The position numbers and the translations under genes were made by a program. Shown here one piece after another: positions 1 through 64,000 of a DNA stretch of 64,000 bases. Every line of letters starts with the position of its first letter. Position 1 is the stretch's first letter. Origin of the DNA: Baekduia alba (lineage in GTDB: Bacteria > Actinomycetota > Thermoleophilia > Solirubrobacterales > Solirubrobacteraceae); NCBI RefSeq assembly GCF_028416635.1, contig NZ_CP114013.1, positions 5,704,001 to 5,768,000 of the forward strand, written 5' to 3'. The notes below the pieces were generated by a model. The model saw only the letters and a program-made list of their open reading frames with translations, did not search any database and was not told the DNA's origin.

Positions 1-1
1 C

Positions 2-448
2 CAGTGCGTCAACGAGTCGGTCTCCGTCCTGTATCCGCGGGGCGGCAAGGACGGCCCGGAGCTCGTGGACGTCAAAGGCGTGAAGGCCAAGTACGGCATC
101 CGCCCCGACCAGGTCCCGGACTTCATCGCGTTGCGCGGCGACCCGTCCGACGGGATCCCGGGCGCCAAGGGCATCGGCGAGAAGACCGCCGGGGAGATCC
201 TGCGCGTGCACGGCACGCTGGACGACGCGATCGCCAACGCCGACGCGGAGCGCCCGCGCGTGGCCGCAGCGCTCCGGAATCAGGCCGACGAGCTGCGCGA
301 GTTCCGCAAGATCGCGACGCTCCAGCCGATCTCAGTGGCGTGCCCGCAGGACGCTCCGACGACGTACGGCAAGGCCTCCGAGGCCGCGTCGACGCGCGGG
401 ATGGGGCGACTTTCGGAGCGTTTGGCGGGGTTGGCGAAGAAGGACTAA
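2..448 (+). CDS. 5'-3' exonuclease (FEN/PolA N-terminal type), 3' part
   Basis: The frame is open from the left edge, so the beginning of the gene lies outside the window; 148 codons and a TAA stop remain. The visible part contains the helix-hairpin-helix of the PolA-type 5'-3' exonuclease family, GDPSDGIPGAKGIGEKTA at 137-190, which in this family grips duplex DNA next to the cut site. The chain ends about 85 residues later with no polymerase domain, so this looks like a stand-alone flap/5' exonuclease acting in repair or Okazaki-fragment processing rather than DNA polymerase I. The metal-binding aspartates would lie upstream and cannot be checked. Confidence 0.85.
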   Translation, partial: QCVNESVSVLYPRGGKDGPELVDVKGVKAKYGIRPDQVPDFIALRGDPSDGIPGAKGIGEKTAGEILRVHGTLDDAIANADAERPRVAAALRNQADELREFRKIATLQPISVACPQDAPTTYGKASEAASTRGMGRLSERLAGLAKKD

Positions 449-507
449 GCGGTGCGCGCGCGAACGTCGCGCTGTTGAACGCCGAACCGTCTGCCGATGC
501 TTCCGCG

Positions 508-2649
508 ATGATCCTCCGCGTGGTGCGACGTGTCGCTGCCTGCTGGTCTGTCGTCGCACTGGTTTGCGCGGCGTTAGCCGGCGCCGCCCACGCCGCCCCG
601 AGCGCGCCGCCGCGCGCGGTGGACCTGGACGCCGCCGGCTGGGAGTACGCGCCCGATCCGACCGGCGCCGGCCTGCGCGGACTCGGGCCCTCCCACCCGG
701 GCGGCCCCAGCGGCCTCACGTGGTCGGCCGTCGACCTCCCGCACGTCTTCGACCCCACGCCGGACACGAAGGCCTTCCACGGCCAGACGGGCTGGTACCG
801 CCTCTCGGTCACGCGCCCGACCGCCTCGCCGGCCGGCTTCGACTGGGGCATCCGCTTCGACCAGGTCCGCCGCGTCGCCGACGTCTTCGTCGACGGCCGG
901 CGCGTCGCGGTCCACTCCGACCCTTACGCGCCGTTCACCGTCGCGCTGCCCCAGTTGCGCGACGGGCGCCCGCACGCGGTCGTCGTCCGCGCCGACAGCC
1001 ACAAGGCCGAAGAGCCGCGCGAGGGCTGGTGGAACTGGGGCGGGATGACGCGCGCGGCCACGCTGGTCCCGCTCGGCGCGATCGTGGCGCGCGACACCGG
1101 CTTCCTGCCGCAGCGCACCTGCCGCGGCGACGACTGCACGTGGAGCGTCACGGTCGACACCACGCTCTTCAACCGCGGGACGACGACGGTCTCCGCGCGG
1201 CTCGCCGCGCGGCTGACGACGCCCGACGGCAAGCCGGCCGGCCGCGGGACCGCGACGTCGCGGCCGATCGCCCCCGGCGAGACCGCGCGCGTGCGCTTCC
1301 GCGTCCCGGTCGCCGACGACGACGTCCAGCTCTGGGGTCCTGGCCACCCGGCGCTCTACGGCGCCGCGCTGGACACGCTCGGCGCCGGCGGCGCGGTCCA
1401 GCAGCACGACGCCGCCCGCATCGGCCTGCGGACCGTGACCGTGCACGACGGGCTCCTGACGCTCAACGGCCAGCCCGTGGAGCTGCGCGGCGCGTCGATC
1501 CAGGAGGACGTCGACGGCCACGGCCCGGCGCTCACCGACGCCGACGTCAACGGGATCGTCGCCCAGCTCAAGGCCGTCGGGGCGAACGTCACGCGCGCCC
1601 ACTACGCGCTCGACCAGCGCCTGCAGGACAAGCTCGACCAGGCCGGGATCATGGTCTGGACGCAGGCCCCGATCTACCACCGCGACCGCCTGCTGGTCAC
1701 CGCGGACCAGCGCGACACGGCGCTGTCGACGGTCCGCGCCGCGGTGCTGCAGACCCGCAACCACCCGTCGACGATCACGCACTCGGTCGCCAACGAGCTG
1801 TCGGTGATCCCCGACAAGGTCCCCGGCACCGCCGCCTTCCTGCGCGACGCCCGCGCGCTGACGCTGGACCTGGACCCGACGCTGCCGACGTCGGTCGACA
1901 CGCTCAGCTACCCCGGCTACCCGCGGCAGGCGGCCTACGCCGCGTTCGACCTGCTGGGCATCAACTCGTACTTCGGCTGGTACCCGGGCAAGCCGGGGCA
2001 CTCGACCGCCGACATCCGCTCGCTCGCCCCGTACCTGAGCGGGATGCGCACCATGTACCCCAACTCGGGGCTCGTGCTGACCGAGTTCGGCGCCGAGGCC
2101 ACGATGACCGGCCCGGCGACCGAGAAGCAGACCTACGCCTTCCAGGAGGTCTACACGCGCAACGTCCTCGCGGCCGTCAAGTCCGCGCCGACGCTGAGCG
2201 GAGCGATCTACTGGACGCTGCGCGAGTTCGCGGTCAAGCCGGCGTGGGACGGCGGCGCGCAACTGCCGGGCGCCGACCGCAACGCGATCCACCACAAGGG
2301 CCTCGTCACCTACGACGGCCGGCCCAAGCCCGCCTACGACGTCCTGCGCGACGACATCCGGGCGACCCCGCTGGACCGGCCCGCGGCCGACGTCGCGCTC
2401 GCCCTGGGCACGCGCGTCCCGGACCGCGACCGCGGCGGCGTCGGGTTCGGCGTCGCGCTCGGGATCCTGATCGCGGTCGGCGTCCTGCTGGTGGTCGACC
2501 TCTGGGCGTTCACCGGCTGGCGCCGCGCGCTGCTCGACGAGACGCGCGACGCCCGCGCCGCCGCCCGTCGCCGCCGCGCGCAGGCGGTCCGCGCCCGCCG
2601 CGAGGCCGCCGAGGCCGAGCAGGCCGAGGCCGCGCTGCGCGTCGCCTAG
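508..2649 (+). CDS. secreted, membrane-anchored glycoside hydrolase family 2 (beta-galactosidase/glucuronidase-like)
   Basis: A 713-residue protein starting at ATG 508, chosen because it opens a clear signal peptide (VALVCAALAGAAHAA). The order is sugar-binding jelly-roll (about 30-200), Ig-like sandwich (205-320) and TIM barrel (325-630). The GH2 acid/base glutamate is E430 in VANELS and the nucleophile is E526 in VLTEFGAEA, so the enzyme should be active. A C-terminal membrane segment (about 645-670) followed by an Arg-rich tail would hold it on the outer face of the membrane. The frame is open much further upstream, across the exonuclease stop, but that stretch is not GH2-like. Its sugar specificity cannot be read; a role in turnover of the neighbouring surface polysaccharide is inference. 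Confidence 0.85.
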   Translation: MILRVVRRVAACWSVVALVCAALAGAAHAAPSAPPRAVDLDAAGWEYAPDPTGAGLRGLGPSHPGGPSGLTWSAVDLPHVFDPTPDTKAFHGQTGWYRLSVTRPTASPAGFDWGIRFDQVRRVADVFVDGRRVAVHSDPYAPFTVALPQLRDGRPHAVVVRADSHKAEEPREGWWNWGGMTRAATLVPLGAIVARDTGFLPQRTCRGDDCTWSVTVDTTLFNRGTTTVSARLAARLTTPDGKPAGRGTATSRPIAPGETARVRFRVPVADDDVQLWGPGHPALYGAALDTLGAGGAVQQHDAARIGLRTVTVHDGLLTLNGQPVELRGASIQEDVDGHGPALTDADVNGIVAQLKAVGANVTRAHYALDQRLQDKLDQAGIMVWTQAPIYHRDRLLVTADQRDTALSTVRAAVLQTRNHPSTITHSVANELSVIPDKVPGTAAFLRDARALTLDLDPTLPTSVDTLSYPGYPRQAAYAAFDLLGINSYFGWYPGKPGHSTADIRSLAPYLSGMRTMYPNSGLVLTEFGAEATMTGPATEKQTYAFQEVYTRNVLAAVKSAPTLSGAIYWTLREFAVKPAWDGGAQLPGADRNAIHHKGLVTYDGRPKPAYDVLRDDIRATPLDRPAADVALALGTRVPDRDRGGVGFGVALGILIAVGVLLVVDLWAFTGWRRALLDETRDARAAARRRRAQAVRARREAAEAEQAEAALRVA

Positions 2650-2658
2650 CCAGGTGCG

Positions 2659-3141
2659 CTAGCCGCTCGCGCGCCCGCGGGCCAGGCGCCCGCTCCAGCG
2701 CAGCTGCACCGCGTCGAGCTCCGTGCGCCCGTGGCCACCGCGGGCCATCCATCCGACCGCGTCGACGTGGTCGCCCACCGTCGGCAGCCCGGTGGGCAGC
2801 TCGCGCGGCAGCTTGACGACGTGCATGTGGAAGCGGCTGACGACGAACAGGTGGCGGTCGCCGTCGCCGTCGCCGTCGTGGCCCTGGCGCCAGACCACGC
2901 GACCGGCCACGTGCAGGCACGTCGTGTAGCCCGACCAGCGCGCCACCGCCCAGCACGGCCGGGTCCAGCGCGGCGCGCGGTCCTGCTGGGCGTGGCTCAC
3001 CAGCCGTGCGCGCGGAAAGCTGTCGAGCTCGCCGGGCGCGGCGGCGACCGCCGCGACGGCGGCCAGCAGGACGAGGACGACAGCGAGCCCGGCGGCCACC
3101 CGACGCCCGCGGCGCGAGCGGGTCGGGGCGGCGGCGGACAT
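2659..3141 (-). CDS. membrane-anchored protein with OB-fold-like domain
   Basis: 160 residues, convergent with the GH2 gene (9-bp gap). An Arg-rich N-terminus precedes a hydrophobic segment (about 15-35, VAAGLAVVLVLLAAVAAVAA), a signal anchor or signal peptide. The exported part has two close cysteines, a GHDGDGDGDRHLFVV strand region and VGDHVDAVGWMARGG followed by ELDAVQLRW. That pattern recalls small secreted OB-fold proteins with a DGD-containing strand, but no active site is evident. The 5' end is 4 bp from the cupin gene stop, so the two are probably cotranscribed. Function unknown. Confidence 0.6.
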   Translation of the reverse strand: MSAAAPTRSRRGRRVAAGLAVVLVLLAAVAAVAAAPGELDSFPRARLVSHAQQDRAPRWTRPCWAVARWSGYTTCLHVAGRVVWRQGHDGDGDGDRHLFVVSRFHMHVVKLPRELPTGLPTVGDHVDAVGWMARGGHGRTELDAVQLRWSGRLARGRASG

Positions 3142-3145
3142 CCGC

Positions 3146-3511
3146 TCAGTGTGCCGTGGTGCCCTCGCGTCCGTAACTGTCCGAAAGTCGAACCACGTCG
3201 TCGAGCTCCGGCGTGGAGACCTCCAGGACGTCGGCGTCCGCGAGCGCCTCGATCGTGTGGATCTCGCCCGGCCGGTTGCGCCAGACGTGGCCGGGCTCGA
3301 TCTCGACCTCGGTCACGTCGTCCTCGCTCGTCCCCTTCACGAGCATCAGCCGGCCGGACAGCAGGTAGCTGCTCTCGTCCTTGGCCTCGTGGTACTGCAG
3401 CGAGAGCCGGTGGCCGGCGTCGACGTGGAGGATCTTGCCGGCGTAGCGGTCGGTGAGGGCGTACCAGAGCTCGTAGCCCCAGGGCTTCTCGACGCGACGC
3501 GGCAGGTCCAT
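3146..3511 (-). CDS. cupin protein, mannose-6-phosphate isomerase type II-like
   Basis: 121 residues with one cupin barrel. EKPWGYELWY at the N-terminus and the metal-site pattern LSLQYHEAKDESSYLLSG, then PGHVWRNRPGEIHTIEA, match the C-terminal isomerase domain of bifunctional GDP-mannose pyrophosphorylase/phosphomannose isomerase proteins. The usual N-terminal nucleotidyltransferase is absent. Stand-alone cupins of this kind may interconvert fructose-6-P and mannose-6-P or only bind sugar. Location upstream of a polysaccharide locus fits a role in supplying mannose units, but that is inference. Confidence 0.75.
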   Translation of the reverse strand: MDLPRRVEKPWGYELWYALTDRYAGKILHVDAGHRLSLQYHEAKDESSYLLSGRLMLVKGTSEDDVTEVEIEPGHVWRNRPGEIHTIEALADADVLEVSTPELDDVVRLSDSYGREGTTAH

Positions 3512-3537
3512 GGTGTGAGGTTGTACCGAAGGCCCGC

Positions 3538-3735
3538 TCAGCTCGCGGCTTCGAGGCCCACGCGCTCCTCCAGCTCGACCGCTCGCAGGAGCTGGCAGTC
3601 ATCAGGCACGAACGCCTCCGGACCGCCGTCGCGCAGATGCGTGGAGATGACCCGCAGGTCGTCGTCCAAGAGGGTCACCCGGCGCACGCGACCGGCATGG
3701 CGCTCCAGGTACAGCCAATGAGATTCGGCCATCAT
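3538..3735 (-). CDS. small conserved-looking hypothetical protein
   Basis: 65 residues starting at ATG 3735, with a second ATG directly behind it at 3732. The start is chosen because GAAAGGG (complement of 3737-3743), a good ribosome binding site, lies just upstream; the frame stays open to 3834, but that extension is Arg-rich and uncharacteristic. The protein is compact (ESHWLYLERHAGRVRRVTLL then VPDDCQLLRAVELEERVG) with no export signal. It lies 26 bp upstream of the cupin gene. I do not recognise the family. Confidence 0.55.
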   Translation of the reverse strand: MMAESHWLYLERHAGRVRRVTLLDDDLRVISTHLRDGGPEAFVPDDCQLLRAVELEERVGLEAAS

Positions 3736-3857
3736 GGCCCTTTCGCAATTCCGAGGAGCACGCCGCACCGCGCTCCGATCCCGCGAGGCTAACCCACCGC
3801 CGCGCCGCGGATGAGGGATATGACTGCCCCACATCGGGCGCCGTCAGGAAAACGACG

Positions 3858-4937
3858 TTAGGGCGTGAACTTCACGTTGATGACGTCGCCGTCGCGCATC
3901 ACGTAGTCGCGCCCTTCGAGGCGCAGCGTGCCGCGGTCGCGCGCGCCCGCGAAGCCGCCCGCCTCCAGCAGCGCGTCCCAGCCGATGACCTCGGCGCGGA
4001 CGAAGCCCTTCTGGATGTCGGTGTGGATCGCGCCCGCCGCATGCCAGGCGGTGAGGCCGTCGCGCAGGTGCCAGGTCTGGGCGATCGTGCCGTCCCCGGC
4101 GGTGAAGAACGAGTTGAGGTTCAACAGCGCGAACGCCCCCTGCGAGACGCGGTCCAGCCCGGACTCGCTGACGCCGAGGTCGGCGCGCATCGCGGCGGCG
4201 TCCTCGTCGTCGAGCTCGGACAGCTCGGCCTCCAGGCGCGAGGAGACCGCGACGGCGCCGGCGCCGATCGCGTCCGCGTGGGCCTGGATCTCCGGCGGGA
4301 CCTCGTCGGTGCCCTCGTCGACGTTGGCCACGAACAGCACCGGCTTGGAGGTCAGCGGCGCGAGGTTGCGCAGCGCGTCGGGCGCGGCGTCGGGAACCGG
4401 CACGGTCCGGACGGCCTCGCCGGCCTGGAGCGCGGCGACGACGTCGCGCAGCCACCGCTCCTCGGCCTGCGCCTCCTTGTCACCGCTCTTGGCCTGCTTG
4501 GCGACGCGGTCGACGCGGCGCTCGGCCTGCTCGAGGTCGGCGTAGATCAGCTCGGTCTCGATCGTCTCGACGTCGCGCGCCGGGTCGACCGAGCCCTCGG
4601 AGTGCAGGATGCCGTCGTCGTGGTGGGCGCGGACGACGTGGACGATCGCGTCGGTCTCGCGGATGTTGGCCAGGAACTTGTTCCCGAGCCCCTCGCCCTC
4701 CGAGGCGCCGCGCACGAGGCCGGCGATGTCATGGAAGGCGATCGTGTCCCACACGACCTCGGACGAGCTGAGCAACTGCGACAACTTGCCCATCCGCTCG
4801 TCGCGGACGGGCACGATCGCCACGTTGGGCTCGATCGTGGTGAACGGGTAGTTCGCCGCCTCCGCGCCCGCCTTGGTGAGCGCGTTGAAGAGCGATGACT
4901 TGCCCGCGTTGGGCATGCCGACGATCCCGACCTTCAT
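3858..4937 (-). CDS. ychF: Obg-family GTPase/ATPase YchF
   Basis: 359 residues, close to the usual 360-364. The protein starts MKVGIVGMPNAGKSSLFNAL, giving the P-loop at residues 7-15. DIAGLVRGASEGEGLG is the G3 region, and the G4 position near residue 206 reads NVDE instead of NKxD, the mark of YchF proteins that prefer ATP over GTP. A C-terminal TGS domain follows (about 275-359). The family binds ribosomes and modulates translation and stress responses. The ATG overlaps the stop of the upstream PAP2 gene by 4 bp (ATGA), so translation is probably coupled. Confidence 0.95.
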   Translation of the reverse strand: MKVGIVGMPNAGKSSLFNALTKAGAEAANYPFTTIEPNVAIVPVRDERMGKLSQLLSSSEVVWDTIAFHDIAGLVRGASEGEGLGNKFLANIRETDAIVHVVRAHHDDGILHSEGSVDPARDVETIETELIYADLEQAERRVDRVAKQAKSGDKEAQAEERWLRDVVAALQAGEAVRTVPVPDAAPDALRNLAPLTSKPVLFVANVDEGTDEVPPEIQAHADAIGAGAVAVSSRLEAELSELDDEDAAAMRADLGVSESGLDRVSQGAFALLNLNSFFTAGDGTIAQTWHLRDGLTAWHAAGAIHTDIQKGFVRAEVIGWDALLEAGGFAGARDRGTLRLEGRDYVMRDGDVINVKFTP

Positions 4938-5431
4938 GAAGTGGTTGCTCCTCCTACGAGCGTGCCGAGCAGCGCGCCGGCGAGGATGTCCGAGGGGTAG
5001 TGCACGCCGAGGTAGACGCGCGAGGCGGCCATCGCGGTGGCCACCGGGTAGACCTTGCCCGCGCCGACGAGCGGCGCGAAGCCGCGCGCCGCCGCGAACG
5101 ACGACGACGCGTGCGCCGACGGGAAGCTCAGCTGCGTCGGCGTGCTGATGAGCGCCGGCAGGCCGGCGAGCTGCGGCCGCCGGCGGCGGACCACCAGCTT
5201 GATCGCCGTGTTGAGGACGTAGGCGCCGGCGACGCCGGCGGTGGCCCGGGTCCATCGCGAACGCCGCGGCCGGTCGACGACCGCGCCGACCGTCCCGAGC
5301 GCGAGCCACAGCGCCGCGTGCTCGCCGGTCCGCGAGAACGCGCGCACGGCGCGCTCGGCGCGTGCCGAGTGCCCGCGGGTGCGGGCGGCCACGGCGAGCG
5401 CGGCGTCGAAGCGGGCCAGGACGGGGGTCAT
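4934..5431 (-). CDS. PAP2-family membrane phosphatase
   Basis: 165 residues with three to four short hydrophobic segments. All PAP2 signature blocks are present: KLVVRRRRP (motif 1), PSAH (motif 2) and SRVYLGVHYPSD (motif 3, with the catalytic histidine). Small PAP2 enzymes of this size dephosphorylate undecaprenyl pyrophosphate or phosphatidyl phosphates at the outer face of the membrane. Next to a polysaccharide locus, lipid-carrier recycling is a reasonable inference. It overlaps ychF by 4 bp. Confidence 0.85.
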   Translation of the reverse strand: MTPVLARFDAALAVAARTRGHSARAERAVRAFSRTGEHAALWLALGTVGAVVDRPRRSRWTRATAGVAGAYVLNTAIKLVVRRRRPQLAGLPALISTPTQLSFPSAHASSSFAAARGFAPLVGAGKVYPVATAMAASRVYLGVHYPSDILAGALLGTLVGGATTS

Positions 5432-5483
5432 CGACGCGCAACGGTAGTCCGTCGCGCGCCGCGGCCGCCGTGCGGCCGCCGCC

Positions 5484-5741
5484 TACTGGCCGCGGCGGGC
5501 CAACATGTAGGGGACGGTGCGCAGCGGGAGCTTGAAGTCGCCGAACAGGCTCCGGGTCGTCACGTAGAGGTAGTCGACCCTTGACCATCTCGTGCATCGG
5601 CACCCGCGCCGAGCCCACGATCGGCCAGTGGCCGGTCATCCCCGGCGTCAGCGCGAGGCGGCGGGCGGTCATCGCCGGTGATCGTGCTGCCCTCGCTGGC
5701 GATCAGCGGGCGCGGGCCCACCAGCGACATCTCGCCGCGCG
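5484..5741 (-). pseudogene. decayed partial copy of the neighbouring sugar transferase 3' end
   Basis: This stretch aligns with 5766-6021, the last 85 or so codons of the adjacent sugar transferase. Shared pieces include [17 protein letters not shown] and [13 protein letters not shown]. Relative to the intact gene it carries a single-base insertion at about 5579 (gacccttgacc versus gaccttgacc) and another near 5665, so the three matching pieces fall in different frames. Similarity stops abruptly at the GCCGCGC after 5735. It is either a tandem partial duplication or the last remnant of a second, diverged paralogue. Nothing suggests that it is translated. Confidence 0.75.
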
Positions 5742-5764
5742 ACGTGCACAACGAAGGCAGCGAC

Positions 5765-7234
5765 CTACATGCCGCGGCGGGCCACCATGTACGGGAGCGT
5801 ACGGGCCAGGATCTTGACGTCCTCGAACAGGCTCCAGGTCGTCACGTACACGTAGTCGACCTTGACCATCTCGTGCATCGGCACGCGTGACGAACCCATG
5901 ATCTGCCAGTGGCCGGTCATGCCCGGCGTCAGGTGCAGGCGCCTGCGGTCGTAGCCGGTGATCGTCTTGTCCTCGCTGTAGATCAGCGGGCGCGGGCCGA
6001 CCAGCGACATCTCGCCGCGCAGCACGTTGAGCAGCTGCGGCAGCTCGTCGAGCGACGTCTTGCGCAGGAGGCGCCCCACACGCGTGATCCGCGGGTCATC
6101 GGCGATCTTGAACAGGCCGTCGGCCTCGTTGTGCTGGTGCAGCTCGTCCTTGCGCGCCTCGGCGTCGGCGACCATCGTCCGGAACTTGTAGATCCGGAAG
6201 GGCGCGCCGTCGCGGCCGATGCGCTCCTGACGGAACAGGACCGGGCCGTGCGAGTCGAGCTTGACGAGGACCGCGAAGAGCGCGAGCAGCGGTGCCAGCA
6301 GGACGAGGCCGACGGTCGCGCCGGCGAGGTCGAACGCGCGCTTGAGCAGCTGCGACGAGCGGCCGAGCGCGAACTCGCGGACGCCCATGATCGTCATGCC
6401 GCCGAGGTCGTCGAAGACCACCGACTGGCCGACGACGTCGAAGACGTGCGGCAGGATGCTGACGCGCACGCCGAGCGCCTTGCTCGCCCGGATCACGTCG
6501 AGCGTGACCTGCGGGTTGGTCTGGCTCGGCACGACCAGGATCCGGTGCGCGTCGAGCGTGCGGATCATCTCGCCGAGCGTGGCCTGGTCGACCGGGCGCT
6601 CCTCGGCGGTGAGGTCGGAGACGCGCTGCAGCGACATCCGGCCGACGAGGCGGGCGTGGGCGGCCACGTTCTCGAGCTTGTGCTGGATGCGCGCGTAGGA
6701 GCTGGCGTCGCCGATCAGCAGCAGGCGCTCCTCGGGCACGGCGCGGGCCGCGACCGAGCGCGCCGCTCGGCGGAACGCCAGGCCGAGGACGAAGAGCGAC
6801 GCGAACAGGATCAGCGCCTGGCCCTTGCCGAGCGGGCCGTTGATGACGACGCCGTCGAGCATCCACACGGCCAACGTGTAGATCGCGGCGAGCTGGAGCA
6901 GCTTGGGCGCCTCGTCCATCGTGGTCTTGTGGATCACCAGCTCGTCGCGGTCGTACAGGCCGCTGAGCTTGGACGCGACGCAGACCAGCGGCAGCCCGAG
7001 CAGCACGCTCAGGCTCAGCTGGTCGACGCCGAAGACGTTCGCGCACAGCAGCAGCGCGACGAGCGCCGACAGCGCGTCGGCCACGGCGAGGCTGCGCCGG
7101 TAGCGGCGGTCGCGCTGGAGGACGGCCGGGTTCGTGTCGAGCGATTCCTCGATCACCGGCGACGACGAGCGCAGGCCGGTGATGCGCATCAGGGTGCCGG
7201 GGCTTGTCTCGGGCATGCGAAGCGGGACTCGCAA
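5765..7234 (-). CDS. polyprenyl-phosphate sugar phosphotransferase (exopolysaccharide initiating enzyme)
   Basis: 489 residues of the WbaP/CpsE/EpsL superfamily, which links the first sugar-phosphate to undecaprenyl phosphate. The N-terminal third has about four membrane segments, then a nucleotide-fold region, then the catalytic domain from about residue 295: KRAFDLAGA with a membrane helix, [46 protein letters not shown] and [16 protein letters not shown]. Starts at 7216 and 7189 are also possible. A 277-bp leader with a 13-bp palindrome lies upstream. This is the likely entry enzyme for the repeat unit made by the genes to the right. Confidence 0.92.
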
Positions 7235-7511
7235 AGGAGTGGGTCCTCAGGGGAATGGGGGATTGGGGTCCTGCTGGAACCCGCCTGCCGGAGCTTCCTG
7301 CTCTGCGATGGCCCCGCGACGGCGGATCGCGCGACGGTCCCGTCCCTGGGCGTGCCGCGCCGAACGCCGTTCAAGCTAGCGTCTAGGAAGAGACCGTCTC
7401 TACTGCTAATGGACGAGGGCGCTTCGACTACCGGTCCAGTGTTCGCGTTCTGACATCCCCAACTTCGGGTCGACCCCACGATCGGGTGGTCATCTCACTG
7501 CATGGTCTTGC
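7235..7511 (-). promoter_or_regulatory. 277-bp leader between two minus-strand genes with a 13-bp palindrome
   Basis: This gene-free stretch lies upstream of the sugar transferase and is visibly less GC-rich than its surroundings. It holds the palindrome AGAGACCGTCTCT (7389-7401), a plausible protein-binding site. It probably contains the promoter of the sugar transferase gene, but I could not assign -35 and -10 boxes with confidence. Confidence 0.35.
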
Positions 7512-10500
7512 TCAGTGTTCGGCGAGCTTCGCCGCCAGGGCCGCGACGTCGTCGTCGCCGGTGACCTCCAGGCGCGGCGCCGTCATCGGCTGGCCGTCGA
7601 AGCGGGCCGTCCCCGGCTCGCAGGTGAAGGCGATGGTGAACCCGCAGGCCGCCGCGACGCGCGCGACGGCGTCGTCGACGTCGCCGAACGGGTAGGCCAG
7701 CGACGCCGGCGCCCGGCCGAGCGCGCGGCCCATGGCCAGGCGCGACCGGAGCAGGTCGGTCGCGACCTCGCGGGGCGGGAGCGCGGAGAGCGGCGGGTGC
7801 GCCGCGGTGTGCGAGCCGATCTCGGCGCCCTGGTCCTGCAGCCGGCGCAGCGTCGCCCAGCCCATGAGGTCGAGCCGCTCGCCGCGGTGGTCGTCCCACG
7901 CGTTGTGGCCGCCCGTACAGTCGGCGACCGCGAAGACCGTGGCCGAGAACCCGTACTTGCGCAGCAGCGGCCAGGCGTGGTCGGGGAAGTCGGCGTAGGC
8001 GTCGTCGAAGCTGATGACGATCGGGCGGCCGCGCAGCGGCTGGCGCGTGCGCATCGCGGTGGCGAGCTCCTCGGCCGCGACGCTGTAGTAGCCCTGGGCG
8101 CGGAGGTGGGCGAGGTGCGCCTCGAACTGCTCGGGGTGGGTGCGCCACTGGGCGTTGAAGGCCGAGCCCGTCGGCGAGATCCGGTGGTAGGCCAGGACGG
8201 GCACGCGGTCGGCAGGCTCGCGCTGGGTGATCTCCGCGGCCTCGCCGTCGTTGCGCAGCATCTCGGCGACCGCGGGCGGCAGCGTGTCGGGGAGCGCCGC
8301 GCGCTCGCGGTGGACGCGGCGCGGGCGGTGCGCGGCGATCCAGTCCCTGGGCCGGACCCAGCGCTGGACCACGTAGGCGTCGGTGACGACCTCGGCCTCC
8401 AGGCGCAGGAAGGAGTCGGCGAGCTCGCGGGTGATCGACGCGGCGCCGAACGGCAGGCCCCACGCGAAGCCGCGCTCGTCGTCGACCAGGAGGCGCGCGT
8501 GGGCCGTGACGAAGGCGCCGCCGGGCGTGACCGACGCCGCGATCTGCCCGATCGCGAAGCGCAGGCGCTCCACGGTCCCGGCGTAGTACAGGACCTCGCT
8601 GCAGACGACGAGCTCGGCCGCGGCGTAGGGCAGCGCGTCGGCGAACAGGTCGTGGCGGTCGAAGCGCACGCCGCCGTCGCGCCCGGCCGCCGCCACGCGG
8701 CGGCGGGCGTGGTCCAGCGCGAAGGGCGAGACGTCGAGCGCGTGCAGGTCGTCGGCGCGCTCGGCCAGCCGGACGGTGAAGTGGCCGGCGGCGCAGCCGA
8801 GCTCCAGCGCGGTGGCGACGTGCGGGGGCGCTAGCGCGAGCGTGCGGTCGTACTTGTCGCGCTCGTAGGCGTTGTCGTAGGACCACGGGTCGTCGGTGCG
8901 CGCGAAGAGCATGTCGAACTCCTCGGGGCTCGAGCCCTCCGGCGCGGTGCCGGGGACGTCGGCCTGCGCCGGCGCCGACCCGGGGTTCAGCAGCGTGGGG
9001 TCGATCACGACCAGCTCGCCGTCGCCGCGCTGCACCGGACGGCCGTCGAGCCCCATCAGCTCGGCGACGTCGCCGGCGAAGGCGGCGGGCAGCACGGCGC
9101 GGCGCGCCTGCGGACCGGCGACCGTGCCGGCGGCGGTGATCCCGACACGCAGCGCCGCGGGCGGCGAGGGGGCGCCGGCGGCGGCCGCCGCGGCGACGCG
9201 TTCGCGCAGCGTCCCGGTCGTCCCGGCGGACGCGAGCAGGCCGGCGCGGACCGCGGCCACGCACAGCTCGAAGCCGCACTGCCAGACGATCGCGGAGCGC
9301 AGCGCGTGCGGCGTGCGCGGCTCGTGCGCGCCGACGGTCACGGTGCCCAGCGGGACGCCGCCGCAGGTGACGGCCACCGCGACCTCGCCGTCGGGCAGCT
9401 CCGGCAGCGGGGCCGAGACCTCGACGGTGCCCGCGAGAGCCCCGCCGGCGTCGCCGTCCTCCCCGACCTCCGCCTCGGCGGAGTAGAAGTCGCTCGTCGT
9501 CACCGTCGGCAGGCCCCAGAGCTGCTGGAGGAACAGCTCCCAGCTGCGCGCGTCGGCGTCGTCGCGCGCGCTCAGGCCCGGCTCGACCGCGCGCTCGAGA
9601 TGGCGCGCCAGGAGCGTCCAGCCGAGCCGGTCGGCGATCGCGTCGGCGACGTGCCAGCCCAGCGCGGTCGAGCCGAACACCGGCAGCTCGAGCTCGTCGA
9701 GCAGCTCGCCGCCGTCGCGGACGCGGCAGATCAGGCGCTGCACGCCGTCCTCGAGCGCGACGTCGGCCGGCGGCCCCGCGGTCGGGTCGACGTCGAGCAG
9801 CTGGGCGTCGCCCAGGCGCAGCGCGCCGGCGGTGTCGTCGAGCGCGGCGAGGATCGCGCGGTCGAAGCTCTTGCGCGCGCGGCGGGCGAACAGCGGGACG
9901 CCGGCGATCGTCTCGAAACGCTGCAGCAGAGCGTCGACGCGGTCCCACAGCTCCGGCTCGAACGACGGCCAGTCGGTGGCGAGCTGGGCGCGCCCCAGCG
10001 GCACGGCCGCCGAGATCGTCCAGCCGATCGCGGCCGGGTCGGAGATCATCGGCTTGAGGTCGTCGACCAGCGTCAGCACCGCCTCGGGATCGCCGCCGCG
10101 ACCCAGGACCAGGCCGGCGCAGTAGGCGGCCATGCCGAGCTTGGCCAGCGGCTCCATCCGAGCGTCGGCGCCGGCGCGGTGCGTCTCGACGGGCTCGACG
10201 ACGCGCGGGTCCTCGCCGTGGCCGCGGTCGATGACCTCCAGCCCGTTGCGCAGCATCTGCACGCCGTCGTTGGACGCCGACTGCCGGCGCAGGCGGTAGA
10301 TCGCGATGCGCCGCGGGACCTCGACCGCGCGCAGGCCGCCGCGCGCCAGGCGCTGCCACAGGTCCCAGTCCTCGCACGTCCGCAGCGACTCGTCGAAGCC
10401 GCCGGCGGCCAGCACGAGGTCGCGGCGGGTGACGCAGGCGTGGATCGCGAACGCGCACGTGCCCGAGAACGAGCGGAAGAGGTCGTCGGCCGGGACGTCG

Positions 10501-10934
10501 CGCACCTCGTCGAACAGCCGCCCGTCGGGCAGCAGGCGACACCAGCCGCCGTAGACCAGGTCCAGCGACGGGTCGCGCCGGACCTCGTCCATGAACCACG
10601 CCAGCGCCTCGGGGACGAGCAGGTCGTCGGCATCGAGGAACAGCAGCCAGGGGTTGCGGGCCTCGCGCAGCCCGCGGTTGCGGGTGGCGCTGACGCCCGC
10701 GTTCTCCTTCGGGATCCAGCGGACGCGCGGGTCGGCGGCGGCGAGCGCCTGGGCGACGCGCGCGGTGTCGTCGGTGGAGCCGTCGTCGACGACGACGGCC
10801 TCCCACGCGCCGGCGGTGAAGGTCTGCGCCTGCAGCGACGCGATCGTCTCGGCCAGCGTCTCGGCGGCGTTGAACGCAGGGATGACCACCGACACGTCCA
10901 AGGAGATCTCCGCCGTCGTCAGCCCCATGTTCAC
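7512..10934 (-). CDS. trifunctional GT2 glycosyltransferase / SAM methyltransferase / polysaccharide deacetylase
   Basis: 1140 residues. Residues 12-240 are a GT-A family 2 glycosyltransferase (SVVIPAFNAAETL, VVVDDGSTDD, LFLDADDLL near 99). About 690-830 is a class I methyltransferase (ALELGCAAGHFTVRLAE near 713, VVCSEVLYY). About 910-1135 is a NodB-type deacetylase (VISFDDAY near 975, GSHTAAHPPL near 1042, AYPFGDVD) with the metal Asp/His pattern intact. The middle (about 250-680) is unassigned. This three-part architecture occurs in polysaccharide loci. GTG 10934 is preferred over ATG 10928 because GGAG (complement of 10942-10945) sits 7 nt upstream. It could add a sugar, methylate it and remove an N- or O-acetyl group; substrates unknown. 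Confidence 0.88.
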   Translation of the reverse strand: MNMGLTTAEISLDVSVVIPAFNAAETLAETIASLQAQTFTAGAWEAVVVDDGSTDDTARVAQALAAADPRVRWIPKENAGVSATRNRGLREARNPWLLFLDADDLLVPEALAWFMDEVRRDPSLDLVYGGWCRLLPDGRLFDEVRDVPADDLFRSFSGTCAFAIHACVTRRDLVLAAGGFDESLRTCEDWDLWQRLARGGLRAVEVPRRIAIYRLRRQSASNDGVQMLRNGLEVIDRGHGEDPRVVEPVETHRAGADARMEPLAKLGMAAYCAGLVLGRGGDPEAVLTLVDDLKPMISDPAAIGWTISAAVPLGRAQLATDWPSFEPELWDRVDALLQRFETIAGVPLFARRARKSFDRAILAALDDTAGALRLGDAQLLDVDPTAGPPADVALEDGVQRLICRVRDGGELLDELELPVFGSTALGWHVADAIADRLGWTLLARHLERAVEPGLSARDDADARSWELFLQQLWGLPTVTTSDFYSAEAEVGEDGDAGGALAGTVEVSAPLPELPDGEVAVAVTCGGVPLGTVTVGAHEPRTPHALRSAIVWQCGFELCVAAVRAGLLASAGTTGTLRERVAAAAAAGAPSPPAALRVGITAAGTVAGPQARRAVLPAAFAGDVAELMGLDGRPVQRGDGELVVIDPTLLNPGSAPAQADVPGTAPEGSSPEEFDMLFARTDDPWSYDNAYERDKYDRTLALAPPHVATALELGCAAGHFTVRLAERADDLHALDVSPFALDHARRRVAAAGRDGGVRFDRHDLFADALPYAAAELVVCSEVLYYAGTVERLRFAIGQIAASVTPGGAFVTAHARLLVDDERGFAWGLPFGAASITRELADSFLRLEAEVVTDAYVVQRWVRPRDWIAAHRPRRVHRERAALPDTLPPAVAEMLRNDGEAAEITQREPADRVPVLAYHRISPTGSAFNAQWRTHPEQFEAHLAHLRAQGYYSVAAEELATAMRTRQPLRGRPIVISFDDAYADFPDHAWPLLRKYGFSATVFAVADCTGGHNAWDDHRGERLDLMGWATLRRLQDQGAEIGSHTAAHPPLSALPPREVATDLLRSRLAMGRALGRAPASLAYPFGDVDDAVARVAAACGFTIAFTCEPGTARFDGQPMTAPRLEVTGDDDVAALAAKLAEH

Positions 10935-10957
10935 CGGAATGCTCCAACATCGAGACG

Positions 10958-13900
10958 ATGCACCGCCCGCACGGTAGGCCCCCGGCCGCCATCGGCGTCG
11001 CCGTCGTGGAGGCCACGACGACCTTGGAGCAGTTCGACTTCACCACCGCGGAGCGGTGGCACGTGGTCGTCCTGGACGGCGGCGTGCCGGTCGCGCGGGT
11101 CGAGCTGGCGAGCCCGGGCGCGACCACGGGGCCCGCGCTGGCCCACGCCGCGATCCTGCGCCACGCCGACCGCGCGATCGAGCGCCGGCGCCTGGACGCC
11201 ACGCTGCGCGAGCGCCTGGGCGTGCGGGCCCCGGAGCCCGACCGCCAGGCGGTGACGGTCGTCGTCTGCACGCACGGCCGGCCGGCGCACCTGCCGCGCG
11301 CGCTGGACGGGATCGCCGGGCTGGACCCCGCGCCCGACGAGGTCGTGATCGTCGACAACGCGCCGGGCGAGCGCGACTGCCGCGCGCTGGTGGAGTCCTT
11401 CGGCTTCCGCTACGTCCGCGAGGACGACAAGGGCCTGGACAACGCGCGCAACGCCGGGCTGCGGACCGCGCGCGGCGCCGTGATCGCGTTCATGGACGAC
11501 GACGTGATCCCGTCGCCCGGCTGGCTGGCCGGCGTCGACGCGCTGTTCGCCGACCCGCTCGTCGCGGCGGTCACCGGCCCGGCGTTCCCCTACACCTTGG
11601 CCGACCCGTCGCAAGAGCGGATGGAGCGGCAGGCGTCGCTGACCCGCGGGCTGGAGCGGCGGCGGTGGGATTGGACGATCCTGCCACCCGTCCACGGCGG
11701 GCAGGTGGGCGTCGGCGCCAACATGCTGCTGCGCGCGACCGCGGTGGCCCAGCTCGGCGAGGTGCTGTTCCCGCCCGAGCTCGACGCGGGCACGGCGACG
11801 GAGTCCGGCGGCGACACCTACGCCTTCGGCCGGCTGCTCGCCGCGGGCCACCGGCTGGTCTACGACCCGGCGACGTTCGTCTTCCACGTCCACCGCACCG
11901 ACACCGACGCGCTGGAGCGCGCGGTGCGCGGCTACGGGACCGGCATGGCGGCGTCGCTGCTGAAGAACCTGCTCGAGCACGGGGAGCTGGAGGTCCCGCG
12001 CGCCGCGTTCTGGTTCGTGCGCCAGCTCGTCGACACACTCAAGCGCTTCCTGCTGGGCCGCGGCGACGAGGAGGAGCTGCGCGTCGCGTGGCTGTACCTG
12101 CGCGGCGCGCTGGACGGGCCGGCGCGGCTGCTGCGGGCACGGCGCGCGGCGCCGCCGGCCGCGCCGATCGTGCCGCCGGGCGCGATGGCGGAGGGCGCGG
12201 CCGCGGCGACGACCGCGGCGCCTGCGCCGTGGACCGAGGCCGCGCCGCGGCTCACCGTCGTGGTCCCGACCGTCGGGCGCATCGCCGCGCTGCGGCGGTG
12301 CCTCGCGGCGCTGGCCGCGCAGACCGCGCCGGCGGGCAGCTACGCCGTGCTCGTCGTCGACGACGCCGCGGCCGCCCCGACCGACGTCGCCGCGCTCGCG
12401 CCCGCGGGGCTCGCCGTCGCGACGCTGCGGACCGGCGGCGCCGGCGCCGCACGGGCGCGCAACGCCGGCGCCCGGGCCGCGACCACGCCGCTGGTGTTGT
12501 TCGTCGACGACGACGTCGTCCCCGAGCGCCAGCTCGTCGCCGAGCACCTCGCCGCCCACGCCGCCGGCGCGCCCGACGTCGTGTTCGGCCCCTATCCGCC
12601 GCGGCCGCCGCTCCGGACGCTCGCCGCGTCGGGCGCCGAGCCGTGGTGGGTCGACCACCTCGACGAGATCGCGCGCACCGGGCACCTGCGCTTCAACGAC
12701 GTCCTGAGCGGCAACACGTCGGTCGCCCGCGTCCCGTTCCTGGACCGCGGCGGCTTCCCCGAGGCGATCTCGGTCTGGCGCCGCGAGGACTGGGCCTGGG
12801 GTCTGCAGCTGCTCGCCGACGGCGCCGCGCTGGCCGTCGCGCCGCGGGCCCGCGGCTGGCACGAGTACCGCCTGTCGTCGACCCAGCGGCTCCAGGCCGC
12901 CTACGAGGAGGGGCGCGGCGACGCGCTGCTCATCGCTCGCTGGCCCGCAGCGGTCGCCGGGCTCGACGCGGCCAAGACGCGGATGCCCGACCCGCGGCGC
13001 GGCCCGCTGCGCTACGCGATCACCGCGGCGCTCGCCGCCCCGCGCGGGCGCGCCGCAACCGGCGTCGTGCTCGGCGCGCTGGAGGCCGGCAACCTGCGCA
13101 ACCCGTGGTCGCTGCTGCACCGCCGCGCCCAGCGCGCCGCCTACGCGACCGGTCTGCGCCACGGCGGCTTCACCGGCGTCGGCGGTCCGCTGGCCGGCGC
13201 CTGCGGGACGATCGAGATCGACCTCCTCGACGCCGCGCCCGTCGCGGTGCCCGCCACCCCGGCGGCGCCGCTGGCCCGCGTCCGCGCCGGCGACCTGACC
13301 CAGGACGTCGTCCCACCCGAGGGCCACTGGGGCGACATGTTGGTCAAGGCGATCGGCGACCACCTCGAGTGGCCGCTGTGGCGCCGCGCGCTGCCGCGAC
13401 GGCCCGCGCCCGCCCCGCCGGCCGACCCGCGCCAGGTCGTCCTCGTCACCGCCGGGCCCGCCGCCGCGATCGCGGCGCGCGACGCCGGGCTGCGCGTCGC
13501 GCTGGCCGACGACGCCTGGGCCGCCGCCGACGCGCTCCTGGCCGCCGGCGCCACGCCCTTCGTCGGCATCCTCTTCGGCGACGCGACGCCGACCCGCGCC
13601 TGGCTGGACGCCACGATGGTCGCCTTCGACGGCAGCCGCGTCGCCGCGGTCGTCGGCGAGGCGCTGGAGTCCGAGGACCCCGAGCCGCCGATCGGGCTGC
13701 ACGACCACGATCCGCGCCGCCTCCCGTTCCTGCGGATGGACGTGCGCTTCGCGTTCGCCGTCCTGCGGGCCGAGCCGGCCCGCGCGGCCGGCGGCATCCG
13801 GCCCGCCCAGCAGCGCCTCGGCACCGCCGCGCCGCTGCTGACGCTCGTCGAGCGGCTGCTGCGCGACGGCCACGTGGTCGCCGAGCGCTCGGCGCCCGAG

Positions 13901-14101
13901 CTGGCCGCCGAGGCCTCCGGCGGCCTGCGCCCCGGCCTCGACGTCGGCGCCGCCCGCCGCGCCGGCCTGCGCCTCGCCGCCGGTCAGGCGCGCAGCGACG
14001 GCGGTCGCGCCGGCGCGCTGCTGGCGCTGCGCGTCGCGGTCACCGGCGCCAACGCGCTGCGCGTCTCGGCCAAGCGCCGCCTACGCTCAGCCCGCGGCTG
14101 A
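10958..14101 (+). CDS. multi-domain GT2 glycosyltransferase (two active-looking GT-A modules, possible degenerate third)
   Basis: 1047 residues, divergent from the trifunctional gene with only 23 bp between starts; GTG 11006 is an alternative start. After a roughly 100-residue lead region come GT2 module 1 (VTVVVCTHGRP, AFMDDDVIPSPGWL with the DXD near 179) and module 2 (LTVVVPTVGR, LFVDDDVVPERQ near 516). The last 300 residues retain a GT2-like order (VVLVTAGP, then FGDATPTRAWLD, then GGIRPAQQRLG) without a DXD, so I read them as a decayed third module. Each active module would add one sugar to the growing repeat. The 3' end overlaps the convergent ABC gene by 15 bp. Confidence 0.85.
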   Translation: MHRPHGRPPAAIGVAVVEATTTLEQFDFTTAERWHVVVLDGGVPVARVELASPGATTGPALAHAAILRHADRAIERRRLDATLRERLGVRAPEPDRQAVTVVVCTHGRPAHLPRALDGIAGLDPAPDEVVIVDNAPGERDCRALVESFGFRYVREDDKGLDNARNAGLRTARGAVIAFMDDDVIPSPGWLAGVDALFADPLVAAVTGPAFPYTLADPSQERMERQASLTRGLERRRWDWTILPPVHGGQVGVGANMLLRATAVAQLGEVLFPPELDAGTATESGGDTYAFGRLLAAGHRLVYDPATFVFHVHRTDTDALERAVRGYGTGMAASLLKNLLEHGELEVPRAAFWFVRQLVDTLKRFLLGRGDEEELRVAWLYLRGALDGPARLLRARRAAPPAAPIVPPGAMAEGAAAATTAAPAPWTEAAPRLTVVVPTVGRIAALRRCLAALAAQTAPAGSYAVLVVDDAAAAPTDVAALAPAGLAVATLRTGGAGAARARNAGARAATTPLVLFVDDDVVPERQLVAEHLAAHAAGAPDVVFGPYPPRPPLRTLAASGAEPWWVDHLDEIARTGHLRFNDVLSGNTSVARVPFLDRGGFPEAISVWRREDWAWGLQLLADGAALAVAPRARGWHEYRLSSTQRLQAAYEEGRGDALLIARWPAAVAGLDAAKTRMPDPRRGPLRYAITAALAAPRGRAATGVVLGALEAGNLRNPWSLLHRRAQRAAYATGLRHGGFTGVGGPLAGACGTIEIDLLDAAPVAVPATPAAPLARVRAGDLTQDVVPPEGHWGDMLVKAIGDHLEWPLWRRALPRRPAPAPPADPRQVVLVTAGPAAAIAARDAGLRVALADDAWAAADALLAAGATPFVGILFGDATPTRAWLDATMVAFDGSRVAAVVGEALESEDPEPPIGLHDHDPRRLPFLRMDVRFAFAVLRAEPARAAGGIRPAQQRLGTAAPLLTLVERLLRDGHVVAERSAPELAAEASGGLRPGLDVGAARRAGLRLAAGQARSDGGRAGALLALRVAVTGANALRVSAKRRLRSARG

Positions 14102-15352
14102 GGGCCGCGAGCCGGCCGCGCGCGCCGGCGCCCAGCGCCGCGGCGCCACGTACACGCCCTTGACGCCGCGGTCGGACTCGACCTCGAAGCGATGGGCGTT
14201 CCAGTGGTAGTCGTAGCCGTACTCCCAGCCGGGCTCGTAGACCCCGACGTCGACCGCGTAGTCGCCGCTGGTCAGGTCCACCGGGTCGAACGCGACGCGC
14301 AGCGTCACGCCGTCCTCGTCCACCACCAGGTCGGAGCCGAGCTCCTCCGAGCTGGTCTCGAAGCACATGACCTGGTCCTCCAGGCGCGTGACGCCGACGG
14401 TCACGACCGCCGGCTTGGGCCCCTGGTGGGCGCGGATCGTCAGCTCCACGTTCAGCGGCTGGCCGCCCTGCAGCAGCTGGATGTCGCGACCGTCGGCGCT
14501 GGTGAGATGCACCTCGTCGATCGTCAGCTCCTGGCTGCCGAACCGGTTCTCGCCCAGCTTGAGCAGCGCGTCGTCGTCCTCGTCGCCCGCCGGCGTCACC
14601 GCCAGCGTGTCGAGCCGCATGCCGTCGCGGTAGGCCTCGACGACGTCCTCGGCGGTGCCCGCCGCGCGGACGCGCCCGGACTGCAGCCAGATCGCCTCGT
14701 CGCAGGAGCGCTCGACCTCGTCGAGGTTGTGGGAGGCGAAGACGACCGTCGCGCCGGCCGAGCGCAGCTCCTCGATGCGGGCCATGCACTTGGCCTGGAA
14801 GCGCGCGTCGCCGACCGCGATGACCTCGTCGAGGATCAGCGCCGGCGGGTCGAGCTGGGCGACGACGCCGAAGGCCAGCCGCAGCTTCATACCCTCGGAG
14901 TAGGTGCGCATCGGCGCGTCGGCGAAGTCGTCGAGCTCGGCGAACTCGATGACCGACGCCAGCACGCGCCGCGCCTGCGCGCCGGTCATCCCAGCGATCA
15001 GCGCCGCGGTGTAGGCGTTCTCGCGGCCCGTGAGCTCCAGGTCGAGCGTGTCGCCGAGCGACAGCACGGACGCCGTCCCGTCCGGCACCACGATCTCCCC
15101 GCGCGTCGCGCGGCCCAGGCCGGACGCCAGCCGCAACATGGTGGACTTGCCCGCGCCGTTGGCGCCGATGATCCCCATCATCCGGCCGTGGCCGACGCGC
15201 ATCGTCACGTCCTGCAGCGCCCAGCGCTCCTCGCGCCTGCGCAGCGCCTCCGGGACGCGCCGCGACAGGATCGCCCGGCTGGTGCGCGCGCCCTCGCCGG
15301 TCCAGCGCGGGTAGGACTTCCAGACGCCCTCGAAGGTGAGCGCGTGCCTCAC
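14087..15352 (-). CDS. polysaccharide ABC exporter ATPase (Wzt/TagH type)
   Basis: 421 residues from GTG 15352, chosen because it overlaps the permease stop as GTGA. The ATPase has Walker A GANGAGKS, the signature YSEGMKLRLA, Walker B LILDEV and the switch histidine in ASHN. About 160 residues follow after the ATPase (from about 260), forming a C-terminal beta-sandwich like that of Wzt, which in O-antigen systems recognises a modified chain end before export. It partners with the permease upstream to move a lipid-linked polysaccharide across the membrane. Confidence 0.9.
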   Translation of the reverse strand: MRHALTFEGVWKSYPRWTGEGARTSRAILSRRVPEALRRREERWALQDVTMRVGHGRMMGIIGANGAGKSTMLRLASGLGRATRGEIVVPDGTASVLSLGDTLDLELTGRENAYTAALIAGMTGAQARRVLASVIEFAELDDFADAPMRTYSEGMKLRLAFGVVAQLDPPALILDEVIAVGDARFQAKCMARIEELRSAGATVVFASHNLDEVERSCDEAIWLQSGRVRAAGTAEDVVEAYRDGMRLDTLAVTPAGDEDDDALLKLGENRFGSQELTIDEVHLTSADGRDIQLLQGGQPLNVELTIRAHQGPKPAVVTVGVTRLEDQVMCFETSSEELGSDLVVDEDGVTLRVAFDPVDLTSGDYAVDVGVYEPGWEYGYDYHWNAHRFEVESDRGVKGVYVAPRRWAPARAAGSRPSAAG

Positions 15353-16140
15353 AGGTTGTCCACCAGCCCGGGCCGCATCCGCTCGAACGCGAACCAGCCG
15401 GCGACCGCGAGGAGCACGGAGAGCGCCACGGTGCCAACGATGTGCCCGACGCTCGGATAGGGCAGCCCGAGCAGGAGCGCACGGTCGAGCTCGAGGAACG
15501 TGGTCATCGGGTTGAGCTGGAGGAGCCACTCGTACTGCTGTGGGATCCTGTGCAAGCTGTAGAAGACCGGTGTCAGGTAGAAGAGCACCATCAGGCCCAG
15601 GGTCACGATGTTCGGGACGTCCCGGACGTAGACGGAGGCAGGCGCGACGAGCCAGGCGAGGCCGACCATCAAGACCAGCTGCACCGCGAGGACGAGCGGG
15701 AACAGGAGCGCCGTGGCGTGCAGCTCACCGCTGAAGATCAGCATGAGCAGGAGCACCGGCGCGGCCATCAGGACGTCGACGAACGGCACGATCACCGCGA
15801 CCACCGGCAGCACGGCCGGCGGCAGCCGCGGCTGGAAGACGAGGTGCCGCTGGTCGATGAGAGAGGTCGAGGCCGCCGACAGCCCGGTGCTGAACGCGCT
15901 CCAGGCCACCAGGCCGCTGAACACGTAGACCGGGAAGTCAGGGATGCCGAGGTCGAGGACCGACGAGAAGACGAAGACGAGGACCGCCAGCTGGGCCAGC
16001 TGGCGGGCGAGCGGCCATGCCCAGCCGAGCATCGTGAACCGGTGGGCCGACGACAGCTCGCGCTTGACGAGGTGGCCGACGAGCTCGGGGTGGCGCAGCC
16101 CCAGGCGGCCGCCGGTCGTTCTGGGGATCGCGATGTCCAT
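15349..16140 (-). CDS. polysaccharide ABC exporter permease (Wzm/TagG type)
   Basis: 263 residues from ATG 16140 with six predicted membrane segments. Family marks include LVKRELSSAHRFTMLGWAW near the N-terminus, DLGIPDFPVYVFSGLVAW and, near the end, YLTPVFYSLHRIP followed by NPMTTFLELDRALL. An upstream start at 16179 is possible but would overlap the divergent glycosyltransferase start at 16155, so the shorter form is preferred. It is translationally coupled to the ATPase gene (4-bp overlap). Confidence 0.9.
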   Translation of the reverse strand: MDIAIPRTTGGRLGLRHPELVGHLVKRELSSAHRFTMLGWAWPLARQLAQLAVLVFVFSSVLDLGIPDFPVYVFSGLVAWSAFSTGLSAASTSLIDQRHLVFQPRLPPAVLPVVAVIVPFVDVLMAAPVLLLMLIFSGELHATALLFPLVLAVQLVLMVGLAWLVAPASVYVRDVPNIVTLGLMVLFYLTPVFYSLHRIPQQYEWLLQLNPMTTFLELDRALLLGLPYPSVGHIVGTVALSVLLAVAGWFAFERMRPGLVDNL

Positions 16141-16154
16141 GGTGATCGGCAACC

Positions 16155-17135
16155 GTGCCTGCATCACATTCTGACGCATCCGAAAGCGCGGCCCCGACGG
16201 GCGCGCCCACGGTGTCGGTCGTCATCCCCGCCGCGAGCGACCGCGCATCGCTCGCGCAGGTCGTCGCGCTCAGCGTCCAGGACCCGGCCGCGCTCGAGGT
16301 CGTCGTGGTCGACGACACGGCCGCGGGCGACCTCCCGGCGCCGCGCGACGCCCGCGTGGTGCGCGGCCCGTGCATCGGCCCGGCCGGCGCGCGCCAGGTC
16401 GGCGCCGAGGCCGCGCGCGGCGACGTGATCCTGCTGCTCGACGACGACGTGGTCCCCGAGGCCGGTCTGGTCTCCGGCCACCGGCGCCACCACGCGCGCG
16501 CCGAGGGGATCGTCGTGGTGGGCGCGACGCCGTTCACGGTTCCGGCCGGCCGCGGCGAGGACGACGTCGCCTCGCGCATCCACGCCCAGGAGTACGAGGA
16601 GCGCGCGCGCCGCTACCGGGCCGGTCCCGAGGACCCGCTGCCGCATCTGTGGGGCGGCAACGTCTCGCTGCGGCGCGCCGACGCGCTGCGGGTCGGGATC
16701 GCCTCCGACGCCTTCACCGACCACTACCACGAGGACCGCGACTTCGGCCTGCGCCTGCACGCCGCGGGCCTGCGCGGCGTCTACGACCCGGCGCTGGTCG
16801 CCCATCACCACTACCAGCGCACGCTGCGCCAGTGGCTGGCCGACGCGCGGGCGCGCGGCGCCGCCGAGGCCGCGCTGCACGACCTGCACCGCCCCGCGCT
16901 CGGGGACGTCCCCGACCCGGGCTACGTCCGCGACCTGCGCGCGCCGGCGCGCGCGCTCGTCGCGCTGGCCGAGCGCCCGCGCTCGGGCCCTCCGACGCGC
17001 CGGGCCCTCACGCTGCTCGTCCGCCACGGCGGCCGGCTGGGCCTGCAGAGCGCCCAGCTGGCGGCGGCGCGGGTCCTACGACGCGTGGAGCTGCGCCGCG
17101 GAGCCCGGACCGCCGCCGGCCGCCGCGCTACTTGA
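16155..17135 (+). CDS. GT2 family glycosyltransferase
   Basis: 326 residues from GTG 16155. The GT-A fold is shown by VSVVIPAASDR, VVVVDDTAA and the metal-binding LLLDDDVVPEAG, with the acceptor region HLWGGNVSLRRA, then EDRDFGLRLHAAGL and HHHYQRTL. The gene is a close paralogue of the glycosyltransferase at 19994-20971, sharing these blocks in the same order, so the two probably arose by duplication and may add similar sugars. It is divergent from the ABC exporter and overlaps the convergent esterase gene by 8 bp. Confidence 0.88.
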   Translation: MPASHSDASESAAPTGAPTVSVVIPAASDRASLAQVVALSVQDPAALEVVVVDDTAAGDLPAPRDARVVRGPCIGPAGARQVGAEAARGDVILLLDDDVVPEAGLVSGHRRHHARAEGIVVVGATPFTVPAGRGEDDVASRIHAQEYEERARRYRAGPEDPLPHLWGGNVSLRRADALRVGIASDAFTDHYHEDRDFGLRLHAAGLRGVYDPALVAHHHYQRTLRQWLADARARGAAEAALHDLHRPALGDVPDPGYVRDLRAPARALVALAERPRSGPPTRRALTLLVRHGGRLGLQSAQLAAARVLRRVELRRGARTAAGRRAT

Positions 17136-18624
17136 ACGTCACCTGCTGGTAGCCGAGGATGTCGCCGAGGGCGAAGCCCGTCGAGGACTTGGCGACGGCC
17201 AGGACCCCGGCGACCGCCGTGCCGGCGCACCACGCCGGCTTGTCGGCCGACGGCGACAGCGTCGCGGTGACGACCTTGCCCTTGGCCGGCTGCGTGACGC
17301 GGGCGACGACCGTCTGGCCGCAGCCGCCCGACACGTAGGTCAACCCGATCTCATACACCTTGCTCGCGGCCAGCGCCTGCGTCGTGGTGAACGTGACCGT
17401 GATCGGCGACGTCGCGGTCGGCGCCGCGGGCGCCACCACGACCTTGATCGGCGCCAGCCTGTCGATCGTCAGCAACGGCTTCTTGACCCGCGCGATGTGC
17501 TTGGCCTTGGTGCTGGCACCCTTCAGGGCGAACGGCAGCGTCGCCTTGACCGTCTTGCCCTTCGGCGTGACCACGGTCATCTTGCCGTAGCCCTCCGCCG
17601 TGAACGTGCCCGCGGCCAGCGACAGGCGCACGGCCGAGCCGGGCCACTGCGCGAGCTTCCACTGGTAGCCCCAGGCGTCGCCCTGCTTGGCCGCGGTCGC
17701 CAGCGTCCAGGTCTTGGGCGTCGCCACGACCTTCTTGAAGGGCTTCCACGCGAGCATGTTCTTGAGGTCGAGCTTCCAGTTCGGCCACGTGTGGATGCCG
17801 CCGTGCTTCTGGTAGGTGACGGCGACGCCGGCCTTGCGGGCGTGGGCGACGAAGTCCTCCGACATCCCCGTGAACTCGAGCTCCTCGAGCCGCTTGGGGC
17901 CGTCGAGCGGCTCGTTGCCGATCGTCGTGCCGTCGCCGGCCTCGACCAGGACGCGCGTGTTGCGCAGGTTCTTGACCAGCGCGACCGGGTCGTGGGCCAG
18001 CGCGTAGAACGCGTAGGCCGGGCCCCAGAGCTGGTTGAAGCGGTCATAGCCCGTCCACTCGGGGCGGTGCAGCGAGATGACGCCGGAGAACGACGCGGCC
18101 GAGCCGAAGTAGCCCGGGCGTTGCGAGGCGAGGTACAGCGCGCCGTAGCCGCCCATCGACAGGCCCGCGATCGCGTGCGCGGAGCGCTGCGGGCAGATGT
18201 TGTAGCGCTTGCTCACGGCCGGCATGACCTCGTTCAAGAACCAGCTCTCCCACCCGGGGGCGCGCGCCGTGTTCGACCACTGGTCGATCCACCACATCGG
18301 GCCGCCGCCCGGGACGACGACGATCGCCGGCACGTTGGCGTGCTCGATGTCGCCCTGGACGAACCACTCGGTCGGGGCCGGATGCAGCTCCGAGCCGGTG
18401 CCGTGCAGCAGGTAGAGGACCGGCGCGCACTTCTTGGAGCTGTAGCCGTCGGGCACGACGACGCGCGTGACGAGCTTGCCGGCGTCGAGGTCCTCGGGCG
18501 TCAGCGCGCCCTTGGCGATGATCTTGCTCGGCGTGTCGATGGTGACGGTGGTGCTGGCGCCGGCGGCCGGGACGGCCACCAGCAGCGCAAGCGCGGCCAG
18601 GCACAGCAGGGTGAGACGACGCAT
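17128..18624 (-). CDS. secreted esterase (antigen 85 / esterase D-like) with C-terminal Ig-like region
   Basis: 498 residues with a signal peptide (LTLLCLAALALLVAVPAAGAS). The first 290 residues form an alpha/beta hydrolase of the putative-esterase family: VLYLLHGTGSE, the nucleophile serine in AIAGLSMGGYGAL (near 156), and the histidine in HGGIHTWPNW (near 276). The remaining 200 residues are Lys/Thr-rich beta-strand modules (KGKTVKATLPFALKGAS, PITVTFTTTQALAASKVYEI). Relatives deacylate polysaccharides or transfer acyl groups. Given the decorating enzymes next door, removal or addition of acyl groups on the exported glycan is a reasonable guess. Confidence 0.82.
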   Translation of the reverse strand: MRRLTLLCLAALALLVAVPAAGASTTVTIDTPSKIIAKGALTPEDLDAGKLVTRVVVPDGYSSKKCAPVLYLLHGTGSELHPAPTEWFVQGDIEHANVPAIVVVPGGGPMWWIDQWSNTARAPGWESWFLNEVMPAVSKRYNICPQRSAHAIAGLSMGGYGALYLASQRPGYFGSAASFSGVISLHRPEWTGYDRFNQLWGPAYAFYALAHDPVALVKNLRNTRVLVEAGDGTTIGNEPLDGPKRLEELEFTGMSEDFVAHARKAGVAVTYQKHGGIHTWPNWKLDLKNMLAWKPFKKVVATPKTWTLATAAKQGDAWGYQWKLAQWPGSAVRLSLAAGTFTAEGYGKMTVVTPKGKTVKATLPFALKGASTKAKHIARVKKPLLTIDRLAPIKVVVAPAAPTATSPITVTFTTTQALAASKVYEIGLTYVSGGCGQTVVARVTQPAKGKVVTATLSPSADKPAWCAGTAVAGVLAVAKSSTGFALGDILGYQQVTFK

Positions 18625-18705
18625 GGTCCTCCGTGACGAGTTCAGGATCGGGGCGACCGGCCCCGAGCGAGCCGGAAGTGAAGCACGGACCGGGCGGGCA
18701 GGGGC

Positions 18706-19212
18706 TCAGCGCAGCGGCTTGGCGGGCACGCCGCCCACGACGGCGCCCGCGGCGACGTCGGCGAGCACGAGGCTCATCGACCCCACCATCGCGCCGTCGC
18801 CGACCGTGATGTCGCCGATGACCTGCGCGTAGGCGCCGAGGAACACGTCGTCGCCCAGGCGCGGCGGGCGGCCGCCGCGCTCGCGCACGCCGACCGTCAC
18901 GCCCTGGCGCATCCGACAGCGCGCGCCGATGACCACGTCGCCGCCCAGCACGATCCCGGACTGGTGGTAGATCCGCAGCCCCGGCCCGATCTGGGCGGTC
19001 GCCGGCAGCTCGATGTTGACCGTCACCCGCATCAGCAGGTGCAGGAGCCGGTGGACGCGGCGCAGGACGAACCCGCGCGGGCCCGACTGCGTGCGCGCCC
19101 AGCGGCCGAGGCGGTAGACCGCCACCGCCCACAGCGCGGGCTCGTCGATCCACGCCGACTTGCCCGGCGGGTACAGGGCGCGGTCGGCCCTCCAGAACCC
19201 CGTCTCGTCCAT
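18706..19212 (-). CDS. serine O-acetyltransferase-like hexapeptide acyltransferase
   Basis: 168 residues from ATG 19212 (the frame stays open far upstream, but only this part is family-like). After a helical N-terminus (KSAWIDEPALWAVAVYRLGRW) comes the left-handed beta-helix of hexapeptide repeats: IGPGLRIYHQSGIVLGGDVV, GVTVGVRERGGRPPRLGDDV, FLGAYAQVIGDITVGDGAMV. The catalytic histidine of the CysE/NodL type is in IYHQSG. In polysaccharide loci such proteins usually O-acetylate a sugar rather than serine. It is read divergently from the SGNH-like gene, 31 bp away. Confidence 0.82.
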   Translation of the reverse strand: MDETGFWRADRALYPPGKSAWIDEPALWAVAVYRLGRWARTQSGPRGFVLRRVHRLLHLLMRVTVNIELPATAQIGPGLRIYHQSGIVLGGDVVIGARCRMRQGVTVGVRERGGRPPRLGDDVFLGAYAQVIGDITVGDGAMVGSMSLVLADVAAGAVVGGVPAKPLR

Positions 19213-19243
19213 GCGCCAGACCCTATGACAGCATTCGGCGCCG

Positions 19244-19987
19244 ATGCGAAAGCGACTACGCCGCGCGTACCTGCGCTCCCGCACCCTCGCCGCCGACGCC
19301 TGGTTCGACTCCCGCCTCGTGGCGCGCGCCACGCGCAAGGCGCACGTGCTCGCCCTCGGCGACAGCCACGTCGACGTGATGCGCCACGTGCACCGCGACG
19401 ACGCCGCGTTCCGGGTGCTGATGCTCGAGGGCGCCACGGCCTCCGGGATCACCAACCCCAACAGCAAGACCAACGCCTCCAACCTGTACAAGGACCGCGT
19501 GCGCCGGGCCAAGCCTTGGCAGCACGTCCTCGTGCAGCTGGGCGAGGTCGACTGCGGGTTCATCATCTGGCACCGCGCCCAGCGCCTGGGCATCAGCCCC
19601 GACGAGCAGCTCGAGCAGACGCTCGACAACTACGAGACGATCCTGGCCTTCACCCGCGACCAGGGCTTCGCCTCGGTGATGGTCGTGGCCGTGCCGCTGC
19701 CGACGATCGACGACTACCCGAGCGCATGGGCCGAGATCGCCAACCTGCGCAAGGAGATCACCGCCACGCAGCGCGAGCGGACCGACCTGACGATCCGCTT
19801 CAACGAGCACCTGAAGGAGCGCTGCGCGCGGCTGGGGATCGTGTTCGTCGACGCCAGCGCCGCCCAGCTCGATCCCGAGACGCGGCTGGTCAAGCGGTCG
19901 CTGATGCGAGCCGACGACCGCGACCACCATCTCGCCGACGGGCCGTACGCGGCGCTGATCGAGCGGACGCTGCCCGCGCTGCGCTGA
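19244..19987 (+). CDS. SGNH-like hydrolase
   Basis: 247 residues, no signal peptide. Block I reads VLALGDSHVDVM with the candidate catalytic serine, and the C-terminal block DDRDHHLADGPYAALIE supplies the candidate Asp and His. The segment where the oxyanion Asn is normally found reads LGEVDCGF, so Asn may be replaced. SGNH proteins in polysaccharide loci act on acetyl esters of glycans; without an export signal this one would act on the cytoplasmic precursor, opposite to or together with the neighbouring acetyltransferase. Confidence 0.72.
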   Translation: MRKRLRRAYLRSRTLAADAWFDSRLVARATRKAHVLALGDSHVDVMRHVHRDDAAFRVLMLEGATASGITNPNSKTNASNLYKDRVRRAKPWQHVLVQLGEVDCGFIIWHRAQRLGISPDEQLEQTLDNYETILAFTRDQGFASVMVVAVPLPTIDDYPSAWAEIANLRKEITATQRERTDLTIRFNEHLKERCARLGIVFVDASAAQLDPETRLVKRSLMRADDRDHHLADGPYAALIERTLPALR

Positions 19988-19993
19988 GCCGGG

Positions 19994-20971
19994 CTAGCCG
20001 CGCTGGGCGTGGCGGCGGCGCAGCTCGATCGCGCCGCGCTGCTGCTCGACGCGGCGCAGCAGGCGGGCGCAGGCCAGCGCCGCGCGGGTGTTGCCCGCGG
20101 TGGTCGCCGCGCGCACGCCGGCGGTCAGCGCGGCCGAAGCCAGCGCCGCGGCGCGGGGCCGGCGGCAGAGGTGGACGAGCGCGGCGACCGGCGCAGGCAG
20201 CCCGGCCTCGAAGCGGTCGGCCGGCAGCGCGCCGGCGTCTTCGCCGTGGAGCTGGCTGACGAGCGTCCAGCCCGCGCCCTGGCTGCGCGCGTCGCGGACG
20301 AACGCGTCGAGCGGCCGCTGGTAGTGGTGGCGGGCGCGCAGCCCGCGGTCGAAGACGCCCGTCAGGCCGTGGGCCAGCAGGCGCAGGCCGAACTCGCGGT
20401 CCGGGTGGTAGCGCTCGTCGTAGACGTCGCTGCCGACGCCGACCTCGAGCACGGTCGCGCGGCGCAGGGAGACGTTGCCCGCCCAGAGGTGGCGCAGGAT
20501 CAGGTCGGGGTCGTTCTCGTAGCTCTCGCAGCGGCCCTCGTAGGCCTCGGCGTACAGCAGGACGCTGAACGCGTCGGGGTCGCCGGCCTGCGGCGGGACC
20601 GGCGGCATGTAGCCGAGCACGACGAGGTCGGCGCGGTCGGCGTGGCGGCGCGCGTGGCCGGCGACGAGGCCGCCCTCGGCCTCGACGTCGTCGTCGAGCA
20701 GCAGGACGACGTCGCCCGTGGCGCGCTCGACGCCCGCCTGGCGCGCGGCGCCCTCGCCGGCGTTCTCCTGCCAGACCGGGACCAGCTGCGGGTGCTCGGC
20801 GGTCATCGCCTCGAGGTCCTGCAGCGAGCCGTCGTCGCAGCCGTCGACGACGACCACGACCTCGCTCGCGGCGGGATCGGCCAGCAACGGCGCCAGGACC
20901 GAACGCAGCTGCGCGCGCCGGTTGTACGTGGGCATGACGACCGAGACGGTCGGCACCGGAGGCAGCGGCAT
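19994..20971 (-). CDS. GT2 family glycosyltransferase
   Basis: 325 residues from ATG 20971 (ATG 21010 is an alternative). Blocks: TVSVVMPTYNRRAQL, VVVVDGCDDGS, VVLLLDDDVEAEG (metal site), HLWAGNVSLRRATVL, DREFGLRLLAHGLTGVFD, RARHHYQRPLDAF. It is paralogous to the enzyme at 16155-17135. It is convergent with the SGNH-like gene (6-bp gap) and divergent from the beta-helix protein gene. Confidence 0.88.
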   Translation of the reverse strand: MPLPPVPTVSVVMPTYNRRAQLRSVLAPLLADPAASEVVVVVDGCDDGSLQDLEAMTAEHPQLVPVWQENAGEGAARQAGVERATGDVVLLLDDDVEAEGGLVAGHARRHADRADLVVLGYMPPVPPQAGDPDAFSVLLYAEAYEGRCESYENDPDLILRHLWAGNVSLRRATVLEVGVGSDVYDERYHPDREFGLRLLAHGLTGVFDRGLRARHHYQRPLDAFVRDARSQGAGWTLVSQLHGEDAGALPADRFEAGLPAPVAALVHLCRRPRAAALASAALTAGVRAATTAGNTRAALACARLLRRVEQQRGAIELRRRHAQRG

Positions 20972-21083
20972 CGCGGGGCCACCATAGCGGCCGCGCGCCC
21001 GGTCCGACATCGCACCGGAATCGAGACATCCGTCCACCGTTCGGGTCTCCTGCTGGGCGTACGCGGCCGCTCGCTCCGACCAG

Positions 21084-22436
21084 ATGAAGGTGCGTTGCCG
21101 CCCCCACATGCCGTCCGCCGCCCTCGCACTGGCCGCCGTCGCCCTTATCCCGGCCGCCCCGGCGAGCGCGGCCAAGCCCAAGCTCTCCGTGTCCGCCAAG
21201 GCGGCCAAGGGCCAGATCAGCGTCAAGGTGAAGGCCTCGGCGGCCGGCCGTGTCGCCGTCGCCGTCAAGGGCTCCGGCTCGGGCACCGTGGCCAAGGCCA
21301 CCACCCAGCTGGCCCGCGGCAAGGTCCGCACGCTCAGCCTCAAGATGACCGGGTGCAAGCGCTGCACGAAGGTCGACGTCGTCGGAACGCTGACGGCGCC
21401 GGGCGCCAAGCCGGTCACGAGCACGGTCGCGGTGACGCTGCCGGCGGCGAGCACCACGGCGACGTCGCCGACCACGCCCGTGGCGACCAAGGCGCCGGCG
21501 GCCTCGGTGGTCCCGGCGACGAGCACGACGACCACGACGACCACCTCGACGCCGGCCAGCCCGCCCGCGACGACGCCCACGACCGTCGGCCCCACCACGG
21601 TCGCCGACGCGGCGGCCGCCGGCACGGCCACGACGACGACGCTCGCCTGGGCCCCGCCCAGGCTCACCAGCCCGATCACCGTCAAGGTCACCGACGCCAA
21701 CCGCAAGCTGGCGCTCGACAACACCAAGGACTACATCATCAGCATGCCGTCCACGCCGCTCACCGGCGGCTACGGCGTGGTGATCACCGGCGGCCACAAC
21801 GTGGTGCTCATCGGCGGCGAGATCGACATCCCGTGGCAGGGCGCCACCCCGCCGGTCAACTCGCGCCGCGCCCTGTACCTCCAGGGCCAGACCGGGACCA
21901 TGCACGTCGAGGGCCTGTGGGTCCACGGCAGCGACCTCAGCGAGGGCATCGACCTCGACGAGCGCCTCGGCGCGACCGTGCAGATCGAGAACGTCCGGAT
22001 CGACGCCGTCCACGCACGGGATGAGGTCGGCTTCACCGACAACCACCCGGACCTCATCCAGTCCTGGGGCGGCCCCAACGTCCTGCGCGTCGACCACCTG
22101 TCGGGCAGCAGCGACTACCAGGGCTTCTTCTTCGCGCCGATGCAGTTCGGCACCAGCGTGCCGGCGCTGTTCGACCTGCGCAACATCGACATCAGCGCGG
22201 TCGTCCGCAACAACGTGTTCTTCGCGGGCTACCTGCTGTGGCAGTCGTCGACGTTCCCCATGAACATCAAGAACCTGTTCGTGGTCGCCGACGCCAAGAA
22301 GACGCTGAGCGGCTCCGTCTACCCGAAGACCGGCGTGTGGACCGCCGCGACGGCCGGGACGCCGCCGACCGGCTCCTACGTGCCGGCGAGCCAGGTCGGG
22401 GTCGGCTACCGCAGCGCGGGCTACGCGGCGGCCTGA
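21084..22436 (+). CDS. secreted beta-helix-like protein with Thr-rich linker (family member A)
   Basis: 450 residues; a signal peptide (SAALALAAVALIPAAPASAA, with possible starts at 21084 or 21108), a Lys-rich beta domain (about 30-120), a Thr/Pro/Ala-rich linker (about 120-185) and a C-terminal domain of about 260 residues. The last shares with the proteins at 25816 and 39939 the blocks GGHNVVLIGGEI, PWQGA, QGQTGTMHVEGL, GIDLDERLGATVQ, HPDLIQSWGGP, LRVDHLSG and DYQGFFFAP, and ends in YRSAGY. The pattern of short strands with G and N turns fits a right-handed parallel beta-helix like polysaccharide lyases and hydrolases. No known family assigned; action on the locus polysaccharide is inference. 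Confidence 0.8.
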   Translation: MKVRCRPHMPSAALALAAVALIPAAPASAAKPKLSVSAKAAKGQISVKVKASAAGRVAVAVKGSGSGTVAKATTQLARGKVRTLSLKMTGCKRCTKVDVVGTLTAPGAKPVTSTVAVTLPAASTTATSPTTPVATKAPAASVVPATSTTTTTTTSTPASPPATTPTTVGPTTVADAAAAGTATTTTLAWAPPRLTSPITVKVTDANRKLALDNTKDYIISMPSTPLTGGYGVVITGGHNVVLIGGEIDIPWQGATPPVNSRRALYLQGQTGTMHVEGLWVHGSDLSEGIDLDERLGATVQIENVRIDAVHARDEVGFTDNHPDLIQSWGGPNVLRVDHLSGSSDYQGFFFAPMQFGTSVPALFDLRNIDISAVVRNNVFFAGYLLWQSSTFPMNIKNLFVVADAKKTLSGSVYPKTGVWTAATAGTPPTGSYVPASQVGVGYRSAGYAAA

Positions 22437-22456
22437 GCCTCCTAGAATGCGGGCAC

Positions 22457-23275
22457 ATGCCCGCTGCCGCGAGCGTCATCGTGCGTGCCAAGGACGAGGC
22501 CGCCGACATCGAGCGCTGCCTGAGCCGGGTCCGTGCCCAGACCGTCCCGGTCGAGCTGCTGGTCGTGGACTCCGGGTCCACCGACGGCACCCTCGACATC
22601 GCCCACCGCTACGCCGACCGCGTGATCGAGATCGCGCCGGCCGACTTCACGTTCGGCGGCGCGCTGAACACCGGCGCGACCGCCGCCGCCGCGCCGATAC
22701 ACGTCGCGGTCTCGGCCCACTGCTTCCTCGAGCGCGACGACTGGGTCGAGCGGGCGCTCGCGCACTTCGCCGACCCGCGCGTGGGCGGCGCGTTCGGGAC
22801 CCGGACGGGGCTCGACGGCCGACCGCTGAGCGCGCCGGCGACCGTCAGCGGTCCCGAGCCGCGGTCGGTCCCCTACTGGGGCTTCACCAACCACGCGTCG
22901 GCCTGGCGCGCGGAGACCTGGCGGGCGCTGCCGATCGACGAGGGCCTGCCGGCCTGCGAGGACCGCGAGTGGTTCTGGCGGGCGCTGGACGCCGGCTGGT
23001 CGTTCGTCGCCGACCCCGCGCTGTGGGTGAGCGTCGGGCACCGCCGCGACGCCGGCCTGCGGGCGCTCTACCGGCGCACGCGCAAGGAGGCGGCCGCGCT
23101 GTCGACGATCACGGGGCGCAGCGACTTCGACGCCCCGTCCGCCGTGCGTGCCTGGTGGGCGGAGATGCCGGCGGGCGGTCGCCGGCCGGCCCTCCAGCGC
23201 CTGAACTACCTGCGGGCGACCGAGCTCGCCGGCCGCTGGGCCGGGGAGCGCGCGGCACGGCGGGGTGCCGCATGA
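22457..23275 (+). CDS. GT2 family glycosyltransferase (rhamnosyltransferase-like)
   Basis: 272 residues. ASVIVRAKDEAADIERCL opens a GT-A fold, followed by LLVVDSGSTDGTLDIA and, in place of a classical DXD, FGGALNTGA and VSAHCFLERDDWVERAL, as in the RfbN/WbbL-like subgroup. The acceptor part has YWGFTNHASAWRAETW and CEDREWFWRALDAGW. It starts 20 bp behind the beta-helix gene, and its stop overlaps the flippase start as ATGA. Confidence 0.88.
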   Translation: MPAAASVIVRAKDEAADIERCLSRVRAQTVPVELLVVDSGSTDGTLDIAHRYADRVIEIAPADFTFGGALNTGATAAAAPIHVAVSAHCFLERDDWVERALAHFADPRVGGAFGTRTGLDGRPLSAPATVSGPEPRSVPYWGFTNHASAWRAETWRALPIDEGLPACEDREWFWRALDAGWSFVADPALWVSVGHRRDAGLRALYRRTRKEAAALSTITGRSDFDAPSAVRAWWAEMPAGGRRPALQRLNYLRATELAGRWAGERAARRGAA

Positions 23276-24819
23276 GCGTCGACCCCTTCCGCTCCACCGA
23301 CCCGATCGAGGACTCGCTCACCGACGAGGCGGCGCAGGAGCCGTACCCCACCGCCGACGCGTCGGCCGAGCGCCGGATGGGCGTCGGCGAGGTCCGGACC
23401 CGCGCGGTGCGCGGCGCCGTCAGCCTCGGCATCCGCAACCTCGTGGTCCGGGCCCTCAACCTGGTCGGGACCGTCGTCCTGGCGCGCCTGCTGGACCCGC
23501 ACGACTTCGGCCTGCTGGCCTTCGCGTTCGCCGTCAAGTCGATCAGCGACATGCTCGCCGCCGGCGGCCTGGCGGCCGGGCTGATCCGCCGCGAGGAGAC
23601 GCCGACGCGCCGCGAGCTCCAGGCGACGCTCGGCTTCCAGCTGACGACCACGACCGGCCTGGTCTGCCTGATCGCCGTCTGCGGCGCGATCTTCGGGGGC
23701 GCGGCCTGGGTGGCGACGCTGATGGCGGTGTCGCTGCCGATCTTCGCCCTGCGCGTCCCGACGATCGTGATGCTCGAGCGCAAGCTCGACTGGTCGCTGC
23801 CCGCCCGGGCCGAGATCGCCGAGACGGTCGTCTTCAACATCATCGCCATCGGCCTGGTCGTCGCCGGCGCCGGCGTCTGGGGCGTCGCGGCCGCCGCCAG
23901 CGCCCAGGGCGTCGTCGGCTCCTGGCTGCTGGTGCGCAACGGCGGCGTCGGCTTCCTGCGCCCGGTCCGCGACCCGTCGATCACGCGCCCGCTGCTGCGG
24001 TTCGGCATCCACTTCCAGGCGGTCCCGCTCGTCGGCGCGGCGCGCGAGCAGGGCACCAACATGGTCATCGCCGCCGTCGGCGGCGTGTCGATGCTCGGCA
24101 TCTGGTCGGCCGCCTACCGCGTGCTGCAGACGATGCTGCTGCTCCTGCAGAGCCTGTGGCGCGTCTCCTATCCCGCGATCGCGCGGGCGATGGAGGCGGG
24201 CGAGAACCCGCGGCCGATGCTCGAGCGGATCCTGGTGGTCACCGCGGTGCTGATCGGGCTGCCCGCCGTGTGGGTCGCCGGCAGCGCGCCCGACCTCGTC
24301 ATGGCCGTCTTCGGCCCGCGCTGGACCGACGCGATCGGCGTGCTGCCGTGGGGCGCCGCGGCGTTCATGATCCAGGGCCCGATCTCGACCATGGCGTCGG
24401 GCTTCCTGCAGGCGCGCGGCGACGTCGGGCGGATCGTCGTGGTCGTGCTGCTGCAGGCGGTGCTATGGATCGCGCTGTCGGCCGTGCTGATCCCGAGCGT
24501 GGGCGTCGAAGGCGTCGGCGCAGCGATGTTCGTGGCCTCGACGTTCTACGCGATCGGCAACGTGTGGCTGGTCAACCGCCACGTCCGGATCGCCGCGGTA
24601 CGGCCGATGGCCGGGCCGCTGCTGATCGCCACGGCCGCCGCGCTCGCCAGCCGCGTGGTGTGCAACGAGGTCGACCCGGCGCTCGTCGGGCTGATCGCCT
24701 CCGGCCTGGCCGGGACCGTCGTCTACGTCGCGCTGCTGGCGCTGCTGCGGCGCGCCGACGTGCGCACCGTCGCCGCCACGCTCAACCTCGCGCGGCGACC
24801 AGCGCCCGCGCCGAGTTGA
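23272..24819 (+). CDS. lipid-linked oligosaccharide flippase (Wzx / MATE-like)
   Basis: 515 residues: a cytoplasmic lead of about 45 residues, then 12-14 membrane segments. RNLVVRALNLVGTVVLARLL then DPHDFGLLAFAFAVKSISD is the typical N-terminal signature of the Wzx/polysaccharide-biosynthesis flippase family. It should turn the undecaprenyl-linked repeat unit to the outer face of the membrane. ATG 23272 overlaps the stop of the upstream glycosyltransferase by 4 bp. The 3' end overlaps the convergent pyruvyl transferase gene by 38 bp. Confidence 0.92.
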   Translation: MSVDPFRSTDPIEDSLTDEAAQEPYPTADASAERRMGVGEVRTRAVRGAVSLGIRNLVVRALNLVGTVVLARLLDPHDFGLLAFAFAVKSISDMLAAGGLAAGLIRREETPTRRELQATLGFQLTTTTGLVCLIAVCGAIFGGAAWVATLMAVSLPIFALRVPTIVMLERKLDWSLPARAEIAETVVFNIIAIGLVVAGAGVWGVAAAASAQGVVGSWLLVRNGGVGFLRPVRDPSITRPLLRFGIHFQAVPLVGAAREQGTNMVIAAVGGVSMLGIWSAAYRVLQTMLLLLQSLWRVSYPAIARAMEAGENPRPMLERILVVTAVLIGLPAVWVAGSAPDLVMAVFGPRWTDAIGVLPWGAAAFMIQGPISTMASGFLQARGDVGRIVVVVLLQAVLWIALSAVLIPSVGVEGVGAAMFVASTFYAIGNVWLVNRHVRIAAVRPMAGPLLIATAAALASRVVCNEVDPALVGLIASGLAGTVVYVALLALLRRADVRTVAATLNLARRPAPAPS

Positions 24820-25819
24820 GCGCGTCGTCGGCCGACGTCGCCATCCGCGTCAGCGGCGACGTGGCCGTGAAGGCCTCGTGGAACGTGCGCAGCTTGCCGT
24901 AGCCCGTGTCGACCAGCACGTGGGGCAGGTCCATCAGCGTCGCGACGATGTGGCCGTGCAGGCGGTCGGTGACGAGCACGTCGCCCTGCTCGAGGAGCGC
25001 GCGGCCGTAGGCGACGCGCTCGGTCGCCAGCGCGGCGCAGGCCGCGACCTGGAGCCCGGCGAGGGCGGAGACCGGCGGTGGGCGGCGCACGACCGCGCGG
25101 CCGACGCGCGTGGCGAAGCCGCGCGCGCGGCGCTCCCGCGGCCGCATCGGCGCCTGGATCTCGTCGAGCCAGTCGACGACGCGCACGGTCGGGTCGTCGG
25201 GCAGCAGGCGACCCCCCTCGCGCTCGTCGTCCTCGCGGGCCAGCCAGACGATCGGGGTCCGCGCCGGCGCGCGGCGCGGCACCGAGCGCAGCGCGAAGGC
25301 CATGTCGGGCGACAGCGCGGCCGAGGCGGCGAACGCGTCCCGCGCCGCGTCGAGGCTGCGCTGGTCGCGCAGCAGCAGGTGGAGGTCGCGGTGGCCGTCG
25401 AAGACCGCGCGCGCCCGGTCCAGCGCAGCCGGGTCGCGGAAGTGCATCGTCTGCGGGAAGGACACGATCCGGTGGCCGGGGAAGTCGCGGATCGTCCGCT
25501 CGCGCAGCTCCTGGTGGTCGACCCACAGGTCGCCGAGGTTGCCGCCGCCGTGCAGCAGGATCGTGCCGCGGTCGCCGAGCCGGGCGGCCAGGACGTCGGC
25601 GCGGTAGCTGTCGAGGTCGCAGGCGTAGGCCACGCGGATCCCGCGGCGGCCCAGCCACGCGACCTCGCCGGCGTAGATCGCGGCGTCGCCCACGTTGGGG
25701 TGGTTGGGGTAGCCGACGATGGCCACGGGCGCGCCGGCGTCGACGAGCGGGCCGAGGACGGCGTCGATCCGCTCGTTCAGGGCGGCGACGAGCGGCTGGG
25801 CGGTGGGTGCAGGGGTCAT
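24782..25819 (-). CDS. polysaccharide pyruvyl transferase family protein
   Basis: 345 residues of the CsaB/WcaK family. Blocks: VAIVGYPNHPNVGDAAIYAG near the start, ILLHGGGNLGDLW, RIVSFPQTMHF, LHLLLRDQRSLDAAR, LSPDMAFAL and DVLVTDRLHGHIVATLMDLP near the end. Family members transfer pyruvate from phosphoenolpyruvate to a sugar as a ketal, giving a negative charge. It is the last gene of a six-gene minus-strand run and overlaps the upstream beta-helix gene by 4 bp (ATGA). Confidence 0.9.
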   Translation of the reverse strand: MTPAPTAQPLVAALNERIDAVLGPLVDAGAPVAIVGYPNHPNVGDAAIYAGEVAWLGRRGIRVAYACDLDSYRADVLAARLGDRGTILLHGGGNLGDLWVDHQELRERTIRDFPGHRIVSFPQTMHFRDPAALDRARAVFDGHRDLHLLLRDQRSLDAARDAFAASAALSPDMAFALRSVPRRAPARTPIVWLAREDDEREGGRLLPDDPTVRVVDWLDEIQAPMRPRERRARGFATRVGRAVVRRPPPVSALAGLQVAACAALATERVAYGRALLEQGDVLVTDRLHGHIVATLMDLPHVLVDTGYGKLRTFHEAFTATSPLTRMATSADDALNSARALVAARG

Positions 25820-26730
25820 CGGTATCCCGGGGAGCGGTACGTCGCGCCGGCGTGGGGGCTGGCGAAGAGGGTGCGTGGGGCGTGGCGCGACAGGCGCGCG
25901 CCGGGCCACCAGCGGGGTGAGGGCCACATCGTCTGGTAGACGGCGCGGCCACGCGGCGAGGTCAGGCGCACGTCGCGCAGCCGGACGCGCGAGGCCCTGT
26001 CGCGCCAGAGCAGGTAGGCGGAGCTGGCCGACCCGACGAGGTCGACGTGGCGCAGGTCGATCCGCGACGTCTGCCCCTTGGCGAACTGCGCCGGGAGCAG
26101 GAAGAAGCCCTGGTAGTCGGTTGCCGCGCTGAGGCGGTCGACGCGCAGGACCTTGGGTCCGGCCCACGACTGCAGGACATCCGGATGCGTGTCGCTGAAC
26201 GTCTTGTTGTCCCGAGCGGTGACGCGATCCACGCGGATGTTCTGCAGCTGGACGGTGGCGCCGAGGCGCTCGTCGAGGTCGATGCCGTCGCCGAGGTCGC
26301 CGCCCAGGCGCAGGCCCTCGACGTGCACGGTGCCGGTCTGGCCCTTGAGGAACAGGCCGCGGCGCGCGCTGCCGCTCGGCGGCTGGGCGCCCTGCCACGG
26401 CACGAGCACCCGGCCGCCGCGCAGGACGACGTTGTGCCCGCCGCTGATCGTCAGGCCGCCGGCGACGCGCACGGGCGCGCGCGTCAGCACGATCCGGTAG
26501 TCGCGCCGGGGATCGAGGTCGAGCTTGGCGCGCACCGCGGTGACGTGGATCGTCTGCGGGTGGCGCAGCGGCGGCGGCGGCCAGGCCAGCTTCGGGCCGG
26601 CCGCCGCGGCGCCGCCTGACGGCGACGAGTCGCCGCCCGCGAGCAGCAGCGCGGCGCCGGCGGCCAGCGCGACGACGGCGACCGCCATCACCGTGCGCCA
26701 GGCGGTCGCGCTGACACGGAGGCGGGTCAC
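25816..26730 (-). CDS. membrane-anchored beta-helix-like protein (family member B)
   Basis: 304 residues from GTG 26730, which overlaps the upstream ligase stop (GTGA). A single hydrophobic segment (about 13-32) gives a signal anchor; a short Ser/Gly/Ala linker leads to the same roughly 250-residue domain as members A and C: ISGGHNVVLRGGRVLVPWQG, LKGQTGTVHVEGL, GDGIDLDERLGATVQLQN, DTHPDVLQSWAGPKVLRVD, DYQGFFLLPAQF and a terminal GATYRSPGYR. It lacks the Thr-rich linker and N-terminal extra domain of its paralogues. The coupling to wzz/ligase genes ties it to polysaccharide assembly. Confidence 0.8.
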   Translation of the reverse strand: MTRLRVSATAWRTVMAVAVVALAAGAALLLAGGDSSPSGGAAAAGPKLAWPPPPLRHPQTIHVTAVRAKLDLDPRRDYRIVLTRAPVRVAGGLTISGGHNVVLRGGRVLVPWQGAQPPSGSARRGLFLKGQTGTVHVEGLRLGGDLGDGIDLDERLGATVQLQNIRVDRVTARDNKTFSDTHPDVLQSWAGPKVLRVDRLSAATDYQGFFLLPAQFAKGQTSRIDLRHVDLVGSASSAYLLWRDRASRVRLRDVRLTSPRGRAVYQTMWPSPRWWPGARLSRHAPRTLFASPHAGATYRSPGYR

Positions 26731-28226
26731 GCCTCCGCTGCGGCGGCGACCGCGCGGTTGCGGGCGTTGCGCGCGGCGATGACCAGCGCGCCGAGCGCCC
26801 AGACCAGGTGGCCGGGCCCTGCCTGGATGAAGTACGCCTGGATCACCTGCATGGGCAACAACAGGATCAGCGCCGCGAGCAGCCCCTGCGCCATGGCGCG
26901 GGGCACCCCTTCGGTCTCCTTGATCGTCCGGACGCTCTCACCCGCCAGGGCGAGCACGAACGCCGCGTAGAGGATCAGCAGCGGGATGCCGCCGCGCAGC
27001 GCCAACGTGATGTACAACGACTCGGTGAAGCGCCAGGTGATCTCCGGCGGGATGTCCGGCCCGTAGCCGGTCACGAGCCGCCCGCGCAACGCGGGGAAAT
27101 ACTGATCGGTCCAGATCTGGTAGCGGTAGGTGAGCGTCTGCGGGACCAGCGCGCTGCCCGACGCCGCCGGGTCGCGCGCGAACTGCTGGTCCAGGCGCCC
27201 GGAGATCGGCCCGCTGAACGCCAGGGCGCCGGCCAGGCAGGCGACGATGAACCACAGCGACACGACGCGCAGCTTGCGCCGCCAGAACGCGACGAGCGCG
27301 ATCGCGACGAGCACCGACAGGATCGGCCCCATCGTGAACGTCGCCATCAGCGCCAGCGCGCTGAGCGCCAGCACGGCCCACGTCGAGGAGCGGCGGCGCA
27401 CGTCGTCGCGCTCGCCCAGGCACACCGCCGCCGCGACGCAGACGAGCAGGAAGAAGTACGCCGAGGCGGGCTGCGCGTGCGAGAACGGGCCCGTGACGCG
27501 CGCCACGCCGCCGGACGCGGCGTCCTCGAAGTTGTCGCCGCCGGCCACGTTGTTCAACAACGAGATGACCGGTCCGACCTTCGCGTACTGCAACAGGGCC
27601 ACGAGCGCGGCGACCACGCCGCCGCCCATCAGCCACCACAGCGCGCGGCGGACGAGCTGCGGCGTCGGCAGCGAGCTGACGACCGCGCGGTAGAGCAGGA
27701 AGAACTGGAGCGGCCCGAGCAGCGTGCCCAGGCGCGTGCTGTTGACCGCGTCGCCACGCTGGTGCAGGTCCCACAGCCCGAAGCCGAGCGTGACCAGGGC
27801 GTACAGCAGCGCGACCCAGTCGAACGCGCGCCAGCGCGGAACGACGCGGCGGTCGGCGCTGAACAGCACCACGATCGCCAGCCCGCCGATCAGCAGCTCG
27901 CTGAGGCGCAGGCCCGGCACGGGCAGGCCGCGGCGCAGGCCCGCCGCCACCGGCACGACCGCGACCAGCGCGATGCCGCCGATCCACGGGCGCTCGAGGA
28001 CGACGAGCGTGCCCGCGACCCCGAGCAGGACGGCGATCGCCGGCAGCGCGCCCTGCGTCGCGGCGGCGCCGAGCAGCACGGCGCCGGCGATCAGCACCGC
28101 GGTCATCTGGAGGCCGGGGTGGCGCCAGACGTGGACCGCCCGGTCGGCGGACGGCAGGCCGCGCCGACCCGCCGCTTCCCCAGGCGCCAGCGCAGCCGGG
28201 CCGATGCTCGGCGCGGCGGCGCTCAT
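26727..28226 (-). CDS. O-antigen ligase/polymerase-family membrane protein (Wzy/WaaL-like)
   Basis: 499 residues with about 12 membrane segments. FSHAQPASAYFFLLVCVAAA and, in the large outer loop, GSALVPQTLTYRYQIWTDQY, VTGYGPDIPPEI and TESLYITLALRGGIPLLILY fit the conserved H.E/G-rich loop of the Wzy_C family. It would join repeat units or attach the finished chain. Coupled at both ends by 4-bp overlaps to the beta-helix gene and the Wzz-like gene, the classic polymerase-plus-length-regulator pair. Confidence 0.88.
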   Translation of the reverse strand: MSAAAPSIGPAALAPGEAAGRRGLPSADRAVHVWRHPGLQMTAVLIAGAVLLGAAATQGALPAIAVLLGVAGTLVVLERPWIGGIALVAVVPVAAGLRRGLPVPGLRLSELLIGGLAIVVLFSADRRVVPRWRAFDWVALLYALVTLGFGLWDLHQRGDAVNSTRLGTLLGPLQFFLLYRAVVSSLPTPQLVRRALWWLMGGGVVAALVALLQYAKVGPVISLLNNVAGGDNFEDAASGGVARVTGPFSHAQPASAYFFLLVCVAAAVCLGERDDVRRRSSTWAVLALSALALMATFTMGPILSVLVAIALVAFWRRKLRVVSLWFIVACLAGALAFSGPISGRLDQQFARDPAASGSALVPQTLTYRYQIWTDQYFPALRGRLVTGYGPDIPPEITWRFTESLYITLALRGGIPLLILYAAFVLALAGESVRTIKETEGVPRAMAQGLLAALILLLPMQVIQAYFIQAGPGHLVWALGALVIAARNARNRAVAAAAEA

Positions 28227-29401
28227 CGCGAGGCGATGTCCTCCTCGTGGCGCTCGGCCGGAGCGTCGGCGTCGTGCGCGGAGGGCGCAGGCGCGTCGGC
28301 GGCGCTCGCGGGCGCCCAGCTCACCGTCTCGCCCGTGTCGGTCGGGGCCGCGGCGGCACGGCGGCGCGAGCGGCTGGCCTTCTTGACCATCAGCACCCAC
28401 TGGGGCGCCAGGCCGAGGCGCTCGTAGTGGTGGACGGCCGCGACGAGGCGCGCGACCTTCATGCCCTGCTGGGCCACGACGATCCGCGCGCCGCCGGCCT
28501 CGGCGGCCTGCAGCGTCTCGAGCTCCTGCGGCCCGGTGCCGCCGAGCACGACGCCCGGCGTCGGGGCCGCGTCGGCCAGGCCGCCCTTGGCGCCGGCGGT
28601 CGCCGTCCACAGCGCGTCGCCCGCGTCCTGGAGCTCGACGATCTGGCCGTCGGCGGACGGCAGCAGCGCGATCGTCGACCGGCGGCCGTCGCCGGTCGCC
28701 GCCTGCCCGCCGAGGCGCTGGACCAGCGCGGCGCGGGCGGAGGCCGAGAGGTCGCCGAGGCGGCTGGCCGGCAGGTGCGCGGCGAGCTCGACGTCGCCGG
28801 GCTCGTCGATGCGCGGATCCGCGCGCTCCCAGGCGATCAGGATGACGATGCCGAGGAAGAGGCCGAGGATGATCGCCAGCGCGATGCTCGCCGACGGCGA
28901 GATCGTCTGGTCGGTCGAGAAGCCCTGGTCGCGGCTCGGCGCGCGCACGACGCGCATCGAGTCGGCGCCGATCGAGTCGGAGGTCGGCCGGTCGCCCGTG
29001 ATGGCGCCGACCGTCAGCGCCGCGCCGCGCACGGCGTCGTCGGCGTCGTCGCTCTTGAACGCGAGCTTGATCAGGCCGGTGCCGGTCAGGTGCGACGCGG
29101 TCAGGTCGTTCTCGACGTCGCCGCTGCTCATGCCGAGCTTGCCGCCGACGTAGCGGGTGACGCCCGGATCCTGCGGGATCAGCGTCGCGTAGGTGCTGGC
29201 GAGGTTGATCGCCTCGGAGGCGTCGCCGGGGCCCTTGGCGTCGGCGCCGGAGCTGACGAGCACCAGCGCGGAGCTCGTGTAGGAGTTCGTGCGCGCGCCG
29301 CTGAGCGCCGCGGCGGCGGCCGCGCAGATCGCGATCGCGGCGACGATGACCCATGCGCGGCGGCGCAGGGCCCTGAGTACACGTATGCGGGGAACGGTCA
29401 T
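28223..29401 (-). CDS. Wzz-like polysaccharide co-polymerase with degenerate tyrosine-kinase-like domain
   Basis: 392 residues from ATG 29401. Membrane segment 1 (about 12-33) and segment 2 (SIALAIILGLFLGIVILIAW, about 170-190) flank a periplasmic-type domain with LASTYATLIPQDPGVTRYVG, as in chain-length determinants. The cytoplasmic C-terminus keeps a fold reminiscent of BY-kinases (GGARIVVAQQGMKVARLVAA, then HYERLGLAPQWVLMVKKAS), but there is no Walker A or B motif and no Tyr-rich tail, so it should not phosphorylate. Overlaps ligase and GT genes by 4 bp. Confidence 0.8.
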   Translation of the reverse strand: MTVPRIRVLRALRRRAWVIVAAIAICAAAAAALSGARTNSYTSSALVLVSSGADAKGPGDASEAINLASTYATLIPQDPGVTRYVGGKLGMSSGDVENDLTASHLTGTGLIKLAFKSDDADDAVRGAALTVGAITGDRPTSDSIGADSMRVVRAPSRDQGFSTDQTISPSASIALAIILGLFLGIVILIAWERADPRIDEPGDVELAAHLPASRLGDLSASARAALVQRLGGQAATGDGRRSTIALLPSADGQIVELQDAGDALWTATAGAKGGLADAAPTPGVVLGGTGPQELETLQAAEAGGARIVVAQQGMKVARLVAAVHHYERLGLAPQWVLMVKKASRSRRRAAAAPTDTGETVSWAPASAADAPAPSAHDADAPAERHEEDIASR

Positions 29402-30381
29402 GAGCGGATGGCCTCCTCGATCGCGGCGTGCTGCGACGCCCAAGTCTCCTGCTGGTGGGCAAGGGCCGCGGCGGTGCTCGACGCCAGGTCGTCGTAGCGC
29501 CGGCCCACCGCCGCAAGGGCGTCGGCCAGCGCTTCCGGCTGCGCCACGGCATGGACAGCGTAGGGGAAGGTCGAGCGCAGCACGGGCCAGTCGCTCGTGA
29601 TCAGCGGGCGGCCGGCGTAGACGGCCTCGTAGCCGGAGCGCACGACCGACGTCGCCTCGGTGGTCAGCGTCATGACCGCGTGGGCCTCGCGGATCGCCTG
29701 CCGGTAGGCGTCCCGGCCCAGGAAACCGACGAACTCGACGTTCTGGGGCGCCCGCTCGACCAGGCCCGCGGGCGCGCGCCGGACGTCGCCGGTGATCAGC
29801 ACGTCGACGTCGGGAGTCTGACGGGCGGCCTCCACCACGGCCTCGACCGGCTCGTCGGGCGCGAAGACGCCCACGTAGAAGACGCGCAGGCGGCCGTCGA
29901 GCGCCGGCGCGGGCGTCGGCACCAAGCCCTCGGTCGGCGCCTCGTGGACCTCGGTGGCGCGGCCGCCCCAGGTCCGGACCTCGTCGGCGAGCTCCGGCGC
30001 GGTGACGAGCACCAGGCGCGCGCGGCGGGCGAGGAAGCGATGGACCGGCAGCAGCAGCTTCCAGATCCCGGCGTCCTTGCGGCCGAACGAGGCCGGATGG
30101 CTGTCGAGCAGCACCGGGGTGCGCGCGGCCAGGCCGTAGAGCCAGGCGATCAGGCCCAGGAAGACCGGCGGGTTCTGCGTGATGACCGCGCGCGGCCGGC
30201 GGCGCGCCAGGAACGCCACGGTGGCGACCGTGTTCAGGACGTAGCGCAGCGGCGCGGTCTGCCGGCCCTTGAGGCCGTTGCCGTCGAAGCGCTGGGCGAC
30301 GCCGCCGAGGCTCGCGGCGATCTCGTCGGCGCGCTCGGTGCGGTCCGTCCAGGCCAGGAAGGCGACCGGCGGGGCGCTCAC
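29398..30381 (-). CDS. GT4-like glycosyltransferase
   Basis: 327 residues from GTG 30381 (overlap GTGA with the upstream gene). The protein is a two-Rossmann GT-B fold: VAFLAWTDRTERADEIAASL, AVITQNPPVFLGLIAWLYGL and LLDSHPASFGRK in the N-domain; LRVFYVGVFAPDEPVEAVVE, VEFVGFLGRDAYRQAIREAH and SGYEAVYAGRPLITSDWPV in the donor-binding C-domain. No signal peptide. Acceptor and donor unknown. Confidence 0.82.
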   Translation of the reverse strand: MSAPPVAFLAWTDRTERADEIAASLGGVAQRFDGNGLKGRQTAPLRYVLNTVATVAFLARRRPRAVITQNPPVFLGLIAWLYGLAARTPVLLDSHPASFGRKDAGIWKLLLPVHRFLARRARLVLVTAPELADEVRTWGGRATEVHEAPTEGLVPTPAPALDGRLRVFYVGVFAPDEPVEAVVEAARQTPDVDVLITGDVRRAPAGLVERAPQNVEFVGFLGRDAYRQAIREAHAVMTLTTEATSVVRSGYEAVYAGRPLITSDWPVLRSTFPYAVHAVAQPEALADALAAVGRRYDDLASSTAAALAHQQETWASQHAAIEEAIRS

Positions 30382-31574
30382 GCCAGCGTCACCGCGGCCT
30401 CGTCGATCGCCGCGCCCGCGGCGACGGCGCGGACCACGGCGCCGATGCGCTCGGCGAACGGCTGGCGGTCCCAGCGCAGGGCGTGGGTCCGGATCGCGGC
30501 GGGGTCGTAGGCGCCCGGGTCGAACGCGCGCAGCGCGTCGAGCAGGCAGCCGGCGGTCTGCTCCGGGAACGTCTCGCCGGTCACGCCGGGCAGCACGGTG
30601 TGCAGCGCGCCGCCGGCGCCGTAGGCCAGCACCGGCCGGCCGCAGGCCGCGACCTCGACCGGGATCAGCCCGAAGTCGTCGCGGCTGGGGAAGATGGTGG
30701 CCTTGCAGTTCTGCATGGCCTTGACGACCGCGTCGTCCTCGAGGTGGCCGAGGAACGTGACGTTCGGCGGCGCCATGGCCTGCAGCTCGGCCATCGCCGG
30801 GCCGTCGCCGGCGATGACGAGCCGCTCGTCCGGCAGCGCGCGGAACGCCTCGAGCGCTAGCGACACGCGCTTGTAGGGCTCCACCAACCGGCCGCAGATC
30901 AGGTAGTAGTCCTCGGGCGGCTCGTCGGAGGGCACGAAGAACGAGCAGTCGACGGGCGCGCCGACGACGATCGCGCGGCGGTCGTAGAACTCCTCGATCT
31001 GGCCCGCCACGTACGGCGACTGCGTCAGGTAGGTGTGCACCTGCTGGGCGGCCTTGCGGTCGACGCGCCGGTTGTGGGCGGCCATCGCCCGGAACGCCAT
31101 GCGCGCGGCGCTGTTCGGCGCCTTCTCGTCCTCGTAGTGGCCGGTCATCGACCACGCGAAGCGCAGCGGGCTGTGGCAGTAGCAGACCTGCGGCGCGTCG
31201 TTGCGCGTCCGGAACAGGTGCGCGAAGGCGTAGGACGAGCTGAGCACGACGTCGGCGTCGTCGAGCCGGTGGGCCTTGACGACGGCGGGCAGCATCGGCG
31301 CGAGGACGCGGTAGCGGCGCAGCAGCGCGTCGTGCTGAGGCAGCACGCTCGTGAAGCGATCGGCGACGCCCATGCGGCGCGCGACGGACTCCCGGCCCAG
31401 GACCGCGGTCAGCGGCGCGTCCGGGAACGCGGTGGTGAGCTCCTGGGTGACGCGCTCGGCGCCCCCGTAGATCTCCATGAAGTCGTGCGTGATCGCGACG
31501 GCGGGTGCAGGCGTCGCGGTCATGCCGGCCGCACCGTCCCGCGCACCGGCGTCCGCCGGCGTGAGGTCGAGCAT
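30378..31574 (-). CDS. GT4 family glycosyltransferase
   Basis: 398 residues from ATG 31574; a TTG at 31595 and ATG 31523 are alternatives. ATG 31574 is preferred because a -10-like CATAAT (complement of 31581-31586) ends exactly 6 nt before it, suggesting a leaderless start. The N-domain has THDFMEIYGGAERVTQEL and VCYCHSPLRFAWSM, the C-domain DYYLICGRLVEPYKR and FPSRDDFGLIPVEVAACGRP, typical of mannosyl/rhamnosyl GT4 enzymes. It is the first gene of the overlapping minus-strand run. Confidence 0.88.
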   Translation of the reverse strand: MLDLTPADAGARDGAAGMTATPAPAVAITHDFMEIYGGAERVTQELTTAFPDAPLTAVLGRESVARRMGVADRFTSVLPQHDALLRRYRVLAPMLPAVVKAHRLDDADVVLSSSYAFAHLFRTRNDAPQVCYCHSPLRFAWSMTGHYEDEKAPNSAARMAFRAMAAHNRRVDRKAAQQVHTYLTQSPYVAGQIEEFYDRRAIVVGAPVDCSFFVPSDEPPEDYYLICGRLVEPYKRVSLALEAFRALPDERLVIAGDGPAMAELQAMAPPNVTFLGHLEDDAVVKAMQNCKATIFPSRDDFGLIPVEVAACGRPVLAYGAGGALHTVLPGVTGETFPEQTAGCLLDALRAFDPGAYDPAAIRTHALRWDRQPFAERIGAVVRAVAAGAAIDEAAVTLA

Positions 31575-31580
31575 GTCTTC

Positions 31581-31586
31581 ATTATG
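31581..31586 (-). promoter_or_regulatory. -10-like hexamer CATAAT for the six-gene polysaccharide run
   Basis: The complement reads CATAAT followed by GAAGAC and the ATG at 31574. The 6-nt gap matches the distance from a -10 box to a transcription start at the A of the ATG, as in leaderless actinobacterial transcripts. A -35 box is not convincing. The surrounding 59-bp divergent gap (31575-31633) is less GC-rich than either gene and must also hold the promoter of the plus-strand fusion gene. Confidence 0.4.
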
Positions 31587-31633
31587 GGGACGCAAATCTT
31601 GTGGTTGTTCGCCTTGAGGGCCGCTATTCGCCT

Positions 31634-32623
31634 ATGAACGTTCGACGCCCAGTCCACTTGGTCGCCTCACCGGGCGGCCACCTGAACCTGCTCGAACACC
31701 TTTCCGTGTCTGTCCCGCGTCCCCTGCGACGCTGGGTCACAGCGCCCGGACCGCGTGGCGAGCAACTCGCGCGTGACGGCGAGGACGTGACGATCCTGCC
31801 GAAGTACGAGCGCCACCCGCGTGAGCTCTGGGAGAGCGTCGCGGCGGCCGTCCGGTTGGTCCGGCGCGACCGGCCCGAGATCGTCGTCTCGACGGGCGCG
31901 GGCTCCGCCGCACTGTACTGCGCCGTCGCCCGGGCGGCCGGGGCGCAGGTGGTCTTCGCCGAGACGATGGCGCGCGTGACCGGGCCGAGTGCTTCCGGGC
32001 GCGTCACCGCGCGGATGGCGCACGCGAACCTGGTCCAGTGGCCCGAGATGGCGACGGTGTACCCACGGGCGCGCGTCTGCCGACCGCTGCTGCTGGAGGA
32101 CGTCGGCGCGCCGCTGGCCGACGACGTCGCGGGCACGCTGCTGATCGTCGGCACCCACACCGCGCCGTTCGACCGCCTGGTCCAGATCACGGCCGACGCC
32201 GTGCGCGCCGGCGTGCTGCCGGCGCCGATCGTCGCGCAGGTCGGGCCGTCGACCGTCGCGTTCCCGGAAGCCGAGGTGCACGAGTTCCTGGCGCCGGAGG
32301 TCATGAGCGCCGCGATCGCCCAGGCCAAGGTCATCGTGTCGCACGGCGGCGCGGGCTCGCTGTCGGCGGCGCTGCGCACGGGCCACCGGCCGATCGTGCT
32401 GGGCCGCGCCAAGGCCCACGGCGAGCACTTCGACGACCACCAGCAGCAGTTGATGGCCAAGCTCGCGGCCTCCGACCTGGTCGTCGCGCTCGACGACCGG
32501 CTGGGCGCCGAGCACGTCGCCTCGGCGCTGCGGCCGCTGCCGCGGCCGGAGAGCTCGACGCTGCCGAGCCTCGGCGACGCGCTCGCCGAAGTGCTCGACG
32601 GACTCGGGCTGGCACGCCTCTGA
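31634..32623 (+). CDS. Alg14-Alg13-like fused glycosyltransferase (EpsE/EpsF or PssD/PssE type)
   Basis: 329 residues from ATG 31634. The first half starts PVHLVASPGGHLNLLEHLSV and has PEIVVSTGAGSAALYCAVARA and VFAETMARVTGPS, the Alg14/CpsF-like acceptor-side half. The second half has LLIVGTHTAPFDRLVQI and AKVIVSHGGAGSLSAALRTG with HGEHFDDHQQQLMAKL, the Alg13/CpsG-like donor-binding half. In most bacteria these halves are separate proteins that pair at the membrane; here they form one chain, like MurG. A UDP-sugar (often Glc, Gal or GlcNAc) is the usual donor. Confidence 0.85.
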   Translation: MNVRRPVHLVASPGGHLNLLEHLSVSVPRPLRRWVTAPGPRGEQLARDGEDVTILPKYERHPRELWESVAAAVRLVRRDRPEIVVSTGAGSAALYCAVARAAGAQVVFAETMARVTGPSASGRVTARMAHANLVQWPEMATVYPRARVCRPLLLEDVGAPLADDVAGTLLIVGTHTAPFDRLVQITADAVRAGVLPAPIVAQVGPSTVAFPEAEVHEFLAPEVMSAAIAQAKVIVSHGGAGSLSAALRTGHRPIVLGRAKAHGEHFDDHQQQLMAKLAASDLVVALDDRLGAEHVASALRPLPRPESSTLPSLGDALAEVLDGLGLARL

Positions 32624-34662
32624 AGGCCGCCGTCACCCTGCTGCCGGGCGTCGCGCTCGGCGTCCTCGCCTTCCACGAGGCGGGCTACCTGCCGCGCGCG
32701 ACGGCGCTCGCCGCGCTGGGCGCCCTGGCGTTGTGCGTGGTCTTGGCCGCCACGGGCGCGGCGCGGCGGCCGACGCGCGGCGCGCTGCTGGCGCTCGGCG
32801 CCCTGGGCGGGCTGATCGGCTGGGTGGCGCTGTCGGGGTCGTGGTCGCACGCGGGCTGGCGCGGGACGCTCGACGTCGCGCGCGAACTCGGCGCCCTCGG
32901 CACGCTGGCGGCCTTCGCGCTGTTGGGCCGGACCGACGGGCGCGCGCGCACGCTCCTGCTCGGCCTCGCGGGCGCCGCGCTCGTCGTGCAGCTGGCCGGC
33001 CTGGGCGCGTGGCTGGCGCCCGACCACGTCCACGGCCTGCCGAGCGCGGCGCGCGTCCGGCTCAGCGCGCCGACCACCTACTGGAACGCGACCGGGACGA
33101 TCGCGGCGCTCGGCGCCGTGTGGTGCATCGCCCTCGCCGCGGCCGACCCGGCGCGCGCGGTGCGGGTGGCAGCGGCCGCCGCGGTGGCGCCCGCCGCGGC
33201 GACGATCTACCTGACCGCATCGCGCGGCGCCGCGCTGGCCGCGGCGGTCGGGATCGCGATGCTGCTGGCCACCGGGCCTGCGCGGCGCGTCCTGCTCGCG
33301 CTCGTCCCGGCCGGGCTGGGCGCCGGGATCGCGGTGCTCGCCGCCCGCTCGGTCCACGGGCTCGACGTCGCCGCGCCGAGCGGCGGCGCGCTGGGCGACG
33401 GGCACCGCGCCGCGCTGGTGATCCTCGCCGGCGCCGTCGTCGCCGCGGCCGCGCGCGCGGCGGTCCTGCCGCTGGAGCGGCGCGTCGACGGCTGGACGCC
33501 GCCTTCGGTCTCGCGCACGCTGCGCGCCGGCGGCGCGGTCGCGGGCCTCGTCGTCGTCCTGACCGCCGGCGTCGCCGTGGCGTTGCACCGGGCCGACGGC
33601 GAGGTCTCGTCCGGGCTGGCGCCCAGCGCGCGCTTCCAGGAGATCGGGACCAACGGCCGCGGCGACCTGTGGCGCGTCGCCCTGCGCGAGGGCGCCAGGG
33701 CGCATCCCCTCCGCGGCAGCGGCGCCGGGACCTTCGGCCGCCTGTGGGCGCGCGACGGCACCACGCACTTCGACGCCGTCGACGCGCACTCGCTGTACGT
33801 CGAGACCGCGGCGGAGCTCGGCCTCGTCGGCCTGGCGCTGCTGGCGGTGCTGCTCGCCACGCTCCTGGTCGGGCTCCTGCGCCGCGCGATCGCGGGACCG
33901 CCGGCCTGGGCCGGCCTGGCCGCGGGCGCGACCGCGCTGCTCGCGCACGCCGGCTACGACTTCGACTGGGAGCAGACCGCCCTGATGCTCCCGCTCTTCG
34001 CGGCCGGCGGCCTCGCGCTGGCACGGCCGGAGGAAGGCCGGCCGGCGGCGCCCTCGCCCCCGGCGCCCGCTCTCGGCCCGGAGGCCGGCGCCACCGCGGC
34101 GGCGCCCTCGCCCCCGACGCCCGCTCTCGGCCCGGAGGCCCGCGCCACCGCGGCAGCGCTCCCGCTCCTCGCGCGCGTCGGCGTCGTCACGCTCGCCGCC
34201 GCGCTGGCGCTGGTGCCGGTTGCCGTGCACCGCTCCCAGCGCGACCTCGACGCGGCGTTCGCCGCCTTCCGCGCCGGCGACTGCGCCGCGACGGTCCGCC
34301 ACGCCCAGGACACCCGCGGCGCGCTCGCGCAGCGGCCCGAGCCCTACGCGCTGCTGGCCTGGTGCGCCGCGCAGCGCCGCGACCCCAAGGCCATCACCTA
34401 CTCAGCGCAGGCCATCGCCCGCGACCCCGGCGACTGGCGCCTGCGCTTCTCCGACGCGCTCGTGCACGCCCGGCTGGGCCGGGACCCGCGCCCGGCGTTC
34501 GCCGCCGCGCTGGCCCGCTCGCCCGGGTCGCTGGACCTGAAGCACGCGCGCCCCACGTTGGGACGCGCGCACCAGCCGGTCTGGTGGCGCCGCGGCGCGG
34601 CCGCGGTGCCGTGGCCGGAGCCCCGCCTGGCCGGGCAGCAGCTGCCGGCGCGGACGGGGTGA
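32620..34662 (+). CDS. O-antigen ligase-family membrane protein with C-terminal TPR-like tail
   Basis: About 680 residues. No ATG, GTG or TTG exists near the natural N-terminus (KAAVTLLPGVALGVLAFHE, the first membrane segment); the best candidate is CTG 32620, which overlaps the upstream TGA as CTGA, mirroring the ATGA/GTGA coupling elsewhere here. Ten or more membrane segments follow, with the ligase loop HPLRGSGAGTFGRLWARDGT and SLYVETAAELGLVGLALL. A Pro/Ala-rich insert built from a 54-bp tandem repeat (34045-34152) precedes another membrane segment and a helical tail (DAAFAAFRAGDCAATVRHAQ) of TPR character. It may ligate glycan to protein or lipid, or polymerise. Confidence 0.82.
   Translation: MKAAVTLLPGVALGVLAFHEAGYLPRATALAALGALALCVVLAATGAARRPTRGALLALGALGGLIGWVALSGSWSHAGWRGTLDVARELGALGTLAAFALLGRTDGRARTLLLGLAGAALVVQLAGLGAWLAPDHVHGLPSAARVRLSAPTTYWNATGTIAALGAVWCIALAAADPARAVRVAAAAAVAPAAATIYLTASRGAALAAAVGIAMLLATGPARRVLLALVPAGLGAGIAVLAARSVHGLDVAAPSGGALGDGHRAALVILAGAVVAAAARAAVLPLERRVDGWTPPSVSRTLRAGGAVAGLVVVLTAGVAVALHRADGEVSSGLAPSARFQEIGTNGRGDLWRVALREGARAHPLRGSGAGTFGRLWARDGTTHFDAVDAHSLYVETAAELGLVGLALLAVLLATLLVGLLRRAIAGPPAWAGLAAGATALLAHAGYDFDWEQTALMLPLFAAGGLALARPEEGRPAAPSPPAPALGPEAGATAAAPSPPTPALGPEARATAAALPLLARVGVVTLAAALALVPVAVHRSQRDLDAAFAAFRAGDCAATVRHAQDTRGALAQRPEPYALLAWCAAQRRDPKAITYSAQAIARDPGDWRLRFSDALVHARLGRDPRPAFAAALARSPGSLDLKHARPTLGRAHQPVWWRRGAAAVPWPEPRLAGQQLPARTG
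34045..34152 (+). repeat. 54-bp tandem repeat, two copies, inside the ligase gene
   Basis: 34045-34098 and 34099-34152 are near-identical, differing at two positions, and both are in frame. They encode two copies of an 18-residue Ala/Pro block (APSPPAPALGPEAGATAA and APSPPTPALGPEARATAA type). The repeat forms a flexible loop between the last membrane segments and could change copy number by slippage. Confidence 0.9.
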
Positions 34663-34670
34663 CCCAAGGC

Positions 34671-35489
34671 CTACTTCTTGTTCGCGACGCAGGTCACGTA
34701 GTGCCGCGTCTGCTTGACCGTCTTGCCGGAGTTGAGCGTGCCGACGATCGTCAGCGTGAAGCGGCCGCGCGGCAGGCCCTTGAGGCTGACCGTCGACTTG
34801 ATGGCCTTGCCCTTGAGCGTCTTGAAGGTCTTGCCGCCGAGCCGGACCGTGACCTTCTTGAAGATCTTGCCGGCGGGCGCCGCGAGGTGGAACGTGATGC
34901 GGCGCTTGCTGACGCACGAGGACGGCAGCGAGATGGCCGCCTGGCCGTCGATCGTCGGGACCGGCACCGCGGTGGTCGTGGTCGTCGTCGTGGTCGTCGT
35001 CTGCGTGACCGTCTGGCCCGGCGTCGTGACCTGCTCGACGGCCTGGTCGCACGCCGCGCCGAACGCCCGCGCCGCCTGCGGCGTGTCGGTGCCGCTGCCG
35101 GCGATCGTCACGAAGTTCTTGCAGGGCGTGTCGTCGGTGAAGCGCAGCGACGCGACACGCGTGCCCGAGACGACCGGGGCGAAGCGCACGGTGATCGCGC
35201 AGCTGCTGCCGTTGGCCAGCTTGGCGCCGACGCAGGTGTTCTGCGTCATGGCGAAGTCCGCCGTGTCCGGGCCGCTGAAGTCGACGTTGGCGATCGTCAG
35301 CGCCGACTTGGACGGGTTGCTGATCTTCACCGTCTTGGTCGCCGACTGGCCGACCGCGACGAAGTCGAAGGTCAACGTGCCCGACGACGTGAAGGTCGGG
35401 CGCGAGTCGTCGGCCGCGGAGGCCGTGAGCGGGATGGCGATGCCGAGGGCGGCAGCGACCAGCGCGCAGAGCAGCGCGATACGAGGCAT
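34671..35489 (-). CDS. secreted protein with choice-of-anchor/ASH-type Ig domain and poly-Thr linker
   Basis: 272 residues with a signal peptide (LLCALVAAALGIAIPLTASA). Residues 30-135 form an Ig-like ASH/choice-of-anchor D domain: SSGTLTFDFVAVGQSATKTV, SGPDTADFAM, NGSSCAITVRFAPVVSGTR. A run of ten Thr marks a flexible linker (about 165-180). The last 85 residues are a Lys-rich beta domain (KKVTVRLGGKTFKTLKGKAI, LPRGRFTLTIVGTLNSGKTV) also seen in other secreted proteins of this window. Probably a cell-wall-located structural or binding protein; function unknown. Confidence 0.75.
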   Translation of the reverse strand: MPRIALLCALVAAALGIAIPLTASAADDSRPTFTSSGTLTFDFVAVGQSATKTVKISNPSKSALTIANVDFSGPDTADFAMTQNTCVGAKLANGSSCAITVRFAPVVSGTRVASLRFTDDTPCKNFVTIAGSGTDTPQAARAFGAACDQAVEQVTTPGQTVTQTTTTTTTTTTAVPVPTIDGQAAISLPSSCVSKRRITFHLAAPAGKIFKKVTVRLGGKTFKTLKGKAIKSTVSLKGLPRGRFTLTIVGTLNSGKTVKQTRHYVTCVANKK

Positions 35490-35564
35490 GCGGGACGTCC
35501 TGTCTGAAGAGGAGAGGTGAGATGCAGGCTGCGCGCCGATGGGCTCGGCCCGGCGCGCCGGCGG

Positions 35565-35780
35565 TCAGCTGCCGATGCCGAACCCTACGCGCTGCTCGTC
35601 CTTCTCGACGCGGAGCCAGAGGACGTGCTGCAGGTTGAGGCGGATCTCGCCGTCGTCGGCCACCACGTCGTGCCAGCCCTCGCCGCCGAGGGCGCCGCGG
35701 AGCTTGTCGAGCTCGTCGTCGCTGACGCGGGTCGCCAGCGGGGGGCTGGCCTGGAAGCCGATCGAGATGCGCTGAGCCAT
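35565..35780 (-). CDS. small hypothetical protein, DUF3107-like
   Basis: 71 residues, soluble. RISIGFQASPPLATRVSDDE at the start and LRVEKDEQRVGFG at the end resemble the beginning and end of the DUF3107 proteins common in Actinobacteria (GxQ ... ERRVGFG), but the middle differs. It lies 43 bp upstream of the methylmalonyl-CoA epimerase stop, in the same direction, so cotranscription is possible. The assignment is tentative. Confidence 0.55.
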   Translation of the reverse strand: MAQRISIGFQASPPLATRVSDDELDKLRGALGGEGWHDVVADDGEIRLNLQHVLWLRVEKDEQRVGFGIGS

Positions 35781-35823
35781 GGAGGCGATCCTACTCGGCG
35801 CCGACCGTCGCCCAGTCCGCGGC

Positions 35824-36231
35824 CTAGTGCGCGGCGGGCTCGACGATCTCGGTCAGGACCCCACCGCTGGCCGCCGGGTGCAGGAACGCGACGCGGGAGC
35901 CGCGGATGCCGATCCGCGGGGTCTCGTCGATCAGCCGCATCCCGGCCTCCTTCAGCGTGGCCAGCGTGGCGTCGATGTCGGTCACCTGGTAGGCGACGTG
36001 GTGGATGCCCGGGCCCTTCTTGGCCAGGAACCTGCCCACCGGCGTGTCCGGGCCCAGCGGCGCGAGCAGCTCGACGTGGTTCTCGCCGACGTCCAGGAGC
36101 ACCGCCTCGACGCCCTGCTCGGTCACCGTCTCGCGGTGGACGAGCGTCATGGCGTAGGTCTTCTCGTAGAGGGCGATCGACGCGTCGAGGTCCTCGACGG
36201 CCACGCCCACGTGGTCGATGCGCGCGAACAT
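35824..36231 (-). CDS. mce: methylmalonyl-CoA epimerase
   Basis: 135 residues, normal for the family. RIDHVGVAVEDLDASIALYE opens the first vicinal-oxygen-chelate motif; the metal ligands are H7, the Glu of NHVELLAPLG, the His of GPGIHHVAYQV and the Glu of GGVLTEIVEP. The enzyme interconverts (S)- and (R)-methylmalonyl-CoA between propionyl-CoA carboxylase and the B12 mutase; neither partner is in the window. It follows the FtsH-like gene by 30 bp on the same strand. Confidence 0.92.
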   Translation of the reverse strand: MFARIDHVGVAVEDLDASIALYEKTYAMTLVHRETVTEQGVEAVLLDVGENHVELLAPLGPDTPVGRFLAKKGPGIHHVAYQVTDIDATLATLKEAGMRLIDETPRIGIRGSRVAFLHPAASGGVLTEIVEPAAH

Positions 36232-36261
36232 GGCGCGCGACCTTATGGCAAACGCCGTCCG

Positions 36262-38076
36262 CTACGCGGCGCTGTCGTCGTCGCCGCCCGGATGGGGCAG
36301 CGGCGTGACCGCGGCGATCCGCGGGCGCTCGCGCTCGCGCTCGCGCGGCGGCTGCGGGTCCTGGGGCGCGGGATCCGGCAGCGCGTAGGGCGCGCGGCGG
36401 CGCTTGACCGGCTCCGTGTCGCCCATGATCGCGTCGAGCTCCTTGCGGTCGAGCGTCTCGCGCTCGAGCAGGGCCTGGGCGATCTCCTCGAGCTTCTCGC
36501 GGTGCCCGGTGATCAGCTCGTAGGCGGCCCGCTGGGCCTCGAAGGCCAGCTCCTGCTGCTCCTCGTCGCGGATGCGGCGCGTGAGGTCGGAGACGATGTC
36601 GGCGTCGGTCACCGCGCGCACGGACGCGGTCGCGGTGCCCATGCCGAAGTCGTGGACCATGGCGTGGGTGATGTCGGCGACGCGCTGGAGGTCGTTGGCG
36701 GCGCCGGTGGTCACCGCGCCGAAGACGATCGCCTCGGCGACGCGGCCGCCGAGCAGGATCGTCATCTGGTCGATCAGCTCCTCGCGCGTCTTGAGGTAGC
36801 TGTCCTCGTCGGGCAGGTTCATGACGAACCCGAGCGCGGCGCCACGCGGGACGATCGAGATCTTGTGCGTGCGCTCGGCGCTCGCGAGCAGCTCGCGGGT
36901 CAGCGCGTGGCCGGCCTCGTGGTAGGCGACGATCTCGCGCTCGCGCTCGTTGAGCGTGGTGTTGGACTGGACGCCGGCGACGACGCGCTCGAGCGCGTCG
37001 TCGAAGTCGCAGTTCTCCAGCACCGTGCCGCCGCGGCGGCCGGTGAAGATCGCGGCCTCGTTGCAGAGGTTGGCGAGCTCGGCGCCGGAGAGGCCGCTGG
37101 TCTGCGCGGCGATCGCGTCGAGGTCGATGTCCTGGTGCAGCGGCTTGTTGGCGGTGTGGACGCCGAGGATCTTGCGGCGGCCGTCGACGTCGGGGGGCGA
37201 GACGAAGACCTGGCGGTCGAAGCGGCCCGGTCGCAGCAGCGCGGGGTCGAGCTTCTCCAGCAGGTTCGACGCGGCCATGACGACCACGCGGCCGCTGGAG
37301 CCGAAGCCGTCCATCTCGACCAGCAGCTGGTTGAGCGTCTGCTCGCGCTCGGAGTTGTTGTCCGAGCCACGCTGCGCGCCGACGGCGTCGAGCTCGTCGA
37401 TGAAGACGATCGACGGCTCGTGCTTGCGCGCCTCGCGGAACAGGCGCCGGATGCGGGCGGCGCCGAGGCCAGCGAACATCTCGACGAACGAGGACGCCGA
37501 CTGCGAGTAGAACGCGGCGCCGGACTCATGGGCGACGGCCTTGGCCAGCAGCGTCTTGCCGGTGCCCGGCGGTCCGTGCAGGAGCACGCCCGCGGGCACG
37601 CGCGCGCCGAGGCGGTGGAAGGCCTCCGGGTCCTTGAGGAAGTCGACGACCTCCTGGAGCTCGCGCTTGGCGTCGTCGACGCCCGCGATGTCGCTCCACT
37701 GGACCTCGACGCCGGCCTTCGGCTTGATCTCGACCGGCTTGGTCTTGGGCATCGACTTCAGCGTCCGCCACATGACGACGGCGAACAGGACGATGAACAG
37801 CAGGGAGGCGAAGCCCTGCCAGTCGCTGCCGAACTGCTGGACCTTCTCGGTGACGGACTGCTTGGGCACGGCGGTCCCGGTGACGGCGCCCTTGCCGTCC
37901 ATCAGCCCTTCGAGGCGGCCCTTGTTGTCGATCAGCGCCTTGGCGTTCGGCGGGTCCAGCGCGAGGTAGTCGAACGGCACCCCGTCGAAGGTCGTCGAGA
38001 ACAGCACCGGCGTTGACGCGGACACGCCCCTTCCATCGGCGTACGGGCTCCAGGTCTTGACCCGGACGTCCGCCAT
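36262..38076 (-). CDS. FtsH-like AAA+ zinc metalloprotease with a single membrane segment
   Basis: 604 residues from ATG 38076; the frame is open to 38139, but that part overlaps the operator region. The AAA module has GPPGTGKT (near 168), IVFIDELDAVGA and RPGRFDRQVFV; the M41 peptidase has HEAGH (near 386) and the third zinc ligand in TTGAANDLQ. Only one membrane segment (FASLLFIVLFAVVMWRTL, about 88-106) is visible, where FtsH normally has two; the first 85 residues correspond to the outside domain without the preceding anchor. A charged Arg/Glu tail ends the chain. It should extract and degrade membrane or soluble proteins. It is divergent from the YceI operon, sharing an 80-bp control region. 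Confidence 0.88.
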   Translation of the reverse strand: MADVRVKTWSPYADGRGVSASTPVLFSTTFDGVPFDYLALDPPNAKALIDNKGRLEGLMDGKGAVTGTAVPKQSVTEKVQQFGSDWQGFASLLFIVLFAVVMWRTLKSMPKTKPVEIKPKAGVEVQWSDIAGVDDAKRELQEVVDFLKDPEAFHRLGARVPAGVLLHGPPGTGKTLLAKAVAHESGAAFYSQSASSFVEMFAGLGAARIRRLFREARKHEPSIVFIDELDAVGAQRGSDNNSEREQTLNQLLVEMDGFGSSGRVVVMAASNLLEKLDPALLRPGRFDRQVFVSPPDVDGRRKILGVHTANKPLHQDIDLDAIAAQTSGLSGAELANLCNEAAIFTGRRGGTVLENCDFDDALERVVAGVQSNTTLNEREREIVAYHEAGHALTRELLASAERTHKISIVPRGAALGFVMNLPDEDSYLKTREELIDQMTILLGGRVAEAIVFGAVTTGAANDLQRVADITHAMVHDFGMGTATASVRAVTDADIVSDLTRRIRDEEQQELAFEAQRAAYELITGHREKLEEIAQALLERETLDRKELDAIMGDTEPVKRRRAPYALPDPAPQDPQPPRERERERPRIAAVTPLPHPGGDDDSAA

Positions 38077-38082
38077 TCGTAA

Positions 38083-38100
38083 AGCGGACCACAGTCCGCT
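38083..38100 (+). promoter_or_regulatory. TetR-type operator, perfect palindrome
   Basis: AGCGGAC-CACA-GTCCGCT is a perfect 7+4+7 inverted repeat in the 80-bp gap between the FtsH-like gene and yceI. A -10-like TACACT starts at its last base (38100-38105), so the palindrome fills the -35/-10 spacer of a plus-strand promoter. The likely binder is the TetR regulator encoded at 39296. Confidence 0.7.
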
Positions 38101-38116
38101 ACACTCCCATCCATAA

Positions 38117-38132
38117 GCGGACTCCAGTCCAC
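38117..38132 (+). promoter_or_regulatory. second TetR-type operator, imperfect palindrome
   Basis: GCGGAC-TCCA-GTCCAC repeats the first site 33 bp downstream (about three helical turns), with one mismatch in the right arm. Two sites on the same face of the helix suggest cooperative binding. The yceI ribosome binding site AGGAG (38144-38148) lies 8 nt before its ATG. Confidence 0.65.
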
Positions 38133-38156
38133 CTTCCACTCCCAGGAGACCTCGTC

Positions 38157-38687
38157 ATGAGCACCACCACCACCGCCGTCCCGACCGACACCTATGGTCT
38201 GGACACCGTCCACTCCTCGATCGGCTTCGCCGTCAAGTACAACGGCATCGCGAGCTTCCGCTCGTCGTTCGACAAGTACGACGCGTCGCTGGCCGACGGC
38301 GTCCTGACCGGCTCGGCCGACGTCAGCTCGATCGCGATCGACGAGCCGAACTTCAAGGGCCACCTCCTCAGCGGCGACTTCTTCGACGCCGAGTCGACCC
38401 CGACGGTCACCTTCAAGTCCACCGGCATCACGGTCGCCGAGGACGGCTCCGCCGAGGTCGCCGGTGAGCTGACCATCCGCGGCGAGACCAAGCCCGTCGT
38501 CGCCAAGGGCAGCTACAACGCCGGCCCCGACGCGTTCGGCAACGACCGCGCGAACTTCGAGCTCGCCACGACGATCGACCGCCGCGAGTTCGGCCTCAAC
38601 TGGCAGAACGCGCTCCCCAACGGCGCCGACGCCCTCGCGTGGGACGTCACGCTCACCGTCGACCTGCAGTTCGTCAAGGCCGCCTAG
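38157..38687 (+). CDS. YceI-family lipid-binding protein
   Basis: 176 residues with no signal peptide. TYGLDTVHSSIGFAVKYNGI is the family opening, then FKGHLLSGDFFDAESTPTVT and VAGELTIRGETKPVVAKGSY. YceI proteins are lipocalin-like barrels that bind polyisoprenoids or similar lipids; many are stress-induced. First gene of a three-gene run (yceI, FMN reductase, tetR) under the two operators upstream, with a good AGGAG site. Confidence 0.93.
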   Translation: MSTTTTAVPTDTYGLDTVHSSIGFAVKYNGIASFRSSFDKYDASLADGVLTGSADVSSIAIDEPNFKGHLLSGDFFDAESTPTVTFKSTGITVAEDGSAEVAGELTIRGETKPVVAKGSYNAGPDAFGNDRANFELATTIDRREFGLNWQNALPNGADALAWDVTLTVDLQFVKAA

Positions 38688-38691
38688 CACC

Positions 38692-39261
38692 ATGTCCGCG
38701 ATCCGCATCCTCGGCATCTCCGGAAGCCTCCGGAGCGGGTCCCACAACACGGCCCTCCTCCGGGCGGCGGCGCTGTCGCTGCCGTCCGGGGCGGAGCTCG
38801 AGGTCTACGACGGCCTCCGGGACCTGCCGCCCTACGACGCCGACCTCGACACCGCCGAGACCGAGACCGAGGCCGTCGGGCGGCTGCGCGACGCGATCGC
38901 GCAGGCCGACGGCGTGCTGATCTCGACCCCCGAGTTCAACGGGTCGATCCCCGGCGCGCTGAAGAACGCGCTGGACTGGGCCTCGCGCCCGTTCCCCGAC
39001 AACAGCTTCAAGGGCAAGCCCACCGCCGTCGTCGGCGCGTCCACCGGCCTCTTCGGCGCGGTGTGGGCGCAGGCCGAGACCAAGAAGGTCCTCGGCATCG
39101 TCGGCGCCGACGTGCTGGACGGCGAGCTGCCGGTCGGCCAGGCCACCGGCGCCTTCCGCGACGACGGCCGTCTGCTCGACGACGATCTGCGCGACGCGCT
39201 CGAGGAGCTCCTCGGCGTGCTGGCCGCACGGGTGGGAGCCCGGGACTCCCAGGCGGTTTAG
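38692..39261 (+). CDS. NAD(P)H-dependent FMN reductase
   Basis: 189 residues of flavodoxin fold: ILGISGSLRSGSHNTALLR is the FMN phosphate loop, STPEFNGSIPGALKNALDW the conserved flavin motif, and VVGASTGLFGAVWAQ the second loop. Relatives reduce FMN, quinones, azo compounds or chromate at the expense of NAD(P)H. It follows yceI by 4 bp, so the two are cotranscribed; substrate unknown. Confidence 0.92.
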   Translation: MSAIRILGISGSLRSGSHNTALLRAAALSLPSGAELEVYDGLRDLPPYDADLDTAETETEAVGRLRDAIAQADGVLISTPEFNGSIPGALKNALDWASRPFPDNSFKGKPTAVVGASTGLFGAVWAQAETKKVLGIVGADVLDGELPVGQATGAFRDDGRLLDDDLRDALEELLGVLAARVGARDSQAV

Positions 39262-39295
39262 TGTGCTCCATGTGGTCCCCAAGTTCGAGCTGCCG

Positions 39296-39937
39296 ATGTC
39301 GGACCCCGCGCCGGCGGAGCGGGAGCGGGCCGACGCGCGACGCAACCGCGAGCGCATCCTCTGCGCGGCCGCGCGGCTGATCGAGCGGGTCGGCATCGAC
39401 TGCATGTCGATGGACGACGTGGCCGCCGAGGCCGGCGTCGGCAAGGGCACGCTGTACCGGCGCTTCGGCGACCGCTCCTCGCTGCTGCGGGCCCTGATCT
39501 CCGAGCCCGAGCAGGACTTCCAGGACGCGCTGATCCGCGGCGCGGCGCCGCTGGGTCCGGGTGCGGCGCCCGACGTCCGGCTGCACGCCTTCGGCGACGG
39601 ACTGCTGCGGTTCCTGGAGCGGCACGCCAGCTACATCCAGGCCACCGAGCTGCTGGGCGGCGGCCGGCGCTACGGCCATCCGGTCTACGCCTTCTACCGG
39701 ACCCACGTCTCGCTGCTGCTGCGCCAGGCGTGCGGCGAGTCGCCCAACCACGAGTACCTCGTCGACGCGCTCCTCGGCCCGCTGGCCGCAGAGCCGTTCC
39801 TGTACCAGCGCGACCTGCGCGAGATGTCGGTCGACGAGATCTGCGCGGGCTGGCACGGGCTGTGCGACGCCGTGCTGGAAGGCGCGCGCGCCTCGGCCGC
39901 GTCGCCTGCCACCGCCGCGCCGGCCGGCGCGGCCTAG
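39296..39937 (+). CDS. TetR-family transcriptional regulator
   Basis: 213 residues from ATG 39296 (GTG 39263 is an alternative). The helix-turn-helix lies at about 20-65: RILCAAARLIERVG, SMDDVAAEAGVGKGTLYRRF and GDRSSLLRAL. The C-terminal ligand domain is helical (FLERHASYIQATELLGGG). The gene is third in the yceI operon, and the operon promoter carries palindromes of TetR type, so autorepression with release by a small hydrophobic or redox-active ligand is the simplest model. Confidence 0.9.
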   Translation: MSDPAPAERERADARRNRERILCAAARLIERVGIDCMSMDDVAAEAGVGKGTLYRRFGDRSSLLRALISEPEQDFQDALIRGAAPLGPGAAPDVRLHAFGDGLLRFLERHASYIQATELLGGGRRYGHPVYAFYRTHVSLLLRQACGESPNHEYLVDALLGPLAAEPFLYQRDLREMSVDEICAGWHGLCDAVLEGARASAASPATAAPAGAA

Positions 39938-39938
39938 C

Positions 39939-41408
39939 TCAGCGGTAGCCCGGCGACGTGTAGACGGCGCCGGCCGCGGCCGAGGACACGAACGGGCCGC
40001 CCGGCGGCGTGCCGCCGGTGACCGAACCGGTGACCGGCAGCTTCGGCCACGAGGCCGTGTTGCCGGTGACCTTCGCCGGGCAGCCGGCGTCGTAGACGTT
40101 GGGCCACACGCTCGTGCCCAGGAGCTTGCTCGCGCTGGGCTTCACGTACACGTTGCTCAGCGTGGTGACCGGCGCGCTGCAGCCGTTGCTCAGCCACAGC
40201 AGGTAGCCGCCGTCGGCGGCGCCCACGTCGTCGTAGGCGAGGTCGACGTTGCTGAGCTCCATCGTCCCGATCGGGCCGAGGTCGGGCTTGGCGAAGATCC
40301 CCTGGTAGTTGGAGTCGGCGCTGAGGTGGTCGACCCGGAGATCCTTGACGCCGCCGTAGGGCTGGACCACGTCGGTGTGGCTGCCGGCGGCCGAGCCGCG
40401 CAGGCTCGAGGCGCGCACGTTCTCGAGCTGGACGGTGGCCGCGGGCGCCGAGATCCGGATCGCGTCCGCGGTGTAGCCGGTCGAGCCGTCGATCCACAGC
40501 CCCTCGACGTGCACCGTGCCGGCGTTGCTGCGCAGCTGCAGCGCCGCGTCCTCGCCCGAGTTGGCCGGCAGCTTGATGTGGCCGCCCATCACCACGACGT
40601 TGCGCCCGCCCTCGATCCCGAGGCTGCCGTTGTGCGTGTAGGAGGGCAGCTTGATGATGTAGTCGCGGGCGTTGTCGAGCGTGTACCACTGGTCGCCGTC
40701 GGCGACGGCGATCGTGGTCGGCGCCACCAGCGCCGGGGCCGGCCAGCGCAGGGTGCCGCCGCCGGGCGTGGCGCCGCCGCCGGTGCCGGTGGGCGTGGTG
40801 CCGGTCGTGGTCGTCGCGCCGCCGGGCGTGGTCGTCCCCGTGCCGGGCGTCGTGAGCGCGCCGCCGATCGTCCCGGGGTCGGTGGAGGACCCGTCGCCGG
40901 GCGCGATCCGGGCGGTCGTCGTCAGCGCCACCGTGTCGACGTAGAGCCGGCGCTTGCAGCCGCGGCGCGCGAGCGCGTGGCTCATCGAGATCGTGACGCG
41001 GTGCGGCCCGGCGGCGAGCGCGCGCCTGATCGCCAGCGTCCGGTAGCGCGTGAAGGCGATCCGGCGGTTGAGGATGAGCTTGTGGTCGACGCTGACGCGC
41101 AGCACGGGTGCGCCGCCGCAGCGCTTGGCGCGGACGCGCAGGGCCAGGTGGTCGGCGGGCGCGCCGAGCGTCGCGTCGCCCGTCAGCGCGGCGCGGGCGC
41201 TGAGCATCATCGTGTGGCCGCCCTCGGCGGAGCGCTCCTGGATGACGCGCGCGGCCTTCGAGGGGTGGGTCAGCTGCTCGCCGCCCAGCGTCACGAGGGC
41301 GGTCGGCGGCTGCTGGGCGGTGGCAGCGAAGGCGGTCGCCGCGCCGCAGGCCAGCGAGAGCAGGAGCGTGGGCACGGCGAGACGCTGGGCGGTGGGGTGA
41401 CCGGGCAT
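39939..41408 (-). CDS. secreted CBM60-like plus beta-helix-like protein (family member C)
   Basis: 489 residues from ATG 41408. Signal peptide (VPTLLLSLACGAATAFA), then a domain with HLALRVRAKRCGGAPVLRVS, FTRYRTLAIRRALAAGPHRV and GCKRRLYVDTVAL, the pattern of Ca-dependent xylan-binding modules (CBM60/36). A Thr/Gly/Pro linker follows (about 190-235), then the beta-helix-like domain shared with the proteins at 21084 and 25816 (EGGRNVVVMGGHIKLP, NAGTVHVEGLWIDG, HTDVVQPYGGVKDLRVD, NYQGIF) and the same ending, GAVYTSPGYR. The carbohydrate-binding module supports a glycan substrate for the whole family. Convergent with tetR. Confidence 0.8.
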   Translation of the reverse strand: MPGHPTAQRLAVPTLLLSLACGAATAFAATAQQPPTALVTLGGEQLTHPSKAARVIQERSAEGGHTMMLSARAALTGDATLGAPADHLALRVRAKRCGGAPVLRVSVDHKLILNRRIAFTRYRTLAIRRALAAGPHRVTISMSHALARRGCKRRLYVDTVALTTTARIAPGDGSSTDPGTIGGALTTPGTGTTTPGGATTTTGTTPTGTGGGATPGGGTLRWPAPALVAPTTIAVADGDQWYTLDNARDYIIKLPSYTHNGSLGIEGGRNVVVMGGHIKLPANSGEDAALQLRSNAGTVHVEGLWIDGSTGYTADAIRISAPAATVQLENVRASSLRGSAAGSHTDVVQPYGGVKDLRVDHLSADSNYQGIFAKPDLGPIGTMELSNVDLAYDDVGAADGGYLLWLSNGCSAPVTTLSNVYVKPSASKLLGTSVWPNVYDAGCPAKVTGNTASWPKLPVTGSVTGGTPPGGPFVSSAAAGAVYTSPGYR

Positions 41409-41519
41409 CGTGACGGACGGACGGAAGGGCGCCTGCTGGAGCACAGTCTGGCGCCCAGGCGCGCCAAGTGGCAATCCCCTGTGTTGGGGGTGATCGCCGC
41501 GTGCCTCCGCACGCCGCCG

Positions 41520-42563
41520 CTAGCCGCCCAGCGGGAGGGTCGCCGTGATCGTCGTCGCGGCGCCCGCGGTGCGCAGGCGCCAGGAGAGGCGGACGCCGTC
41601 GTAGGCGTGCGCGGTGACCGTCACGCCGAGCGTCTGGCCGGCACGCAGGCGGCGGCCGAGCTTCGCGCGCAGGTCGAGCGTGCGGTGGGCGCTCTCGCGC
41701 GCGAGCGTGCGCGACGTGAACGGGCAGCCGCGGCCGGCGCACGTCGCGACGACGGTCGCCCGCGGCGGCAGCCTGGTGAGCTTCAGCGTCCGCGGCCGCG
41801 GCCCGTCCCAGCCCGCGGAGTACTTGGTGGGGTTGGTCAGGCCGAGCTGATGCACGCCCCACGGCGGGTTGGCGTTGACGACGCGCCCGGGCGCGCAGGT
41901 CGCGGTGAACGGCGCGAACGCGGACGTCGGGTGGCTTGCCTTGATGGTGTACCTGCCCGCGGGCACGACGGGCCAGATCACGCCGCCGTCGGCCGACGAC
42001 ATCGGCTGCGACCGGTCCGGGATGACGTCCTTGTTGAAGTAGACGGGTGCCGGCAGCGCGGGCGTCGCGCTCGCCGTCGCGCCCGCGACGCCGTGGGCGC
42101 CGTAGCCGACGAACGCGTCGTAGTCGAGGTCGCGCACGTCGCGCGTGGAGAACGTCGAGACGATCGCGCACTGCACCGGGTTGCCGTCCGCGCCGACCGG
42201 CACCTGCAGCAGCGCCGCGAGCGCGCCGTAGATCGCATCGCTCGGCGTCTGGAAGTTCACCCGCTCGAGATCGCGCCCCGCGACCGTCGTGAACGTCTGG
42301 AGGTAGATCGTGTGGTGCCCCGCCGCGTTGACGTACGGCGTGACGCTCCGCCCGCTCGGGACCTTCAGGTCGTACGTGCCGTCCGCGGCCGCCGTCGCGC
42401 CCAGCGTCGGATCCTCGGCGACCCGGATCTGCGCACCGCCCAGCTTCAACTTGGTGTTGTTGAACTCGTACGCGGTCCCGCGCAGGTGCACGGTGGCGGC
42501 GGAGGCGGTCGCCGCCGTCATCGACGCCGCGACGGCCGCGGCCAACTGCGCGGCGCGCAGCAT
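41520..42563 (-). CDS. secreted protein with carboxypeptidase-regulatory-like and Ig-like modules
   Basis: 347 residues with a signal peptide (QLAAAVAASMTAATASAA). The first part has VHLRGTAYEFNNTKLKLGGA, GATAAADGTYDLKVPSG and a second VIWPVVPAGRYTIKASHP, typical of beta-sandwich CarboxypepD_reg-like folds. The C-terminal 90 residues contain VVATCAGRGCPFTSRTLA and LGRRLRAGQTLGVTVTAHAY, a small beta module frequent in Thermoleophilia secreted proteins. No catalytic residues are evident; probably a surface protein. Confidence 0.72.
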   Translation of the reverse strand: MLRAAQLAAAVAASMTAATASAATVHLRGTAYEFNNTKLKLGGAQIRVAEDPTLGATAAADGTYDLKVPSGRSVTPYVNAAGHHTIYLQTFTTVAGRDLERVNFQTPSDAIYGALAALLQVPVGADGNPVQCAIVSTFSTRDVRDLDYDAFVGYGAHGVAGATASATPALPAPVYFNKDVIPDRSQPMSSADGGVIWPVVPAGRYTIKASHPTSAFAPFTATCAPGRVVNANPPWGVHQLGLTNPTKYSAGWDGPRPRTLKLTRLPPRATVVATCAGRGCPFTSRTLARESAHRTLDLRAKLGRRLRAGQTLGVTVTAHAYDGVRLSWRLRTAGAATTITATLPLGG

Positions 42564-42568
42564 GCTCG

Positions 42569-43369
42569 CTAGCGCCCCTCGGCGCGCAGGATCTCGGCCA
42601 GCGCGGCGCGGCCGACGTCGAGCTGGTCCTCGGTCGGCTCGCGGGTGCCGAGGAGGCGTTGGAGCTCGTGGCCGGGGCGGCGGAGGAGGTGGGTCGTGCG
42701 GGAGCCGTCGTGGCGCTCGGACCAGGCGAAGACCTCGACGGCGATGCCGATCGAGGCCAGCGACACGGCGGCGCCGGACACCGGGCCCGGCTTGGCGACG
42801 ACCTTCTTCAACAACGCCGCCCCGGCGACGTTGGAGGCCAGCAGCGGCGCCATCAGGTGCGAGCCGCAGCGGTCGTGCTCCTTGGTCGCGTCACGCGCGT
42901 CGCCGGCCCCGGACTCGTAGGCGCCGATCGCCTTGTGCTCGACGCCGTGGTAGGCGGCCAGCTCACCGCCGCGCAGCGCGAGGAACGACGGCAGCAGCGA
43001 CAGCCCCGCGAGCGCGGCCTCGGCCGCGACCCCGCCGCCGCCGCGCCGGCGCTTGAGCAGCGCGCCGCCGGCCATGACCGCGACCGCCGATCCCACGACG
43101 CGCGCGTCCTGCCACGGCAGCCGCGCCGCCGGCAGCGCGCGCTTGACCAGCGGGATGACCGCCATGGCCTCGCCGAGGCGCAGGACGCCGCGCGCGCCCG
43201 GCACCGCCTCGACCGGCCCGCCCACCCGCGGCTTGCGGCCGGACGCGGTCGCGATCGACCCGTCGGGCGCGCGCACCGAGGCGGCCCACATCGTCGGGCC
43301 GTGCACGAGCAGCCCGTTGCGCAGCGCCATGCCGCCGAGGCGCAGCGGCTCCGGGTCGGCGACGGTCAT
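42569..43369 (-). CDS. DUF1385 (YqhQ-like) membrane protein
   Basis: 266 residues from ATG 43369. The family signatures LRLGGMALRNGLLVHGPTMW, VPGARGVLRLGEAM and AAYHGVEHKAIGAYESG (with downstream HDRCGSHLMAPLLASN) are all present. Two to four membrane segments lie between them. DUF1385 proteins are of unknown biochemical function; the conserved His/Glu/Cys suggest a metal site. The start overlaps the M20 peptidase stop by 4 bp. Confidence 0.88.
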   Translation of the reverse strand: MTVADPEPLRLGGMALRNGLLVHGPTMWAASVRAPDGSIATASGRKPRVGGPVEAVPGARGVLRLGEAMAVIPLVKRALPAARLPWQDARVVGSAVAVMAGGALLKRRRGGGGVAAEAALAGLSLLPSFLALRGGELAAYHGVEHKAIGAYESGAGDARDATKEHDRCGSHLMAPLLASNVAGAALLKKVVAKPGPVSGAAVSLASIGIAVEVFAWSERHDGSRTTHLLRRPGHELQRLLGTREPTEDQLDVGRAALAEILRAEGR

Positions 43370-44652
43370 CCGAGCAGCTCCCGCGCGATCGCCGTGTAGG
43401 CGCGCGCGGCGAACCCGACGTCGGCCGCCTTGATCCGCTCGTCCTTGCCGTGCACCAGGGGCCACATCTCGACCAAGGACATCTCGCGCTGCGGGAAGAA
43501 GCCGTAGGCCACGCACTCGGCGAACGCGTCGCGGAACGCGCGCGAGTCCGTGTAGGCCGGCAGCATCGTCGGCACGACGCGCCCGCCCGGGTCCTCGGTC
43601 CCGACCCAGTTGCGGATCGCGTCCATGAGCGGGGACTCGGTCGGCGAGCCGTTGCCGACGACCTGCTCCAGGAACGACAGCTCGAAGCCGTCGTGGCCGG
43701 CGAGCACCTCGCGCAGGCGCGCCTCGGCGGTCTCGCGGCCGTGGCCCGGCGGGACGCGGCAGTCGACCTTCAGCGTGGCCTTGGCCGGGATGACGTTGAT
43801 CTTCTCGCTGGCGGTGATCATCGTCGGCGCGAACGTCACGGAGATCATCGGCTCGGCGAACGCCGCCAGCGCCGGGTTGACCGCCGCGAGCGCCTCGAGC
43901 CCGTCGACCCCCAACGCGGCCATCAGCGCCTGCGGCGCCTCGGTCAGGTCGTGGCCGGGCCGGCGCGTCGCGAGCGCCTCGATGATCGGCGCGAGCTTGG
44001 GCAGCGCGTTGTCGGCGACGTTGGGCATCGACGCGTGGCCGGCCGCGCCGCGCGTCGTCAGCGCCATCCGGAAGACGCCCTTCTCAGCCGTGCACACGCC
44101 GTAGAGCCGCTCGTCGCCGTGCGGGATCACCGTTCCGGCACCCTCGTTGAGCAGGTAGTCGCAGCGGACGAGCTCCGGGTGGTTCTCGGTCAGCCAGATC
44201 GCGCCCTCCTCGCCGCCGGTCTCCTCGTCGACGACGACGATCACCAGCAGGTCGCCGCGCGCCGGCCGCCAGCCGGACTCGGCCAGCACCAGCGCGGCCG
44301 CCGCCTCGGCGGCCGTCTGGGACTTCATGTCCTGCGCGCCGCGGCCCCAGACCTCGCCGTCGACGAGGTCGCCCGACCACGGGTCGCGCGCCCACTCCGA
44401 CGGATCGGCCAGGACCGTGTCGACGTGCGACAGCAGCCCGAGGACCGGCCCGTCGGCGGCGCCGCGCAGGCGCGCGACGAGGTTCGGCCGCTCCGGCGTG
44501 CGGCCGACGAGCGTCACCTCGAAGCCGGCGGCGCGGAACGGCTGGGCCAGCTCCTCCTGCAGCGTGCGCTCGTCCCCGGGCGGGTTGACCGTGTTGTGGC
44601 GGATGAGCTGCTGCAGGAGCGCGACGGCGCGCCCCTCGAGATCGGCACCCAT
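43366..44652 (-). CDS. M20-family metallopeptidase (ArgE/DapE/ACY1 type)
   Basis: 428 residues. Metal and catalytic sites in order: GLLSHVDTVLAD, GRGAQDMKSQTAA, VVVDEETGGEEGAIWL (catalytic Glu and ligand), a His in the dimerisation domain GAAGHASMPN and the terminal PLVHGKDERI. Start at ATG 44652, which is family-typical. Enzymes of this group release amino acids from N-acyl or dipeptide substrates; the precise substrate is not readable. It lies head-to-head with the aquaporin gene, with 78 bp between. Confidence 0.9.
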   Translation of the reverse strand: MGADLEGRAVALLQQLIRHNTVNPPGDERTLQEELAQPFRAAGFEVTLVGRTPERPNLVARLRGAADGPVLGLLSHVDTVLADPSEWARDPWSGDLVDGEVWGRGAQDMKSQTAAEAAAALVLAESGWRPARGDLLVIVVVDEETGGEEGAIWLTENHPELVRCDYLLNEGAGTVIPHGDERLYGVCTAEKGVFRMALTTRGAAGHASMPNVADNALPKLAPIIEALATRRPGHDLTEAPQALMAALGVDGLEALAAVNPALAAFAEPMISVTFAPTMITASEKINVIPAKATLKVDCRVPPGHGRETAEARLREVLAGHDGFELSFLEQVVGNGSPTESPLMDAIRNWVGTEDPGGRVVPTMLPAYTDSRAFRDAFAECVAYGFFPQREMSLVEMWPLVHGKDERIKAADVGFAARAYTAIARELLG

Positions 44653-44730
44653 GCCCTGACCCTAACGCGGGCGCCGTTCACTCTCGCCGGGCGATGGACG
44701 CTCACCCTTCCGGAGTGGAGGATCGCGACC

Positions 44731-45507
44731 ATGCCCGACACCGCCTACCCGCCCGACAAGGGCACTCCCGCCTACCTCGCCGAGTTCGTCGGCACGCTGA
44801 TCCTCGTCCTGGCGATCTGCGGCTTCATCTCGCAGTCCTCGCCGTCCGTGAACCTGCTGACGATCGGCCTGGTCCACGCGCTCGCGCTGATGGCGCTGGT
44901 CGGCGCGATCGGCTCGCTGTCAGGGTGCCACGTCAACCCGGCCGTCACGGTCGCGCTGCTCACGATCCGCAAGATCTCGCCGCGCGACGCGACGGGCTAC
45001 CTCGGCGCGCAGCTCGCCGGCGGCGTGTGCGGCGCCCTGCTGGCGCGCGCGTTCTTCTCCGCGCGCGGGGAACTCCTGAACTACGGGGCCGCCACGGTCT
45101 CGCCGCGCTACCTGCACGGCGGCAGCGTGTGGCTGGCGCTGCTGGCCGAGGCGATCGGCGCGTTCATCCTGGTGTGGGCCGTGATGGGCACGGCGGTCAA
45201 CCCGGACGCGCCCAAGGGCGTCGCGCCGTGGGCGATCGGCGGCGCGCTCGGCCTCGCGGTCCTGATCTTCGGCCCGGCGACCGGCGGCGCGTTCAACCCG
45301 GCGCGCTGGTTCGGCCCGGCGCTCGTGTCCGGCACCTGGACCGACGGCTGGCTGTACGTGATCGGCCCGATCCTCGGCGCCGCGGCCGCCGCGCTGTCCT
45401 ACCTGGCGATCATGGATGCGTCGTCCCGCGTGGGCGCCGCGCAGGCGCCGGAAGTCGGCGAATCGGCGGTGCTGCCACCGGCCGGAGGGATCGCGCCCCA
45501 GCCGTAG
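44731..45507 (+). CDS. aquaporin / major intrinsic protein
   Basis: 258 residues with six membrane segments and the two half-helix motifs: CHVNPAVTVALLTIRKIS (about 69) and GGAFNPARWFGPALVSGTW (about 188). The second motif's Arg is the selectivity-filter arginine. The protein ends in a Pro/Ala-rich cytoplasmic tail. A GGAGG ribosome site lies 10 nt before ATG 44731. Water versus glycerol selectivity cannot be settled by eye; the lack of a GLD-type insert leans to water. Confidence 0.9.
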   Translation: MPDTAYPPDKGTPAYLAEFVGTLILVLAICGFISQSSPSVNLLTIGLVHALALMALVGAIGSLSGCHVNPAVTVALLTIRKISPRDATGYLGAQLAGGVCGALLARAFFSARGELLNYGAATVSPRYLHGGSVWLALLAEAIGAFILVWAVMGTAVNPDAPKGVAPWAIGGALGLAVLIFGPATGGAFNPARWFGPALVSGTWTDGWLYVIGPILGAAAAALSYLAIMDASSRVGAAQAPEVGESAVLPPAGGIAPQP

Positions 45508-45558
45508 TCGACTCGGGGTCGGCGGCGCGCGCCGCCGACCCTGCGATCCTGGAGGGCA

Positions 45559-46887
45559 GTGTCTGACCAGCTGTTCTCCTTCGGCGACGAAGCGCCCGAG
45601 CCCTCGACGAGCGACGGCGCGCCCACGGTCGAGCCGGGCGCGCCGCTGCCCGCGCGCATGCGCCCGCGCACGCTGGCCGAGCTCGTCGGCCAGGAGCATG
45701 TGCTCGGCGACGGCTCGTCGCTGCGCGTCGCGATCGAGCACGGCCGGCCGTTCTCGATGATCCTGCACGGCCCACCCGGGACCGGCAAGACGACGCTGGC
45801 GCGGATCGTGGCGACCAGCGCCGACGCGGCGTTCGAGGAGCTGAGCGCGGTCCAGGCGGGCAAGGCCGAGGTCACGCAGGTGATCGCACGGGCCCGCCAG
45901 CGGCGATCGCATCCCACCCCCCGCGCCACCGTCCTGTTCCTCGACGAGATCCACCGCTTCAACAAGGCCCAGCAGGACGCGCTGCTGCCCGCGGTCGAGG
46001 AGGGCCTGGTCACGCTCATCGGGGCGACGACCGAGAACCCGTACTTCTCGGTCAACTCGGCGTTGTTGTCGCGGTCGCAGGTGCTCGAGCTGCGCGCGCT
46101 GACCAGCGAGCACGTCGAGACGCTGCTGCGCCGCGCGATCGAGCGCGGCGAGCTGGGCGACGTCGTCGTCGACGACGACGCGGTGGCGTTCCTGGCGCAG
46201 CGCAGCGGCGGGGACGCCCGGAGCGCGCTCGGCGCGCTGGAGCTGGCGGCCGAGACGGCGGGCGACGGCCCCCACCCGCCCACCGTCGCCCTGGCCGGGG
46301 CCGAGAGCGCGCTGCAGCGCAAGGCCGTCCGCTACGACCGCCAGGGCGACCAGCACTACGACCTGATCTCGTCGTGGATCAAGGCCACGCGCGCCAGCGA
46401 CGTCGACGCGTCGCTGTACTACCTCGCGGTGATGCTCGAGGGCGGCGAGGATCCGCGGTTCATCGTCCGGCGCATGGTGATCCTGGCCAGCGAGGACATC
46501 GGCAACGCCGACCCGCGCGCGCTGACGGTCGCGACCGCCACGGCGAGCGCCGTCGAGCTGGTCGGCCTGCCCGAGGGCGCGCACGCGCTGGCCCAGTGCG
46601 CGGTCTACCTCGCGATGGCGCCGAAGTCCAACGCCTCCTACAAGGCGCTCGGCGCGGCGCGGGCGCACGTCCGGACCCACGGCGCCCAGGCGCCGCCGGC
46701 CTACCTGCGCTCCGGCCCGCTGGCCGACGAGGGCTACGACTACCCGCACGACCACCCCGGCCACGTCAACGGCCAGGAGGTCATGCCGCCCGGCCTGGAG
46801 GGCACCCGCTTCTACGCGCCCGACGGCCAGGAGGCGCCGTTCGCCGAGCGCCTGGCCGCGCTGCGCAAGGCGCGCGGCAAGGACTAG
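45559..46887 (+). CDS. rarA: replication-associated recombination protein A (MgsA/RarA AAA+ ATPase)
   Basis: 442 residues from GTG 45559. Walker A is MILHGPPGTGKTTLARIV, Walker B VLFLDEIHRFNKAQQDALL, with sensor 1 GATTENPYFSVNSALLSR and sensor 2 in GGDARSALGALELA. The tetramerisation C-terminus has MVILASEDIGNADPRAL, YLAMAPKSNASYKAL and EGTRFYAPDGQEAPFAERLA. The enzyme acts at stalled forks and DNA ends, displacing SSB. The aldehyde-dehydrogenase-like gene starts 3 bp after its stop. Confidence 0.95.
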   Translation: MSDQLFSFGDEAPEPSTSDGAPTVEPGAPLPARMRPRTLAELVGQEHVLGDGSSLRVAIEHGRPFSMILHGPPGTGKTTLARIVATSADAAFEELSAVQAGKAEVTQVIARARQRRSHPTPRATVLFLDEIHRFNKAQQDALLPAVEEGLVTLIGATTENPYFSVNSALLSRSQVLELRALTSEHVETLLRRAIERGELGDVVVDDDAVAFLAQRSGGDARSALGALELAAETAGDGPHPPTVALAGAESALQRKAVRYDRQGDQHYDLISSWIKATRASDVDASLYYLAVMLEGGEDPRFIVRRMVILASEDIGNADPRALTVATATASAVELVGLPEGAHALAQCAVYLAMAPKSNASYKALGAARAHVRTHGAQAPPAYLRSGPLADEGYDYPHDHPGHVNGQEVMPPGLEGTRFYAPDGQEAPFAERLAALRKARGKD

Positions 46888-46890
46888 GAC

Positions 46891-48498
46891 ATGACCTCCG
46901 CCGACGCGCAGGACGCAGACGCCGAGCCTCCGACGCTGCGCGCGGTCGCGCCCGCGACCGGTGAGGCGCTCGGGACCGTCGCGGTCGCGTCGGCGCGCGA
47001 CGTGCGCGCCGCCGTCGCCGAGGCCGCCGCGGTCCAGGGCCTGTGGGCGCAGCTGCGGCTCGCCGATCGCGCGCGCTACATGGCGCGCGCCGCCCAGGCC
47101 GTCATCGACGAGGCCGACGAGCTGGTCGACCTCATCAGCCGCGAGCAGGGCCGGCCGCGCACCGAGGTCGAGATCGGCGAGCTGCTGCCGGCGATCGAGA
47201 CGCTGCAGTGGCTGGCCGAGCACGGGCCGGGGATCCTGGCCGGCGAGCGCGTCCGGCTGTCGCGCGCGCTGCATCCGCTGACCCGCGCGCGCTGGAGCTA
47301 CGAGCCGCTCGGCGTCGTCGCCGTCCTCGGCCCCGCGGCCGAGCCGTTCGCGACGCCGCTGGGCGACGTCGCGGTCGCGCTGATGGCCGGCAACGGCGTC
47401 GTGCTCAAGCCGTCGCCGCACGCGGCGCTCAGCGGCGCGCGGATCGCCCGCGTCTTCGCGCGCGCCGGCCTGCCGCCCGGGCTGCTCGGCGTCGTCCACG
47501 GCCACGCCGCCACGGGCGGCGCGCTGGTCGACGCGCCGGTCGCGCAGGTGCGCTTCACCGGCTCGTCGGTCGCGGGCGCCAAGGTGCTGGAGGCGTGCGC
47601 GCGCGGGATCAAGCGCGTCGTCGCCGAGCTGGGCGGCGCGGACGTCGCGATCGTCTGCGCCGACGCCAACGTCGCCCGCGCGATCGACGGGATCGCCTGG
47701 GGCGCGTTCGCCAACGCCGGCCAGTCCGGCGGGTCGATCGAGCGCGTCTACGTGCTGCGGGAGGTGGCCGACCAGTTGTTGGAGGGGTTGGTCGCGCGCG
47801 CGGGCGGCCTGCGCGTCGGCGACCCGCGCGCGCCCGAGACCGAGGTCGGCCCGCTGGTCGGCGGCGAGCGCCTGGGGCGCGTGGTCGAGCTGCTCGACGA
47901 CGCGGTCGCGGCCGGCGCGACGCTGCGCTGCGGCGGGCCGGTCGAGGTCCCCGGCCTGGCCGGCGCGTTCTGCGCGCCCGCGGTCCTGACCGGCGTGCCG
48001 GCCGCCGCCCGGCTCGCGCGCGAGGAGGCGCCCGGCCCGGTCGTCAGCGTCGCGGTCGTCGACCGCGAGGAGGACGCGATCGCGCTCGCCAACGCGTCGC
48101 CGCTCGGGCTCGGTGCGTCGGTCTGGACCGCCGACCGCTACAAGGGCGCGCGGATCGCGCGCGAGCTGCGCGTCGGCATGGTGTGGATGAACGACCACCG
48201 CGTCGCGCGCAGCGCGCCGCAGCTGCCGTGGGGCGGCGTGCGCGGCTCCGGGATCGGGCGCGCCCGCGGCGCGATCGCGCTGCGCACCTGCGCCGAGCCG
48301 AAGGTCGTCACGTGGGAGCCGCCGCGGGGCAAGGCGTTCTGGTGGTTCCCCTACGACGCCGCGCTCGGCAAGACCGTCCGGGCGCTCGCCCACCTGCGCT
48401 CGACGCGCGACGCCGACCGCGAGCGCGGGCTGCGGGAGGGCGCGGGGCCCGCGATCACCGTGGCGACGCGCACGCTGAAGACGCTGCGGCGCCGCTAG
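46891..48498 (+). CDS. aldehyde dehydrogenase-fold protein lacking the catalytic cysteine
   Basis: 535 residues of the ALDH superfamily: GVVAVLGPAAEPFATPLGD, GNGVVLKPSPHAAL (NAD-binding Lys), VRFTGSSVAGAKV and VVAELGGADVAIVCAD, whose general-base Glu (E246) is kept. At the position of the nucleophilic cysteine (GQxC) the protein has GQSG: residue 280 is Gly, codon GGC at 47728-47730. The second co-enzyme motif reads EEAPGPVVSVAVV rather than EEIFGPVV. It therefore should not oxidise aldehydes by the usual thiohemiacetal route and may be a structural or binding paralogue. Its start is 3 bp behind rarA. Confidence 0.88.
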   Translation: MTSADAQDADAEPPTLRAVAPATGEALGTVAVASARDVRAAVAEAAAVQGLWAQLRLADRARYMARAAQAVIDEADELVDLISREQGRPRTEVEIGELLPAIETLQWLAEHGPGILAGERVRLSRALHPLTRARWSYEPLGVVAVLGPAAEPFATPLGDVAVALMAGNGVVLKPSPHAALSGARIARVFARAGLPPGLLGVVHGHAATGGALVDAPVAQVRFTGSSVAGAKVLEACARGIKRVVAELGGADVAIVCADANVARAIDGIAWGAFANAGQSGGSIERVYVLREVADQLLEGLVARAGGLRVGDPRAPETEVGPLVGGERLGRVVELLDDAVAAGATLRCGGPVEVPGLAGAFCAPAVLTGVPAAARLAREEAPGPVVSVAVVDREEDAIALANASPLGLGASVWTADRYKGARIARELRVGMVWMNDHRVARSAPQLPWGGVRGSGIGRARGAIALRTCAEPKVVTWEPPRGKAFWWFPYDAALGKTVRALAHLRSTRDADRERGLREGAGPAITVATRTLKTLRRR

Positions 48499-48792
48499 CG
48501 TCGTGATGCGGAAGCTCGGCCGCAGGATCCCGGATGCTCAGGCGGGGGCGAGCGCCCGGAGACGGCCGTCGAACTTCTGCATCACGGCACGAGTCCAGCG
48601 GCAACTGCGGTGGCGAACGCACCCCGCGCTTTCGCCACCGCAGCACCGAACCGCTGCACGCTCGGACTGGCGCCTCCCGTCGCTCCGACCCGAGGAGGCG
48701 CAACGTAGGGATGCGCGGCGAGCCCAGGGCCGGACGTGGAAGAAGTGCATCGCTTTGCACCGGGAAAGCGACGCCTACGCCTACACCTCGGC
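48499..48792. other. 294-bp non-coding stretch rich in inverted repeats
   Basis: No convincing gene. Three inverted repeats lie in it: an imperfect 18-19 bp pair (48502-48520 with 48568-48586), a perfect 13-bp pair with 13-nt loop (48605-48617 with 48631-48643), and an 8-bp pair (48670-48677 with 48694-48701). Short frames on the minus strand (for example 48538-48750) are Cys/Arg-rich and do not look like proteins. Possible readings are a terminator region shared by the converging aldehyde-dehydrogenase-like and azlD genes, a structured RNA, or a mobile-element remnant. Confidence 0.6.
48605..48643. repeat. perfect 13-bp inverted repeat (hairpin)
   Basis: CTGCGGTGGCGAA at 48605-48617 pairs with TTCGCCACCGCAG at 48631-48643 around a 13-nt loop. 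There is no T-run behind either arm, so a classical intrinsic terminator is not certain. It lies between the converging 3' ends of the aldehyde-dehydrogenase-like gene and azlD, where a bidirectional terminator would be expected. Confidence 0.75.
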
Positions 48793-49101
48793 TCAGGCCA
48801 GGGCGCGGAGCCCCGCCGCGGTCGCGGCCGCGACGAAGATCACCACGAGGACCGGCGCGCGGAGCAGCACGGCGACCAGCGCGGCGCCGAGCCCGGCGGC
48901 GCGCGGATCCAGGACGAGGTCGCGGCCGGTCGCGAACGTGTTGGTGACGATCAGCGCGGCCAGCAACGTCGGGGCCAGCAGCGCCATCGCGCCGACCAGG
49001 CGCGGCGGCAGCGCGCGGCCGCCGAGGACCGCGGGCGCCAGGCCCTTCAGCACGAGCGTCCCGAGGCCGGCGCCGAGGACGACGATCCAGGTCGTGCTCA
49101 C
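48793..49101 (-). CDS. azlD: branched-chain amino acid exporter small subunit AzlD
   Basis: 102 residues from GTG 49101, which overlaps the azlC stop as GTGA. Four hydrophobic segments; LGTLVLKGLAPAVLGGRALP, PTLLAALIVTNTFATGRDLV and PRAAGLGAALVAVLLRAPVL are family blocks. Pairs with AzlC to export branched-chain amino acids or analogues. Confidence 0.9.
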   Translation of the reverse strand: MSTTWIVVLGAGLGTLVLKGLAPAVLGGRALPPRLVGAMALLAPTLLAALIVTNTFATGRDLVLDPRAAGLGAALVAVLLRAPVLVVIFVAAATAAGLRALA

Positions 49102-49763
49102 CGGGCCGTCCTCAGGCCCGCCAGGCAGACCACCGACGCCGCCACGATCGGGAGGCCCGGCGGCGTCAGCGGCACCATGATCAGCGCGATCGCCGCGCCC
49201 GCCAGCGCCGCCAGCAGCAGCCGCCGCTCCCGGATCTGACCGGCGAGCAGGGCGAGGAACAGCGCCGGGAACGCGGCGTCGAGCCCCAGCGTCTCGGGGT
49301 CGCCGAGCGCCGAGCCGGCCAGGACGCCCGCGGTCGAGCACACCACCCACGCAGCCCAGATCGTCGCGCCGGCGCCGACGAGCAGGCGCGGGTCGTAGCG
49401 CCCGCCGCCGAGGTGGCTGACCGCCCAGGACTCGTCGACCGCGACCTGGCCCTGCGCCGCGCGCGACAGCGGGCGCCCCGGCAGCCACGGCGCGACCGAC
49501 AGCCCGATCGGCAGGTAGCGCGCGTTGAGCAGCAGCGCGGCGACGATCGCGGCGACCGCGGTCCCGCCGTCGTGGACGATCGAGACGGCGGCGAACTGGG
49601 CGGAGCCGGCGAAGGTCACGATCGAGAAGACGATCGTCTCCAGCGCGGTGAAGCCGGCCTGCCGCGCGAGCACGCCGTAGGTGATCCCGAAGCCGCCGAC
49701 GGCCACCGCGAGCGGCCAGGCGCGGCGGGCGCCGTCCAGGTACGTCGTTCGTTCCATTAGCAT
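49098..49763 (-). CDS. azlC: branched-chain amino acid exporter large subunit AzlC
   Basis: 221 residues (ATG 49757 is an alternative start). Family blocks: AWPLAVAVGGFGITYGVLAR, SIVTFAGSAQFAAVSIV and LLLNARYLPIGLSVAPWLPG, then VDESWAVS. About five to six membrane segments. Divergent from the XRE-cupin regulator with 11 bp between starts; the operator-like palindrome there suggests direct control. Confidence 0.92.
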   Translation of the reverse strand: MLMERTTYLDGARRAWPLAVAVGGFGITYGVLARQAGFTALETIVFSIVTFAGSAQFAAVSIVHDGGTAVAAIVAALLLNARYLPIGLSVAPWLPGRPLSRAAQGQVAVDESWAVSHLGGGRYDPRLLVGAGATIWAAWVVCSTAGVLAGSALGDPETLGLDAAFPALFLALLAGQIRERRLLLAALAGAAIALIMVPLTPPGLPIVAASVVCLAGLRTAR

Positions 49764-49766
49764 GCA

Positions 49767-49784
49767 CGTTCGCTATGGCGAACG
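49767..49784. promoter_or_regulatory. operator-like palindrome at the azlC / XRE-regulator divergence
   Basis: CGTTCGC-TATG-GCGAACG is a perfect 7+4+7 inverted repeat spanning the start codon of the regulator (ATG 49775). A further half-site, TCGTTCG at 49745-49751, lies in the azlC start region. The position would let the XRE protein block its own gene and azlCD at once. Confidence 0.65.
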
Positions 49785-50365
49785 AAATTGTCAAGGTCGT
49801 CGGGACCAACCTGCGGCGCCTGCGCATCGAGCGCAGCCTCTCGCTCTCCGACCTGGCGCGGGCCAGCGGCGTCGCGAAGGCGACGCTCAGCGCGCTGGAG
49901 GGCGGGCGCGGCAACCCGACGCTGGAGACGCTGTCGGCGCTGGCCGCCGCGCTGCAGATCCCGATGGGCGACATCATCACGTCGGCCGACCCCGCGCCCG
50001 TGACGGTCGTGCGCAACGACGAGGGCACCGACATCCCGGGCACGGCCAACGACCTGCGGCTGATCGCGCGCTTCACGCCCGGCGGGACCGTCGAGGTCTA
50101 CGAGGCGCAATGGCCCAAGCGCTCGACGCGCAACGCCGGCGGCCACGGGCCGGGCACGCGCGAGCACGTCTTCGTGACGCGCGGCGGCCTGAAGGTCGGG
50201 CCGCTCGGCCGCGAGGTCGGGCTGGCCGGCGGCGACTACGCGACGTTCGCGGCCGACGAGCCGCACCTCTACGAGGCGCGCGCCAACACGCGGGCGCTGC
50301 TGCTGATGCAGTGGGCGCCGGGCGCGCCTCAGGCCGCCGCCGCGCCGACCGCGCCCGGCACGTAG
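49775..50365 (+). CDS. XRE-family regulator with C-terminal cupin domain
   Basis: 196 residues. Residues 9-65 are a lambda-repressor-type helix-turn-helix (NLRRLRIERSLSLSDLARAS, GVAKATLSALEGGRGNPTLE). Residues 95-185 are a cupin (GTREHVFVTRGGLKVGPLGR, LAGGDYATFAADEPHLYEAR). This architecture commonly senses a small molecule, often an amino acid, next to its target transporter, here azlCD. The 3' end overlaps the convergent oxygenase gene by 37 bp. Confidence 0.9.
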   Translation: MANEIVKVVGTNLRRLRIERSLSLSDLARASGVAKATLSALEGGRGNPTLETLSALAAALQIPMGDIITSADPAPVTVVRNDEGTDIPGTANDLRLIARFTPGGTVEVYEAQWPKRSTRNAGGHGPGTREHVFVTRGGLKVGPLGREVGLAGGDYATFAADEPHLYEARANTRALLLMQWAPGAPQAAAAPTAPGT

Positions 50366-51150
50366 CGCCAGCCGCGCGGCAGCAGCGGGACGAGCACGCG
50401 CTTGGCGTACTCGGCGCCGCCGCGCAGGGCGATCGCGCGGGCCGGGTCCCACGAGAAGCCGTAGCCGCGCCGGATGCCGCGCGGCAGCAGGCCGACGGTG
50501 ATGAAGTTGGCGAGCTCGACGAGCGGCCGGACCTTCAGCGGCACCGGCGGGCGCAGGACGACCTCGATGCCGACCGCGCGCGCCGTCGGCGTGACGACGA
50601 GGTCGCCGGACCGCAGCATGTCGTTCATGTAGGCCTCGAAGCCGGCCCACGTCGCGGGCATGTCGGCGTCCTTCAGCCCGAAGAGCCGGCCGATCACGCG
50701 GTAGTCGCGCCAGTAGGCGTCGCGCTCGCCGTCGGTGAGGCCGGTGACGTAGCGCTCGTAGACCAGGACGGCGGAGTCGACCAGGCACGCGACGATCCAC
50801 AGCAGCAGCTCCGGGTCGTCGGCGGCCCACGGCGTCCCGGCCGGGAACGGGCCCGCCGCGCGCGGCAGGACGCCCTTGGCGCGCGCATGCATGGCGCGCA
50901 CGCGCCGCGTCTTGCGATCGGCCTCGGCGCGCGGGCCCCACGCGACCGCGTCCATGACCTCGGCGGTCCGGCGCAGGCGCAGGTAGGGGTCGTCGAGCGA
51001 GCCCGTGGCCATGAAGAAGCCTTCGAAGGCGACGGGATGCGCGGCCATCATCAGCAGCGCGCGCGGGCCGGAGAGGGCGACGACCTTCTCGCGATGGACG
51101 CGCCGGAGCAGGGAATCGTCGCTGAAGTAGGTGGGCGTGGGGTTCGTCAC
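50329..51150 (-). CDS. MpaB/Lcp-type oxygenase family protein (DUF2236)
   Basis: 273 residues from GTG 51150. Blocks VHREKVVALSGPRALLMMAA, HPVAFEGFFMATGSLDDPYL, RVRAMHARAKGVLP, PELLLWIVACLVDSAVLVYE and WRDYRVIGRLFGL are those of the ER-bound oxygenase mpaB / rubber oxygenase family, which binds haem b; candidate haem histidines lie in AAHPV and MHA. Substrate unknown. No signal peptide. Confidence 0.88.
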   Translation of the reverse strand: MTNPTPTYFSDDSLLRRVHREKVVALSGPRALLMMAAHPVAFEGFFMATGSLDDPYLRLRRTAEVMDAVAWGPRAEADRKTRRVRAMHARAKGVLPRAAGPFPAGTPWAADDPELLLWIVACLVDSAVLVYERYVTGLTDGERDAYWRDYRVIGRLFGLKDADMPATWAGFEAYMNDMLRSGDLVVTPTARAVGIEVVLRPPVPLKVRPLVELANFITVGLLPRGIRRGYGFSWDPARAIALRGGAEYAKRVLVPLLPRGWRYVPGAVGAAAA

Positions 51151-51191
51151 GGTGATGTCTGAAGACGGTACGGCCGTCTACCCTGTCTGGG

Positions 51192-51938
51192 ATGCCTGCC
51201 GCCGCTTATGAAGGGAAGGAGTGCGTCTGCCAGTTCAAGCGCGGGGTCTGCGACCAGACCTGCGTGCGCGACATGCTGGACACGCCCTTCTACATCGCGT
51301 GCCTGAAGCTGCGCGGGCGCAAGTGCCTGGTCGTCGGCGGCGGCGCGCTCGGCCTGGAGAAGACCGAGGGCCTGCTGGCCTGCGACGGCGACGTGACCGT
51401 CATCTCGCCCGCGGTCGGCCCCGAGCTCGAAGCGCTGGCGCGCGAGGGCTCGATCGCCTGGGAGCGGCGCGAGTACGCCGGCGCCGAGGATCTCGAGGGC
51501 GTGTTCATGGTGATCGCCTGCACCGACGACACCGACACCAACATCGCGATCTTCAACGACGCCGAGCGCCGCGCGATGTTGGTGAACATCGTCGACGTCC
51601 CGCCGCTGTGCAACTTCATCCTGCCGGCGATCCTGCGCACCGGGCCGCTGGCCATCGCGATCTCCACCGCCGGCGCCTCCCCCGCGCTGGCCAAGCGCAT
51701 GAAGGCCGAGATCGGCGAGCAGTTCGGCGAGGAGTACGCGCGGCTGGCCGTCATGCTCAACGACGTCCGCGGCTGGGCGAAGGGCACGCTGCCCACCTAC
51801 CAGGACCGCAAGGAGTTCTTCGAGTCGATCGTCAACGGGTCACCCGACCCGATCGCGCTCCTGCGCGCCGGCGACGAGCACGCCGTCCTGGACCTGATCG
51901 CCAAGGCGCGCGAGCAGCACACGCCGGCGACGGCGTAG
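51192..51938 (+). CDS. precorrin-2 dehydrogenase / sirohydrochlorin ferrochelatase with Cys-rich N-terminal extension
   Basis: 248 residues. The Met8/CysG-type core starts near residue 30 ([20 protein letters not shown] then [13 protein letters not shown]), with [35 protein letters not shown] and [15 protein letters not shown]. It oxidises precorrin-2 with NAD and may insert iron to give sirohaem for sulfite and nitrite reductases. Before the core lies an unusual extension with C11, C13, C20 and C24 ([20 protein letters not shown]), a possible metal or Fe-S ligand set. First gene of the plus-strand cofactor run; moaC starts 8 bp after it. Confidence 0.9.
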
Positions 51939-51946
51939 CGACGCCG

Positions 51947-52441
51947 ATGCCCGACGACGACGCGCGCCTCACCCACCTCGACGCGCACGGCGACGCGCGG
52001 ATGGTCGACGTCGGCGGCAAGCCCGTCACCGAGCGGCGGGCGGTCGCGCGGGCGGTCGTGCGGATGACGCCGGAGACGGCGCGGGTCGTGGCGGCCGGGG
52101 ATGCGCCGAAGGGCGACGTGCTCGGCACCGCGCGAATCGCGGGCGTGATGGCCGCCAAGAAGACCGGTGAGCTGATCCCGCTGTGCCATCCGATCGGGCT
52201 CGACCACGTCGACGTCGACGCGGCGATCGACGCGGACGCCGGCACCGTCACGCTCACCGCCACCGCGGGCGTCACCGCGCGGACGGGTGTCGAGATGGAG
52301 GCGATGACCGCGGCCGCTGTCGCCGCGCTGACCGTGTACGACATGGTCAAGGGTGTGGAGCGAGGCGTAGCTATCGAGCGCGTCGAGCTGGTCGAGAAGA
52401 CCGGCGGGCGCAGCGGCACCTGGCGGCGCGACGCCTCCTGA
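51947..52441 (+). CDS. moaC: cyclic pyranopterin monophosphate synthase MoaC
   Basis: 164 residues from ATG 51947. Signature blocks: MVDVGGKPVTERRAVARA, VMAAKKTGELIPLCHPIGLD and VEMEAMTAAAVAALTVYDMV with KTGGRSGTW at the end. It converts 3',8-cyclo-GTP into cyclic pyranopterin in the first stage of molybdenum-cofactor synthesis. MoaA, which makes the substrate, is not in the window. Confidence 0.95.
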   Translation: MPDDDARLTHLDAHGDARMVDVGGKPVTERRAVARAVVRMTPETARVVAAGDAPKGDVLGTARIAGVMAAKKTGELIPLCHPIGLDHVDVDAAIDADAGTVTLTATAGVTARTGVEMEAMTAAAVAALTVYDMVKGVERGVAIERVELVEKTGGRSGTWRRDAS

Positions 52442-52494
52442 CCGACCTCTGACACCCGACGTTTGAGGACTTCGGGCCCGCTCGGGGTAGCCGC

Positions 52495-53337
52495 GTGAGC
52501 GTGCTGTTCCACGGGGTCGACGTTCCAGCGTGCGCCACCATGGCGACCGCGCAGGGCCTCACGGTGACCCTGTGCGGGTCCGGCCGTGGCGCGGCGGCCT
52601 CCGCCGCGTTCTCGCGCACGAGGGCCGACGTGCGCTCGCGGCGCTGGGCGGTCGCGCTGCTCGCGCCGCCCGCGATCTTCGTCGCGATGGTGGCGCTGCT
52701 GGCCCGGAACCCCGACGCCGCCCAGCTCGTCCTGCAGATCGCGACCGTCGGCGTGCCGGCGCTCGCCGCGTTCGCGACCAAGGACCTCAGCCGCCGCGGC
52801 TGGCCGGCCATCGTCACCGGCCTCCTGGCCGCCGCGCTGCTGTGGTCCGACGAGCTCGTCGGCCAGGTCGCGGTGCTCGCGCTGCTCGTCCTCAGCTGCG
52901 TCGCGATCGGCAGCCTGATGCCGCGCCTCGGCCACCCGACCGCGCTCGCCGCCGGCGCCGCCACGCTCGCGCTCACCGACGTCATCCTCGTCGTGCTCGG
53001 CCCCGTCGGCGCAGCCGCCGACGCGCTGGACTCGGTCCGCCTCGGCCACCTGCCGTCGTTCGGCGAGGCCGTCGTCGGCAACGTGCACATGGGCTACGGC
53101 GACCTCGCGATCGCGGGCATCGCCGGCGCGATCGCGGCGCGCAGCCCCGGCGGCGCCTCGCGCGTCGGCTTCCTCACGCTCGTCCTGTTCCTCGCCGAGG
53201 CCGCGCTGCTCGCCGGCCCGAAGGCCTATCCGGCGACGCTGCCCGTCGTCGCGGCGCTGGCGCTCGACGCGCTGTGGCGCCTGCGCGCGCCCGCGCGGAC
53301 CACGAGGCCTGCGCCCGAGCCCCAGCCCGCGGGTTGA
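52495..53337 (+). CDS. multi-pass membrane protein of unknown function
   Basis: 280 residues from GTG 52495 (ATG 52534 possible). Seven or so hydrophobic segments follow an N-terminal cytoplasmic stretch: WAVALLAPPAIFVAMVALLA, AIVTGLLAAALLW, VAVLALLVLSCVAIGSLM, PTALAAGAATLALTDVILVV. A conserved-looking FGEAVVGNVHMGYGDLAIAG lies between the last helices. Its position between moaC and mog suggests a role in the cofactor run, but no family is recognised. Confidence 0.7.
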   Translation: MSVLFHGVDVPACATMATAQGLTVTLCGSGRGAAASAAFSRTRADVRSRRWAVALLAPPAIFVAMVALLARNPDAAQLVLQIATVGVPALAAFATKDLSRRGWPAIVTGLLAAALLWSDELVGQVAVLALLVLSCVAIGSLMPRLGHPTALAAGAATLALTDVILVVLGPVGAAADALDSVRLGHLPSFGEAVVGNVHMGYGDLAIAGIAGAIAARSPGGASRVGFLTLVLFLAEAALLAGPKAYPATLPVVAALALDALWRLRAPARTTRPAPEPQPAG

Positions 53338-53359
53338 GCACTACGCTGCGGATCGACCC

Positions 53360-53845
53360 ATGCGCACCTGCGTCCTGACCGTGTCGACGTCCGTCTCGCG
53401 CCGCCTCAACGAGGACGCGTCCGGCCCGCTGCTCGCCCACCTCGCCGAGCAGGCCGGCGCCGACGTCGAGGCGATGGAGGTCGTGCCCGACGACTTCGGC
53501 CTGATCGAGGACCGGCTGCACCACTTCGTCGACGACGGCTTCGCGCTGATCTTCACCACCGGCGGCACCGGCTTCACGCCCGACGACATCACGCCCGAGG
53601 CCACGCGCGCGGTGATCGAGCGCGAAGCGCCCGGGATCGCGGAGGCGATGCGCGCCGAGTCGGCCAAGCACACGCCGATGGGCATGCTCTCGCGCGGCGT
53701 CTCCGGGATCGCGCACCGCACGCTGATCGTCAACTTCCCGGGCAGCCCGAAGGCGATCGACCAGCTCTTCCCCGTGGTGGCACCCGTGCTGGAGCACGCA
53801 GTCCGTACGCTCCAGCGCGAGCATGGAGGACAGTCCAGCCATTGA
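53360..53845 (+). CDS. MoaB/MogA-type molybdopterin adenylyltransferase
   Basis: 161 residues. TVSTSVSRRLNEDASGPLLA opens the fold; IFTTGGTGFTPDDITPEATR is the molybdopterin-binding signature, and SRGVSGIAHRTLIVNFPGSP the second. The enzyme adenylylates molybdopterin before molybdate insertion. MoaB and MogA cannot be separated by eye. Its end overlaps the next start by 23 bp. Confidence 0.92.
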   Translation: MRTCVLTVSTSVSRRLNEDASGPLLAHLAEQAGADVEAMEVVPDDFGLIEDRLHHFVDDGFALIFTTGGTGFTPDDITPEATRAVIEREAPGIAEAMRAESAKHTPMGMLSRGVSGIAHRTLIVNFPGSPKAIDQLFPVVAPVLEHAVRTLQREHGGQSSH

Positions 53846-54563
53846 GCTCGCGGGCCTGACGCGCCGCTACGGCGACCGCGAGGCCCTGCACGACGTCACG
53901 CTGACGCTTCCCGCCGGCGCGACGCTCGTCGTCTTCGGCCCCAACGGGGCCGGCAAGACGACGCTGCTGCGCGTGCTCGCGACGCTGCTGCGCCCGCACG
54001 GCGGCGACGCGCGCGTCCTGGGCCACGCGCTGCCCGACGCCGGCTGGGCGGTGCGCGGGCGCGTCGGCTTCCTCGGCCACGCGTCGCTGCTGTACCGCGA
54101 CCTGACCGCGCGCGAGAACCTGCGCTTCCACGCCAAGCTGCACGGCGCGCCGGCCGGACGCGTCGACGAGCTGCTCGACGCCGTCGGCCTGCTGACGCGC
54201 GCCGACGACCCGGTCCACACCTACTCGCGCGGCATGGTCCAGCGCGCCGCGGTCGCCCGCGCGGTCCTGCACGACCCCGAGCTGCTGCTCCTCGACGAGC
54301 CGACCGCGAACCTCGACCCGCACGCCGCCGAGCTCGTCGACCCGCTGATCGGCGCCGCGTCCGGACGCACGCGCGTCGTCACCAGCCACGACCCGGTCGG
54401 CGGCCTGAAGGGCGCCGACCTGGCGCTCGGCCTGCGCGGCGGCCGCCAGCAGCTGCTCGCGCCGGCCGCCGAGGTCAGCACCGCGCGCATCGGGGCGCTG
54501 TACGCCGAATCCCGCCCGCAGCCGTCCCGCCGCCTCGGCCAAGAGGGGCGGGAATCGGGCTGA
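53823..54563 (+). CDS. ccmA: haem exporter ATP-binding protein CcmA
   Basis: 246 residues. Walker A is VVFGPNGAGKTTLLRVLATL, the signature HTYSRGMVQRAAVARAVL, Walker B LLLLDEPTANLDPHAAELVD, and the switch histidine is in VVTSHDP. With CcmB and CcmC it forms the haem-handling ABC complex of system I cytochrome c maturation. It overlaps both neighbours (23 bp with mog, 1 bp with ccmB). Confidence 0.88.
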   Translation: MEDSPAIELAGLTRRYGDREALHDVTLTLPAGATLVVFGPNGAGKTTLLRVLATLLRPHGGDARVLGHALPDAGWAVRGRVGFLGHASLLYRDLTARENLRFHAKLHGAPAGRVDELLDAVGLLTRADDPVHTYSRGMVQRAAVARAVLHDPELLLLDEPTANLDPHAAELVDPLIGAASGRTRVVTSHDPVGGLKGADLALGLRGGRQQLLAPAAEVSTARIGALYAESRPQPSRRLGQEGRESG

Positions 54564-55240
54564 TGTGGCGCGCCGTCTCCGCCCTGCTCGCCAAGGAGCT
54601 GCGCCTCGAGCTGCGCACGTTCCAGGTCGTCCCCGCGATGGCGCTGTTCTCCGTCACGACGCTCGTCGTCTTCCACTTCTCGCTGCAGGAGGACGCCGTC
54701 GACGGCGCGCTGGCCGGCGGCGTGCTGACGATCACGATCCTGTTCAGCGCGATCCTCGGCATCAACCGCCTGTTCGTCGCCGACCACGAGGAGGGCGGCT
54801 TCGACGGCTTCCTGCTCGCGCCCGTCGACCGCACCGCGATGCTCGTCGCCAAGGCGCTGGCGCTGCTCGCCTTCCTGGTCCTGCTGGAGGTCGTCGCGGT
54901 CCCGGCGTTCGCGTTCATGCTGCTCGATCCGGACCTGACCGGCGCGGCGCTCGGCCAGACCCTGATCACGCTCGCGCTCGCCGATCTGGCGATCGCGATC
55001 GTCGGCACGCTCGTCGGCGCGCTGGCCATCCAGACCCGCGCGCGCGACCTGATCGTGCCCCTGATCGCGCTGCCGCTGCTGCTGCCCGTGGTCATCGGGA
55101 CGTCGAAGCTCCTCGCGCCCACCTTCGCCGCGGCTGGCGCGGCCGCGCTTCCCACGCGCTGGCTGACCATCGTCGGGCTCTATGATCTGGTCTTCGGGCT
55201 CCTCGCTTACGCCGTCTTCGACTTCCTCCTCGAGGACTGA
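54563..55240 (+). CDS. ccmB: haem exporter membrane protein CcmB
   Basis: 225 residues, six membrane segments. LAKELRLELRTFQVVPAMAL is the family-typical start, with FVADHEEGGFDGFLLAPVDR in the first cytoplasmic loop and LPLLLPVVIGTSKLL near the end. Forms the permease of CcmAB. Confidence 0.92.
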   Translation: MWRAVSALLAKELRLELRTFQVVPAMALFSVTTLVVFHFSLQEDAVDGALAGGVLTITILFSAILGINRLFVADHEEGGFDGFLLAPVDRTAMLVAKALALLAFLVLLEVVAVPAFAFMLLDPDLTGAALGQTLITLALADLAIAIVGTLVGALAIQTRARDLIVPLIALPLLLPVVIGTSKLLAPTFAAAGAAALPTRWLTIVGLYDLVFGLLAYAVFDFLLED

Positions 55241-55252
55241 GCCCGTCGAACG

Positions 55253-55981
55253 ATGTCTGGCCCTCGTCTCCGCACGCTGTCCGTCGCGACCGTGATCACC
55301 CTGATCGCCGGATACGCCCTGGCCGCGTTCTACGCGCCGATGGACGCCGACCAGGGCTTCATCCAGAAGATCTTCTACCTGCACGTGCCGATGGCGATCG
55401 TCGCGCTGTGCGGGTTCGTCTTCGGCGGGATCTGCGCGATCGCGCACCTGCGCACCGGCGACGCGAAGTGGGACCTGCGCTCCTACGTCGCGATCCACGT
55501 CTCGGTCATCCTCGGCGTCGGCGTCCTGCTGACCGGCGCGATCTGGGCCAAGGCGTCGTGGGGCCACTACTGGGTGTGGGACGAGCCGACGCTGGTCTCG
55601 TTCCTGATCATCTTCCTGCTCTACGCGACCTACACGCCGCTGCGGTTCTCGATCGAGGACCGCGAGAAGCAGGCGCGCTACGCGTCGGTGTTCGCGATCA
55701 CCGCGGGCGCCTTCGTGCCGCTGAACTTCATGGCCGTCCGCGCGGCCACCTCGCTCGTGCATCCCCGCACGCTCAGCGCGGCCGACAACCTCCCCGGGAA
55801 GATGATGCTCGCCTTCCTGGTGTGCATCGTCGGCATGACGCTGCTCTACGCACTGCTCTGGCAGTACGAGATCGCGCACAAGACGACCGTCGCCCAGCTG
55901 CGCGCGCTCAAGCGCAAGCTCGCGGGCGACGACGGCGTCCGCGCCCGCCGCTCCGCCGCTCCCGAACTGCAGGTCCGATGA
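55253..55981 (+). CDS. ccmC: haem-handling protein CcmC
   Basis: 242 residues with six membrane segments. The WWD-type haem-binding motif WGHYWVWDEPTLVSFLII lies on the outer loop, flanked by the histidines of IFYLHVPMAIVALC and SLVHPRTLS. It loads haem onto a chaperone for cytochrome c maturation. Its stop overlaps the next start as ATGA. Confidence 0.93.
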   Translation: MSGPRLRTLSVATVITLIAGYALAAFYAPMDADQGFIQKIFYLHVPMAIVALCGFVFGGICAIAHLRTGDAKWDLRSYVAIHVSVILGVGVLLTGAIWAKASWGHYWVWDEPTLVSFLIIFLLYATYTPLRFSIEDREKQARYASVFAITAGAFVPLNFMAVRAATSLVHPRTLSAADNLPGKMMLAFLVCIVGMTLLYALLWQYEIAHKTTVAQLRALKRKLAGDDGVRARRSAAPELQVR

Positions 55982-56196
55982 TCCTCGCCGAGTCCACCGT
56001 CCTTCCCGACAACGCCGGCTACGTCGCGGCCGCCTACCTGGTGTTCCTGGCGCTGTTGGTCATCTACGTCGGGATCATGGCCTACAAGTTGATCAACGTG
56101 CAGCGCGACGTGGCGGAGATCAGCGACCTCGTCGACCGGCGCTTCGACGCCGAGGACGATGCCGCCGAACGCGAGCGTGAAGGGACGCCGGCGTGA
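55978..56196 (+). CDS. ccmD: CcmD-like small membrane protein
   Basis: 72 residues: one membrane segment (GYVAAAYLVFLALLVIYVGI) followed by a charged helical tail (QRDVAEISDLVDRRFDAEDD). Size, topology and place directly behind ccmC match CcmD, which stabilises the CcmABC complex. Overlaps ccmC and hemA by 4 bp each (ATGA and GTGA). Confidence 0.75.
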   Translation: MILAESTVLPDNAGYVAAAYLVFLALLVIYVGIMAYKLINVQRDVAEISDLVDRRFDAEDDAAEREREGTPA

Positions 56197-57566
56197 GCGG
56201 CGGCGGCGAGCTGCTCTGCTTGGGGATCTCGCACAAGACCGCGCCGGTCGCGGTCCGCGAGCGCCTGGCGCTGACGACCAAGGAGGCGCAGAGCCTGTGC
56301 CGCGAGCTGGTCGACACCGACGCGATCCGCGAGGCCGTCGCGATCTCCACCTGCAACCGGACCGAGATCTACCTCGTCGGCGACCCCGTCCACGCCGAGA
56401 CCGAGCTGCTGTCGCGCCTGGCCGCGAGGGCCGACACGCGCCCGACCGAGCTGACCGACGCGATGTACGCGCCGCGCAACTGCGACGCCGCGCGCCAGCT
56501 CTACCGCGTCGTCTCGGGCCTGGAGTCGATGATCGTCGGCGAGGCCGAGATCCAGGGCCAGGCCAAGCGCGCCTACGAGGCCGCGCTGGAGGCCCAGACG
56601 ACCGGCCCGCTGACCAACCGCCTGTTCACCGCCGCGCTGCAGACCGGCAAGCGCGTGCGCTCGGAGACCGCACTCGGCGAGGGCCGCGCGAGCGTGTCCT
56701 CGGTCGCCGTCGGCCTCGCACGCGAGATCGCGAGTCCCGCCCACCCGGAGCTCACGACCCTCAACGTGGTCCTCATCGGCGCCGGCGAGACGAGCGAGCT
56801 GACCGCCCAGGCGCTCGCCGCGCAGGGCGTCCGGACAATCTTCGTCGCCAACCGCCACGCCGACCGGGCGCGCTCGATCGCCGACCGCTTCGGCGGCACG
56901 GTGTCCTCGCTGCACGACCTGCCGGACCGCCTCACCGAGGCCGACATCGTCGTCTCCTCGACGTCGTCGCCGCACCCGCTGATCGGCGTCGACGAGCTGG
57001 CGCTGGTCATGCGCGACCGCCAGGGCGCGCCGCTGCTGCTGATCGACCTCGCCGTCCCGCGCGACATCGACCCGCAGTGCGCCGAGCTCGACGGCGTCAC
57101 CCTCTACGACATCGACGACCTCCAGTCCGTCGTCGCGCGCAACCGCTCCGTCCGCGAGGCCGAGCGCGTGCAGGCCGAGGAGGTCGTCGAGGACGAGATC
57201 CAGCGCTTCGCCCGCTGGATGGGCCAGCTCGACGTCATGCCGACGATCAGCGCCCTGCGCGAGCACGGCGACGCGATCGTCGAGCAGGTCCTCGCCGAGA
57301 ACGCCGGCCGCTGGGAGAGCGCGTCCGCGCGCGACCGCGCCCGGATCGAGGCGCTGGCCAAGTCGGTGATGCAGCGCCTGCTGCACGAGCCGACGATCCG
57401 CCTGAAGTCCGTCGACCGCGACGCGAGCCACGGCCGCCTCCAGATCGCCCGGGAGCTCTTCGGGCTGAGCGACGGCGTGTCCGAGACGTCGTCGGACGCC
57501 GGCGACGAGGCCGGCGAGGCCGAGGTGCGCCCGCTGCGCCGCCGCGGTGCCGGACCCGCGCGGTGA
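56193..57566 (+). CDS. hemA: glutamyl-tRNA reductase
   Basis: 457 residues from GTG 56193. LLCLGISHKTAPVAVRERLA, then the nucleophile Cys near residue 54 in ISTCNRTEIYLV and SGLESMIVGEAEIQGQAKRA. NADPH domain: VVLIGAGETSELTAQALAAQ. The C-terminal dimerisation helices end in a variable acidic/Arg-rich tail. It makes glutamate-1-semialdehyde, the first committed step of C5 tetrapyrrole synthesis; hemL is not in the window. Cotranslated with ccmD and hemC. Confidence 0.95.
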   Translation: MSGGGELLCLGISHKTAPVAVRERLALTTKEAQSLCRELVDTDAIREAVAISTCNRTEIYLVGDPVHAETELLSRLAARADTRPTELTDAMYAPRNCDAARQLYRVVSGLESMIVGEAEIQGQAKRAYEAALEAQTTGPLTNRLFTAALQTGKRVRSETALGEGRASVSSVAVGLAREIASPAHPELTTLNVVLIGAGETSELTAQALAAQGVRTIFVANRHADRARSIADRFGGTVSSLHDLPDRLTEADIVVSSTSSPHPLIGVDELALVMRDRQGAPLLLIDLAVPRDIDPQCAELDGVTLYDIDDLQSVVARNRSVREAERVQAEEVVEDEIQRFARWMGQLDVMPTISALREHGDAIVEQVLAENAGRWESASARDRARIEALAKSVMQRLLHEPTIRLKSVDRDASHGRLQIARELFGLSDGVSETSSDAGDEAGEAEVRPLRRRGAGPAR

Positions 57567-58411
57567 GGCTCGGGACGCGCGCCAGCCAGCTCGCGCTCGT
57601 CCAGGCGCACGCGGTCGCCGACGCGCTGGGCGGCGACGTCGAGATCGTCGAGATCACGACCGCGGGCGACCGCGGGATCGCCGGCGACAAGGCCCGCTGG
57701 ATCGACACGATCGAGGACGCGCTGGAGCGCGGGAGCATCGACCTCGCCGTCCACTCCGCCAAGGACGTTCCAGCGCAGTCGCTGCTGCGGCCGGGCATGG
57801 CGCTGGCCGCGGTGCTCGCGCGCGAGGACGCGCGCGACGCGCTGGTCGGGGCCGCGTCGCTGGACGACCTGCCGCCGGGCGCGCGCGTCGGCACCGCGTC
57901 GCTGCGCCGCCGCGCCCAGCTGCTGGCCGTGCGCGACGACCTCGAGGTCGTCGACCTGCGCGGCAACGTCGACACGCGGCTGCGCAAGCTGCACGAGGGG
58001 CGGTGCGACGCGGCGGTCCTCGCCGCCGCCGGGCTGCGCCGCCTGGGCCTGGAGGCCGAGATCGGCGCGCTGCTGGACCCGACGGTGTTCGTGCCGGCGC
58101 CCGGCCAGGGCGCGCTCGCGGTCGAGGGTCGGGAGATCCCGGCGGCCCTTGTCGACGACGTCGCCGACGCGGCGCTGCGCGCGGAGCGGCACGTCGTCGA
58201 GGCCTTGGACGCCACGTGCGACACGCCGGTGGGCGTCCATCATGATGGGGTCGCCCTGCACGCCTTCGTCGGCCTGCCCGACGGCAGCGCGTGGCTGCGC
58301 GACAGCGTGGTCGGCCCGGACGCCGCCGCCCTGATCGTCGAGCGCCTGGAATCGATGGGCGCGCGCGACCTGCTCGCGCGCGCGACGGCGATCGCGGAGG
58401 CCACGTCATGA
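57563..58411 (+). CDS. hemC: hydroxymethylbilane synthase (porphobilinogen deaminase)
   Basis: 282 residues from GTG 57563, overlapping the hemA stop as GTGA. VRLGTRASQLALVQAHAVAD, then LAVHSAKDVPAQ with the catalytic Asp of the KD pair, TASLRRRAQLLAVRDDLEVV, LRGNVDTRLRKL, and the dipyrromethane-cofactor cysteine near 219 in DATCDTPVGVHHDG. A little shorter than the usual 300 or more because of a compact C-terminal domain. ATGA overlap with the next gene. Confidence 0.94.
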   Translation: MRLGTRASQLALVQAHAVADALGGDVEIVEITTAGDRGIAGDKARWIDTIEDALERGSIDLAVHSAKDVPAQSLLRPGMALAAVLAREDARDALVGAASLDDLPPGARVGTASLRRRAQLLAVRDDLEVVDLRGNVDTRLRKLHEGRCDAAVLAAAGLRRLGLEAEIGALLDPTVFVPAPGQGALAVEGREIPAALVDDVADAALRAERHVVEALDATCDTPVGVHHDGVALHAFVGLPDGSAWLRDSVVGPDAAALIVERLESMGARDLLARATAIAEATS

Positions 58412-59934
58412 CGCACCGCGACACCGGCCGCGTCATCCTCGTCGGCGCCGGCCCCGGCGACCCGGGGCTGATGACGGCGCGCGCGCTGGAGGCCATCGCG
58501 GCCGCCGACGTCATCCTGTACGACAAGCTGATCCCGGCGACCGCGCTGGACGGCGCGCGCGAGGACGCAGCGCTGATCGACGTCGGCAAGGTCGGCGGCG
58601 GCGAGCAGGTGCCCCAAGAAGAGACGCACCGGCTGCTGCTCCTGCACGCGCAGGAGGGCAAGCTCGTGGTCCGCGTCAAGGGCGGCGACCCGTTCGTCTT
58701 CGGCCGCGGTGGCGAAGAGGCGCTGCTGTGCCGCGAGCACGGCATCGCCTTCGAGGTCGTCCCGGGCGTCACCGCCGGCATCGCCGGCCCCGCCTACGCC
58801 GGCATCCCGGTCACGCAGCGCGGGATGGCGTCGGCGGTCGCGTTCGTCACCGGCCACGAGGACCCGGCCAAGGCGGCGGGGGCGGGCGGCGGGGACGGGT
58901 CACAGATCGATTGGCCGGCGCTGGCCGCCTTCCCCGGGACGTTGGTGTTCTACATGGGCGTGCGCGCGCTGCCGCGGATCGCCGAGCAGCTCGTCCTCGG
59001 CGGCCGCCCGGCCACCGAGCCGGTCGCGATCGTCGAGCGCGGCACGCTGCCCGACCAGCGCGCGGTGCACGGCACGCTGGAGACGATCGCCGCGCTGGCC
59101 GACGCCGCCGCGATCAAGCCGCCGTCGGTGACGATCGTCGGGCCGGTCGCCGCGCTGGGCGAGGAGCTGGCGTGGCTGGGCCGCGGCCCGCTGGAGAGCG
59201 TCAGCGTGGTCGTCACGCGCCCGCGCGCGCAGGCGTCCGCGCTGGCGCGCGCGCTGCGCGACCTCGGCGCGCGCGTCATCGAGGCGGCCACGATCGTCCC
59301 GGAGCCGCTGGACTTCGCGATCCCGGATCTCAATGACTATGACCTGGTCGTGCTGTCGTCGCCCAACGGCGTCGCGCGGTTCTTCGCGCAGCTGCGCGCG
59401 GACGGCCGCGACGCGCGCGCGCTGGCCGGCCGGCGCGTCGCGGTGATCGGCCCGGGCACCGCGGACGCGCTGCGCGGCCACGGCGTCGAGCCCGACCTGA
59501 TCCCGCGCAAGGCCGTCGGCGAGTCGCTGGCCGAGCTGGTCGCGGGGCGCGACGACGTGGCGTCCGCGCTGATCGTCCGCGCGCGCGGCGGCCGCGACAT
59601 CGTCCGCAACGCGCTCGACGCCCAGGGCGTCCGGGTCGACGTGATCGAGCCCTATGTGACGGTCGCCGAGCCGCTGGACGCCGGGACGCGCGCCAGCGCG
59701 CTGGACGCCGACTGGGCGACGTTCACCTCGGCGTCCTCCGCGCGCTTCTTCCTGGAGGCCGCCGGCGGCGCCGACGAGGTCCGCGCGTCCGGCCTACGCC
59801 TCGCCTCGATCGGCCCGATCACGACCGAGGCGTTGCGCGCGCTCGGTCTGGAGCCGGACGTCGAGGCGGCCGAGCACACGCCCGGCGGCCTCGTGGACGC
59901 GCTCGTCGCGGCGGTGGCCGCGCGGGCCGGCTGA
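58408..59934 (+). CDS. fused uroporphyrinogen-III C-methyltransferase / uroporphyrinogen-III synthase
   Basis: 508 residues from ATG 58408. Residues 8-245 are CobA/SUMT: VILVGAGPGDPGLMTARALE, VRVKGGDPFVFGRGGEEALL, EVVPGVTAGIAGPAYAGIPV. Residues 258-500 are HemD: VSVVVTRPRAQASALARALR, DLVVLSSPNGVARFFAQL, RVAVIGPGTADAL, TFTSASSARFFLEA. One chain thus closes the uroporphyrinogen ring and sends part of it to precorrin-2, the substrate of the siroheme gene at 51192. hemB is not next to it. Confidence 0.94.
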   Translation: MTHRDTGRVILVGAGPGDPGLMTARALEAIAAADVILYDKLIPATALDGAREDAALIDVGKVGGGEQVPQEETHRLLLLHAQEGKLVVRVKGGDPFVFGRGGEEALLCREHGIAFEVVPGVTAGIAGPAYAGIPVTQRGMASAVAFVTGHEDPAKAAGAGGGDGSQIDWPALAAFPGTLVFYMGVRALPRIAEQLVLGGRPATEPVAIVERGTLPDQRAVHGTLETIAALADAAAIKPPSVTIVGPVAALGEELAWLGRGPLESVSVVVTRPRAQASALARALRDLGARVIEAATIVPEPLDFAIPDLNDYDLVVLSSPNGVARFFAQLRADGRDARALAGRRVAVIGPGTADALRGHGVEPDLIPRKAVGESLAELVAGRDDVASALIVRARGGRDIVRNALDAQGVRVDVIEPYVTVAEPLDAGTRASALDADWATFTSASSARFFLEAAGGADEVRASGLRLASIGPITTEALRALGLEPDVEAAEHTPGGLVDALVAAVAARAG

Positions 59935-59946
59935 GCCGACGACCGG

Positions 59947-60126
59947 TCAGCTCGCCGCGGGGGGCTCCCCGTCGTCCGGAATGCCGGGCATCGCCTCCGG
60001 GCCGGGGTCGGTCTTGTCGCCTTCGGGGTCGGCCTCGGGGACGCCGAGCGGCTGCTCCTCGGGCTGGTCGGGCGGAAGGCCGGTCGGGACGTCGGGGTCC
60101 GGCCGGGTCTCGTCTGCGTCCCGCAT
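59947..60126 (-). CDS. small acidic Pro-rich protein (59 aa)
   Basis: A 59-residue frame from ATG 60126 to TGA, read convergent to the cobA-hemD fusion. Its sequence, opening MRDADETRPDPDVPTGLPPD and continuing with QPEEQPLGVPEADPEGDKTD, is almost wholly Asp, Glu, Pro and Gly, so it would be disordered and very acidic. It fills an otherwise empty 238-bp gap. Coding is likely but not proven; function unknown. Confidence 0.5.
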   Translation of the reverse strand: MRDADETRPDPDVPTGLPPDQPEEQPLGVPEADPEGDKTDPGPEAMPGIPDDGEPPAAS

Positions 60127-60172
60127 GCCCGGGCGCTACCCGGCGCGCGGCGCCGCTAGCCTCACCCCCGGT

Positions 60173-60976
60173 ATGGCGCGCCCGATCACGTTCCTGTCCG
60201 ACTACGGCCTCGAAGACGACTTCGTCGGCGTCTGCCACGCGGTGATGACGCGGATCGCGCCGGACGCGCGGATCGTCGACCTCACCCACGGCCTGGAGCG
60301 CCACGACGTGCGCACGGCCGCGATGGTCCTGCGCCGCTCGCTGCCGTTCTGCGCGCCGGGCGTGCACCTGGCCGTGGTCGACCCGGGCGTCGGGACCGCG
60401 CGGCGCGCGATCGCGTTGAGGACGACCGACGAGGACCGGCTCCTGGTCGGGCCCGACAACGGGCTGCTGTCCCTGGCCGCGCAGCGCTTCGGCGGGATCG
60501 CCGAGGTCGTGGACGTGACGCGCTCGCCGCACCGGCTCGAGCCCGTGTCGGCCACCTTCCACGGCCGCGACCTGTTCGCGCCGGTCGCCGCGGCGCTGGC
60601 CGCCGGCGCCGAGCTGGCCGAGGCCGGCGACCCGATCGACGCCGACGAGATCGTGCGCGCCGACATGCCGCTGGCGTTCCTGGACGCCGACGCCGGCGAG
60701 CTGTTCGCCCACGCGGTCGGGTTCGACCGCTTCGGGAACGTGATGCTCGACGTCGAGCACGCCGAGCTGACGGAGTCCGGCTTCCGGCTGGGCCACGGCG
60801 TGGCCGTCAACGGGCGGACGGGCGTGTACGCGACGACGTTCGCGGACGTCGCGCCCGGCGAGCTGCTGCTGTACGAGGACGCCTACCGGACGCTGGCGCT
60901 GGCGGTCAACCGCGGGTCGGCGCGCGACGTGCTGGGCCTGTCGCGCGACGACGAGCTGCGGATCCGGCCGCGCTGA
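60173..60976 (+). CDS. SAM hydroxide adenosyltransferase (DUF62 / chlorinase-fluorinase superfamily)
   Basis: 267 residues. ITFLSDYGLEDDFVGVCHAV, IVDLTHGLERHDVRTAAMVL, VVDPGVGTARRAIALRT, VGPDNGLLSLAAQ and ATFHGRDLFAPVAAAL are the superfamily blocks, and VGFDRFGNVMLDV the SAM-ring pocket. Non-halogenating members split SAM into adenosine and methionine with water; a halide pocket cannot be judged by eye. The birA start overlaps its last base. Confidence 0.92.
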   Translation: MARPITFLSDYGLEDDFVGVCHAVMTRIAPDARIVDLTHGLERHDVRTAAMVLRRSLPFCAPGVHLAVVDPGVGTARRAIALRTTDEDRLLVGPDNGLLSLAAQRFGGIAEVVDVTRSPHRLEPVSATFHGRDLFAPVAAALAAGAELAEAGDPIDADEIVRADMPLAFLDADAGELFAHAVGFDRFGNVMLDVEHAELTESGFRLGHGVAVNGRTGVYATTFADVAPGELLLYEDAYRTLALAVNRGSARDVLGLSRDDELRIRPR

Positions 60977-61662
60977 TGCTCGGGCTGCCGCGCCTGCACC
61001 TGCGGACGGTGGGCTCGACCAACGACCGCGCGCGGGAGCTGGCGCAGGCGGGGGCGCCGCACGGCGCGCTGGTGACCGCGGCCGCGCAGACCGCGGGCCG
61101 CGGGCGCCAGGGGCGCGCGTGGCAGACGCAGGTCGGCGCGGCGGTGACCATGTCGATGGTCTTGCGCGACCCGCCGGAGCTGCTGACGCTCGTCGCGGCG
61201 GTCGCGGTGGCGGAGACCTGCGGCCCCGAGGCGTCGATCAAGTGGCCCAACGACGTCCTGCTCGACGGGCGCAAGGTCGCGGGGATCCTGGCCGAGGGCC
61301 GGCCGCACGAGGGCTGGGCGGTGCTGGGGATCGGCGTCAACGTGGCGGTCGACGTGGCGCTGCTGCCCGACGAGGTGCGGGCGCGCGCGGGATCGCTGGG
61401 CCGGCCGCCGACGGCGGTCGAGCCGTTCTTGTCGTCCTTGGTCCTGGCGCTGGACCGCTGGCTGGGCGCCGGGCCCGGCGCGGTCCTGGACGCCTGGCGC
61501 GCGCGGGACGCGCTGGTCGGCCGCGAGGTGTCGTGGGCGGGCGGGACGGGCGTCGCCGACGGCGTGGACGGCGAGGGGCGGTTGTTGGTGGCGTTGGATG
61601 GCGACGCCGGCGTCGTGGCGCTCAACGCCGGCGAGGTCCACCTGGGCCGGCCCGGCGCCTGA
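60976..61662 (+). CDS. birA: biotin-[acetyl-CoA-carboxylase] ligase (no HTH)
   Basis: 228 residues. VGSTNDRARELAQ, QTAGRGRQGRAWQTQ (biotinyl-AMP loop), IKWPNDVLLDGRKVAGIL and GIGVNVAV are the ligase blocks, and the short C-terminal SH3-like cap is GREVSWAGGTGVADGVDGEG. There is no N-terminal DNA-binding domain, so this is a monofunctional class I ligase. TGATG overlap with the following LysR-like frame. Confidence 0.93.
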   Translation: MLGLPRLHLRTVGSTNDRARELAQAGAPHGALVTAAAQTAGRGRQGRAWQTQVGAAVTMSMVLRDPPELLTLVAAVAVAETCGPEASIKWPNDVLLDGRKVAGILAEGRPHEGWAVLGIGVNVAVDVALLPDEVRARAGSLGRPPTAVEPFLSSLVLALDRWLGAGPGAVLDAWRARDALVGREVSWAGGTGVADGVDGEGRLLVALDGDAGVVALNAGEVHLGRPGA

Positions 61663-61925
61663 TGCTCGACGTCCGGCGCCTGCGGGTCCTGCGCGAGGTC
61701 GCGCGGCAGGGCAGCTTCCCGACCGCGGCGCGCGAGCTGCACTGCACGCAGCCGGCGGTCAGCCACCAGATCGCGCGGCTCGAGGAGGAGGTCGGCACGC
61801 CGGCTGCCGATCCGCAGCGCGCGCTCGGTGCCGGGCGCCTGCGGCTCGCGACCCACCTGGACAACACCGTCGAGGATGTGGACCGCGCTGTCGAGGCGCT
61901 GGCGGGCGTGCACGCCGCGGCCTGA
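61662..61925 (+). CDS. LysR-type HTH remnant joined to an aminotransferase class V tail (probable pseudogene)
   Basis: 87 residues. Residues 1-48 are a LysR winged helix-turn-helix start (LDVRRLRVLREVARQGSFPT, CTQPAVSHQIARLEEEVGTP). The effector domain is missing. From about residue 58 the chain reads GRLRLATHLDNTVEDVDRAV then EALAGV, which matches the last residues of class V aminotransferases (RxSxHxYNTxEDxDRxVEAL). The simplest reading is a deletion that fused the ends of two neighbouring genes. Overlaps birA as TGATG, so it may still be translated. Confidence 0.7.
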   Translation: MLDVRRLRVLREVARQGSFPTAARELHCTQPAVSHQIARLEEEVGTPAADPQRALGAGRLRLATHLDNTVEDVDRAVEALAGVHAAA

Positions 61926-61961
61926 GCGTCACCTTCGCCGTCCGGCTACGTTCTTAGGGTC

Positions 61962-62822
61962 ATGCGCCGCCTTTCCCACCTCCCCCTGCTCGCCGTCAGC
62001 GCCGCCGCGCTGGCGCTCCCCGCCGCGGCGTCCGCCGCCACCGCGCCGACCGACTGCCACCTCCAGGCTCCTCGCGTGGAGGTCGACCACCCGATCGCCG
62101 GAACCGACCTGGTCGCCCGCGATCCCTACGGCGGGCTGCTGACCCGCAACCGCCTGTTCTTCGACTTCTCGGTGCGCGGGAGCGCAGCGGCGCTGGCCGG
62201 CGTCGCGAAGGTCCAATGGGCCCTCGACGGCACCGTCGTGCGCGAGGACCCGACCGCGCCGTTCGAGTGGAAGGGCGTCTCGGGCTCCTCCAAGCGCATG
62301 CCGGTCGGCGACCACACGATCACCGTGACCGTCACGCCGAAGGCCGGCGCGCCCGCGAGCACGCAGTTCGCGCTGACCGCGACCGACTGCCAGAACGCGA
62401 CGTTCTACCCGGAAATCCCGCAGAAGCGGGGCGCGGCCTCGCTGGACTTCGGCTCCGCGTTCGAGGCCGACGGCGAGCCGCTGGACGCGGTGTCGGCCAA
62501 CGCCGCCAAGAACGTCGTCGCGGCGATCCCCTCCGCGCTGCGCGGCCGCGCGATCGGCACGCTCGAGGTCGGCAAGAAGACCTACACGTTGAAGGGCGCG
62601 CGCACGGCGCTGTCGCGCGGCAAGTTGAAGGTCTCGCTCGTCCCGGGCGCCAAGACGTTCCTGAAGGTGTCGGGCCTGCCGGCCGGGACGCAGACCGTCC
62701 ACGTCGCCTTCAAGCCCGGGATCCTGCGCCTGCGCTCCGCGAAGCTCCCGTTCCTCGTGAAGGGGACGCTGACCGCGGGCTCGCGCCACGTGAGCCTCAG
62801 CGCCGGCGGGGTGTACGCCTAG
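61962..62822 (+). CDS. secreted protein with Ig-like domains
   Basis: 286 residues with a signal peptide (LPLLAVSAAALALPAAASAA). An Ig-like sandwich (about 70-145: VAKVQWALDGTVVREDPTAP, VGDHTITVTVTPKAGAP) binds two cysteines C32 and C131-type in the exported part; the C-terminal third repeats short strands (KKTYTLKGARTALSRGKLKV, LPAGTQTVHVAFKPG) like other secreted proteins of this window. Function unknown. Convergent with the PH-domain gene (4-bp overlap). Confidence 0.7.
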   Translation: MRRLSHLPLLAVSAAALALPAAASAATAPTDCHLQAPRVEVDHPIAGTDLVARDPYGGLLTRNRLFFDFSVRGSAAALAGVAKVQWALDGTVVREDPTAPFEWKGVSGSSKRMPVGDHTITVTVTPKAGAPASTQFALTATDCQNATFYPEIPQKRGAASLDFGSAFEADGEPLDAVSANAAKNVVAAIPSALRGRAIGTLEVGKKTYTLKGARTALSRGKLKVSLVPGAKTFLKVSGLPAGTQTVHVAFKPGILRLRSAKLPFLVKGTLTAGSRHVSLSAGGVYA

Positions 62823-64000
62823 CCAGGGGCGAGCTGCGCGAGCACCCGCGCGGCCAGCGGCCGCTCGACGTGGCGGACGCCGATCCGGGTGCCGCGCGCG
62901 ATGGCGATCGAGACGGTCGCGAGGTCCGCGCGGCGCTGGAGCGGCGTGCGTGAGACGCCGAGCTCCTGCAGCCGGCGGCGGCGGGCGATCAGCGTCACGC
63001 GCGAGCCGCGGCGCCGGGCCCGGAGGATGACGCGCGCGTCTTCGGGCGCGAGGCGCAGGCCGCCGGCGGCGTAGGCGTCGAGCCCGCTGAGGACCGCGCC
63101 GAGCGCCAAGACCAGCGCGACCGGCCAGGCCTCGGGGACCAGGGCGATGAGGACGGCGCTCGCCGCCAGCGCGGCGACGAGCGGGACCGTCACGTAGCGG
63201 CGCCGCGCTCGCGCCGGCGGGCGCTGCTGCAGCTGGAGCGGGCCGGCCAGCTCGGGGATCACGGCGGACAGGAACGCGTCGACCTGCGCCGCGCGCAGCA
63301 GCGGGAACAGGGTCCGGGCGGCGGTCTCGCGCCCGCCGAGGCTCGTCACCTCCAAGCGTAGCGTGACCAGGCCGAACGGGCGGCGCAGCGGGCTCTCGAC
63401 GATCTGGACGCCGTCGACGCGGCCGACCGGGACCGAGACCGCGCGGCGCTGCAGCAGGCCGCGGCGGATCCGGAGGCGGTCCTCGACGCGCTCGATCTCG
63501 AAGCCGGAGAACGCCACGATCGCGCCGAGGAACGACAGCAGCCAGGCGCAAAGCAGGAGGACCAAGGCCACCATGACGACCTCGCCGGTCGAGTTGATGT
63601 GCTTGACCTCGGCCTCGCCGGCGCCGAGCAGGTCGTTCTGGAGCGCGCCGAAGATCGCGCCGACGACCGGGAGCAGGATCGTGAGCTGCGGGGCGGTGAG
63701 CGCGGCGAGCAGGAGCGCGCGCATCCGCAGGCGGCGGCGGGCGGCGCCGAGGCCGTGGTCGGGATGGCCGAGCGCCGCGCGCAGGTGGGCGGCGTTGGAC
63801 GCCGACAGCGCGCTGAGGATGACGTCGCCGTCCTCGCCGCCGCCGGGCGTCTGCACGTGCAGGCCGGTGACGCCGAAGACGCGCTGGACCGGGCCGGCGA
63901 TCGTGTCGACGGCCTGGATGCGCTCGAGCGGCACGACGGTGTCGTCGGGCGAGAACACGCCGGAGCGGAAGTGGAGGGCGCGGTCGGTGACGGTGTAGGT
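62819..64000 (-). CDS. bacterial PH-domain (DUF304/YdbT-like) membrane protein, partial
   Basis: The frame is open through the right edge, so the start is outside; 393 codons are visible. Two or more bPH2 modules are separated by membrane segment pairs: TVTDRALHFRSGVFSPDDTV (outermost visible), then ALLLAALTAPQLTILLPVVG, FEIERVEDRLRIRRGLLQRR with VPVGRVDGVQIVESPLRRPF, and a last module with RRRRLQELGVSRTPLQRRAD. YdbT-like proteins bind lipids or act in membrane/envelope stress; function not established. Usually preceded by a YdbS-like partner, which would be outside. Confidence 0.85.
   Translation of the reverse strand, partial: TYTVTDRALHFRSGVFSPDDTVVPLERIQAVDTIAGPVQRVFGVTGLHVQTPGGGEDGDVILSALSASNAAHLRAALGHPDHGLGAARRRLRMRALLLAALTAPQLTILLPVVGAIFGALQNDLLGAGEAEVKHINSTGEVVMVALVLLLCAWLLSFLGAIVAFSGFEIERVEDRLRIRRGLLQRRAVSVPVGRVDGVQIVESPLRRPFGLVTLRLEVTSLGGRETAARTLFPLLRAAQVDAFLSAVIPELAGPLQLQQRPPARARRRYVTVPLVAALAASAVLIALVPEAWPVALVLALGAVLSGLDAYAAGGLRLAPEDARVILRARRRGSRVTLIARRRRLQELGVSRTPLQRRADLATVSIAIARGTRIGVRHVERPLAARVLAQLAPG

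Follow-up and report, generated by a model that had tools for sequence, protein, structure and literature searches.

Among the described systems closest to the one reported here, WceF of Pantoea stewartii is a beta-helix stewartan hydrolase that is encoded in a Wzy-dependent exopolysaccharide cluster and acts on the polymer of its own strain (PMC7949094). WceF is a trimer with tailspike-like N-terminal domains and has a phage counterpart, and wceF mutants are reported to make longer chains (PMC7949094). VexL of Achromobacter denitrificans also belongs among the closest known systems; neither it nor WceF is prominent in any match list, which excludes nothing. Pectate lyases (PL1, PL3, and PL9), PL6 alginate lyases, and tailspike depolymerases resemble the family in predicted fold (Z up to 17.3) but have 6-13% identity to the model of one member, B, in the 50 VIA rows listed. 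To our knowledge, exopolysaccharide assembly is little studied in environmental bacteria of this kind.

The window, a stretch of 64,000 nucleotides of the Baekduia alba genome, encodes three proteins (A, B, and C) whose common domain defines a new sequence family, though the kind of protein is already known. As with WceF, a right-handed beta-helix protein, here predicted, is encoded inside a polysaccharide cluster and has phage counterparts; unlike in WceF, the domain comprises about 258 aa and stands behind a signal-like or membrane segment. WceF is not among the PDB profile matches at E ≤ 10, but that PDB copy may lack its entry.

The three proteins and their locus

The sequence-only reading had placed three open reading frames with one common domain in the window, and this is borne out. 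The shared domain has about 258 residues. A is 45% identical to B (E 7.1e-69) and 38% identical to C (E 2.1e-37), and the three are the sole matches at E ≤ 0.001 within their own 5.86 Mb genome. Their GC3 is 0.95-0.99, as real genes here should have. The sequence blocks listed in that reading are present, except that C has GGRNVV for GGHNVV and AGTVHVEGL for TGT.HVEGL and is without DERLG. The common C-terminal ending (YRSAGYAAA in A, YRSPGYR in B, and YTSPGYR in C) and the equivalent placement of HxDxxQ and YQG (H321/Y345 in A, H182/Y206 in B, and H344/Y368 in C) are as it described, and so are the 4-bp overlaps of B, GTGA with the Wzy gene upstream and ATGA with the pyruvyl transferase gene downstream.

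Table 1. Features of the three proteins and of the surrounding locus (window positions).
Feature	Position	Strand	Remarks
GT2-like glycosyltransferase	19997..20965	-	divergent from A; 84% identical to same-place gene in G628
Member A, 450 aa	21084..22436	+	signal-peptide-like N-terminus, ~90-aa beta-rich-looking segment, Thr/Pro-rich linker, beta-helix domain (predicted)
A, shared beta-helix domain	21630..22433	+
A, HPDLIQ motif	22044..22061	+	H321-Q326
GT2 glycosyltransferase	22457..23275	+	after A
Wzx-type flippase	23272..24819	+	PF13440
Polysaccharide pyruvyl transferase	24782..25819	-	PF04230
Member B, 304 aa	25816..26730	-	membrane-anchor-like N-terminal segment, beta-helix domain (predicted)
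B, shared beta-helix domain, 258 aa	25819..26592	-	modelled part
B, HPDVLQ motif	26170..26187	-	H182-Q187; Tyr206-Gln207 one rung later
Wzy/O-antigen ligase-type polymerase	26727..28106	-	PF04932; start uncertain
Wzz-type chain-length protein	28223..29401	-	PF02706
GT4 glycosyltransferase (GT4a)	29398..30381	-	close relatives track the beta-helix family
Second GT4 glycosyltransferase	30378..31574	-
Member C, 489 aa	39939..41408	-	signal-like N-terminus, possible carbohydrate-binding segment, Gly/Thr linker, beta-helix domain (predicted)
C, shared beta-helix domain	39942..40751	-
C, HTDVVQ motif	40362..40379	-	H344-Q349

Judged from hydrophobicity, all three N-termini read as export or membrane-anchor segments. 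The hydrophobic segment of A starts at residue 12 and has an AXA-like end (read by eye), and that of B reaches a maximum KD of 2.5 over 19 residues. The N-terminal segment of C matches CBM60 at E 0.038, under the curated cut-off; a PDB search with it gave no match and its predicted fold reached only pLDDT 38, which leaves the suspected carbohydrate-binding module no more than a candidate. C sits outside the operon of B. Compared with the congener, B is 80% identical (83% in the domain), Wzy 84%, and Wzx 81%. The dN/dS of B (0.31) matches that of Wzy, and those of A (0.61) and C (0.57) are above it.

In line with the earlier reading, no named family covers the domain: no characterised family matches by sequence, and searches of Pfam, NCBIfam, and PDB sequences gave no family to which it could be assigned. 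At E ≤ 1, the window proteins match neither the PL1, PL3, and PL9 pectate lyase models of Pfam nor the alginate C5-epimerase (AlgE/AlgG) models of Pfam and NCBIfam, and 13 members scanned gave no Pfam match to pectate lyase, PL6, or tailspike families. Flagellin matches among the PDB profiles (E 0.0015-0.9) were taken as chance and were gone with a wider alignment. A non-exhaustive literature search by titles and abstract openings found no description of the family.

Predicted fold and conserved polar residues

AlphaFold2 models the B domain as a right-handed parallel beta-helix of the pectate-lyase/tailspike type (pLDDT 86.9, pTM 0.89). Its best VIA match is a pectate lyase (Z 17.3, rmsd 3.5, 221 aligned, 9% identity), so that the suspected solenoid holds as a prediction. 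Polysaccharide lyases or hydrolases and phage tailspikes make up most of the 50 VIA rows listed, which also include a few surface proteins (PfbA and Vag8) and an alginate epimerase/lyase (8ja4, Z 15.1). Foldseek with the same model gave no confident match (best E 0.024 in PDB and 0.017 among viral structures), and thus no catalytic residue can be transferred from a known enzyme.

Conservation was counted over 44 distinct domains, after removal of fragments (L013, L081, and L083) and duplicates (L072, L082, and L076). The HxDxxQ block, earlier suspected as an active site from its shared position in the three window proteins, extends far beyond them as H(x1-3)DxxQ, which all 44 domains carry. 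D138 and Q141 (B-domain numbering throughout) are likewise kept in 44/44; position 102 is acidic in 42, E92 is kept in 42 with D in the other two, and Tyr-Gln follows HxDxxQ by one rung in 41. The near-invariant polar set consists of acid 102, H136, D138, Q141, Y160, and Q161, and 41 of the 44 domains have all six together. YQ is absent from three viral members, two of which also lack acid 102. We infer from the strand boundaries of the predicted model that these residues sit on a single sheet, rung after rung, and would together line a carbohydrate cleft.

Relatives in bacteria and phages and their neighbourhoods

Relatives occur in the congener, in Cellulomonas and other genomes of its order, in a Euzebyaceae MAG, on Skermanella plasmids, and on viral contigs. 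B as a single-sequence query found no match in the genome contigs, and a three-row alignment found four loci. A phylum-wide search with B matched 4 of 396 genomes, including its own; the other three matches are weak, confined to residues 4-88, and interrupted by a stop, and were not counted. In the class, 4 of 399 genomes match and full members were counted in G000 and G628 only, since G611 has just the first 58 positions, cut off where its contig ends, and the G660 match is a PF13229 protein. Besides the helix, A and C have further regions joined to it by linkers, as do some members from Cellulomonas. Two Cellulomonas members have CE2_N matches below curated cut-offs (E 3e-4 and 4e-3), and one Skermanella member carries RTX repeats. 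A Rhizobium plasmid has a partial tblastn match (E 1e-6).

Like tailspike depolymerases, some viral relatives are encoded near virion structural genes; the window members are not. Five viral members, two of them in prophages, have virion genes nearby: L064 (from the same prophage as L076), L068, L073, L081, and L083. The family gene stands shortly past the head genes in L081 and L083. The two prophage members matched 0 PHROG families each, and tblastn with three members found no match among INPHARED phage records. According to the tree, the family must have switched between phage and cell at least twice.

Members do co-occur with Wzx/Wzy loci, as expected. Of 11 family-positive genomes, eight have one no farther than 10 kb from Wzx (0.32 expected, P 1.3e-11), and without the window genome and its congener the count is 6 of 9 (P 5e-9). 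This test covered 33 members, without the Skermanella plasmid, G611, and G660, and used hand-copied positions, Wzx matches over cut-off only, and genome sizes rounded except for G000. Sixteen of the 33 members are beyond 10 kb of any Wzx, and G767, G777, and G859 have none within that distance. The GT4/Wzy/Wzz/GT2/Wzx block recurs in order around the family in several genomes.

At E ≤ 1e-40, 4 of 297 genomes have a relative of GT4a, and each of the four is one of the seven that are family-positive (P 1e-7; with the centre genome G765 left out, P 5e-6); the family and GT4a searches are taken to cover the same genome sets, from shared handles and equal numbers. In its own class, GT4a reaches this threshold in 4 of 399 genomes, of which G000 and G628 have a family match and G208 (39% identity, E 4e-44) and G528 (34%, E 3e-42) have none.

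As a control, PF13229 matches were located in seven of the family-positive genomes, with G660 excluded. Seven of 32 lie within 10 kb of Wzx, versus 14 of 25 family members, and by genome 4 of 7 have such a match (0.32 expected, P 7e-5). Wzx linkage is therefore a trait of beta-helix proteins at large in these genomes, and is stronger in the family. The linkage to polysaccharide loci that the earlier reading looked for thus stands, with the refinement that PF13229 proteins lean to Wzx too and that the family is also found near phage virion genes.

Proposed function and kinship to PF13229

Recurrence near genes for sugar-polymer export and for phage particles suggests that the domain binds or trims surface sugar chains. 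On balance, and with some reserve, we favour the reading that the exported beta-helix proteins act on the polysaccharide of their own Wzx/Wzy locus, and that they are most likely endo-acting enzymes which trim or remodel it in the manner of WceF. Because the locus has a pyruvyl transferase, this polysaccharide is probably acidic. Catalysis by A, B, and C is presumed here; of hydrolysis, lyase elimination, and epimerisation, the conserved acids beside His and Tyr would suit either of the first two. Membrane-anchored and translationally coupled to Wzy, B would meet the growing chain on its emergence, the secreted A and C would work in the released matrix, and phages would carry this domain on the virion to attach to or cleave polymers of the same type. 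Points against this reading are that some viral members have lost YQ and acid 102, which would also suit a protein that only binds, the want of a confident Foldseek match, and further the members far from Wzx, the PF13229 trend, GT4a without the family, the position of C outside the operon, and the dN/dS of A and C. Tentatively, and short of calling it probable, we consider these proteins an unnamed polysaccharide-cutting beta-helix family with its own active-site signature (acid, HxDxxQ, YQ), a regular and often multi-copy part of one Wzx/Wzy system found again in separate bacterial lineages. The family would then have crossed between cells and phages repeatedly, and the tool with which hosts trim the polymer would also serve phages to breach it.

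Non-catalytic glycan binding seems rather unlikely as the whole explanation. A face of the helix would then tether the polymer to the cell, through the membrane segment of B or the linker regions of A and C, and phages would recognise the polymer. The anchor-like N-terminus of B, the extra linker-borne regions, the viral loss of conserved residues, the genes soon after head genes in L081 and L083, and the surface proteins among the fold matches agree with such docking, and the Wzx linkage of PF13229 beta-helices shifts the balance slightly toward it. Yet a set of six polar residues so widely kept exceeds the usual need of binding, and the VIA rows are mainly polysaccharide-active enzymes, though fold alone shows no function.

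A modifier that alters the sugars of the finished chain and does not cleave it, such as a C5-epimerase of the AlgG/AlgE type, is a distinctly unlikely alternative. The fold is common to such enzymes, as 8ja4 illustrates, and alginate epimerases carry RTX repeats, as does the Skermanella member; against this, the window proteins match no such model, and the polymer may contain no uronic acid. It is very improbable that the host has captured receptor-binding proteins of phages and retains them as decoys or to block competing phages. Proximity to virion genes and the phage/cell changes in the tree would agree with capture, but in several genomes Wzy, Wzz, GT4, and Wzx accompany the family in an ordered block, and this, the overlap of B with Wzy, and the matching dN/dS of those two argue for a role in polymer biogenesis.

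A protein family so small and genetically marked would help in studying the structure of the polymer and the control of its length, and is a possible source of depolymerases. Its cellular and phage forms could also be compared on the same substrate. Its HxDxxQ signature provides a testable active site for part of the large, mostly uncharacterised PF13229 group.

By sequence comparison, the family is a divergent relative of the HxDxxQ-bearing PF13229 subset, with which it shares the motif core, the right-handed parallel beta-helix (as predicted), and the leaning to Wzx loci; unlike that subset, none of 13 members scanned matches PF13229 (threshold E ≤ 1 for P0006 and the window three, E ≤ 0.1 for the remaining nine). 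PF13229 genes were taken from eight genomes (the seven family-positive ones and G660), where 37 matches gave 30 with loci (L085-L114) and, less five without a callable gene in place and three repeats, 22 distinct genes. HxDxxQ occurs in nine of these (0.34 expected by shuffling), and HxDxxQ followed by QG within 10-30 residues in none. Six HxDxxQ proteins of PF13229 align to the family over acid-GI...HxDxxQ...G, and one hhalign comparison, with six rows picked for carrying HxDxxQ, gave a probability of 89% (E 2.3e-6, 72 columns). L100, one of the five without a callable gene, is the gene of L014, which carries HTDALQ and, read separately, has QG without YQ. Two of the nine motif matches (HLDGAQ) lie in a different context.

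The common domain and its conserved site

The sequence-only reading had claimed three proteins, A, B and C, with a domain in common, and all three are present, A on the forward strand and B and C on the reverse strand. A search of the genome with A as the query (E<=0.001) returns three places only, namely A itself, B (7.1e-69) and C (2.1e-37). The common domain covers about 258 residues on the C-terminal side of each protein, and outside it A, B and C are unlike one another (see table). The signal and anchor calls were made from hydrophobicity and by eye, with no trained predictor, and a CBM60 match in the ~150-residue segment of C is sub-threshold (E 0.038).

Coordinates of the features in the window and in fetched loci
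Feature	Sequence	Coordinates (strand)	Remarks
A	window	21084-22436 (+)	signal-peptide-like start; beta-rich-looking segment; Thr/Pro-rich linker
B	window	25816-26730 (-)	short N-terminal membrane-anchor-like segment only
C	window	39939-41408 (-)	signal-like start; ~150-residue segment; Gly/Thr linker
C with nearby carboxypeptidase-regulatory-like gene	window	39939-42563	close in both congeners, apart from the B operon
Single 1140-aa frame	window	7512-10934	GT2, methyltransferase, polysaccharide deacetylase domains
GT2-like gene	window	19997-20965	located by hand; 84% identical in congener
Wzx	window	23272-24819 (+)	
Pyruvyl transferase	window	24782-25819	
Wzy	window	26727-28106 (-)	
GT4 glycosyltransferase (GT4a)	window	29398-30381 (-)	
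Second Wzy_C-type gene	window	32731-34662	~4.6 kb from the first; beside Alg14/GT28-like gene
Pyruvyl transferase	congener, L024	3056-4081	
Two members	Euzebyaceae MAG, L022	64-843; 5368-6321	
Second Skermanella rosea plasmid copy	L115	7963-8931	annotated hypothetical; adjoins ISAs1 transposase genes
Prophage terminase, portal/protease, minor tail genes, then a member	L064	7646-16014	
PF13229 beta-helix genes	own genome, C1	4564197; 4752875; 4763843	<=10 kb from other Wzx genes

Pfam and NCBIfam give no convincing family for the common domain, and PDB sequence searches give none. Flagellin matches in one PDB profile search were taken as chance. The AlphaFold2 model of the B domain, built with an 11-row alignment, is almost all beta (pLDDT 86.9, pTM 0.89). 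Its 50 VIA-align rows (Z 14.6-17.3, identity 6-13%) are chiefly pectate/pectin lyases, tailspikes, alginate lyases and polygalacturonases, and Foldseek finds no match at E <0.001 in the PDB and a viral library. The predicted fold class is thus clear, but no single known family stands out.

Across 44 distinct aligned domains (numbered as the residue of B minus 46), D138 and Q141 are invariant and follow an H in either HxDxxQ (36 domains) or HxGGDxxQ (8). Position 92 is Glu in 42 domains and Asp in two, 42 domains carry an acid (Glu or Asp) at position 102, and Y160 and Q161 each occur in 41. YQ is missing only from three viral members, and two of the three also have no acid at 102. According to the strand list of the AlphaFold2 model, acid 102, H136-D138-Q141 and Y160-Q161 lie at strand starts on three successive rungs (102-107, 138-142, 161-165), a placement that would gather them on one face.

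HxDxxQ also occurs in nine of the 22 PF13229 (Pfam Beta_helix)-type genes examined across eight genomes, G660 and seven that are family-positive, versus 0.34 expected from shuffles. Over the core region, the family profile aligns with six such proteins at an hhalign probability of 89%; these six (five of the nine motif carriers and L014) were picked for HxDxxQ, so the alignment shows a common layout, not an unbiased rate. A PF13229 subgroup (L089, L090, L097, L102, L112) carries H[STV]D[PA]IQ.YG, and the one member searched has no clear PDB relative. The subgroup may represent a broader, uncharacterised group that shares the putative active site.

Linkage to the polysaccharide locus

The window holds, in order, Wzt and Wzm transporter genes, a GT2 gene, an esterase gene, a GDSL-like gene (below cut-off) and the GT2-like gene, followed by A, GT2, Wzx, pyruvyl transferase, B, Wzy, Wzz and two GT4 genes. 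The 4-bp overlaps proposed for B are borne out, upstream with Wzy (GTGA) and downstream with the pyruvyl transferase gene (ATGA). The block around A and B is almost wholly kept in a congener (G628). When the two genomes are compared, B, Wzy and Wzx each share 80-84% identity along the aligned proteins, whereas the pyruvyl transferases share just 37%; B therefore keeps pace with the polymerase and flippase, not with pyruvylation. From the sequences, the slot between B and Wzx looks as if its pyruvyl transferase had been replaced. The dN/dS of B (0.31) is near that of Wzy (0.34) and Wzx (0.38) by Nei-Gojobori, which is rough at such GC, and points to purifying selection, backing a maintained function of B.

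Members also sit inside similar blocks, made up of genes resembling Wzy, GT4a, GT2 and Wzx, in Cellulomonas aerilata, an uncultured Cellulomonas (G766), G815 and G826, with partial blocks in G818, G777 and G938. A member lies within 10 kb of Wzx in 8 of 11 family-positive genomes, against 0.32 expected under uniform placement (P 1.3e-11), the genomes having been picked for holding the family and not for member position. Without the window genome and congener, the count is 6 of 9 (P 5e-9). In seven of the 11 genomes, 7/32 PF13229 control matches are near Wzx versus 14/25 family members; by genome, the control gives 4/7 versus 0.32 expected (P 7e-5). Beta-helix proteins generally lean to Wzx loci, and the family does so more strongly. 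Relatives of GT4a (E<=1e-40) occur in four of 297 genomes, all family-positive. In the window's own class, two of four GT4a-positive genomes have no family match, and their E-values are clearly weaker.

Most likely, A, B and C are exported carbohydrate-active enzymes that meet the polymer of their own locus. B would act on it at the membrane, beside Wzy, with A and C acting in the matrix; this action may set chain length or free the polymer. WceF of Pantoea stewartii is a beta-helix stewartan hydrolase within an EPS cluster, and its knockouts are reported there with longer chains (PMC7949094). WceF is a demonstrated precedent for a beta-helix enzyme of its own EPS locus. The main rival is non-catalytic glycan binding. 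The VIA-align rows include the surface proteins PfbA and Vag8 as well as enzymes. The chemistry of A, B and C is beyond what sequence can decide. Enzymes with a beta-helix fold are already known both from EPS loci and from phages. As far as searched, the sequence family, its signature and its clear homologues near virion genes are new, as is the way it recurs, in several copies, alongside one GT4/Wzy/Wzx system in different lineages.

Distribution and phage members

The family is rare, with matches in 2 of 61 near relatives and full members in just 2 of 399 own-class genomes sampled. The congener has three copies by genome search. A 3-row alignment finds relatives in C. aerilata, the uncultured Cellulomonas (five members each) and a Euzebyaceae MAG, and tblastn finds plasmid-borne members in two Skermanella species, that of S. 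rosea being fused to RTX repeats. An 11-row alignment gives 7 positives among 297 genomes from the order to which C. aerilata belongs, five of them with several copies. The five C. aerilata members share one contig (C17; L019, L020), some with differing C-terminal additions and one carrying a long linker of Pro-Thr repeats. On the Euzebyaceae contig, members alternate with transposase-like and sulfotransferase-like genes, as read by eye from translations.

A 20-row alignment picks up 14 viral-contig loci, among them two pairs of duplicates and one copy of the prophage of G859. In G859 itself the member comes after terminase, portal/protease and minor-tail-like genes; in G815 one member comes after genes for tape measure, tail and virion structure. 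A tape-measure gene lies ~5 kb upstream of the member in L073, and head protease and major head genes lie a short way upstream in L081 and L083. Among the other viral loci (L070, L071, L074, L075 and L077-L080), a PHROG scan covered L070, L075 and L079 and gives no informative match. In a maximum-likelihood tree of the 44 domains, A and B group together as a clade (95/95) and C is placed elsewhere, with weak deeper support; for the phage members, the well-supported branches require a minimum of two changes and parsimony four. The prophage member of L064 recurs on IMG/VR contig L076/L084.
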